From Flavobacteriaceae bacterium (lineage in GTDB: Bacteria; Bacteroidota; Bacteroidia; Flavobacteriales; Flavobacteriaceae), in the NCBI GenBank assembly GCA_030621915.1, contig JAUXGV010000007.1, positions 1 through 34,305 on the forward strand: DNA of 34,305 bases, given 5' to 3'. Shown in pieces: positions 1 to 34,305 of this stretch. Each line of letters opens with the position of its first letter. Position 1 is the stretch's first letter. A program made the position numbers and the translations under genes. The notes beneath the pieces were generated by a model. The model saw only the letters and a list, made by a program, of their open reading frames with translations, was not told where the DNA came from and did no database searches.

Positions 1-74
1 GGGTCTGGTTCGCTACAACTAATTTGAATACCCACTAATATTAATAAACTCCATAAAATCAAATACTTGTTCAT
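1..74 (-). CDS. Partial lipoprotein (N-terminus only)
   Basis: The minus strand encodes 24 codons starting at the ATG at 74 and running off the left edge. They read as a short hydrophobic signal peptide (MNKYLILWSLLILVGIQ) followed by ISC and then SEPDP, the usual shape of a Bacteroidota lipoprotein: charged N-terminus, hydrophobic core, lipobox-like Cys at position 20, then acidic and proline residues. The mature protein lies outside the window, so function cannot be said. It is divergent from the sigma factor gene with about 180 bp between them. The reading frame is short, so this rests mainly on the signal-peptide pattern. Confidence 0.6.
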   Translation of the reverse strand, partial: MNKYLILWSLLILVGIQISCSEPD

Positions 75-182
75 CGTCAAAATTTTTATTACATGTGTCA
101 ATAACTATGCCACTTTTACCCCAATGGTTTGCTATTAATTTTGTCGCAATTTATAAAATATATTACATTTTTATTTTAGTGA

Positions 183-211
183 TGTAACAAAGTTTTAACT
201 TGTTCGTCGTA
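183..211 (+). promoter_or_regulatory. Candidate ECF sigma autoregulatory promoter
   Basis: GTAAC at 184-188 and CGTC at 205-208 are separated by 16 nt, the classic -35 AAC / -10 CGT arrangement of ECF sigma promoters, about 45 nt upstream of the sigma gene start. A second candidate of the housekeeping Bacteroidota type lies further up: TAATTTTG (TAnnTTTG) at 136-143 with TTTT at 114-117, 18 nt apart. ECF genes are often autoregulated, so the closer site is preferred. No clear promoter was seen for the divergent lipoprotein. Confidence 0.55.
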
Positions 212-257
212 AAGATGTACTAAGATGATGAAATTAGTTTTTTGAGTAAAAATTAAC

Positions 258-767
258 ATGAACCAAACAGAATTTTTAAATAAAGTTTTACCCTTTAAAG
301 ATAAGGTCTTTAGATTGGCTAAGAGATTGCTTGTTTCTTCTGATGAAGCAGAAGATGCTACACAAGAGCTTTACTTTAAGCTATGGAAGAATAAAGAAAA
401 AATAAAGACTTATGATAATGTAGAGGCATATGCAATGAGAATGACAAAAAATTATTGCTTGGATCAGTTAAAATCAAAAAGAGCTTCAAATTTAACCTTG
501 ATTCATAGTAATTATAAGGATGAAAATGTTGAATTACAAAATAAGATAGAGGCTGAAGATAGCACATCGATCATTGAAAAAATGATGGAGAGTTTGCCGG
601 AAAAACAACGAATGATTATCCAATTAAGAGATATTGAAAACTATGAATATCATGAAATTGGTAAAGTATTAAACATGGAACCTACGGCAATTAGGGTTGC
701 ATTGTCAAGAGCAAGAAAAGCATTAAGAGAAAAATTTTTAAAACACCAAAATTATGGAATTAGCTAA
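258..767 (+). CDS. ECF-type RNA polymerase sigma-70 factor
   Basis: This 169-residue protein has the two-domain layout of an ECF sigma factor. Region 2 covers about residues 10-77, with the core-binding stretch SSDEAEDATQELYFKLWKN and the DNA-melting stretch ending near residue 75. Region 4 covers about residues 105-158, with LPEKQRMIIQLRDIE and the helix-turn-helix ending in AIRVALSRARKALRE. The length is normal for the family. It overlaps the next gene by 14 nt (754-767), so the two are probably translationally coupled, and it is followed by a membrane protein and two DUF4252 proteins, a cluster often seen in Flavobacteriia. It probably directs transcription of its own operon, since an ECF-type promoter sits just upstream. 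The inducing signal is unknown. The sigma call is firm; the regulon is inference. Confidence 0.95.
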   Translation: MNQTEFLNKVLPFKDKVFRLAKRLLVSSDEAEDATQELYFKLWKNKEKIKTYDNVEAYAMRMTKNYCLDQLKSKRASNLTLIHSNYKDENVELQNKIEAEDSTSIIEKMMESLPEKQRMIIQLRDIENYEYHEIGKVLNMEPTAIRVALSRARKALREKFLKHQNYGIS

Positions 768-1185
768 AATTGAAAAGTTATTAGAAAAATACTTGGCGGC
801 AGAAACCACTTTGAAAGAAGAAAATGTTTTGAAAAATTATTTTTCTCAAGAAAATGTTCCTGAGCACTTGGAAGAGTATAAAAGTATGTTTAATTATTTT
901 ACAAACAGTTCTTTGGATGTTTCAGCCAAAACTATTTCATTGCCACAGAAAAAGAATGGATCCATCATGAAATGGTTATCAGTGGCAGCAATGGCAATAC
1001 TATTTGTAGGAATTTATTCCTTAAGCCAAAATAATTTAACAGAAAAAGAAGAAGCCATGCTGGCATACCAAGAAACTCAAAAAGCATTAAATCTCATTTC
1101 ATTAAATCTAAATAAAGGCAATAATGCCATCGCTCAATTACAAACATTTGAAAATACACAGAATAAAATTTTTAAAAATAAATAA
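754..1185 (+). CDS. Single-pass membrane protein, candidate anti-sigma factor
   Basis: This 143-residue protein has an acidic, helical N-terminal part (residues 1-70, beginning MELAKIEKLLEKYLAAETT), one predicted membrane helix at about 73-90 (WLSVAAMAILFVGIYSL) and a short C-terminal part of about 50 residues. That is the topology of a membrane anti-sigma factor: cytoplasmic sigma-binding domain, one helix, periplasmic tail. The N-terminal LEKYLAAETTLKEENVLKNYF stretch resembles the start of many Bacteroidota anti-sigma-like proteins, where a score-like helix is followed by a Phe or Tyr. There is no HxxxCxxC zinc motif. The start overlaps the sigma gene by 14 nt, strongly suggesting co-expression. 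The anti-sigma role comes from context and topology, not from a recognised catalytic or binding motif. Confidence 0.65.
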   Translation: MELAKIEKLLEKYLAAETTLKEENVLKNYFSQENVPEHLEEYKSMFNYFTNSSLDVSAKTISLPQKKNGSIMKWLSVAAMAILFVGIYSLSQNNLTEKEEAMLAYQETQKALNLISLNLNKGNNAIAQLQTFENTQNKIFKNK

Positions 1186-1205
1186 TCCACTTAAATAAAT
1201 AGATC

Positions 1206-1718
1206 ATGAAAATCAATAAAATTATTATAGTATTAGCCTTGGCTATCGTACCATTTGTTATCAATGCGCAATCTCAATTTGATAAATTTGAGGATATGGA
1301 AGGTGTTTCATCCGTAATTGTAAGTCAGAAAGCTTTTGACCTTATGAAAACTATTGGAGCAGAGTCAGATGATGAATATTTAGAATTGATAAATAATTTA
1401 AAGTCACTAAAAGTTTTTGCTACTGAAAGTGCATCCGTAGCAACTAAAATGGCTTCTGAAGTAAGCAATTATCTTAAAACGGCTAAATTGGAGGAATTAA
1501 TGAGAGCCAATGATGATGGTAATAACGTAAAAATTTACATCAAAGAAGGATCCAGTGCCAATTATGTAAAGGAATTGTTCATGTTTGTAAAATCAAATGA
1601 TGATCAAACAGTTATAGTTTCATTAACCGGTAATATTGATTTAAAACAAATTTCAAAACTTACGGATAAAATGAATATTCCAGGAGGTGAGCACTTAAAT
1701 AAAGCAGGTAAACAATAA
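1206..1718 (+). CDS. DUF4252 domain protein, exported
   Basis: This 170-residue protein begins with a Sec signal peptide (MKINKIIIVLALAIVPFVINAQ, cleavage expected before Q or S near residue 22-23). The rest matches the DUF4252 pattern: a segment opening with FDKFEDMEGVSSVIVSQKAFDLM, a middle part on shared residues such as LKSLKVFATES, and a C-terminal strand-rich part with VIVSLTGNIDLKQISKLTDKM. DUF4252 proteins have no known biochemical activity. The gene follows the membrane protein by 20 nt and precedes a second DUF4252 gene by 6 nt, so all four genes look like one operon. It may be an envelope target or a sensor for the sigma system; that is inference. Confidence 0.8.
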   Translation: MKINKIIIVLALAIVPFVINAQSQFDKFEDMEGVSSVIVSQKAFDLMKTIGAESDDEYLELINNLKSLKVFATESASVATKMASEVSNYLKTAKLEELMRANDDGNNVKIYIKEGSSANYVKELFMFVKSNDDQTVIVSLTGNIDLKQISKLTDKMNIPGGEHLNKAGKQ

Positions 1719-1724
1719 GGTAAA

Positions 1725-2273
1725 ATGAAAAAATCAATATCAATATTCGTATCTATAATACTTTTTGCCATGGTTATGATATCATGTGAGAATGAACAAA
1801 GTTTACAAAAGTATTATGTAGAAAGTGAACAAAGTGATAATTTTATATCTCTGGATATACCCGCTAGTATCATTAGTTTAAAAGAGGATGTTTCTCCTGA
1901 AACTAAGGAAACATTGAAATCTTTAAGAAAATTAAATGTTTTAGCCTTTAAACTGGATGAAGACAATAATGAAGAATTTCTTTCAGAAAACAATAAAATC
2001 AAAAAGATTTTGAAAAATAAGAAATTTAAAGAATTGATGAGAGGGAAACATGAAAGCATCAATTTTATAATTAAATACCTGGGAGATGATGATGAATTGG
2101 ATGAAGTAATTCTATATGCATCTGATAAATCTAAAGGGTTTGTTGTAGCACGAGTCTTGGGTAATGGAATGAAACCGGATAAGATTATGAAATTATTAAA
2201 TGATTTGGACAATCTTGATAAGGATAATCCAGCCTTGGCACAATTAGAAGGATTGTTAGGTGATTTTAATTAA
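1725..2273 (+). CDS. DUF4252 domain lipoprotein
   Basis: This 182-residue protein carries a lipoprotein signal (MKKSISIFVSIILFAMVMISC, Cys at about 21). It shares the DUF4252 layout of its upstream neighbour: LRKLNVLAFKLDED in the middle and DKSKGFVVARVLGNGMKPDKIMKLLNDLD near the end, matching the neighbour's VIVSLTGNIDLKQISKLTDKM. The two are probably an old tandem duplication in which one copy is lipid-anchored and the other soluble. It is the last gene of the ECF operon, followed by a strong terminator at 2292-2329. Biochemical role unknown. Confidence 0.8.
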   Translation: MKKSISIFVSIILFAMVMISCENEQSLQKYYVESEQSDNFISLDIPASIISLKEDVSPETKETLKSLRKLNVLAFKLDEDNNEEFLSENNKIKKILKNKKFKELMRGKHESINFIIKYLGDDDELDEVILYASDKSKGFVVARVLGNGMKPDKIMKLLNDLDNLDKDNPALAQLEGLLGDFN

Positions 2274-2291
2274 AATAAAATACATAGAATT

Positions 2292-2329
2292 AAAAAACTG
2301 TTTTGAAATTTTCAAAACAGTTTTTTTTT
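2292..2329 (+). terminator. Rho-independent terminator of the ECF/DUF4252 operon
   Basis: A perfect inverted repeat runs from AAAAAACTGTTTTGAAA (2292-2308) to its complement at 2310-2326, centred on CTGTTTTGAA / TTCAAAACAG, and ends in nine T residues (2321-2329). It lies 18 nt after the stop codon of the last DUF4252 gene. Because A and T runs flank the stem, it could work in both directions. Confidence 0.9.
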
Positions 2330-2366
2330 AACCAATTTTTAACCAATTCATCCATCGATAAAAACT

Positions 2367-2374
2367 TATATTTG
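2367..2374 (+). promoter_or_regulatory. -7 element upstream of the M1 aminopeptidase
   Basis: TATATTTG matches the Bacteroidota -7 consensus TAnnTTTG exactly and lies 35 nt upstream of the start codon. No good -33 TTTG is found at the usual 17-20 nt spacing, so this is a moderate call. Confidence 0.45.
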
Positions 2375-2409
2375 CTTTTTAATCAAATTATTAATTAATA
2401 ATATTATTT

Positions 2410-4863
2410 ATGAAATTGAAAATATTACTCCTATTCCTTGTTTTAAACTTTGCATTGGTAAATTCACAGGAAACAAGTGAAATCAACACAACTTATAGAG
2501 CTGAAAAAGAAAAAATCAGTGATTTAATTCACACAAAATTAGACGTAAAATTTGATTTTGCTAAACGTCAATTACAGGGTGAGGCATGGATTACATTAGA
2601 ACCTCATTTCTACAATGTTAATAATTTAACCTTGGATGCCAAGGCCATGTTGATCCATAAAGTTTCAAAAAATGGTAAAGATTTGAAATATGAATATGAT
2701 GGTAAAGAACTAAAAATAAATTTAGCAAACACTTATGGTAAAGGCGAAGAATACATGATTTACATCAAATACACAGCTCGTCCGGAAGAAGTTGAACAAG
2801 AAGGTTCTGCTGCAATCAATGATGCAAAAGGGTTGTATTTTATAAACCATGATGGTTCTGATCCGGATAAACCTACACAGATATGGACACAAGGTGAAAC
2901 GGAGTCAAGTAGTTGTTGGTTTCCCACTATAGATTCACCCAATCAAAAATCGACTCAGGAAATGTACATGACAGTTCCGAACAAATATGTTACCTTATCT
3001 AATGGATTATTAAAAAAGCAAACCGAAAATAAAGACGGTACCAGAACGGATTACTGGCAAATGGAGCAAAAACACGCCCCATATTTGTTTTTTATGGCTG
3101 TTGGTGAATTTAGTATCGTAAAAGACAAATGGAAGGATATTGATGTTGACTACTATGTAGAAAAAGAATATGAACCCTATGCAAAAGATATATTTGGATT
3201 GACTCCTGAAATGCTGGAATTCTATTCCAACTATACCGGAGTAGAATATGTATGGTCTAAATATGCTCAAATAGTGGGTAGAGATTATGTAAGTGGAGCT
3301 ATGGAAAACACAACGTCTGTTCTTCACGGGGAAATGGCTTATCAAAAATCGGGAGATTTAATAGATGAAAATACATGGGAAAGAGTGATTGCTCATGAAC
3401 TTTTTCATCATTGGTTTGGTGATTTGGTGACCGCAGAAAGTTGGAGTAATTTAACGGTTAATGAATCATTTGCAAATTATAGTGAGTATTTATGGTTCGA
3501 ACATAAATATGGGAAAGACTATGCTGATGCTCGTTTGCAAAGCGAAACAGAGGGGTATTTTGCAAGTGGAAGTGAAATTAAAGATTTGGTTCGATTTCAT
3601 TATAATAGCCGGGAGGATATGTTTGATGCGGTTTCATATAACAAAGGTGGGGCAGTTTTACATATGTTAAGAAACTATATTGGTGATGATGCTTTTAAGG
3701 CTGGAATGAAAGAATATTTAACAGCTAATAAATTTGGTACGGGTGAAGCTCATCAATTGAGGTTAGCCTTTGAAAAAGTTAGTGGCAAAGATTTGAATCT
3801 GTTTTTTAACCAATGGTATTTTGGCAACGGGCACCCAAAACTTAATGTGACCTATACTTATAGTTCAGATGCCAATATTGTTACCATACATGTCAAACAA
3901 GAACAGGAAAATGTTTTCGAATTTCCTTTGTTGATTGATGTATATGAAAACGAAGTCCCAAAACAATATGAAGTTTGGGTTGATAAAAAGGACAATGCTT
4001 TTTCTTTCAAGTATACAAAGAAACCTAAGTGGGTAAATGTTGGTGCTAATAAAGTTTTACTAGCTGAAATAACAGATGATAAATCTATTGAAAATTTTGT
4101 TTATCAATATAATTATGGTAAAAAATATGCTGATAGAAGGGAAGCTATTGTAGGTTTAGGGGAAAATCAAAGCGATGAATTGGCATTTAAAACTTTGACT
4201 GATGCTTTGAGCGACAAATATTATGAATTAAGAATCTTGGCTATTGATAAAATCGATATTTCCAAAACAAATGCGGGAACTGTTATTAATATTCTAGAAG
4301 GAATGGCAGTTAAAGATGATAAAACTTTGGTTCAGGCCAAAGCCATTTCTAAATTAGAATTACTTGAGAATGTAAAATATGTTTCACTTTATTCAAATGC
4401 TTTAAAAAGCAAGTCAAACTCTGTAAAAGGCAGTGCTTTATCTGCTCTTTACAAGGTTGATAAAGATACTTCAATGAATTTTGTTAACTCCATTGCAACA
4501 GATGAGGAAAGAGAGTCTATGAAGTCAGCATTGATTCCTATATATATTCAGGATAAAACAGAATCTCAAATTTCGTTTGTTGCAGGCAATTTATTTGCAG
4601 GGATGTTTTTTGCGGAAGACAGGGCTACTAATAATATCTATAAAGAAGGCTTCCAATGGGTAGTGAATTCTGATAATGAACAAGCAACACAAAATTTAGT
4701 GGATTCATTTGTGGAAACAGGAATCCAATATAAACAATATGGTGCAGATAAGATGGTAATTCAAGTTTTACAACAAGTTTTATCGCTTAAAAAGGAATCA
4801 GCATACGCCAATAAAGAAACTTTGATTAAAATAGTTCAGGAAGGCTTGACTAAATTTGAATAA
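2410..4863 (+). CDS. M1 family zinc aminopeptidase, exported
   Basis: This 817-residue protein has a Sec signal peptide (MKLKILLLFLVLNFALVNSQ) and all M1 hallmarks. The exopeptidase motif GAMEN is at 296-300, the zinc motif HELFH at 329-333, the third zinc ligand is E352 in VNESF, and a candidate catalytic tyrosine is Y410 in SYNKGGAVLHM. The N-terminal beta domain covers about 30-240, the catalytic domain about 240-480, and the rest is a helical, HEAT-like C-terminal region seen in many exported Bacteroidota M1 enzymes. It removes N-terminal residues from peptides, probably in the periplasm or at the outer membrane. It is monocistronic: a terminator precedes it and the next gene is convergent. 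No missing catalytic residue was seen. Confidence 0.95.
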   Translation: MKLKILLLFLVLNFALVNSQETSEINTTYRAEKEKISDLIHTKLDVKFDFAKRQLQGEAWITLEPHFYNVNNLTLDAKAMLIHKVSKNGKDLKYEYDGKELKINLANTYGKGEEYMIYIKYTARPEEVEQEGSAAINDAKGLYFINHDGSDPDKPTQIWTQGETESSSCWFPTIDSPNQKSTQEMYMTVPNKYVTLSNGLLKKQTENKDGTRTDYWQMEQKHAPYLFFMAVGEFSIVKDKWKDIDVDYYVEKEYEPYAKDIFGLTPEMLEFYSNYTGVEYVWSKYAQIVGRDYVSGAMENTTSVLHGEMAYQKSGDLIDENTWERVIAHELFHHWFGDLVTAESWSNLTVNESFANYSEYLWFEHKYGKDYADARLQSETEGYFASGSEIKDLVRFHYNSREDMFDAVSYNKGGAVLHMLRNYIGDDAFKAGMKEYLTANKFGTGEAHQLRLAFEKVSGKDLNLFFNQWYFGNGHPKLNVTYTYSSDANIVTIHVKQEQENVFEFPLLIDVYENEVPKQYEVWVDKKDNAFSFKYTKKPKWVNVGANKVLLAEITDDKSIENFVYQYNYGKKYADRREAIVGLGENQSDELAFKTLTDALSDKYYELRILAIDKIDISKTNAGTVINILEGMAVKDDKTLVQAKAISKLELLENVKYVSLYSNALKSKSNSVKGSALSALYKVDKDTSMNFVNSIATDEERESMKSALIPIYIQDKTESQISFVAGNLFAGMFFAEDRATNNIYKEGFQWVVNSDNEQATQNLVDSFVETGIQYKQYGADKMVIQVLQQVLSLKKESAYANKETLIKIVQEGLTKFE

Positions 4864-4887
4864 TTCAGTTTTTCAGTGATATTTTTT

Positions 4888-5096
4888 TAGAATATGATAA
4901 AAACATAACACTTAGATCATAAGTAGGTCATTAAAAAATTACATTAAAGTATTGATACAGTATTCTTTAGGGGTAATATCACTTATTTTTCTAATGAATA
5001 AAACCAATGCTGTAATCAAAAATAGAGAATGAATCCTTGTTATCAGTCTACATTTTAAAGGATAAATAGTTTTAACAAGGCTAACTCATTTCTCAT
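4888..5096. repeat. Diverged direct repeat, copy A (downstream of sulfatase)
   Basis: This stretch fills most of the 305-nt gap between the aminopeptidase and the sulfatase. It aligns in the same orientation with copy B at 6764-6979 over about 210 bp. The best part is 4931-5096 against 6812-6979, roughly 80 percent identical by eye with few gaps. Shared blocks include TTAAAAAATTA, ATTAAAGTATTGATACA, AATATCACTTATT, AAAACCAATGCT, ATCAAAAATAG, ATTTTAAAGGA and AACTCATTTCTCAT. Copy B lies just upstream of the sulfatase (read on the minus strand) and contains its putative promoter; in copy A the matching -7 box is degraded (GATAAAAAC versus GACAAAATTA). The remaining gap sequence, 5097-5168, holds nothing recognisable. 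Confidence 0.8.
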
Positions 5097-5168
5097 TTTG
5101 TGAAATTTAGTTTAATGGCTTAACTTTATGCACCATTAATGGTAGCAACTCCGATTAAAATGATAAAC

Positions 5169-6743
5169 CTAATGTTTCCAAAATGATTTATCTATTTCCT
5201 GTGGATATCGGTCGGCTTGTTTCTTCCACCAGGTATCCAATTCAGTCTTTAATTCTTCCTGAACGTCTGCATATGCTACATTGCCAAATACGTTTTGGGT
5301 TTCAAGAGGGTCATTAACAAAATCATACATTTCATAAATTGCTTTATTGTCAGCAACTGCTTTACGAATTATTTTCAAAGAGTTCGAACGTAACATACAA
5401 AGGTTTTTATCAGGATCATCACCAATAATAGAGTACACCTTGTTGTCCCATTCTTGAGTGCTATTTTCCGTTTCTATTAATGGAAGGAGGCTTCTGGATT
5501 CCATTTCTGGAAGGTTTCTCCAATCTTTATCACCGGCAATATCCAAAAGGGTGCCATATACGTCGAGAGAATTAACCAATTCATCTCGTACCCCTCTCAC
5601 GCCCTCCATTGCTGCAGGTTTGATAATCAAGGGGATTTTAGCACTTACATCGTACATCTCACCTTTAAAAAAAGTTCCATAAGCGGTATTAAAGTCACCA
5701 TGATCCGCTAAAAACACAATCCAAGTATTTTCCCATATCTCTTTTTCCTTCAATTGGTCAAACATTTTTCCTAAATAGTGATCTATCATAGCTATTTGCC
5801 CGTAATAGGCCGCTAAAACTTCTTTGTATTTACGTTCTCCCCATGAAGCGCGTAATTTCTTTGACAATTTACCAAACCCACTCATTTGGAATATAGGGCT
5901 ATCTTCTAAGTCGGCATAGAATCTTGGTCCAAGTTCTATGTCATCGGGGTTGTACATGGCGTCCCAAGGTGCAGGAGCCAAATAAGGCTGATGAGGTCCA
6001 AAAATAGAGGTGAAAAGGAAAAATGGTTTTTCGGGATCAGTGTTTTTAATGAAATTCATTGACTCATTTATTGTCCATGGAATATCATGCTGCTTTTCCG
6101 TACGCCAGCCACTTCCCATAATAAATTTATAGATGCTGTCTGGATAATAACTCTCATCACGATCAAAAATTTCAACAATGTCTTTTTCATGGTCTTTAAA
6201 ATGATTTTCCTTTAACCATTTAACATAGTCCGAATTTTTATCATCATTCGCGTATACTGAGTAAGGAGCATCATTGAGTGCCTTAAAATCAAATCCAAAT
6301 TTATCATCGGCAGGAACAAAGTGAAGTTTACCAACCATACCTGTATAATAGCCTTGTAATTTGAGTCGCTCCGTAAGGAGATATTGATCAATACTTGTAG
6401 TGCCCGCCACTTTCTTTTTAAATGGCACCCAATTGGTTACCATTCCATTTCCGGGAGGGTATATTCCTGTTTTTACTGATGCTCTTGATGGAGTACATAC
6501 AGGAGAAGGACAATAAGCGTTTTTGAACAGCATTCCTTCCTTAGACAACGCATCGATATTCGGCGTTTTTACAATTGAATCACCCATAGCACCAAATCGA
6601 TCAAATCGCATTTGATCGACCATTACCATAATAATATTTGGCTTTACATTTTTTTTCTCAACCTCTTTAACCGGTTCTTTACAAGAAAGAGCCAACACTA
6701 ACACAACTACGGTCATTCCTAATTTTATACTGATTTTATTCAT
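5169..6743 (-). CDS. Sulfatase (S1 type, Cys-type formylglycine), lipoprotein
   Basis: This 524-residue protein starts with a lipoprotein signal ending LALSC (Cys 21). The sulfatase signature is CTPSR at 83-87; Cys 83 is the residue converted to formylglycine. Other active-site features are the N-terminal metal site VDQMRFD (D43, Q44), GKLHF at 138-142 (K139, H141), GPH at 249-251 and ADHGD at 346-350 with K360 following. It should hydrolyse sulfate esters from glycans or other compounds in the periplasm or at the cell surface. Maturation needs an anaerobic-type or other formylglycine-generating enzyme, none of which is in the window. It stands alone on the minus strand, between two copies of a 210-bp repeat, far from the other two sulfatases. 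The substrate cannot be read from the sequence. Confidence 0.95.
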   Translation of the reverse strand: MNKISIKLGMTVVVLVLALSCKEPVKEVEKKNVKPNIIMVMVDQMRFDRFGAMGDSIVKTPNIDALSKEGMLFKNAYCPSPVCTPSRASVKTGIYPPGNGMVTNWVPFKKKVAGTTSIDQYLLTERLKLQGYYTGMVGKLHFVPADDKFGFDFKALNDAPYSVYANDDKNSDYVKWLKENHFKDHEKDIVEIFDRDESYYPDSIYKFIMGSGWRTEKQHDIPWTINESMNFIKNTDPEKPFFLFTSIFGPHQPYLAPAPWDAMYNPDDIELGPRFYADLEDSPIFQMSGFGKLSKKLRASWGERKYKEVLAAYYGQIAMIDHYLGKMFDQLKEKEIWENTWIVFLADHGDFNTAYGTFFKGEMYDVSAKIPLIIKPAAMEGVRGVRDELVNSLDVYGTLLDIAGDKDWRNLPEMESRSLLPLIETENSTQEWDNKVYSIIGDDPDKNLCMLRSNSLKIIRKAVADNKAIYEMYDFVNDPLETQNVFGNVAYADVQEELKTELDTWWKKQADRYPQEIDKSFWKH

Positions 6744-6763
6744 TGTGGTAGGTTTAATATTAA

Positions 6764-6979
6764 TTTAGTATATGACAAAATTAAACACATTGATAATTAA
6801 CAATATAAGTATTAAAAAATTAGATTAAAGTATTGATACATTATGCTAGGGGAATAATATCACTTATTCTTCTAATGAAGAAAACCAATGCTATCATCAA
6901 AAATAGTCAATTAACCTCTGTTTTCAATCCAAATTTTAAAGGAAAAGTAAATTTAACTAGGGTATAACTCATTTCTCAT
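6764..6979. repeat. Diverged direct repeat, copy B (upstream of sulfatase)
   Basis: This is the second copy of the repeat described at 4888-5096, in the same orientation and 1.9 kb away. It begins in the 5' leader of the sulfatase gene and covers its putative promoter (6776-6804), then runs to within 53 bp of the XRE gene. It contains a 30-codon reading frame on the plus strand (6875-6967) that is cut short in copy A by a TGA at 5030-5032. The simplest reading is a segment duplication that once included a second promoter, perhaps a second sulfatase gene; a mobile intergenic element is the alternative. Confidence 0.8.
6776..6804 (-). promoter_or_regulatory. Candidate sulfatase promoter
   Basis: On the minus strand TAATTTTG (plus-strand CAAAATTA, 6776-6783) is a perfect TAnnTTTG -7 box. 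ATTG (plus CAAT, 6801-6804) sits 17 nt further upstream and supplies the TTG core of a -33 element. The start codon is 33 nt downstream of the -7 box. Confidence 0.5.
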
Positions 6980-7031
6980 CCTAGGGAGGTAACGGGAATA
7001 GAAATAATATACTTGTAATTGGATTTGATAA

Positions 7032-7421
7032 TTATGGAGTATATTCTTTAAAAGTCCCATCAGAATAAAATATCACAATTCTTTCAATATTCTTTGTTGA
7101 ACCTGCTGTCGTTTTTTTTGATGAAAATGGTATTGTTTTTTTTACAATAATATTTTCTTCCTGAGAAATAATATGGGCAACAGGGGAGGGTTCCGTTTTT
7201 GGGAAATTTCCTTTGCCATTTAAAAACCAATAGAGGTCAACGGTTTCAAATTCTTTGATAACTTTTAAAACAAAATCCAAACTAGGTTTATTTCTTCCCG
7301 ATAATAAATGAGAAATACTTGAGCGTGGAATCTTGATTTTATCCGCAAAGGAAGAGGCTGATAATTGGTGATAATCCATGACTTTTTTTAGTCTAAAAGC
7401 AAAATCATTGTTGTTTATCAT
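7032..7421 (-). CDS. XRE/HTH_3 family transcriptional regulator
   Basis: This 129-residue protein has an N-terminal helix-turn-helix of the lambda-repressor (XRE, HTH_3) type at about residues 8-62. The recognition part reads SASSFADKIKIPRSSISHLL, followed by SGRNKPSLDFVLKVIKEF. The C-terminal half is short, charged and probably flexible. Many Flavobacteriia carry proteins with this layout (HTH then the LYWFLNGKGNFP segment). It is divergent from an M14 peptidase gene. Its own promoter (7443-7473) is overlapped by two GTTTACA sites, and two more lie toward the peptidase gene, so it probably represses itself and perhaps its neighbour. The regulator call is strong; the target sites are inference. 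Confidence 0.85.
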   Translation of the reverse strand: MINNNDFAFRLKKVMDYHQLSASSFADKIKIPRSSISHLLSGRNKPSLDFVLKVIKEFETVDLYWFLNGKGNFPKTEPSPVAHIISQEENIIVKKTIPFSSKKTTAGSTKNIERIVIFYSDGTFKEYTP

Positions 7422-7437
7422 TGTAATTTTTAATTCT

Positions 7438-7676
7438 GTTTACAAATGTAATCAAAGATTGTTTACAGTCAAAATGTTTTTGAAATTCGGAAGCTATATA
7501 TGTAAATATAAACATTAAATAAAGTAGTATTAAAATCTGGTTATAAATATTTTAATTAATAATTATAATTTGAAAAATTAAATGATCTTTAATTTGGTAA
7601 AATCAATGCATTAAATTTAATATTATTGTTTACAATTGTTAATTAATTAATTGAAGTGATTGTTTACAGTTGTAAA
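7438..7676. promoter_or_regulatory. Four GTTTACA operator-like sites in the XRE/M14 intergenic region
   Basis: GTTTACA occurs at 7438-7444, 7461-7467, 7628-7634 and 7662-7668, all in the same orientation. Several extend into palindromes: TTACA-AA-TGTAA at 7440-7451 and TTTACA-GT-TGTAAA at 7663-7676, giving a likely operator TTTACAnnTGTAAA. The first two overlap the -7 and -33 parts of the XRE promoter; the other two lie 110-150 nt upstream of the peptidase gene. XRE repressors commonly bind paired palindromes of this size. The rest of this 354-nt gap is AT-rich with no gene, hairpin or repeat that I could support. Confidence 0.6.
7443..7473 (-). promoter_or_regulatory. Promoter of the XRE gene
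   Basis: On the minus strand TTTG (plus CAAA, 7470-7473) and TACATTTG (plus CAAATGTA, 7443-7450) are spaced by exactly 19 nt. This is a full match to the Bacteroidota TTTG / TAnnTTTG promoter. Transcription would begin about 15 nt upstream of the start codon at 7421. Confidence 0.7.
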
Positions 7677-7775
7677 AGCGACACAAAATTAAAAATTAAA
7701 TAATCCTTGGTGATTACACGAAAATATTAATTTAGTAAATGTCTTTATTTTGATTTAATCCTGCGATAAAGCTAA

Positions 7776-8918
7776 ATGTCTTTTAACTACATTTGTAAAA
7801 TGAAACAGATTGAAATTGAAGAATTAGAGAATTGGTACCCTAAAAATTATCAAAATAAAATAGTTGGAAGGAGGGTAATTATAGGACAAATAATTCCAAT
7901 TATGGATAATTTGAATTCCCTTTTTAAGGTAAATAAAATTGGAGTATCTCCTCTCAAAAAGGAAATTCGAAACATTATTTTTGGAAAAGGAAAAACCAAG
8001 ATATTAATTTGGACTCAAATGCACGGAAATGAAAGTAGCGGAACCAAAGCTCTTTTTGATTTTTTTAATTTTATTGAAAGACCAGGTCAACTTACATATT
8101 TCAGAGATAAGATTTTAAATAATTGTAAATTGTTATGTGTTCCAATGCTGAATCCTGATGGAGCAGAAGCATATACAAGAGTGAATTCCGGGGGAATTGA
8201 TTTAAACCGAGATGTTATTGATAAGAAAGCAATTGAAAGCAGAATTTTACAAGATATTTTATTAGAATTTCAACCAGATTATTGTTTCAATATGCATGAC
8301 CAGCGAACAATTTTTAGTGTTGGCAAAAACAACAAACCTGCAACTTTGTCATTTTTAGCACCTTCAGAAGATAAGGAAAGATCCTTGACTGATGGTAGAA
8401 TAGAAACAATGAAGGTTATTGTATCTATGAATAATTTATTGAAAAAATGTATTCCGGGTCAAATAGGGAGGTACACTGATGAATTTTACCCAACCGCTAC
8501 CGGTGATAATTTTCAGAAAATGGGATTCAATACAGTTTTAATTGAATCTGGACATTATAAGGGTGACTATCAACGAGAGATTACAAGAAAATACACATTC
8601 TTTGCTTTGCTCCAAGGGATTTTATATACAGTTGATGCAGGTCATGTGGAAGATCATCAATCATATTTTGAAATTCCTGATAATGAAAAAAAATATTTGG
8701 ATATTATTTTAAAGAACGTAAAATATCAGGGAAAAAAATCGGACATAGGCATTTTATATGAGGAAAAATTAAGAAATAATGAGGTATGCTTTGATTCTAA
8801 AGTTGATAAAATTGAAGATTTAGCCAATTATAATGCTGATAAAATAATAGACAAAGTTGAAGTTAATTTTCGAAATTTAGCCGATGTTGTTGAATGGTTA
8901 AAAAACAAGAATATTTAA
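7776..8918 (+). CDS. M14-family zinc carboxypeptidase-like protein
   Basis: This 380-residue cytoplasmic protein (no signal peptide) has the zinc carboxypeptidase fold signatures: HGNESSG with zinc ligands H83 and E86, DLNRD a little later, the third zinc ligand H174 in MHDQR, and the likely catalytic glutamate E257 in LIESGHYKGD. It belongs to the M14 / succinylglutamate desuccinylase-like group. It probably cleaves an amide bond of a small peptide or acylated amino acid; the exact substrate is unknown. An in-frame ATG at 7800 would drop the first eight residues (MSFNYICK); neither start has a good ribosome binding site, so the start is unresolved. It is divergent from the XRE regulator. The following Lrp gene is 93 nt downstream. 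Confidence 0.8.
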   Translation: MSFNYICKMKQIEIEELENWYPKNYQNKIVGRRVIIGQIIPIMDNLNSLFKVNKIGVSPLKKEIRNIIFGKGKTKILIWTQMHGNESSGTKALFDFFNFIERPGQLTYFRDKILNNCKLLCVPMLNPDGAEAYTRVNSGGIDLNRDVIDKKAIESRILQDILLEFQPDYCFNMHDQRTIFSVGKNNKPATLSFLAPSEDKERSLTDGRIETMKVIVSMNNLLKKCIPGQIGRYTDEFYPTATGDNFQKMGFNTVLIESGHYKGDYQREITRKYTFFALLQGILYTVDAGHVEDHQSYFEIPDNEKKYLDIILKNVKYQGKKSDIGILYEEKLRNNEVCFDSKVDKIEDLANYNADKIIDKVEVNFRNLADVVEWLKNKNI

Positions 8919-9011
8919 ATAAATTACACTTATTGATGTTAAAAATTATAGAAAAGGCCAAATATTTCGATTAATTTTAAGATATTTACAAAATTAATAA
9001 AAAAAACTACT

Positions 9012-9497
9012 ATGTCGAAATTTAAATTAGATGAATTAGATCATCAAATTTTAGAAACATTAATCGATAATGCACGTACCCCTTTTACAGATATTGCTAA
9101 GAATTTATTAGTGTCAGCTGGAACTATTCATGTGAGAGTGAAGAAGATGGAAGAAGAAGGTGTTATAAAGGGATCTACTTTAAGTGTTGACTATAATAAA
9201 ATGAACTATACATTTATAGCTTATGTAGGCTTATTTTTGGAAAATTCTTCAAGTACAGAAAGTGTGATTCAAAAAGTTCAAGGAATTCCTGAAGTAACTG
9301 TTGCCCATTTAACGACAGGTAAATTTTCTATTTTTTGTAAGATAAGAGCAAAGAATACGATGCATGCTAAGGAAATTATCTTCAGTTTAGATAGAATTGA
9401 GGGTATCAAAAGAACTGAAACCTCCATTTCTCTTGAAGAAGTGATTAATGATAAAAAAAGATTGATGCATAAGATATTTAAGGAAATTTCCTTTTAG
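9012..9497 (+). CDS. Lrp/AsnC family transcriptional regulator
   Basis: This 161-residue protein opens with the typical Lrp phrase KLDELDHQILETLIDNARTP. An AsnC-type helix-turn-helix follows (about residues 20-55, with VSAGTIHVRVKKMEEEGVIKG), then a RAM effector domain (about 65-145, with HLTTGKFSIFCKIRAKN). Lrp proteins bind amino acids, mostly leucine-like, through the RAM domain and regulate amino-acid metabolism. The next gene encodes a branched-chain 2-oxoacid dehydrogenase E1, which fits a role in branched-chain amino acid breakdown, though a terminator lies between them. Family call firm; target is inference. Confidence 0.9.
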   Translation: MSKFKLDELDHQILETLIDNARTPFTDIAKNLLVSAGTIHVRVKKMEEEGVIKGSTLSVDYNKMNYTFIAYVGLFLENSSSTESVIQKVQGIPEVTVAHLTTGKFSIFCKIRAKNTMHAKEIIFSLDRIEGIKRTETSISLEEVINDKKRLMHKIFKEISF

Positions 9498-9517
9498 ATT
9501 TAGATTTGAAATAATAG

Positions 9518-9559
9518 ATCCTCATTATTAATTTTAAAATTGGTAATGGGGATTTTTTT
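9518..9559 (+). terminator. Rho-independent terminator after the Lrp gene
   Basis: CCTCATTATTAATTTT (9520-9535) pairs along its length with AAAATTGGTAATGGGG (9536-9551), allowing G-T wobbles, and is followed by seven T residues (9553-9559). It starts 21 nt after the stop codon. Confidence 0.75.
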
Positions 9560-9566
9560 ATATTTG
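9559..9566 (+). promoter_or_regulatory. -7 element upstream of the E1 fusion gene
   Basis: TATATTTG matches TAnnTTTG exactly, directly after the Lrp terminator and 84 nt before the next gene. The best -33 candidate is TTG at 9540-9542, spaced 16 nt, which is short. Moderate to weak. Confidence 0.35.
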
Positions 9567-9650
9567 TTTTGAAGTTTTATAATATTATTCCCTCTTATTT
9601 AAGTTGTTAAATCTAAATTAAAATTATAGAAATGTAATCCATAATATGAG

Positions 9651-11630
9651 ATGAATTTCAAAATTGACAATTACAATATTGATAATAGTAAGCTTTTAAA
9701 AATCTACAGATCAATACTTAGGCCCAGGTTGATTGAGCAAAAAATGTTAGTTCTGTTGCGTCAAGGCAAAATCTCCAAATGGTTTTCGGGTATAGGTCAG
9801 GAAGCTATTTCTGTTGGAGTTACCCTTGCTTTGCATGAAGATGAATATATATTACCTATGCATCGTAATTTGGGGGTTTTTACAAGTCGCAATATCCCCT
9901 TAAATAAATTGTTTGCCCAGTGGCAAGGTAAAGCTAGTGGATTTACAAAAGGAAGGGATAGGTCCTTTCATTTTGGTGCTCAGGAATATCATATTATTGG
10001 TATGATTTCTCATTTAGGGCCACAACTTGGTGTTGCCGACGGAATTGCTCTTGCCAATAAATTAAGAGGAAATCATAAAGTTACAGCTGTTTTTTCTGGA
10101 GATGGAGGGACAAGTGAAGGTGATTTTCATGAGGCTATGAACCTAGCATCTGTTTGGGAGTTGCCCGTTATTTTTTGTATAGAAAATAATGGCTATGGAC
10201 TTTCAACTCCTTCTAAAGAGCAATTTAATTGTGAAAATATTGCAGATAAGGGAATTGGGTATGGAATGGAAAGCCACATTATTGATGGAAATAATATTCT
10301 TGAAGTCTATAGTAAAGTAAATAAAATAGCTGAGAGTATTAGAAATGAACCACGACCTGTTTTGATTGAATTCAAAACTTTTAGAATGCGAGGACATGAA
10401 GAAGCGAGTGGCACAAAATATGTTCCAAAAGAGCTTTTAGAGAGTTGGGCTGAAAAAGATCCTGTGATTAATTTTCAAAACTATTTAAAATCCAAGGGTA
10501 TCTTAACTAGTGAATTTGATTCGAAAATTAGAGAGGAAATTAATCTCGAAATCAAGGATAACTTAAAATTTTCTTTTGCTGAAAATAAAATTGAATTTAA
10601 TTTACTTAATGAATTAAATGATGTCTATAAACATGTTGATATACAAGTTGTAACCTCTACAAATATAAAATCAAAAATTCGATTTGTTGATGCTATTTCA
10701 AAAGGCCTTTATCAATCCATGGAACGACATCCTGAATTGATAATTATGGGTCAGGATATAGCTGAATATGGAGGTGTATTTAAGATTACTGAAGGGTTTT
10801 TGGAAAAATTCGGCAAGCAAAGGGTTAGGAATACACCCATATGTGAATCTTCAATTATTGAAGCTGCTTTTGGGTTATCAATTTGCGGTATTAAATCAGT
10901 AGTTGAATTGCAATTTGCTGATTTTATAACTTCAGGTTTTAATCCGGTTATTAATTTGTTGGCAAAATCAAATTACCGATGGGGGCAAAATAGTGATGTA
11001 GTTTTACGTATGCCTTGTGGAGGTGGAGTAGAAGCGGGTCCTTTTCATAGTCAGACCAATGAGGCGTGGTTTACCAAGACACCTGGTTTAAAAGTAGTTT
11101 ACCCTGCCTTTCCCTATGATGCAAAAGGATTGCTTACAACTTCAATTGAAGATCCCAATCCGGTTTTGTTTTTTGAGCACAAACAATTATATCGATCTAT
11201 TTATCAAGATGTCCCTGATGACTATTACAGTTTACCGTTAGGTAAGGCATCGCTATTGCAACAGGGAAATGAAGTTACTGTAATTAGTTACGGAGCAGGT
11301 ATACACTGGGCCTTAGATATAATCCGAAAGACTAATATTCAGGCAGATATACTGGATTTAAGAACTTTACAGCCTTTGGATACAGAATCAATCTTTCAAT
11401 CGGTTCAAAAAACTGGTAAAGCTATTATTTTACAAGAAGATACAATGTTTGGAGGTATTGCTTCTGATATTTCTGCATTAATTACCGAAAATTGTTTTGA
11501 ATTTTTAGATGCTCCGGTAAAAAGAGTAGCAAGCCTTGAAATCCCAATACCTTTTGCTAAAGAGTTGGAAAATAATTATCTGCCAATTGAAAGATTTAAA
11601 TTGGAATTAGAAGCCTTACTAAAATATTGA
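9651..11630 (+). CDS. 2-oxoacid dehydrogenase E1, alpha and beta subunits fused (branched-chain type)
   Basis: This 659-residue protein joins both E1 subunits in one chain. The alpha part (about 1-320) has the thiamine diphosphate motif GDGGTSEG (D151) ending in IENNGYG (N179, N180). The beta part (about 340-659) has MGQDIAEYGGVFKITEGF, EAAFGLSICGIKSVVELQF and the C-terminal transketolase-like domain with QEDTMFGGIASDI. Fused E1 proteins of about 660 residues are common in Bacteroidota and are usually assigned to branched-chain 2-oxoacid (2-oxoisovalerate) dehydrogenase. It decarboxylates the 2-oxoacids of Val, Leu and Ile and passes the acyl group to E2, which is not in this window. An Lrp regulator precedes it. 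Substrate specificity is inferred from family likeness. Confidence 0.9.
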   Translation: MNFKIDNYNIDNSKLLKIYRSILRPRLIEQKMLVLLRQGKISKWFSGIGQEAISVGVTLALHEDEYILPMHRNLGVFTSRNIPLNKLFAQWQGKASGFTKGRDRSFHFGAQEYHIIGMISHLGPQLGVADGIALANKLRGNHKVTAVFSGDGGTSEGDFHEAMNLASVWELPVIFCIENNGYGLSTPSKEQFNCENIADKGIGYGMESHIIDGNNILEVYSKVNKIAESIRNEPRPVLIEFKTFRMRGHEEASGTKYVPKELLESWAEKDPVINFQNYLKSKGILTSEFDSKIREEINLEIKDNLKFSFAENKIEFNLLNELNDVYKHVDIQVVTSTNIKSKIRFVDAISKGLYQSMERHPELIIMGQDIAEYGGVFKITEGFLEKFGKQRVRNTPICESSIIEAAFGLSICGIKSVVELQFADFITSGFNPVINLLAKSNYRWGQNSDVVLRMPCGGGVEAGPFHSQTNEAWFTKTPGLKVVYPAFPYDAKGLLTTSIEDPNPVLFFEHKQLYRSIYQDVPDDYYSLPLGKASLLQQGNEVTVISYGAGIHWALDIIRKTNIQADILDLRTLQPLDTESIFQSVQKTGKAIILQEDTMFGGIASDISALITENCFEFLDAPVKRVASLEIPIPFAKELENNYLPIERFKLELEALLKY

Positions 11631-11671
11631 TTTAAAATTAAAACTTCTAATCTGCATTGATTTATTTTCGG

Positions 11672-11679
11672 TAAATTTG
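11672..11679 (+). promoter_or_regulatory. -7 element upstream of the lipocalin-like gene
   Basis: TAAATTTG is an exact TAnnTTTG match 26 nt before the start codon. A convincing -33 box at the usual spacing is missing. Confidence 0.4.
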
Positions 11680-11705
11680 ACATGAATAACAAATAACATC
11701 AATTT

Positions 11706-12206
11706 ATGAAAAAATACTACTTTGGAATAATGGTTCTTTTGTTTGTGTCAGGTTGTTCAGTGACTCAAACATCATATGAACCAAGTAAGAAAAGTCTTGA
11801 AGGAACCTGGGAAGTAACCAATGTTAGATTTATTGGGGACAGTGGGTTGTATAAAGTAAATCTATTCGATTTGGTGGATTCTGAATGCTTTAAAGGAAGT
11901 GAGTGGGTTCTAATACCTGATAACGGATCAGGAAAGTTGACCATTTTGAATTCGGACTTATGTGAAAATACAATCAATAAAATTCAATGGTCACTGCATG
12001 AACCAGGTGATGGTACTTTTCAATTCCAATTTAAATATGTAGGTACCACTAACAATGAGGTTGGTAATCTAAATAGGGGTTATCGATCTAAAATTAGTGA
12101 TTTAAATGCCAGTTCAATGAAAATGAATGTAATTGCGGATGTAATGGGCAAGCCATTTGAACTTGAAATGACTTTTGATAAAACTTCCGAAGAAATCAAC
12201 TTATAA
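11706..12206 (+). CDS. Lipocalin-like lipoprotein
   Basis: This 166-residue protein has a lipoprotein signal ending VSGC (Cys 17). After a short linker the phrase LEGTWEVTNVRF starts an antiparallel beta-rich domain with a GTW motif, as in the bacterial lipocalin-like family. Later features are SECFKGSEWVLIPDNGSGKL, two further cysteines (in SECF and DLCEN) and a C-terminal strand ELEMTF. It probably sits in the outer membrane and binds a small hydrophobic molecule; that is only family likeness. It is followed after 52 nt by another small exported protein. Confidence 0.7.
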   Translation: MKKYYFGIMVLLFVSGCSVTQTSYEPSKKSLEGTWEVTNVRFIGDSGLYKVNLFDLVDSECFKGSEWVLIPDNGSGKLTILNSDLCENTINKIQWSLHEPGDGTFQFQFKYVGTTNNEVGNLNRGYRSKISDLNASSMKMNVIADVMGKPFELEMTFDKTSEEINL

Positions 12207-12258
12207 AATTATTAAGTCAACTATTTTGAGTTATATAAATCGAAAACAAGCATATTTA

Positions 12259-12801
12259 ATGCTTGAAGAAAAATGGGTAAAAGCTACATTTATATTTATA
12301 TTTTTACTTTTTACCGTATCGGGTAATGCTCAGTTTCATAAAACGGATTCCATAGGTAATTTTTACGTAAGTGATAATAGTTTAATTTGGGAAAAATATT
12401 TCCCCTTGCAAGATGAAAATGATCTGGATAAGCAACTAAAAAACCAAAATTTCACTGCCAATTTGAATATTCTTAGGTTTAAAACTTCAGCCATGAGCAG
12501 TCTTACTACCTTGTTGGCTGGTAATTTACCACAATATGCTCAGAGTGAATTCGAAGCTTTTATCGATGTTCGTATCATGGGAGATCAATATAGAATTACG
12601 ATTAAAAACATCACCTTCCCTAAATTTGTAGAATCTTATTATTTTAATGGGCGAAAGCAATATACGGGTAGGGGCACTTTAAGTCATTATTTATTGAGAC
12701 CTGATAAAGTCATTAAAAGAAACAGTGGCACTTACAATGTAATGGACAGTTTTGACGGCGCCTTTATGGAAATATTTAGCCCAAATATTGATGGTTATTA
12801 A
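12259..12801 (+). CDS. Exported protein of unknown function
   Basis: The frame is open from a TTG at 12175, but that start would overlap the previous gene and bury the signal peptide. The ATG at 12259 gives 180 residues with a clean Sec signal (MLEEKWVKATFIFIFLLF then TVSGNAQ) and is preferred. The mature part mixes strands and helices; parts such as SLIWEKYFPLQDEN, FEAFIDVRIMGDQYRITIKN and TYNVMDSFDGAFMEIF look like a small alpha-beta fold, perhaps of the DUF4468 TBP-like kind, but I could not confirm it. It lies 52 nt after the lipocalin-like gene and ends 23 nt from the convergent LacI gene. No function proposed. Confidence 0.6.
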   Translation: MLEEKWVKATFIFIFLLFTVSGNAQFHKTDSIGNFYVSDNSLIWEKYFPLQDENDLDKQLKNQNFTANLNILRFKTSAMSSLTTLLAGNLPQYAQSEFEAFIDVRIMGDQYRITIKNITFPKFVESYYFNGRKQYTGRGTLSHYLLRPDKVIKRNSGTYNVMDSFDGAFMEIFSPNIDGY

Positions 12802-12824
12802 ATATTAATTCTCAGACTGGTAAA

Positions 12825-13886
12825 TTAGCTGTATTTCAAATTCTCCTTAATAATAATATCAATTGGCAAATAATTGATTTTGTCAGGTTTTTCTTGAAGA
12901 ATGGCAGATTGAAATATTTTCATAACACTCTGATACCCTTGTTCAATAGGATTTTGAGAAATTAAGTAATCAATAGTGTCATTTTTAAGAAAATCAATGT
13001 TTTTGGCAAGAAGATCATAGCCCACCAAAACAATGTCCTGATCAATCGCTTGATCCTTTAAAAACTTAGCAATAATATGAACCCTTGAACCTGTTACAAA
13101 AATCCCCTTAATTTGGGAAAGATCATTGAATACATGCTGTAGTTTTTTATTGATATCAATGGCGTTTAAATCATGAATGTTCATTTCAATGAGACTTCCC
13201 ATTTTATCTTTCTTGGCAAAAAATGATCTAAATCCCTCAGACCTTATGCTTAAATGATTAATGTTATTGTGGTTGGCTAATAAATTTATTATCAGTATAT
13301 TGTCTTTATTTTTAGTTCTATCGAATATCAATTTAGCCGCAACCATGCCACTTTGAACTGAATCGTGACCTACGAATCCAATACTTTTATTTTTTTTCTC
13401 CAAATTGGAATCCAATAGAATAAAAGGAATATTTTTGTCAACCAATTTATCTGCAAATCTTAATGCCTGATCTTTGAAAATAGGAGCTAAAATGACCGCA
13501 TTTGGATTTTCTTGAATCAAAAGTTTTGATTCGGTTTCGAAGGAACTAATATTGGAAATATTGAAAAAATATTTATTGATTTTAACTCCAAATGTTTCAA
13601 GTTCTTCTTCAGCCTTTAGTATTCCAACCAAAGGTTTCTTCCAATAATTGCTATATTGATCATCTTCAGGAATAATTACAGATAAAATAAACTGATTTTT
13701 GGAGGCTAAAGTCTTGGCAATAATATTTGTTTTGTAGCCAAGTTCCTCTATTATTTTAAGCACTTTTTGCCTAGTTTTTTCAGAAACATCACTTCTATTA
13801 TGAAGAACCCTATCAACTGTACCTGCCGATACATTGGCAACTTTTGCAATGTCCTTAATCTTTATGGGTGAATTTTTGTTTTTCAA
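12825..13886 (-). CDS. LacI/GalR family transcriptional regulator
   Basis: This 353-residue protein has the LacI helix-turn-helix at about residues 9-55 (IKDIAKVANVSAGTVDRVLH, then a hinge ending NIIAKTLASK). A periplasmic-binding-protein-like sensor domain follows, with ILSVIIPEDD, NAVILAPIF, FILLDSN, GFVGHDSVQSG, GIFVTGSRVH and IVLVGYDLL. The GTVDRVLHNR form is typical of Bacteroidota members. It diverges from the uxuB operon; two 21-bp operator-like sites lie between them, one over the uxuB promoter and one beside its own. It most likely represses the operon until a sugar or uronate intermediate binds. The effector cannot be told from sequence; mannonate, fructuronate or a 3-keto sugar are all possible. 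Confidence 0.93.
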   Translation of the reverse strand: MKNKNSPIKIKDIAKVANVSAGTVDRVLHNRSDVSEKTRQKVLKIIEELGYKTNIIAKTLASKNQFILSVIIPEDDQYSNYWKKPLVGILKAEEELETFGVKINKYFFNISNISSFETESKLLIQENPNAVILAPIFKDQALRFADKLVDKNIPFILLDSNLEKKNKSIGFVGHDSVQSGMVAAKLIFDRTKNKDNILIINLLANHNNINHLSIRSEGFRSFFAKKDKMGSLIEMNIHDLNAIDINKKLQHVFNDLSQIKGIFVTGSRVHIIAKFLKDQAIDQDIVLVGYDLLAKNIDFLKNDTIDYLISQNPIEQGYQSVMKIFQSAILQEKPDKINYLPIDIIIKENLKYS

Positions 13887-13911
13887 ATAAAAAACTTTAC
13901 AAATTAATCCT

Positions 13912-13919
13912 CAAATATA
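13912..13919 (-). promoter_or_regulatory. -7 element of the LacI-type gene
   Basis: The minus strand reads TATATTTG here, an exact TAnnTTTG match 25 nt before the start codon. A weak -33 (TTCA) sits about 20 nt upstream. Operator O1 (13943-13963) begins 23 nt upstream of the -7 box, so it lies at or next to the -33 position. Confidence 0.55.
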
Positions 13920-13942
13920 ATAATATTTTCTAAATGATGTGA

Positions 13943-13963
13943 ATATTTGTTTGCGCACACGGA
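13943..13963. promoter_or_regulatory. Operator O1 for the LacI-type regulator
   Basis: ATATTTGT, three variable bases, then CGCACACG and RA. The same layout is found at O2 (14060-14080). LacI operators usually carry a central CG within a palindrome, and the GCGC core here (TTGCGCAC) fits. It lies upstream of the regulator's own -7 box, so it may serve autoregulation and cooperative binding with O2. Confidence 0.65.
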
Positions 13964-14035
13964 ACAATAAATTCATGTTTATATAATTTATGCAATAAAA
14001 ACATAAGACATTATTGTATTTGGTTCCTTAAATAG

Positions 14036-14066
14036 TTTTATTTCTTATAATATAAACATATATTTG
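14036..14066 (+). promoter_or_regulatory. Promoter of the uxuB operon
   Basis: TATATTTG (14059-14066) is an exact TAnnTTTG -7 box, with TTTT (14036-14039) as an imperfect -33 box at 19 nt spacing. Transcription would start near 14072, about 30 nt before the uxuB start codon. The -7 box is overlapped by operator O2. Confidence 0.65.
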
Positions 14067-14080
14067 TGCACGCACACGAA
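14060..14080. promoter_or_regulatory. Operator O2 for the LacI-type regulator
   Basis: This site contains the imperfect palindrome TGTGCACGCACA (14065-14076) and matches O1 at 17 or 18 of 21 positions, all outside the three variable bases and one purine. It covers the -7 box and probable start point of the uxuB operon, the classic position for repression. O1 and O2 are 117 bp apart, about 11 helical turns. Confidence 0.7.
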
Positions 14081-14102
14081 AATTTTAGAATAAAAAAATA
14101 AT

Positions 14103-14918
14103 ATGATAAATAATTTTGACATCTCTGATAAAGTATGTGTAATAACAGGTGGAACGGGTGTTCTTGGTGGAACAATTGCAGAATATTTATTAAATAATAA
14201 TGCAAAAGTTGTAATTTTAGGTTCCAATAAGATTAGATTGGATCAAAAATTAAACATTCTTTCTAAAATTAATGCTGATGTTTTAGGATTTGTTTGTGAT
14301 GTTTTAGATAAAAACCGTGTTGAAATAGTTTGCCAAAATATTATCAATAAATATGGAAAAGTAGATGTTTTATTAAATGCAGCAGGGGGTAATATGCCTG
14401 GAGCTACTATTGCCGAGGATCAAACCATATTTGATTTAAAGTTAGATGATTTTAAAAAAGTTTCGGACTTGAATTTAAACGGAACCTTGATTCCTTCTTT
14501 GGTTTTTGGTAAAGCAATGGCAGATAAGGGTACTGGATGCATTGTGAATTATTCGTCTATGGCTGTATTTAAAACCATCACAAGAGTAGTTGGATATTCT
14601 GCTTCAAAGGCAGCAGTAACAAATTTGACACAATGGATGGCTACAGAATTTGCTTTAAAGTATGGTGGAGGCATTCGTGTTAATGCCATTGCACCCGGTT
14701 TTTTTATCGGAAATCAAAACAGAAGATTATTGATCAATGAAGATGGTTCATACACCGAAAGAGGTCAAAAAGTAATCGCTAATACACCGATGAAAAGATT
14801 TGGTAAAGCAGAAGAATTGAATGGAGTGATACATTGGTTGATTAGTGATACTGCTTCCTTTGTCACAGGAGTTAATGTTCCTATTGATGGCGGATTCAAT
14901 ATCTTTAGTGGTGTTTAA
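14103..14918 (+). CDS. uxuB: D-fructuronate reductase (mannonate oxidoreductase), SDR type
   Basis: This 271-residue protein is a classical short-chain dehydrogenase. The cofactor motif TGGTGVLG is at 15-22, NAAGG at 92-96, catalytic Ser near 151-152, and YSASK with Tyr 165 and Lys 169. Its C-terminus GGFNIFSGV is typical of the SDR-type mannonate oxidoreductases (B. subtilis YjmF kind), which interconvert D-fructuronate and D-mannonate with NAD(H). No signal peptide, so it works in the cytoplasm. It is the first gene of the LacI-controlled operon and shares it with uxuA, which takes the same intermediate. The pairing with uxuA makes this assignment better than for an SDR alone. Confidence 0.85.
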   Translation: MINNFDISDKVCVITGGTGVLGGTIAEYLLNNNAKVVILGSNKIRLDQKLNILSKINADVLGFVCDVLDKNRVEIVCQNIINKYGKVDVLLNAAGGNMPGATIAEDQTIFDLKLDDFKKVSDLNLNGTLIPSLVFGKAMADKGTGCIVNYSSMAVFKTITRVVGYSASKAAVTNLTQWMATEFALKYGGGIRVNAIAPGFFIGNQNRRLLINEDGSYTERGQKVIANTPMKRFGKAEELNGVIHWLISDTASFVTGVNVPIDGGFNIFSGV

Positions 14919-14954
14919 TTTCAAAACAATAATTAATATTTAATAATAGAAAAT

Positions 14955-16355
14955 ATGGTAGATTCGAGACGTTCTTTTTTGAAATCAATAAGTATGTTAG
15001 CGGCAGGGGCTTCTTTGCCCTTAAATTCCTTTGCATTTGGTCTGGGAAAAATCAAATTAAAGATAGTTTTAGTGGGTACAGGAATCAGGGGAACCAGTTT
15101 TTGGGGAAAGCGATTGGTTGATGAGTATTCTGATATATTGGAATTTGTAGGTCTCTGTGATATCAACCCCGGTAGGCTAGCTTATGGAAAAAAATACATA
15201 GGAGCAAAATGTGATACTTTTTTAGATTTTGATAAAATGATTATCGAAACAAAACCTGATTTGGTCATTGTAACTACCAAGGATTCTAATCATCATGAAT
15301 TTATTATCAAAGGGTTGGATTATGGCTGCGATGTATTAACCGAAAAACCTTTGACCATTGATGAAGATAAATGTCAGGATATTTTAGATGCAGAACGCAA
15401 ATCAAATAAAAAACTAATCGTTGGTTTTAATTATAGATGGAGTCCCTATGCAACAAAAGTTAAGGAGTTACTGAAGAAAAACACCATTGGAAAAATCACT
15501 TCCGTAGATTTTCATTGGTATTTAAATACTTACCATGGGGCTTCTTATTTTAGAAGATGGCATGGTTTAAGACAGGAGGGAGGAACTCTTTGGTTACACA
15601 AATCAACACATCATTTTGATCTGTTGAATTGGTGGATTGATTCAGACCCCGCTGAAGTATTTGCCTATGGAGATTTGGAAGTATATGGGTCTAATAGTGA
15701 CATTAGAGGTGAAAATTGCAGAAATTGTGACTTTACGGAATCCTGTAAATTTCATATGGATATTACCAAAAATAAGCGCATGATGGATCTCTATGTGGAT
15801 AACGAACAATATGATGGTTATATAAGAGATAATTGTCTCTTTAGAGACGAGATTAATATCTATGATAAAATGTCAGCTCAAATAAAGTATGCCAACAATA
15901 CAGTTGTGAATTATTCACTGACTACTTATTCACCTTTTGAAGGGTGGCGCGTTTCATTTAATGGTACCGATGGTAGAATAGAGGCTTGGTTGGACATTCC
16001 ATATTTGAAAAATATGAGCATAGATCAAGATAAGTTACACGAATTGGAAATGGATCAGGATTCAAAAATGATGGCACAAGAGCCCATCATTGTTCATAAG
16101 CTCTGGGATAAGCATGATACGGTTGTGGTTGAATACGATAAGAAAGGCCATGGTGGAGGTGACCAACGATTGCAGGACAAGATTTTTGTAAAGGCTGACG
16201 AAAAAGACGTATTTGACAGGGCAGCTGGAGTTAGAGATGGCGCCATGTCTATATTGGTGGGTATAGCGGCTCGTAAAAGCATTGAATCTGGAAACCCAAT
16301 AAGAATACAGGAATTGACAACCTTAGAACCTCGAGCAAAGAGGCTAATTAAATGA
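14955..16355 (+). CDS. Gfo/Idh/MocA oxidoreductase, Tat-exported, with cysteine cluster
   Basis: This 466-residue protein begins with a twin-arginine signal (SRRSFLKS at 4-11, hydrophobic stretch to about 28), so it is folded with its cofactor and exported to the periplasm. The Rossmann motif is VGTGIRG (40-46), and the family motif EKP is at 130-132. A substrate-site histidine pair is at 219-220 (KSTHHFD). Unusually, an inserted cysteine cluster lies at C255, C258, C264 and C294 (CRNCDFTESC), which could bind zinc or form disulfides. It sits 36 nt after uxuB and 8 nt before uxuA, between two uronate enzymes. It probably oxidises a sugar hydroxyl, perhaps at C3; the exact reaction is inferred from the neighbours. 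Confidence 0.85.
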   Translation: MVDSRRSFLKSISMLAAGASLPLNSFAFGLGKIKLKIVLVGTGIRGTSFWGKRLVDEYSDILEFVGLCDINPGRLAYGKKYIGAKCDTFLDFDKMIIETKPDLVIVTTKDSNHHEFIIKGLDYGCDVLTEKPLTIDEDKCQDILDAERKSNKKLIVGFNYRWSPYATKVKELLKKNTIGKITSVDFHWYLNTYHGASYFRRWHGLRQEGGTLWLHKSTHHFDLLNWWIDSDPAEVFAYGDLEVYGSNSDIRGENCRNCDFTESCKFHMDITKNKRMMDLYVDNEQYDGYIRDNCLFRDEINIYDKMSAQIKYANNTVVNYSLTTYSPFEGWRVSFNGTDGRIEAWLDIPYLKNMSIDQDKLHELEMDQDSKMMAQEPIIVHKLWDKHDTVVVEYDKKGHGGGDQRLQDKIFVKADEKDVFDRAAGVRDGAMSILVGIAARKSIESGNPIRIQELTTLEPRAKRLIK

Positions 16356-16363
16356 ATTAGCAA

Positions 16364-17554
16364 ATGAGTACGATAAAAACATGGAGATGGTATGGAGAAC
16401 ACGATAATGTCTCTCTTTCAAATATCAAACAAGCGGGCGTTAGGGATTTGGTAACTTCTTTATTTCATGTGCCTTATGGAGAAGTCTGGGCCAAAGTTGA
16501 TATTATGGCGAAAAAAGATTTCATCGAAAAAAACGGTATGAAATGGCTCGTAACCGAAAGTATTCCGGTACATGAAGATATCAAAACACAAACCGGGAAT
16601 TATTTACAGTACATAGAAAATTATAAAACCAGTATTGAAAATTTAGCCGCTTGTGATATTAATATCGTTTGTTATAATTTCATGCCTATCATGGATTGGA
16701 CTAGAACCGATTTAGACTATACCTTGAATAACGGTTCAAAAACAATTCGATTTGAAAAAGCAGCCTTTACTGCATTTGATCTATTCATATTAAAAAGGAA
16801 AAACGCGGAAAAAGATTATAATGAGTCGGAAATTTCCTCGGCTAAAAATTATTTTGAGAAAAGTAGTCAAGAAGAAATTGAAATTTTAACAAAAAACTTG
16901 ATTGCCAATTTACCAGGTACGGATATGGTGTATACCATGGATCAGTTTCAATCTGAACTTGATAAATACGAACATATTGACCAAGCCAAATTAAAAGAAC
17001 ATTTGTTTTACTTTTTAAGAGAGATTATTCCTGTTGCAGAGAGCGTTGGAGTTAAAATGTGTATCCATCCTGACGATCCCCCATTTTCCTTATTGGGATT
17101 ACCAAGGATTGTTAGCACAGAAAAAGATATTGAAGAGCTTATGAATGCCATTGATAGTCCAAGTAATGGACTTACTTATTGTACGGGTTCATTGGGCGTT
17201 AGAGCGGATAATGACCTACCTCGAATATTTGAACAATTTGCAGGTAAAATTCATTTTATTCATTTAAGAAGTACTTTGAGAAATGAATTGGGCAATTTTC
17301 ATGAAGCAACGCATTTGGGCGGTGACGTAGATATGTACGCTGTGATTCAACAAATTGTTTTGGAACAGGAGAGAAGGAAAAAGGAGGGAAGGAAGGATTT
17401 TGCCATTCCGATGAGGCCTGATCATGGACATCAAATGATGGATGACCTCAACAGACAATATTATCCTGGATATTCTTGTATCGGTAGAATGAAAGGCTTG
17501 GCAGAACTTACGGGACTCGAATATGGTATAGAAAAGTCAATGAATTTAGTATAA
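16364..17554 (+). CDS. uxuA: D-mannonate dehydratase
   Basis: This 396-residue protein has the length and motifs of UxuA. It starts KTWRWYGEHDNVSL, has HVPYGEVW near 35-42, CIHPDDPP around 233-240 (H235, D237, D238), YCTGSLGVR with Cys 273, HLRS near 300, and RPDHGH near the C-terminus. It removes water from D-mannonate to give 2-dehydro-3-deoxy-D-gluconate, using a divalent metal bound by His, Asp and Cys. It is cytoplasmic. Next to uxuB it forms the core of the hexuronate pathway. UxaC (uronate isomerase) and the KDG kinase and aldolase that normally flank these steps are not in the window. Confidence 0.95.
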   Translation: MSTIKTWRWYGEHDNVSLSNIKQAGVRDLVTSLFHVPYGEVWAKVDIMAKKDFIEKNGMKWLVTESIPVHEDIKTQTGNYLQYIENYKTSIENLAACDINIVCYNFMPIMDWTRTDLDYTLNNGSKTIRFEKAAFTAFDLFILKRKNAEKDYNESEISSAKNYFEKSSQEEIEILTKNLIANLPGTDMVYTMDQFQSELDKYEHIDQAKLKEHLFYFLREIIPVAESVGVKMCIHPDDPPFSLLGLPRIVSTEKDIEELMNAIDSPSNGLTYCTGSLGVRADNDLPRIFEQFAGKIHFIHLRSTLRNELGNFHEATHLGGDVDMYAVIQQIVLEQERRKKEGRKDFAIPMRPDHGHQMMDDLNRQYYPGYSCIGRMKGLAELTGLEYGIEKSMNLV

Positions 17555-17587
17555 ACAATAATATAAAAACTTAAAGTATAAAATTAA

Positions 17588-18976
17588 ATGAAGAAATATA
17601 ATAATCATTCAATGTGTATTTTAATTTGTATTTTATTTATTGTTTCATGTAGTGAATCTAAAAAAGATAATACACCTTGGGTAGATTTATTTGATGGTAA
17701 AACTTTAAATGGCTGGCATATTAAAGGTGGTAAAGCAACGTATGAAGTTGAAGATGGAGCTATTGTTGGAACCTCTGTATTAAATACAAAGAACACATTT
17801 TTATGTTCGGATAAAATGTACGGTGACTTTATATTGGAAATTGAATATAAAGTAGATTCAAAATTAAATTCAGGGATTCAAATAAGAAGTAACTCAATCG
17901 AATCTTACCGTGAAGGAGAGGTGCATGGTTATCAAATTGAAATTGATCCCTCTGAAAGAGCTTGGAGTGCAGGTATTTATGAAGAAAGCAGAAGAGGTTG
18001 GTTATATCCCTTGACCGATAATCCTGAGGCTCAAAAAGCTTTCAAACAAAATGATTGGAATACGTATCGGATTGAAGCAATAGGTGATACGATCAAAACA
18101 TGGATCAATGGAGTAGCTGCAACACATTTAATTGATGACATGACCTCCTCCGGATTTATTGGCTTACAGGTTCACAATATTGATGATATAGAAAAAGAAG
18201 GAACTCAAGTGATTTGGAGAACTGTTAAAATCATGACAGAAAATCTTGATCAGTACATGAAAACATCAACCCTTCAAGCCAAAACTACCTTAAACCGTTT
18301 GACGCACCCTGAAAGTGAAGCTGGATGGAAATTATTATGGAACGGAGAAACAACAGAAGGTTGGAGAGGAGCTAAATTAAACGATTTTCCTGAAGCTGGC
18401 TGGGAAATTAAAAATGGGATACTAAGTGTGTTGGCTTCCGGTGGCCATGAATCAACTGCAGGCGGTGATATTGTTTCCCTTGAAAAATATAACAATTTTG
18501 AATTGAAAGTTGATTTTAAAATAACGGAAGGAGCCAATAGCGGCATAAAATATTTTGTAAATACTGATCTCAACAAAGGAGAAGGCTCTTCTATAGGTTT
18601 GGAATTTCAAATATTAGATGATGTAAAACATCCTGATGCTAAGCTTGGAAATCATGATGGAAGTAGAACTATTTCTTCACTGTATGACTTGATTCAAGCG
18701 GATACAAATAAAGTTGTAAATCCAGTTGGGGAATGGAATCAAGCCCGTATCATTTCTAACAACAACCATGTAGAGCATTGGTTAAATAACAGAAAAGTAT
18801 TGGAGTATGAACGCAAAAGTGATGATTACCGGAAACTCGTGGCTGAAAGTAAATATATAGAATGGGAGAATTTTGGAGAAGCAGATTCAGGTCATATATT
18901 AATACAGGATCATGGAGATTTTGTGTCCTTCAGGAATATAAAAATTCGTGAAATTAAAGAAGATGAAAAAAAATAA
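17588..18976 (+). CDS. Lipoprotein with two DUF1080 domains (3-keto-glycoside lyase/hydrolase-like)
   Basis: This 462-residue protein has a lipoprotein signal ending IVSC (Cys 21) and two tandem DUF1080 domains of the LamG/concanavalin-like fold. The first runs about 31-218 (WVDLFDGKTLNGWHIKGG, VHGYQIEIDPSERAWSAGIYEE), the second about 246-455 (WKLLWNGETTEGWRGAKL, GANSGIKYFV, LEFQILDD). Each repeats the fold features seen in the single-domain DUF1080 gene at 21522. Members of this family act on 3-keto sugars or glycosides made by Gfo/Idh oxidoreductases. Here it follows uxuA by 33 nt and overlaps the TIM-barrel gene by 14 nt, so it belongs to the same operon. It is probably on the periplasmic side of an envelope membrane. 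Confidence 0.85.
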   Translation: MKKYNNHSMCILICILFIVSCSESKKDNTPWVDLFDGKTLNGWHIKGGKATYEVEDGAIVGTSVLNTKNTFLCSDKMYGDFILEIEYKVDSKLNSGIQIRSNSIESYREGEVHGYQIEIDPSERAWSAGIYEESRRGWLYPLTDNPEAQKAFKQNDWNTYRIEAIGDTIKTWINGVAATHLIDDMTSSGFIGLQVHNIDDIEKEGTQVIWRTVKIMTENLDQYMKTSTLQAKTTLNRLTHPESEAGWKLLWNGETTEGWRGAKLNDFPEAGWEIKNGILSVLASGGHESTAGGDIVSLEKYNNFELKVDFKITEGANSGIKYFVNTDLNKGEGSSIGLEFQILDDVKHPDAKLGNHDGSRTISSLYDLIQADTNKVVNPVGEWNQARIISNNNHVEHWLNNRKVLEYERKSDDYRKLVAESKYIEWENFGEADSGHILIQDHGDFVSFRNIKIREIKEDEKK

Positions 18977-19826
18977 ATCGACAATAAATAGAAGGAATTT
19001 CATCAAAAATTCAGCTCTGGGAACAGCAGGAATTATTAGTACTTCTTTTCCTATTATAGCTCAGGGCTCAATTAGGTTTACTGATTCAGGGGATTTATCA
19101 AATATAAAATTGGGTGTTGCTTCTTATTCGCTGCGCAATTTTTCTACAGAAAAAGCACTCGATATGACCTTGCGATGTGGTGTCAATAGAATTTCTTTTA
19201 AAAGCATGCACCTACCTCTTGATTCTGGAAAGGAGACCATAAAAAAAACGGTGAAGCTTTGTAGGGATAAAGGTGTTGAATTGTATGGTGGCGGCGTAAT
19301 TTATATGAAAACCAAAGAAGCTGTTGATCAGGCATTTGCCTATGCCCAAGCAGCGAAAATGAAAATAATTATTGGTGTTCCCAATCATGAATTGTTGAAT
19401 TATGTGGAAACTAAAGTGAAAGAAACCAATATCAAATTGGCTATTCACAATCATGGACCCGGTGATAAGTTATATCCAAGTGCAGAAAGTGCTTATGTTA
19501 AAATAAAAAATATGGATGCCCGAATGGGACTCTGTATCGATATTGGTCATAGCATTCGAATTGGAAGAAATCCAAGCAAGGATTTTGAGTCTTTTTTTGA
19601 TCGTGTCTTCGATGTACATGTAAAAGATGTTACAAAGGCAGCTGCAGATGGTAAAACATGTATAGTAGGCAAAGGTGTAATAGATATTCCGGGCTTTTTA
19701 GAAACAGTAGTAAAATTGAATTATGAAGAAACTCTGGCTCTTGAATATGAAGCAGAAGCATCCGATCCTTTACCGGGTATGATGGAATCTTTAGGTTATG
19801 TTAAAGGCGTATTGGCAACTAATTAA
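18963..19826 (+). CDS. TIM-barrel sugar isomerase/epimerase-like protein, Tat-exported
   Basis: The frame extends back to a GTG at 18948, but the ATG at 18963, preceded by a purine-rich AAAGAAG, gives 287 residues with a twin-arginine signal (INRRNFIKNSALG) and is preferred. The mature part is the xylose-isomerase/AP-endonuclease-2 type barrel: LGVASYSLRNFS, then HNHG, CIDIGHSI, DVHVKD and ALEYEAEA. Acidic and His residues in these phrases form the metal site. In 3-keto-sugar operons of Bacteroidota such barrels act as lyase or hydratase partners of Gfo/Idh and DUF1080 enzymes. It overlaps the DUF1080 gene by 14 nt and precedes a Gfo/Idh gene by 17 nt. Confidence 0.85.
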   Translation: MKKNKSTINRRNFIKNSALGTAGIISTSFPIIAQGSIRFTDSGDLSNIKLGVASYSLRNFSTEKALDMTLRCGVNRISFKSMHLPLDSGKETIKKTVKLCRDKGVELYGGGVIYMKTKEAVDQAFAYAQAAKMKIIIGVPNHELLNYVETKVKETNIKLAIHNHGPGDKLYPSAESAYVKIKNMDARMGLCIDIGHSIRIGRNPSKDFESFFDRVFDVHVKDVTKAAADGKTCIVGKGVIDIPGFLETVVKLNYEETLALEYEAEASDPLPGMMESLGYVKGVLATN

Positions 19827-19843
19827 ATTATAAAATAAAAAAC

Positions 19844-21187
19844 ATGAAATCTAACAGAAGAAATTTTATTAAAAAGGCTTCGGCAGGAGCTGCAGGAATT
19901 GCCTTGACTGGAAGTATCAATGCCATGTCTGCCAAAAGTTATTCAAATATTATTGGAGCCAATGATCGTATTCATGTGGCGCTGCAAGGATTGGGAAGAC
20001 GATATGGAGGTTATATGGATCCAATCATAGATAAAAAAAATAATGTTAGATTGTTGTATCTATGCGATGTCATGCAGAGTCAGCGTGAAAAGGCTGCAGC
20101 GAATTTCGCAAAAAGAATCAATTATAAACCGGCCTTGGAAAATGACATTCGAAAAATAATGGATGATCAAAAAGTTGATGCCATTTTTATGGCTACTCCT
20201 GATCACTGGCATACTCCAGGTGCTTGTATGGCTATGAAGGCTGGAAAACATGTTTATTTAGAGAAACCATGTAGCCATAATATGCAGGAAAATGAATGGG
20301 TGGTTGCTTTTCAAAAGAAGTATAACAAAGTCGTTCAGATGGGAAATCAACAACGATCATCTCTCGAGTCTAATCAGGTTATTAAAGATATCCATAATGG
20401 AATAATTGGTAGGACTTATAAAGCAACAGCCTTTTATATCAATACGAGGGGTGAAGTTTCTGTTCAAGAAAAAGCTACTCCACCTGAAGGATTGGATTGG
20501 GATCTTTTTCAAGGCCCATCACCAAGAAAAGATTACACACACAACACATGGGACTATAATTGGCATTGGTATGGTTGGGATTTTGGAACAGCGGAAATGG
20601 GCAACAATGCAACACATGAATTGGATATTGCCCGATGGGCATTGGGCGTTGAATTTCCTGAACATGTAAATGTGAGGTCAGGTAAAAATCAATTTTTAAA
20701 CGATGGTTGGGAAATGTATGACTCAATGGAAGCCAGATTTTCTTTTTCGGATGGACAAGTTATTGAGTGGGATGGGCAAAGTAGAAATGGATATGCTAAA
20801 TATGGTAAAGGTAGAGGAACCGTAGTTTATGGGTCAGAAGGTTCAGCATTTATTGATAGAAGTGGATATGAAATATTTGACCTAAAGGGAAAATCTGTTA
20901 AAAACAGTAAATCAAATGGTGCTGAAGGAGGACTTGCACTAGGAGGGGGAGGAAATCTAACAACGAGGCATGCAATTAATTTTTTCGAAACAATTCGCGG
21001 CAATGAGGCATTGACTTCGCCCATTGAACAAGGTGCAGTTAGTCAGGCAATGACTCATTATGCAAACATTGCTTCAAGAATTGGAAAATCTTTTGAGATT
21101 GATGAAAATTCAGGTAGAATTTTTGATCGAGAAGCTATGAAATTATGGTCACGTGAGTATGAAGCAGGTTGGGAACCTAAGTTGTAA
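19844..21187 (+). CDS. Gfo/Idh/MocA oxidoreductase, Tat-exported
   Basis: This 447-residue protein has a twin-arginine signal (SNRRNFIKKASAGAAGIA) with a hydrophobic region up to about residue 30. A Rossmann fold follows with QGLGRRYGG (48-56), ATPDHWH (117-123) and the EKP motif at 140-142, then the C-terminal alpha/beta domain with ATHELDIARWALG. It is of the exported Gfo/Idh type that keeps a tightly bound NAD(P). It lacks the cysteine cluster of the homologue at 14955. As last gene of the operon it may oxidise the substrate at C3 or re-reduce the keto product. The substrate is not readable from sequence. It ends before the repeat-rich gap at 21188-21521. Confidence 0.85.
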   Translation: MKSNRRNFIKKASAGAAGIALTGSINAMSAKSYSNIIGANDRIHVALQGLGRRYGGYMDPIIDKKNNVRLLYLCDVMQSQREKAAANFAKRINYKPALENDIRKIMDDQKVDAIFMATPDHWHTPGACMAMKAGKHVYLEKPCSHNMQENEWVVAFQKKYNKVVQMGNQQRSSLESNQVIKDIHNGIIGRTYKATAFYINTRGEVSVQEKATPPEGLDWDLFQGPSPRKDYTHNTWDYNWHWYGWDFGTAEMGNNATHELDIARWALGVEFPEHVNVRSGKNQFLNDGWEMYDSMEARFSFSDGQVIEWDGQSRNGYAKYGKGRGTVVYGSEGSAFIDRSGYEIFDLKGKSVKNSKSNGAEGGLALGGGGNLTTRHAINFFETIRGNEALTSPIEQGAVSQAMTHYANIASRIGKSFEIDENSGRIFDREAMKLWSREYEAGWEPKL

Positions 21188-21240
21188 TAATATTATTGGA
21201 TATAATTCTAACGAGATCATTCTCTATATAAGATAATTGC

Positions 21241-21446
21241 CCCTTGAGCTGGGCCACCTATGGTAGGAGGGATCATAAGGGTGTTTTCCTCTTAAGTCAA
21301 TCTGCCTTAGCCATGGGGGTGTTGGTCCCTTCAGGACATGAGAAAAACAAAATATAATTTATTCTGAAGGCTTCAAACGAGGCTCAATTGAGGTGTTATT
21401 CCATAGGAGACTACAAACAAATCTCATTTGGGGTGTTGTAAATTTG
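21241..21446. repeat. Repeat-rich intergenic region with four GGTGTT motifs
   Basis: This fills much of the 334-nt gap between two operons. GGGTGTT occurs at 21279-21285, 21317-21323 and 21431-21437, and AGGTGTT at 21391-21397. Spacings are 38, 74 and 40 bp, near a period of 37-40. The region is also richer in G and C than its surroundings. Small inverted elements are present: CCTATGG against CCATAGG (21257-21263 and about 21401-21407), the palindrome CTCAATTGAG (21383-21392) and CAAAT-CTC-ATTTG (21418-21430). There are no coding frames of note. It may be a degenerate cluster of intergenic palindromic repeats or a structured RNA; it does not look like a CRISPR array. Confidence 0.5.
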
Positions 21447-21448
21447 GA

Positions 21449-21479
21449 ATTGTGTACCTTTCCTAGCTAATTACTTTTG
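21449..21479 (+). promoter_or_regulatory. Promoter of the second carbohydrate unit
   Basis: ATTG (21449-21452) and TACTTTTG (21472-21479) are spaced 19 nt apart, giving a TTG -33 core and an exact TAnnTTTG -7 box. The start codon of the DUF1080 gene is 42 nt downstream. A second exact -7 match (TAAATTTG, 21439-21446) has no matching -33 box. Confidence 0.6.
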
Positions 21480-21521
21480 TGATTCTTTGAGGATTGATTA
21501 TTAACAAAATACCGAAAAAAA

Positions 21522-22253
21522 ATGAAATATTTTGTAGTTCAAAAACTTATAAAACTCTTTTCTATATCAATAATTTTTCTTGTGTTTGTTTTTGTTGGAT
21601 GCAAGCAGTCTGTAAAAAAATCAGATTGGCAGGAAGAGATATTATCACTTTTTAATGGGAAAAATTTAGATGGCTGGAAGGGTGATTCCAGTATTTGGTC
21701 GGTTGAGGAAGGCTGTATTGTCGGCAGGACTACTTCAGATAAGCCCATTGAACAAAACACTTTTTTAATTCATAATACTTCCTTTTCTGACTTTGAACTG
21801 AGTTTTCAATACAAAATTATTGGAGGCAACAGCGGTGTTCAATATAGGGCGAAAGTATTGGATAAAGAATTGTTTATCGTTGGAGGCTATCAGGCCGATA
21901 TGGAGGCCGGAAATAATTATTCAGGAATTCTTTATGAAGAAAAAGGTAGAGGAATATTGGCACTGCGTGGTGAACAGGTCAGACTTGACTCAATAGGTAT
22001 AAAGACGGTAACTAAATTTGCTAATTCGGAAACTATTGAATCAAGGATTCAAAAGGAACAATGGAATGAGTATCTGATTGTTGCTAATGGGAATCATTTG
22101 CAACATTTTATCAATGGAGTAAAAAGTGTTGATGTTGTTGACGATGAGGTGGATAAAAAAGCTTCTTCCGGAATTATTGCACTTCAGGTGCATAAAGGCC
22201 CGGAAATGACAGTTTATTATAAGGATTTACATCTAAAACTTATTAAAAACTAA
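21522..22253 (+). CDS. DUF1080 lipoprotein (3-keto-sugar lyase/hydrolase-like)
   Basis: This 243-residue protein has a long lipoprotein signal ending FVGC (Cys 27) and one DUF1080 domain from about residue 40 to the end: ILSLFNGKNLDGWKG, WSVEEGCIVGRT, FSDFELSFQYKI, GGNSGVQYRAK, YQADMEAGNNYSG, HFINGVKSVDVVD. It is a single-domain relative of the double protein at 17588. DUF1080 enzymes act on 3-keto glycosides made by Gfo/Idh partners, and a Gfo/Idh gene lies two genes downstream. It starts a new transcription unit behind its own promoter and is followed after 9 nt by a sulfatase. Confidence 0.9.
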   Translation: MKYFVVQKLIKLFSISIIFLVFVFVGCKQSVKKSDWQEEILSLFNGKNLDGWKGDSSIWSVEEGCIVGRTTSDKPIEQNTFLIHNTSFSDFELSFQYKIIGGNSGVQYRAKVLDKELFIVGGYQADMEAGNNYSGILYEEKGRGILALRGEQVRLDSIGIKTVTKFANSETIESRIQKEQWNEYLIVANGNHLQHFINGVKSVDVVDDEVDKKASSGIIALQVHKGPEMTVYYKDLHLKLIKN

Positions 22254-22262
22254 GACAACACT

Positions 22263-23834
22263 ATGTTCAAACGAAAATTAAAATTATTTTTTTTCGGGTC
22301 CTTATTGTTGATCTTTAATTGTGTATCCTCTTGTCAAAAGGAAGAAAATAAAAACAAGCATTCACAAAATAATCAAAATCAGGGCGACCAGCCCAATGTC
22401 ATACTTATTTTAGCTGATGATATGGGATGGTCTGACCTAGGATGTTATGGTAGTGAAGTTCATACTCCAAATCTGGATTTGTTGGCTTCGGAAGGAATCA
22501 GGTTTACAAACATGTATAATACTTCCAAATGCTTTCCTTCTCGTGCTTCCTTACTTACAGGATTATATTCGCAGCAAATAGGCTATCACAAGAGTTATAA
22601 ACAGCCAATGAACAATGCCATTACTTTGGGTGAATTGTTCAAAAAGGCAGGCTATACCACCATGTGGTCCGGAAAACATCACAGTTCAGAATTACCTACC
22701 AAAAGAGGCTTTGATCACTATAGTGGATTATTTGAAGGTGCGAGTAATCATTTTAATCCAGGGAAACAAAGAAAAGGTGAGGGGCAGCCTGCTCAAAAAA
22801 GACCCGACAGACCCTGGGTGATTGATGGTGAAATAATACAACCCTACACACCTTCAAAAGATTTTTATACCACGGATGCTTTTACTGATTACGCCTTGGA
22901 ATGGTTGAATCAAAGGCCAACAGATCAACCGTTTTTTTTATATATGTCTTATACGGCTCCTCATGATCCCTTAATGGCTTGGCCAGAGGATATTCAAAAG
23001 TATCGGGGTAAGTATATGGAAGGATATAAAAAGGTGAGAAACGCAAGATTTAAAAAACAAAAGGCATTAGGCCTTATCGCCTCTGATTACCCGTTGTCAC
23101 AAGCTACATTTCAAAATTGGGATGAATTATCGGATGTTCAAAAAGATCAGGAAGATTTAAAAATGGCTGTTTATAGTGCTATGATTGATAGGATGGATCA
23201 AAATATTGGAAGATTGTTATCCAAATTGGACGAAATGAAGCTCCGAGAAAGCACCTTGATATTATTTCTATCCGATAACGGAGCATCTTCAGAAGTGGTC
23301 AACTTAGAAGGTGGTAACGGAGAAATTGGCAGCCTTGGAAGATGGACATCGTTGGGAGGTGACTGGGCCAATGTATCTAATGTGCCCCTGCGCCTATTTA
23401 AAAATTTTAGCCATGAAGGTGGAATTAAAACACCTTTAATTGTGAATTGGCCAAATGGAATTAAAGAAAAAAATAAAATAGTCGATACGCCTCTTCATTT
23501 AATTGATTTGATGCCAACTTTTGCAGCTATAATTAATGAAGATTATCCAGTTGAATTCAACAATCAAAGTATCAAACCTTTAGACGGGATCAATTTTCTG
23601 CCAATTCTAAGGGGACAGAAAGTGAAAAGGGGAAAACCGTTGTTCTGGCAATGGCAACATGGTAAGGCAATTCGCGATGGAGATTGGAAATTAGTGGCCT
23701 TTAAGGATAACTGGACCTTATACAATTTAAAATTGGATCCTGTTGAAGCCAATGATTTATCATTGTCTCATCCAGAGAAATTTCTCCAATTGAAAAACCA
23801 ATACGACGCTTGGTCAAAACAAATGGGATTGTAA
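22263..23834 (+). CDS. Arylsulfatase (S1 type, Cys-type formylglycine), lipoprotein
   Basis: This 523-residue protein has a lipoprotein signal ending VSSC (Cys 24) and a polar linker rich in Asn, Gln and Lys. The sulfatase features are ADDMGWSD (D52, D53), the formylglycine motif CFPSR at 90-94, SGKHH (K138, H140), TAPHDP (H234) and FLSDNGAS (D338, N339). The length is usual for family S1. It removes sulfate groups in the periplasm or at the surface. It follows the DUF1080 gene by 9 nt and precedes a Gfo/Idh gene by 42 nt, so desulfation is wired into the same unit. Substrate not readable. Confidence 0.95.
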   Translation: MFKRKLKLFFFGSLLLIFNCVSSCQKEENKNKHSQNNQNQGDQPNVILILADDMGWSDLGCYGSEVHTPNLDLLASEGIRFTNMYNTSKCFPSRASLLTGLYSQQIGYHKSYKQPMNNAITLGELFKKAGYTTMWSGKHHSSELPTKRGFDHYSGLFEGASNHFNPGKQRKGEGQPAQKRPDRPWVIDGEIIQPYTPSKDFYTTDAFTDYALEWLNQRPTDQPFFLYMSYTAPHDPLMAWPEDIQKYRGKYMEGYKKVRNARFKKQKALGLIASDYPLSQATFQNWDELSDVQKDQEDLKMAVYSAMIDRMDQNIGRLLSKLDEMKLRESTLILFLSDNGASSEVVNLEGGNGEIGSLGRWTSLGGDWANVSNVPLRLFKNFSHEGGIKTPLIVNWPNGIKEKNKIVDTPLHLIDLMPTFAAIINEDYPVEFNNQSIKPLDGINFLPILRGQKVKRGKPLFWQWQHGKAIRDGDWKLVAFKDNWTLYNLKLDPVEANDLSLSHPEKFLQLKNQYDAWSKQMGL

Positions 23835-23876
23835 TTACACGATACTATTTAAAATAATTGATGAATCAAAAATCAC

Positions 23877-24890
23877 ATGAAAAAGACAATAAAAACGGGA
23901 GTGCTTTCTTATGGAATGTCAGGTAAATTATTTCAATGCCCCTTTTTAAATGAACATGCTGGATTTGAATTGTATGCCATTGTAGAGCGGTCAAAAAAGG
24001 AAGCACACATTATTTATCCAAAAATCATAAGTTACATTTCGGTGGATGAAATATTATTGGATCCTGAAGTTGAATTGATAATTGTCAATACGCCAACTAA
24101 TACCCATTTTGAATTTGCATTAAAAGCAATTCATGCAAATAAACATGTATTGGTTGAAAAAGCCTTTACAGTTACTTCTTCACAAGCAAAAAAACTATTT
24201 CGAGAGGCCAAAAAAAATAACATTTTCATTCTTCCCTATCAAAATAGACGATATGATAGCGATTTTCTATCTGTAAAGAAAGTGCTGGATTCCGGGAATT
24301 TAGGGAAATTGGTAGAGGTTCATTTTCGATATGACAGGTATAGGTATGGCATTGGTCCGAAAGTAGCTAAAGAAACTGAAATTCCTGGAAGTGGATTACT
24401 TTACGATTTAGGCCCTCATTTATTAGATATGGTAATTGCTCTTTTTGGCAAACCTATATCATGGTACAAAAGTTTGGGTTATTTTCGACCAAAAACTAAA
24501 GTTGATGATTATGCCCAGATTCATTTAATATATCCTAATCAATTACAAGTATTTATTACCATGAGTATGTTGGTTACAGAAGCACAGCCTTCTTTCGTTC
24601 TCCATGGAACAAAAGGTTCATTTATCAGGGATAGAAGTGATATTCAGGAAAAACAATTGTTAGAAGGTATTCTACCTGGAAATCCAACATATGGTATTGA
24701 AGATACTGATAAATATGGAACCCTAACCACCATATCATCGGACGGAATTAAAAACCATCAAAAAATAACTTCTGATAGATCTACATATATTCATGTGTTT
24801 GAAGATGTTTATCAGACAATAAGAGCAGGGAAGCCATATCCCGTTTCTGAAGAAGATATATTAAAACAACTGGAAATTTTGGAATCCTAA
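23877..24890 (+). CDS. Gfo/Idh/MocA oxidoreductase, cytoplasmic
   Basis: This 337-residue protein has no signal peptide and starts with its Rossmann strand (KTGVLSYGMSGKLFQCPFL). Other family features are NTPTNTHFEFALKAI, LVEKAFTVT (EKA in place of EKP), QNRRYDSDFLSVKKVLDSG and GLLYDLGPHLLDM. This form, with the short N-terminus and the QNRRYDSDF phrase, resembles the cytoplasmic group that includes scyllo-inositol dehydrogenases and YdgJ-like enzymes. It could finish the pathway by reducing an imported keto sugar. The link to the upstream sulfatase (42 nt gap) suggests co-expression. Substrate is inference. Confidence 0.85.
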   Translation: MKKTIKTGVLSYGMSGKLFQCPFLNEHAGFELYAIVERSKKEAHIIYPKIISYISVDEILLDPEVELIIVNTPTNTHFEFALKAIHANKHVLVEKAFTVTSSQAKKLFREAKKNNIFILPYQNRRYDSDFLSVKKVLDSGNLGKLVEVHFRYDRYRYGIGPKVAKETEIPGSGLLYDLGPHLLDMVIALFGKPISWYKSLGYFRPKTKVDDYAQIHLIYPNQLQVFITMSMLVTEAQPSFVLHGTKGSFIRDRSDIQEKQLLEGILPGNPTYGIEDTDKYGTLTTISSDGIKNHQKITSDRSTYIHVFEDVYQTIRAGKPYPVSEEDILKQLEILES

Positions 24891-24896
24891 TTTTAT

Positions 24897-24927
24897 GTTG
24901 AATTTAAAGGTAAACACACCATATTTG
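24897..24927 (+). promoter_or_regulatory. Candidate promoter of the SMP-30-type gene
   Basis: GTTG (24897-24900) and CATATTTG (24920-24927) are spaced 19 nt apart. The -7 box differs from TAnnTTTG at the first base only. The start codon is 21 nt downstream, so the lactonase gene may be transcribed both from here and from the upstream unit. Confidence 0.5.
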
Positions 24928-24947
24928 TAGTGTAAAACCAAACCATT

Positions 24948-25847
24948 ATGCTAAAAATAAAATTGTTTGTATTTGTTTTTTTTTCCTTTACCACAGCCGC
25001 AATTGTGAGCCAAAATAAAAAAAACAAGCTATTTTCAAAAAATAAAAAAATTCAATTGGCTGGAACCGGTTTTATTTTTACCGAAGGACCAGCAGTAGCT
25101 CCTGACGGTCGTGTTTATTTTACCGATCAACCCAATGATAAAATTCATATTTGGGATCAAAAAGCCGGCATTTCTCTTTACAAAGCAGGAACAGGTCGAT
25201 CAAATGGTTTGTATTTTAATGCTAAGAATCAATTGGTGGCCTGTGCTTATGAAAAAAATCAACTGGCTTATTTTGATAAAAATAAGCAACTTGTAGTATT
25301 GCATGAGGACTTTGACAATGAACATTTGAATGCTCCAAATGATTTGTGGATTGATCCAAATGGGGGTATTTATTTTTCTGATCCCTATTACCATCGTAAA
25401 TGGTGGCCCATAGATCACAGGCAAGAACAAGATATTCAAGGTGTGTATTATTTGAACCCCGATGGTAATATTTTTAGGGTAATAGATGATTTCGAAAGAC
25501 CTAATGGACTAATTGGTACACCAGATGGTAAAACCTTATATGTTGCGGATATTAAAGCCGATAAAATTTGGATATATGATATCCAAAAGGATGGAAGTTT
25601 GGCTAATAAAACTTTTTTTGCACCAAAGGGTAGCGATGGAATGACTATAGATAATAAAGGAAATGTTTATTTGACATCTGGTAAAGTATGGGTTTATAAT
25701 CCCAATGGTGAATTGCTCAGGGAAATTGAAGTACCTGAAAACCCATCAAATGTTTGCTTTGGAGGCAAGAAAAGGAATATACTTTTTATCACTGCCAGAA
25801 AATCTGTCTATACGCTTAAAATGAAGGTCAAAGGTGTAGATAATTAA
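24948..25847 (+). CDS. SMP-30/gluconolactonase-like protein, exported
   Basis: This 299-residue protein has a signal peptide (MLKIKLFVFVFFSFTTAAIV, cut near residue 21) and a six-bladed propeller of the SMP-30/gluconolactonase family. Key phrases are FTEGPAVAPDGRVYFTD with metal ligand E46, HLNAPNDLWIDPNGGIYFSD with an Asn ligand, RPNGLIGTPDGKTLYVAD with an Asp ligand, and DGMTIDNKGNVYL. Such enzymes open sugar lactones made by oxidation of sugars. In this locus it could hydrolyse a lactone formed by one of the oxidoreductases, in the periplasm. The exact lactone is inference. Confidence 0.88.
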   Translation: MLKIKLFVFVFFSFTTAAIVSQNKKNKLFSKNKKIQLAGTGFIFTEGPAVAPDGRVYFTDQPNDKIHIWDQKAGISLYKAGTGRSNGLYFNAKNQLVACAYEKNQLAYFDKNKQLVVLHEDFDNEHLNAPNDLWIDPNGGIYFSDPYYHRKWWPIDHRQEQDIQGVYYLNPDGNIFRVIDDFERPNGLIGTPDGKTLYVADIKADKIWIYDIQKDGSLANKTFFAPKGSDGMTIDNKGNVYLTSGKVWVYNPNGELLREIEVPENPSNVCFGGKKRNILFITARKSVYTLKMKVKGVDN

Positions 25848-25923
25848 TGCTATTTGAGTATATCCAGAATTGTCCAATGGTTATTTGAGAATTAATTTGT
25901 CAATGTACAATTAACTAGTAAAA

Positions 25924-25958
25924 TTTATTTGTGTTCATGATTTACTATAAACACAAAT
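25924..25958. promoter_or_regulatory. Inverted repeat upstream of the HEAT-repeat sulfatase
   Basis: ATTTGTGTT (25927-25935) and AACACAAAT (25950-25958) form a perfect 9-bp inverted repeat with a 14-nt gap. The left arm overlaps TTTATTTG (25924-25931), a near match to the -7 box; TTTG at 25896-25899 could be its -33 but is 24 nt away. It may be an operator or a hairpin in the long leader (about 120 nt to the start codon). The rest of the 234-nt gap shows nothing further. Confidence 0.45.
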
Positions 25959-26081
25959 TTTCATTAAAATGCAATTCATAAATATTAATTAAAATTCTTC
26001 AATAGTATTTTTTAAAATATGAGGTTATATTTACTGATTAATTGCTAAAAAAATTTAAACACTTAAAAAGAAGAAATCAAT

Positions 26082-27935
26082 ATGGAGAGAATAATTAAAA
26101 TGGAATTGATTATAAATTTGATTTCTGTATTTTTTTTAATCCTGATTCCCTTTACTGTTGAATCTCAATCACTGACCGTCGAAAAACCGAATATTTTATG
26201 GATCGTTAGTGAGGACAATAGTCCGTTTTTTGGTTGTTATGGTGATGAATTTGCCACAACACCCACTTTTGATAAACTGGCAACAGAAGGTGTTTTATAC
26301 GAAAATGCTTTCGCTAATGCCCCGGTATGTGCTCCCGCAAGATCGACGATAATTACCGGAATGTATCCGCCATCTATGGGTACACAAAATATGCGAAGTA
26401 AATATCCAACCCCTGAATTTATCATGTTTTTCCCCCAATATCTGAGAGAAGCAGGATATTATACAAGCAACAATTCAAAGGAAGATTATAATATGATAAA
26501 GCCTGACGGAGTTTGGGATGAATCATCTAAAAATGCTCATTATAAAAACAGAAAAGAAGGGCAACCTTTTTTTGCCATATTCAACCTTGGCGTAAGTCAT
26601 GAAAGTTCTATTCATAAAAGTATTCCTAATGAAGAATTAAGACACGATCCCTTAAAGGTGATACTACCTCCATACCATCCTGATACTCCGGAAATGCGTC
26701 ATGATTGGACACAGTATTACGATAAAATTGAAGATTTAGACACACAAGTTGCTGCGATTCTTCAAGAACTAGAAGATTCAGGATTTGCAGATAATACCAT
26801 TGTGGCTTATTATGGCGATCATGGAGGTGTGATAGCCCGCAGCAAACGATTTGTTTATGAATCCGGTACAAGAGTACCCATGATATGGAGATTTCCTGAA
26901 AAATATAGCCATTTGGCACCCGGAAAGCCCAATACTAGAACAGATCGATTAGTTAGTTTTGTTGATTTGGCACCAACCATCTTAAGTTTAGTAGGAATTG
27001 ATATCCCGAAGTATATGCAGGGAAAAGCCTTTTTAGGTAATCAGCAGGCAGCAGTACCAAAATATGTTCACTTGTTCAGAGGTCGTATGGATGAACGAAT
27101 TGATATGGTGAGAGCGGTTAGAGATCAGCAATATCGATATATCAAGAATTATATGCCGCATAGAATATATGGCCAATATATAGAATATTTATGGAGGGCA
27201 CCATCTTGTAAATCGTGGGAAGATGCCTATCTGGCGGGGGAATGTAATGAGGCTCAAAGTGTTTTCTGGGAGCAAAAACCTTCTGAGGAGCTTTATGATG
27301 TTACGGTTGACCCTTGGGAAGTAAATAATCTGGCAAATGATCCGAAATATCATGATGTGATGATTCGGATGAGAACAGAAAATAAACGTTGGATGCTTGA
27401 AATTCACGATACAGGTTTGATGCCAGAGGGAGAATTATCTACAAGAAATATGGATCAACTTTCATTTGATTTTGTGCATTCAACCAATTATCCTGTTGAA
27501 AAAATTCTACATGCTGCCACAATATCAACCATGAGAGATAAAGCCAAGCTCGATCAAATCATTGAATTCATGAATGATGGCAATGCCACAGTGAGGTATT
27601 GGGGCGCAACGGGCTGTTTGATTTTAGGTACAGATGCTGGATCAGCAACAAACAATCTTATAGAACTGCTTAATGATGAAAACCCCGATGTTCGGATTAC
27701 AGCGGCGGAAGCCTTGTGTAATTTAGGCATGTCGGATGTGGCTACACCTGTATTAATAGCAGCGTTAAAAGAGGAAAATGTAATGGTGCGTGTTCATGCA
27801 TTCAATAGCTTGGAAACCTTAGGCGGAACTGTCGCGATGGAAGCCATCCCCATGGCTAAGCAAGTCATTGAAAATCGAACTGGTAGAGATTATGATATTA
27901 GAGCTGCACAGCGTTTGGTTGAATTGTATGATTAA
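26082..27935 (+). CDS. Sulfatase (S1 type) with C-terminal HEAT repeats, exported
   Basis: This 617-residue protein has a signal peptide (to about residue 29) and a sulfatase domain: SEDNSPFFGCYGDE (D45, N46), the formylglycine motif CAPAR at 83-87, and YYGDHGG with the metal Asp and Asn/His site. From about residue 480 to the end it carries PBS-type HEAT repeats: LDQIIEFMNDGNATVRYWGA, NLIELLNDENPDVRITAAEAL, LIAALKEENVMVRVHAFNSL. The EDNSP start matches the heparan-N-sulfatase-like branch of S1. HEAT tails of this kind occur in several Bacteroidota and Planctomycetes sulfatases and probably serve protein-protein or glycan contact. The start at 26082 has a purine-rich AAGAAG upstream; 26100 is an alternative. 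The CE15 gene follows by 118 nt. Confidence 0.95.
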   Translation: MERIIKMELIINLISVFFLILIPFTVESQSLTVEKPNILWIVSEDNSPFFGCYGDEFATTPTFDKLATEGVLYENAFANAPVCAPARSTIITGMYPPSMGTQNMRSKYPTPEFIMFFPQYLREAGYYTSNNSKEDYNMIKPDGVWDESSKNAHYKNRKEGQPFFAIFNLGVSHESSIHKSIPNEELRHDPLKVILPPYHPDTPEMRHDWTQYYDKIEDLDTQVAAILQELEDSGFADNTIVAYYGDHGGVIARSKRFVYESGTRVPMIWRFPEKYSHLAPGKPNTRTDRLVSFVDLAPTILSLVGIDIPKYMQGKAFLGNQQAAVPKYVHLFRGRMDERIDMVRAVRDQQYRYIKNYMPHRIYGQYIEYLWRAPSCKSWEDAYLAGECNEAQSVFWEQKPSEELYDVTVDPWEVNNLANDPKYHDVMIRMRTENKRWMLEIHDTGLMPEGELSTRNMDQLSFDFVHSTNYPVEKILHAATISTMRDKAKLDQIIEFMNDGNATVRYWGATGCLILGTDAGSATNNLIELLNDENPDVRITAAEALCNLGMSDVATPVLIAALKEENVMVRVHAFNSLETLGGTVAMEAIPMAKQVIENRTGRDYDIRAAQRLVELYD

Positions 27936-28053
27936 ATTCTCTCTCTCTGAGGTGGCTCCATATTTGTTTCATTAGAATTTAAAAAAAATAGAAGCATATA
28001 ATAGAACAATATAAAATTTATGAACCGATATCAAAACCATAAAAATTATTAAG

Positions 28054-29319
28054 ATGAGATTGTTTTTAAGTATAAGTTTATTATTCATTACAGTTCTTTG
28101 CTATTCGCAGGAAAAAGCCAATTATAACGAATTAAAAATCCCAGAATATACATTACCTGACCCGCTGCTATTGCATGACGGTACACCTGTAAATAATGTT
28201 ACTACTTGGAAAAAGATACGCCGACCAGAAATTATCGGTCTTTTTGAAGAAAATGTCTACGGTAAATTACCCGGTGAACTGAATATTTCGTCTTATGAAG
28301 TCATTGAGGAAAGTCATGAGGCATTGAACAATACGGCAATTAGAAAGCAAGTGTTGTTAAAATTCAGAAAGCAAGACAAAGAATTAGAAGTTAACATGCT
28401 TATTTACCTGCCTAAAAATATTGACAAAGCACCCTTATTTCTAAGTTATAATTTTAATGGAAACCATACAATTACAAAGGAAAAGGAAATATTTATAACC
28501 AAGTCTTGGGTTTTTAATGATGAAAAAACTGGAATAAATGATCACAAGGCTTCCGGAGCATCTCGGGGTGTTAGAAATAATAGATGGGACCTCGAAAAAA
28601 TTATTTCGGCGGGCTATGGCTTGGCCACCATATATTATGGAGAAATAGATCCGGATAAAAATGATTTTTCCGATGGAATTCATCCTTTTTTCTACGCTAA
28701 AAATCAAAAAAGACCAGCCGATCATGAATGGGGTTCGATTTCGGCATGGGCTTGGGGCTTGACAAAAGCCATGGATTATTTTGAAAAGGATTCAGATATC
28801 CATCAAGAGAAGGTTGTAGTTATGGGACATTCTCGACTGGGCAAAACTTCTTTATGGGCTGGAGCAATGGATGAACGATTTGCCCTGGTTATATCAAATA
28901 ATTCGGGTTGTGGAGGAGCTGCATTGTCAAGACGAGAAATAGGTGAAACCGTAAAAAGAATGAATACAAGTTTTCCGCATTGGTGTTGTAAGAATTATGA
29001 TGCCTATAATGAGAATGTGAATGCTTTACCCGTTGATCAGCATATGTTAATTGCACTAATTGCACCAAGACCTGTATATATTGCGAGTGCCGCAGAAGAT
29101 AAATGGGCTGACCCCAAAGGTGAATTTCTTTCGGGATATTATGCAACACCTGTATATGAATTATTTGGTAAGAAAGGAATTACATCCATACAGATGCCTA
29201 AAGTAAATCAGCCAATTCAAAATACTATTGGCTACCATATCCGTACAGGAAAACATGATGTTACAGAATATGATTGGGAACAGTATATCAAATTTGCTAA
29301 TAAACACTTGAAAAAATAA
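28054..29319 (+). CDS. Glucuronoyl esterase-like (CE15) protein, exported
   Basis: This 421-residue protein has a signal peptide (MRLFLSISLLFITVLCYSQ) and an alpha/beta-hydrolase fold. The CE15 nucleophile motif GHSRLGK is at 258-264 with Ser 260, followed by ISNNSGCGGAALSRR and REIGETVKRMNTSFPHW. The general-base His is probably H395 or H401 (GYHIRTGKHDVTEYDW). CE15 enzymes cleave esters of glucuronic acid; the best known act on 4-O-methyl-glucuronoyl esters in lignin-carbohydrate complexes, but the bacterial members are broader. It overlaps no gene, and the KdgF-like cupin starts 4 nt after its stop, so the two are co-transcribed. The context fits removal of uronate esters in the periplasm. 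Confidence 0.9.
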   Translation: MRLFLSISLLFITVLCYSQEKANYNELKIPEYTLPDPLLLHDGTPVNNVTTWKKIRRPEIIGLFEENVYGKLPGELNISSYEVIEESHEALNNTAIRKQVLLKFRKQDKELEVNMLIYLPKNIDKAPLFLSYNFNGNHTITKEKEIFITKSWVFNDEKTGINDHKASGASRGVRNNRWDLEKIISAGYGLATIYYGEIDPDKNDFSDGIHPFFYAKNQKRPADHEWGSISAWAWGLTKAMDYFEKDSDIHQEKVVVMGHSRLGKTSLWAGAMDERFALVISNNSGCGGAALSRREIGETVKRMNTSFPHWCCKNYDAYNENVNALPVDQHMLIALIAPRPVYIASAAEDKWADPKGEFLSGYYATPVYELFGKKGITSIQMPKVNQPIQNTIGYHIRTGKHDVTEYDWEQYIKFANKHLKK

Positions 29320-29323
29320 CAAT

Positions 29324-29668
29324 ATGAAATATTCAAGCGAACCTTTATTAAATAGCTCACAACAAGATTGGGAGGAAGTAGGCTCCGGAATCCAGCGAAA
29401 AATTACAGGTTTTAACAATGATATTATGATGGTATTGGTAAAATTTGAGAAAGGAGGAATCGGCGAGCTTCATAGCCATATTCATTCCCAATCTACCTAT
29501 ATAGAAAGTGGAACCTTTGAAGTGACCATTGCAGGTAAAACTGAATTATTGAAACAAGGCGATTGTTTTTTAGTCCCACCCAATGCCATTCACGGGGTTG
29601 TTTGTACAGCAGAGGGAATACTTGTTGATGTTTTTAACCCAATTAGAAAGGATTTCATAGATGAATAA
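29324..29668 (+). CDS. kdgF: KdgF-like cupin (unsaturated uronate linearising enzyme)
   Basis: This 114-residue protein is a single cupin domain close in length and order to KdgF: EEVGSGIQRKITGFNNDIMM, GGIGELHSHIHSQ, ESGTFEVTIAGKTELLKQGD, VPPNAIHGVVCTAEGILVD and NPIRKDF. Metal ligands are H50 and H52 (HSH), probably Q56 and H90. KdgF converts 4,5-unsaturated monouronates, the end products of polysaccharide lyases, to the linear 4-deoxy-5-keto-hexuronate. There is no signal peptide, so it acts in the cytoplasm. It is 4 nt after the CE15 gene. Its presence implies that a lyase or unsaturated glucuronidase works elsewhere in the genome. Assignment by motif order, quite strong. Confidence 0.85.
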   Translation: MKYSSEPLLNSSQQDWEEVGSGIQRKITGFNNDIMMVLVKFEKGGIGELHSHIHSQSTYIESGTFEVTIAGKTELLKQGDCFLVPPNAIHGVVCTAEGILVDVFNPIRKDFIDE

Positions 29669-29820
29669 CCATGTGTGTAAGTAGTGTCTGTTTTGTGCTT
29701 GATTGATTCATTTTTTTTAGCTTCAAATTTATTATATTCGGTCTTTAAACAATCATATGCATGGGAAATAAAAGTTTGCAATATGGAAGCCATTTAATAT
29801 TTTAAAATTTAATTTTGATT

Positions 29821-31914
29821 ATGAAGATTTTTAAAGCCATTTACCTATTAGGAATTGTTCTTATCATAAGTTCCTGTAATACAACCATTGAAAAACCTGG
29901 AAATTTTAATTTATTGCCTCAACCTCAAGAATTTGAGATTACCGGAGTTAGTGATTTGAAACCTGCTGATCTTCATTTTGTATATGCCAAAGAAAAAGTA
30001 GACCTTCCTAAATTGGGAGCGGTTCTTAAAAATATAAAAGTGACTAACGACCCGTCAAAGGCTCAGATCAGTTATCATGTTGATACATCTTCTGATATCA
30101 AACCTGAGGGATATATGCTTATTATTTCTAACAATCAAGTAAAAATTACGGCTAAAGATAAGGCAGGACTCCTTTACGCCTTTATGAGCCTTGAGCAACT
30201 TAGTGATGATGCATTGGAGCAGGAAGTAGCATTGCCTTTGGTTCGGATTAAAGATTATCCACTATTGGTATTTCGGGCTATTCAATTGGACATGAAACAC
30301 CATATGGAAAAAACAGAGTACTATTATCAATTACTAGATAAATTAGCTAGTTATAAGGTAAACGGTGTTATTGCTGAAATGGAGGATAAAATTGCCTATA
30401 AAAGACAACCCCTTATCGGGTCTGATGATGCCTTTAGTATTGAAGAATGGATAAAGTTGAGTGATTATGCAAAAGAGAGAAATATTGAGATCAGTCCATT
30501 AATTCAGGGTTTAGGCCATTCTTCATTTGTTCTTAAACTAGATGAATACAAGAGTTTAAGAGACGACCCAACGAGTGATTGGGCATATAACCCTTTGGAT
30601 CCAAAGACTTATGAGGTTCAATTTGATCTATATTTAGATGCCATAGAGGCAACACCTCATGGAAAATATTTACATGTTGGGGGAGATGAAGTGCATACTA
30701 CAGGTCGAAATAGTGGGAAATCCGCCTTGGAATTACAGTTGGGTTGGTTGAATAAAGTTTCTCAATTTGCAGAAGAAAACAACCGAATTCCTATTTTCTG
30801 GGATGATATGCCTTTAAAACAGGCAGGAGTGTACAGTGCTATGTTTAATACAAAACTTACAGAAAAAGAAGTGGATAGCATTTGGGCTGAAAATGAACAT
30901 AAATTACTTGAATTTTTGGATTTATTTCCTAAAAATTGCATCTATATGAGATGGAATTATAGTGATTCTGAAGCTATTGGAAATGATAGAGCAATGGCCT
31001 GGTTCAGAAAGAACGGATTGCAGGTAATGGGAGCTACAGCTGGCCAGACGCGTTGGGTATTAATGCCTCAGGAAGAAAGCAATATAAACAATATCAAGGC
31101 CTTTGCTAATACCTCTATAAATAATGAATTGAATGGTTTGTTATTGACGCTTTGGGACGATGATTCACCTCATTTTGAATTGTATAATAGGGGAATTATA
31201 GCCTTTTCAGAGTATACTTGGTCCGGCGAGAAAAGATCAAAAACTGAATTAAAATCGGCCTATAGGCACAGAGAATTTTCAAATGCATTAAGCGATACAT
31301 CTTTCGCATTTATTGATAAATTGGAACAGCCAGTAGCTTTTTGGAAAAATGCCTTATTAAAGGCTAACAAAAGAAATTATTTAAAAAGATCGGAAAACCC
31401 AATAGAAGATGCTGTGATTGATTTTCCAACTAAAAATAACAAAGGTGCATGGAGTAAAAAATATGCGAAGCGCCTTGAGGAAGCTAAGAATTCAATCGAT
31501 ACAGGTAAAATTATAACCTTCAAAATAAAAGATATGCAATCAAAAGCTATCAGAAACAACTATACTTTGGAGGTGTATGAACAGGTGAATAAATTGGTTC
31601 AATTTTCTTCTCGATCACTTTTATTATTAAACGCTTTTGACTTGGCTAAGAATGAAGAGGAAGAAAAAATTGCCATGGAAAAAATCAAGAATCTTCCTCA
31701 AGAATTTAAGGCATTGAGAAAAGAACTGGAAGTAGTTTATGGTAAGACCCGAATTCTTACCAAACCGGATAATTATATTTTGGATCAGGATCATCATGTT
31801 CATTTAGCCAATCAAAGTATTAATTTTGACTGGCAATTTTATGGAGAAATGTTGTTTTTAGAGAAATTAAAAAATGAGAATTTTGAAGAAATTTTAAATC
31901 AGAAATTGGATTGA
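29821..31914 (+). CDS. GH20-type glycoside hydrolase, lipoprotein
   Basis: The frame can be extended to a TTG at 29815, but the ATG at 29821 gives a lipoprotein signal ending ISSC and is chosen; the product is 697 residues. A GH20b-type N-terminal domain (FNLLPQPQEFEI to about 150) leads into the (beta/alpha)8 domain: FRAIQLDMKHHMEKTEYYYQ, ISPLIQGLGHSSF, and HVGGDEVHTTG with the catalytic Asp-Glu pair D289-E290. Later parts include IFWDDMPL, MRWNYSD and LLLTLWDDDSPHF. Most GH20 enzymes remove beta-N-acetylhexosamines, but this one diverges enough that the sugar is uncertain. It lies 152 nt after kdgF and may be co-transcribed. The C-terminal 150 residues are helical and unassigned. Confidence 0.82.
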   Translation: MKIFKAIYLLGIVLIISSCNTTIEKPGNFNLLPQPQEFEITGVSDLKPADLHFVYAKEKVDLPKLGAVLKNIKVTNDPSKAQISYHVDTSSDIKPEGYMLIISNNQVKITAKDKAGLLYAFMSLEQLSDDALEQEVALPLVRIKDYPLLVFRAIQLDMKHHMEKTEYYYQLLDKLASYKVNGVIAEMEDKIAYKRQPLIGSDDAFSIEEWIKLSDYAKERNIEISPLIQGLGHSSFVLKLDEYKSLRDDPTSDWAYNPLDPKTYEVQFDLYLDAIEATPHGKYLHVGGDEVHTTGRNSGKSALELQLGWLNKVSQFAEENNRIPIFWDDMPLKQAGVYSAMFNTKLTEKEVDSIWAENEHKLLEFLDLFPKNCIYMRWNYSDSEAIGNDRAMAWFRKNGLQVMGATAGQTRWVLMPQEESNINNIKAFANTSINNELNGLLLTLWDDDSPHFELYNRGIIAFSEYTWSGEKRSKTELKSAYRHREFSNALSDTSFAFIDKLEQPVAFWKNALLKANKRNYLKRSENPIEDAVIDFPTKNNKGAWSKKYAKRLEEAKNSIDTGKIITFKIKDMQSKAIRNNYTLEVYEQVNKLVQFSSRSLLLLNAFDLAKNEEEEKIAMEKIKNLPQEFKALRKELEVVYGKTRILTKPDNYILDQDHHVHLANQSINFDWQFYGEMLFLEKLKNENFEEILNQKLD

Positions 31915-31959
31915 TTGTGTAAACTGATATTTGTCATAATAATAAGAGATATTCTTGTC

Positions 31960-31967
31960 TACTTTTG
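31960..31967 (+). promoter_or_regulatory. -7 element of the candidate copper operon
   Basis: TACTTTTG matches TAnnTTTG exactly, 14 nt before the ATG at 31982. A -33 TTTG lies at 31930-31933 but is 26 nt away, too far. The position argues that translation begins at 31982 and not at the upstream TTG 31955. Confidence 0.45.
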
Positions 31968-31981
31968 TGCTATTATCAGAT

Positions 31982-32362
31982 ATGAAAAGACTCATAATTA
32001 CACATTTTTTACTCAATATTTACATTCTTGCAATGCTACAACCGGCATTGCCAATACTTGAGTATTTGATTAATTACGACCTTATCGTAAACGAACTTTG
32101 CGAGAACAGGGATAAACCCATATTGGCATGTAATGGCAAGTGTTACTTGGGAGATCAAATAGAAAAACAGCAGAATCTTAATTCTGATAATTCTATGCCA
32201 ATCCCTCCAAAAATGGATTTGGAAAAATTGATTAGTGTATTAACTTTTTCGGAAGAAGAAAATAGTGTCATCCAAGAGAATATGCTTGACAATCCTTTAT
32301 TTATTTCTTTTATAAAAGAGGATTTATTCGTAAATTTTTTGCTACGTCCGCCCCAGTTTTAA
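31982..32362 (+). CDS. Small membrane-anchored protein with conserved cysteines (copper locus)
   Basis: This protein is 126 residues from the ATG at 31982. The start at TTG 31955 would lie in front of the likely promoter and is not used. An N-terminal hydrophobic segment (about 5-30, LIITHFLLNIYILAMLQPAL) leads to LCENRDKPILACNGKCYLGD with cysteines at 40, 50 and 54, then a polar, flexible tail. Proteins of this kind occur beside TonB-dependent receptors in Bacteroidota. The Cys spacing (CxxxC at 50-54 plus one more) could bind a soft metal such as copper. No enzyme motif. Function unknown; metal handling is inference from neighbours. Confidence 0.65.
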   Translation: MKRLIITHFLLNIYILAMLQPALPILEYLINYDLIVNELCENRDKPILACNGKCYLGDQIEKQQNLNSDNSMPIPPKMDLEKLISVLTFSEEENSVIQENMLDNPLFISFIKEDLFVNFLLRPPQF

Positions 32363-32380
32363 CCTTACCTCAACCTTAAA

Positions 32381-32415
32381 TAGAGTTCAATTATGCTTGT
32401 AATTGGCGAACTCTA
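32381..32415 (+). other. Stable hairpin between the small membrane protein and the lipoprotein
   Basis: TAGAGTTC (32381-32388) pairs with GAACTCTA (32408-32415), and inside it AATTA (32389-32393) pairs with TAATT (32400-32404), leaving the loop TGCTTG and a 3-nt bulge. No T run follows, so it is not a plain terminator. It may stabilise or process the mRNA. Confidence 0.6.
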
Positions 32416-32485
32416 TATTCAATAAATAATTTTAAATCAACTAGGTATAATTGTAATCAATACAATCGACCTTAAAAATAATACT

Positions 32486-33337
32486 ATGAAAACAAATATA
32501 TTTTTATATACAATTCTATTTTCTATCTTTTTTATTTCTTGTACAGATGATAATGATGATGGTCAATATGATCTAAATAAAGAAATCGAAGATTTGATAA
32601 AAATTCAAGAAATCACAAATGAAACGCATACAATTGAAGTGTATTCAGTTGACGGAATAATTTCACAAGGATATAATGATATTACACTTCGAATCACTGA
32701 AAAAGCAACCAATAATTTTGTTACCAATGCATCTTTAGAATGGAAGCCGGTAATGCATATGACGGATAAAATGCATTCATGTCCGAATTCCGATATAGAA
32801 AAAGTAGAAGGAAAGCAAACCATCTACATGGGCTATATTGTGTTTCAAATGGCAAGTATGGGAAATGAAGGTTGGACGTTAACCTTAAACTATAATATTG
32901 ATGGCGTTAATTATGTTGCAGAAGATGAAATTCATGTAATGCCGTCAGATAAACGTGTTGTTTCAGTTTTTATGGGAGAGGATGGTATCAAGTACGTACT
33001 AGCTCTCAAAGACCCCTTGAATCCGGAGGTTAAAGTCAATGATATTTCAGCGGGTTTGTATAAGATGGAGGATATGATGAATTTTTCAATAGTTGAGAAC
33101 TACTTAATTGAATTAGACCCGAGAATGCCTAGTATGGGTAATCATTCATCCCCAAATAATGAAGACCTCACATATGATGTTCATGAAGAAATGTATAGCG
33201 GAAAACTATCATTGACAATGACCGGGTATTGGAAATTAAATTTAAGATTGCTGAATGAAAATCATGAATTGGTAAAAGGAGAGTTGGTTACCGATGATAA
33301 CGAAAGCAGTAGTTTGTTTTTTGAATTGGAATTCTAG
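32486..33337 (+). CDS. Met/His-rich lipoprotein, candidate copper-binding partner of the receptor
   Basis: This 283-residue protein has a lipoprotein signal ending FISC (Cys 19) and an acidic spacer (TDDNDDG). Two similar beta-rich segments follow, resembling FixH/YtkA-type domains: one with NDITLRITEKATNNFVTNASLEW, the other near residues 170-280. Metal-type residues cluster at M90, H91, M92, M96, H97 and C99, and again at M214, M217 and H220 (MPSMGNH). Such clusters are common copper ligands. It sits between the small Cys protein and a receptor of the OprC copper type. A role in handing copper to or from the receptor is inference; the fold is a tentative reading. Confidence 0.7.
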   Translation: MKTNIFLYTILFSIFFISCTDDNDDGQYDLNKEIEDLIKIQEITNETHTIEVYSVDGIISQGYNDITLRITEKATNNFVTNASLEWKPVMHMTDKMHSCPNSDIEKVEGKQTIYMGYIVFQMASMGNEGWTLTLNYNIDGVNYVAEDEIHVMPSDKRVVSVFMGEDGIKYVLALKDPLNPEVKVNDISAGLYKMEDMMNFSIVENYLIELDPRMPSMGNHSSPNNEDLTYDVHEEMYSGKLSLTMTGYWKLNLRLLNENHELVKGELVTDDNESSSLFFELEF

Positions 33338-33348
33338 GTATTCATCAT

Positions 33349-33368
33349 GGCTACCTAATTGGGTAGCC
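33349..33368 (+). other. GC-rich hairpin before the receptor gene
   Basis: GGCTACC (33349-33355) pairs exactly with GGTAGCC (33362-33368) around a 6-nt loop. It lies 14 nt upstream of the receptor start codon and 11 nt after the lipoprotein stop. A short T-rich stretch follows (TTAATTTTC), so weak termination or attenuation is possible. Confidence 0.65.
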
Positions 33369-33382
33369 TTAATTTTCATATC

Positions 33383-34305
33383 ATGATAAATAAAATCATA
33401 TTAGGCTTATTCTTAAATTTTGTTACATTTCTGATCAAGGCTCAGGAGGCACCTATTGATTCGATTCTAACTGTAGATTTGGAAGAAGTAATTGTAATTA
33501 GTAGAGAGGAATTAAATAATCAAAGGCAAGTCAAGCCTTTGGCTTCGGTAGATGATTATTTGGAAAAATCACAAAAGGTTACCATGATTAAACGTGGGAA
33601 CTACGCCTGGGAACCGGCTATGAACAATATGAGTTCAGAACGGTTAAAGGTTACCATAGATGGCATGCAGATTTTTGGTGCCTGTACAGATAAAATGGAT
33701 CCGATAACCTCTTATGTAGATATTTCAAATTTATCTGAGGTTAGTTTAAAATCTGGTCAGCAGGGATCAGAACATGGAGCAACTATTGGCGGAGGAATTG
33801 ATTTAAAACTAAAAAAGAGTGAGTTCGAACAAGAAGGATGGGACATGGGTCTTGACAGTGGATTCGAGTCTAATGGGGCCGCAAAAATTTTAAGCGGAGC
33901 GTTTAATTGGTCTGAAAACAAATTTTATTTCAATAGCGATATCATATATAGGAACTCTGACAACTATTTTGCAGGTGGAGGAGAAGAAATTGAATATTCA
34001 CAATATGAAAAATTTAATATTTCTACTTCGGCAGGATTTAAACTTGCTGAAAAAGGAAGCCTTCTTGCCACTCTAATTTATGATAAGGCCACAGATGTTG
34101 GTTATCCTGCACTTCCAATGGATGTGTCTCGTGCTACAGCCCTAATTAGCTCTGTTACTTATGAGATAGCTGATTTTAGAGATCATATTAACAATTGGGA
34201 AACCAAGCTGTATTTCAATTCGATAGAACATGTAATGGATGATACAAAAAGAGAAAATGTTGCCATTCATATGGATATGCCTGGTTGGAGTGATACGTAT
34301 GGGTT
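33383..34305 (+). CDS. TonB-dependent receptor, OprC-like copper type (partial, runs off the window)
   Basis: The frame is open from the ATG at 33383 to the window end, 307 codons. A signal peptide (to about Q21) is followed by a plug domain: DLEEVIVISREEL, TMIKRGNYAWEPAMNNMSS, KVTIDGMQIFGACTDKMDPI and GSEHGATIGGGIDL. The beta barrel then begins, with strands such as FNISTSAGFKL and AGGGEEIEYSQYEKF. The GACTDKMDPITSY phrase matches the CxxxM copper-binding motif of OprC/NosA (here C101 and M105). A second possible metal cluster, HMDM at 296-299, lies at a distance similar to the HxM motif of OprC. It would import copper or a related metal with TonB energy. The barrel's other part is outside the window. 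Confidence 0.85.
   Translation, partial: MINKIILGLFLNFVTFLIKAQEAPIDSILTVDLEEVIVISREELNNQRQVKPLASVDDYLEKSQKVTMIKRGNYAWEPAMNNMSSERLKVTIDGMQIFGACTDKMDPITSYVDISNLSEVSLKSGQQGSEHGATIGGGIDLKLKKSEFEQEGWDMGLDSGFESNGAAKILSGAFNWSENKFYFNSDIIYRNSDNYFAGGGEEIEYSQYEKFNISTSAGFKLAEKGSLLATLIYDKATDVGYPALPMDVSRATALISSVTYEIADFRDHINNWETKLYFNSIEHVMDDTKRENVAIHMDMPGWSDTYG

Follow-up and report, generated by a model that had tools for sequence, protein, structure and literature searches.

The window considered here (the whole 34,305-nucleotide stretch of DNA that was analysed, from a Flavobacteriaceae bacterium) carries six plus-strand genes in a row, encoding UxuB, Gfo1, UxuA, a protein with two DUF1080 domains (DUFx2), a TIM-barrel protein (TIM) and Gfo2 (Table 1). 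From uxuB to the Gfo2 gene the intergenic gaps are 36, 8, 33, −14 and 17 bases, with the ATG at 18963 taken as the start of TIM, overlapping the DUFx2 stop (the listed open reading frame runs from a GTG at 18948). The next gene lies 334 bases past the end of Gfo2 (21187), and this single DUF1080 gene possibly belongs to a second transcription unit. A preliminary description of the locus had placed hexuronate enzymes and a set of exported proteins in one operon; every gene it named is present at its coordinates, and all are on the plus strand.

Table 1 Features of the uxuBA locus and its surroundings in the window.
Feature	Coordinates	Strand	Basis or remark
LacI-family regulator	12825..13886	-	Pfam LacI + Peripla_BP_4; divergent from uxuB
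Operator-like core CGCACACG, copy 1	13954..13961	+	CGYACACG match in LacI-uxuB gap
Operator-like core CGCACACG, copy 2	14071..14078	+	CGYACACG match in LacI-uxuB gap
UxuB, SDR-type D-mannonate oxidoreductase (fructuronate reductase)	14103..14918	+	PRK08277
Gfo1, Tat-type Gfo/Idh oxidoreductase	14955..16355	+	Pfam PF01408/PF02894
UxuA, D-mannonate dehydratase	16364..17554	+	TIGR00695
DUFx2, lipoprotein-like, two DUF1080 / 3-keto-disaccharide-hydrolase domains	17588..18976	+	PF06439
TIM, Tat-type AP_endonuc_2-fold TIM barrel, candidate eliminase or hydratase	18963..19826	+	PF01261
Gfo2, Tat-type Gfo/Idh oxidoreductase, nearest glycoside-3-dehydrogenase kind	19844..21187	+	NF058561, PDB 8tdf/8tdh
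Single DUF1080 gene	21522..22253	+	PF06439 1e-38; 334 bases past Gfo2
Downstream neighbourhood	22263..29319	+	sulfatases, Gfo, lactonase-type, esterase-type genes
Sulfatase	start 22263	+	downstream neighbourhood
Gfo without signal	start 23877	+	downstream neighbourhood
SMP-30/gluconolactonase-type gene	start 24948	+	downstream neighbourhood
Sulfatase, PDB 9bba S1_8C best	start 26082	+	downstream neighbourhood
Glucuronyl-esterase-type gene	start 28054	+	downstream neighbourhood

The two cytoplasmic enzymes bear out the identities first given to them, since both score above curated cut-offs: UxuB reached 351 bits against NCBIfam PRK08277 'D-mannonate oxidoreductase' (cut-off 281) and UxuA 550.2 bits against TIGR00695 (cut-off 199.55). 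Glucuronate isomerase (UxaC) is required upstream of UxuB. A search for it with PF02614 gave no match in the bin, which is 77% complete. A further contig of the same bin (C14) starts inside a KdgK-like gene and continues with Eda-DctPQM-UxaB, and KdgK follows UxaC in two related loci, L141 and L136.

The other four proteins had been described as exported types, and their N-termini carry the corresponding motifs, from which export itself is predicted. The translations of Gfo1 and Gfo2 contain the twin-arginine motifs SRRSFLK and NRRNFIK, respectively, TIM likewise has NRRNFIK, and DUFx2 has the lipobox-like FIVSC. A motif count found RRx[FLIM] within the first 40 residues in 78/84 Gfo1, 35/37 Gfo2 and 10/16 TIM rows; by a crude test, only 14 of 38 DUFx2 relatives had a lipobox-like motif.

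Judged by homology, Gfo2 and the DUF1080 tandem are related to 3-keto-route proteins. The best PDB matches of Gfo2 were 8tdf and 8tdh, and it scored 152.5 bits against NF058561 (BT_2158_fam), compared with 33.7 bits for Gfo1, both below that family's cut-off of 750. DUFx2 matched PF06439 in two stretches (1.2e-87) and PDB 4jqt over residues 30-457 (546 bits). The latter structure was deposited only as a 'putative glycosyl hydrolase'. The two DUFx2 domains are 26% alike over 159 residues and differ in their conserved residues. Besides 4jqt, the best-matching stretch in PDB hits to DUFx2 was the second domain, with the exception of 4qhz in one search and in all cases in a further search. A Gfo2-like gene (>100 bits) lay within 600 bases of DUFx2 in 34/38 cases.

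Gfo1 is distinguished by residues that are invariant in 83/83 rows, namely Cys 255, 258, 264 and 294, the Lys131 of an EKP motif, and H215, which we take to occupy an active-site motif position held by Asp in many family members. Its AlphaFold model (mean pLDDT 57) was too poor for a structure search. TIM belongs to fold family PF01261 and has invariant H167, H169, D198, H201, D222, H224, E266 and E268 among 17 rows; it matched PDB 3lmz with 202 bits, and its three PDB matches bear names without proven function. In other genomes TIM homologs stand beside Gfo2-like or DUF1080 genes (L175, L176, L178, L179 and L180).

The association of these genes with hexuronate catabolism recurs. In a sample of 277 Bacteroidota genomes, DUFx2 was found in 52, UxuA in 70 and both in 39 (Fisher P 1.4e-17, kinship uncorrected), a co-occurrence that may reflect a common polysaccharide-eating life style; 13 of the 52 DUFx2 genomes had no UxuA found. 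Proximity is more specific: in 7 of the 38 genomes other than that of the window with both genes, the pair lay within 20 kb (all 7 within 12 kb), where 0.44 was expected (Poisson P 4e-7). The recurring clusters combine DUFx2, a Gfo2-like gene and UxuA, to which UxaC, KdgK, Eda and a TRAP transporter are frequently added, and no unassigned gene separates the hexuronate genes from the module in L134, L141, L158, L161 and L192/L193 (in L192/L193 UxuA is on the opposite strand). On a tree of 39 DUFx2 rows, partly selected for the uxuA link, the state 'near uxuA' took 8 changes, at least 5 of them by strong branches, against a shuffled mean of 13.2; for 21 of the 39 rows, the stretch retrieved contained no uxuA up to 12 kb away.

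Gfo1 and TIM follow a different distribution. UxuA was present in 47 of 50 Gfo1-bearing genomes (50 of the 80 Gfo1 loci were used, and 40 of 62 UxuA match rows were fetched) compared with 70/277 in the sample, and DUFx2 and Gfo2 occurred together in 10 of the 40 UxuA loci from these genomes; the ORF caller was crude and recovered UxuA itself in 39 of the 40 fetched loci. UxuA was nearby in only 1 of 80 Gfo1 loci (42/80 full length), and TIM was present in 0 of 40 UxuA loci. On these counts, and because the L134 cluster does without Gfo1, a fixed four-protein module that includes Gfo1 is rejected, as is TIM as an obligate part. The recurring unit is therefore the DUF1080 tandem with Gfo2 and not all four proteins. 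Presence of Gfo1 in uxu clusters took 3 changes on its tree (the window, L091 and L192/L193). In the order sample, DUFx2 or Gfo2 above 300 bits appeared in none of the 39 fetched UxuA loci, with a pair in G138 just outside the stretch.

These distributions bear on whether the 3-keto genes merely dropped into the uxu operon of this genome, with no functional tie. The exact six-gene set and order occurred in no other locus examined, and the cluster with the most similar UxuA (L134, 73% identical) lacks both Gfo1 and TIM, as chance would allow. Yet the module recurs beside hexuronate genes in several lineages, in differing gene orders, and the intergenic gaps are short. Chance juxtaposition is disfavoured because of this recurrence, and we consider it highly improbable. 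The mixing of both gene sets is thus not an accident of one genome.

Similar copies of the LacI gene adjoin uxuBA at the corresponding position in L134 (500 bits) and L141 (482 bits). The word CGYACACG occurs only twice in the window, both times in the 216-base LacI-uxuB gap, and likewise twice in the LacI-uxuB gaps of L134 and of L141; each of the window's two sites departs at 2 positions from the 14-base palindrome seen in relatives. In L140 the word CGTTAACGTACACG precedes both DUFx2-Gfo2 and LacI-uxuBA. The candidate operator (at most 1 mismatch) was found before DUFx2 in only 1/38 cases and before Gfo1 in 2/82, and the longer operator motif (at most 2 mismatches) gave 3 matches in the whole window against a mean of 1.46, a count reached by 21/100 shuffles. 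Taken with the recurring gene position, the L140 word supports a tie between exported-type Gfo/DUF1080 genes and hexuronate genes. The link drawn in the preliminary description is thereby supported, with chemistry and substrate presumed; the exact six-gene set is not supported.

In Bacteroides, the BT2156-BT2160 region brings together Gfo/Idh oxidoreductases, a DUF1080 protein and a TIM barrel, and the known substrates of its oxidation/elimination/hydration route are neutral glycosides or broad. The window resembles that region in these components and in the nearness of Gfo2 to 8tdf/8tdh, but has a tandem DUF1080 and hexuronate genes in the operon. In Agrobacterium, the GlycDH-OGE-HYD-Gfo operon is reported to act on aryl glucosides by oxidation, elimination, (preliminary) hydration and reduction, and includes, besides the Gfo reductase, two proteins that carry a sugar phosphate isomerase annotation (PMC10628242); from that annotation we read the elimination and hydration proteins as TIM-fold. 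Unlike the window, this four-enzyme operon has neither DUF1080 nor uronate genes in the available text of the report (PMC10628242). PDB 8tdi, 'P2B11 Glucuronide-3-dehydrogenase', is by name a Gfo-type enzyme for C3 oxidation of glucuronides, which gives the 3-keto step on such compounds a chemical precedent. It is distant from Gfo1 (44 bits in one search, 57 bits and 13th in another); Gfo2 alone gave no match to it, and it was absent from the best 60 of 86 matches for the Gfo2 profile. Neither protein is close enough kin to be taken as its ortholog.

UxuB, UxuA and a LacI-family regulator are shared with the uxuRBA / UxaC-UxuB-UxuA-KdgK-Eda hexuronate pathway of Bacteroidota, whereas exported Gfo/DUF1080 genes are not among the genes given in the available parts of its descriptions (PMC3878776, PMC5306329). 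PUL 8 of Maribacter sp. MAR_2009_72, expressed on arabinogalactan and adjoined by a sugar-acid operon, holds a mannonate dehydratase and a functionally unassigned Gfo/Idh/MocA protein; DUF1080 is unmentioned in the available text (PMC11036162). For Thermogutta, DUF1080 and glucuronate use are both discussed and, in the text available, are not placed in one operon (PMC5673643). Among the matches listed in literature searches, no title or abstract connected uxu genes with either DUF1080 or 3-keto uronates.

Our data suggest that the operon serves the use of glycoside-bound uronic acids, and that hexuronate import would be supplied by a periplasmic uronidase working through oxidation, elimination and hydration (probability roughly 0.57). 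Gfo2, once exported, would oxidise C3 of the sugar ring; the DUF1080 tandem (here with TIM) would eliminate the aglycone or next sugar and rehydrate the keto-glycal; and a Gfo would reduce the 3-keto uronate back, thereby recycling the Tat-carried cofactor. The free hexuronate would enter through a TRAP system (encoded in relatives and, in this genome, on a separate contig) and pass through UxaC, UxuB, UxuA, KdgK and Eda. Export of the module is suggested by motifs and its 3-keto chemistry by homology; a uronide is the presumed substrate, and the two DUF1080 domains, like Gfo1 and Gfo2, are presumed to divide tasks between them.

Alternatively, the module may cut neutral linkages (e.g., glucosyl or galactosyl) of a uronate-containing heteropolysaccharide, the operon being common to one polymer and the uronate not made by the module. 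Gfo2 is nearest the BT_2158/8tdf kind, the DUFx2 rows without uxuA nearby are numerous, and the window goes on with sulfatases and lactonase-type, glucuronyl-esterase-type and GH20-like genes. In the available text, the DUF1080/oxidoreductase systems that have so far been reported or put forward act on neutral glycosides, with 3-ketotrehalose and 3'-ketolactose among the compounds named (PMC9007349). Against this, the modules of L134, L141, L158, L161 and L192/L193 are embedded in genes for uronate uptake and catabolism, uninterrupted by any other gene, and we regard a neutral-linkage role as rather unlikely.

A third reading dispenses with glycoside cutting: the proteins would remodel uronates that are free or unusual while these are in the periplasm, by C3 epimerisation or removal of 3- or 4-substituents, and so make them acceptable to UxaC. 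Clusters that contain UxaC and a TRAP importer but no depolymerase would fit, as would the His of Gfo1 in place of the Asp of many family members. A lone epimerase, though, would not need both DUF1080 and TIM, which makes remodelling improbable. Moreover, DUF1080 and TIM-type proteins of reported function act on 3-keto glycosides in the available accounts (PMC9007349, PMC10628242).

A stronger form of the uronidase reading is possible but doubtful: scattered Bacteroidota lineages may possess an alternative to uronyl hydrolases and lyases, namely a two-protein, cofactor-recycling uronidase wired to hexuronate import and catabolism, the two unlike DUF1080 domains of one exported protein performing elimination and hydration and one Tat-exported Gfo both oxidation and reduction, with Gfo1 and the TIM barrel added in this lineage. 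If periplasmic uronide cleavage is borne out, a variety of Bacteroidota would have a dedicated non-hydrolytic release of hexuronates from glycosides that escapes annotations of uronic-acid degradation built on CAZymes, and the tandem-DUF1080 family (PDB 4jqt) would gain a function. Compact clusters such as L141 present two putatively exported proteins and one candidate substrate class.

The polymer itself could not be assigned from the window's sulfatases; their nearest PDB relatives are not decisive, one being an S1_8C sulfatase at 324 bits and the other an arylsulfatase at 281 bits. The glucuronyl-esterase-type gene presumably belongs to CE15.

Our analysis confirmed the preliminary description of the operon, in which uxuB and uxuA were said to be interlaced with an exported 3-keto module, as to gene positions and identities (window genes are named from Pfam and NCBIfam). 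The six genes encode, in order, UxuB, Gfo1, UxuA, DUFx2 (a tandem-DUF1080 lipoprotein-like protein), TIM (a Tat-type PF01261 TIM barrel) and Gfo2, with spacings of 36, 8, 33, -14 and 17 bases; Gfo1 and Gfo2 are Tat-type Gfo/Idh oxidoreductases. The contig (C236) belongs to a 2.93 Mb bin of 262 contigs that is 77% complete; to judge by its relatives, the organism is Flavobacteriaceae-like.

Features of the window and of other loci discussed in the text
Feature	Position	Remark
LacI gene	12825-13886	divergent from UxuB operon
Six-gene operon	14103-21187	+ strand
Gfo1	14955-16355
Gfo2	19844-21187
Gap ahead of single DUF1080 gene	21188-21521	30-base repeat, its 77% copy lying 40 bases further; each ends in GGTGTT
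Single DUF1080 gene		334 bases past Gfo2
Sulfatase, Gfo without signal, SMP-30/gluconolactonase-type gene		downstream of single DUF1080 gene, in this order
Second sulfatase, glucuronyl-esterase-type gene, GH20-like gene		next
Gene with TonB-receptor plug domain		begins at end of window
Hexuronate genes, contig C14 of own genome	L212 1-5794	KdgK-like (cut by contig start), Eda, DctP, DctQ, DctM, UxaB-like
Second, distant UxuA-family protein, own genome	C65:302-1141 (L040)	two-piece match to PF03786 (lowest E 5.4e-36)
Gfo1 gene row, Croceivirga radicis	L113 9980-21601	ends in UxuB relative (349 bits) at locus edge

By analogy, DUFx2, Gfo2 and TIM could be parts of a route of oxidation, elimination, hydration and reduction. 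Such a route is reported for Agrobacterium, with the evidence for hydration called preliminary (PMC10628242), and DUF1080 proteins are reported or proposed to act on 3-ketotrehalose and 3'-ketolactose (PMC9007349). Since the module is set among genes of hexuronate uptake and catabolism, with none intervening, the simplest reading we infer is that the exported-type proteins would free hexuronate from uronides in the periplasm. A mannonate dehydratase and a Gfo-family protein without assigned function are reported as expressed in the proteome of a Maribacter on arabinogalactan (PMC11036162). The enzymes and the route are of already known kinds; a search of a limited literature collection found no link of the DUF1080 tandem to hexuronate operons, and this tie appears to be the new element.

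A scan of named genomes for Gfo1 kept 80 of 416 relatives, whose loci (38 of them shortened by contig ends) included UxuA once, in L091. This locus holds UxuB, LacI, Gfo1, DUFx2, Gfo2, UxuA, UxaC, three TRAP transporter genes and a KdgK-like kinase, with GH2 and two PF05426 alginate-lyase-family genes upstream. UxuA was found in 47 of the 50 Gfo1-bearing genomes examined, and the 40 UxuA loci fetched from such genomes contained Gfo2 in 11 cases and DUFx2 in 10. The neatest of these is L141, where a single strand after LacI reads UxuB-UxuA-DUFx2-Gfo2-UxaC-KdgK-Eda-DctP-DctQ-DctM; L134, whose UxuA is 73% identical to that of the window, reads UxuB-UxuA-DUFx2-Gfo2-another Gfo-UxaC-DctPQM-UxaB. 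L192 and L193, from genomes of the window's phylum that are not labelled as its class, carry UxuB-like, Eda, KdgK, UxaC and Gfo1, then UxuA on the opposite strand, then Gfo2 and DUFx2. (In relatives, UxaC and TRAP names rest on Pfam matches of the L091 copies and Eda on the L136 copy; KdgK, of the PfkB family, and UxaB, of the mannitol dehydrogenase family, are inferred names.) Membership of uxu clusters required three changes on the Gfo1 tree.

Across a sample of 277 Bacteroidota genomes, UxuA occurred in 70, DUFx2 in 52 and both in 39 (Fisher 1.4e-17, uncorrected for kinship and without a control family), a co-occurrence that may in part stem from life style. The two genes lay within 20 kb of each other in 7 of the 38 other genomes having both (expected 0.44), at distances of 2.7 to 11.7 kb. 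Among 246 genomes of the window's own order, all 9 with DUFx2 were also among the 44 with UxuA, but neither DUFx2 nor Gfo2 exceeded 300 bits in any of the 39 UxuA loci fetched there; in one genome (G138) the pair is 10.7 kb apart, beyond the fetched stretch. The tie of exported-type Gfo/DUF1080 genes to uxu genes is therefore recurrent, yet a minority arrangement. On the DUFx2 tree, the label "near uxuA" took 8 changes (shuffled mean 13.2), and strong branches account for no fewer than 5 of them.

Putative operator words mark the LacI-uxuB gap. CGYACACG occurs twice there in the window, as in L134 and L141, and nowhere else in the window. In relatives, the palindrome CGTGTRCGYACACG or CGTTAACGYACACG, with at most one mismatch, lies ahead of LacI in 17 of 23 cases and ahead of UxuB in 10 of 69 (overlapping counts, as both genes often flank one common gap); the rate in 2302 upstream regions of other genes was 0.48%. 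In L140 the word CGTTAACGTACACG stands closely 5' of DUFx2-Gfo2 and again directly 5' of LacI, in the LacI-uxuB gap. Since the palindrome precedes 1 of 38 DUFx2 and 2 of 82 Gfo1 genes, the majority of solo copies are probably regulated in another way.

UxaC had no match in the 77%-complete bin. Contig C14 opens inside its KdgK-like gene, and UxaC directly precedes KdgK in L141 and L136, which makes it likely that the gene was lost where a contig ends. Distant UxuA-family proteins like the one on C65 also occur in G079 and G109.

DUFx2 aligns to PDB 4jqt over residues 30-457. Its two domains are 26% alike (motifs YEE-RRGW versus QILDD-SLYD); domain 2 is of the type best matched by single-domain PDB proteins and domain 1 of a different type. 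Gfo2 is closest to PDB 8tdf/8tdh and to the BT_2158 model, with a score under the model cut-off. In Gfo1, Cys 255, 258, 264 and 294 are invariant in 83 of 83 aligned rows, which suggests a structural metal site, and all 83 rows carry His215 in the active-site motif, a position that many family members fill with Asp. Gfo1 lies near a protein of 1110-1135 residues in L041 and L043 and likewise in 17 loci of the L054-L133 series, among them L075, L086, L088 and L101; the start of this protein in L041 and L043 seems to resemble SecA. In these loci Gfo1 seems to be a lone gene, remote from sugar genes.
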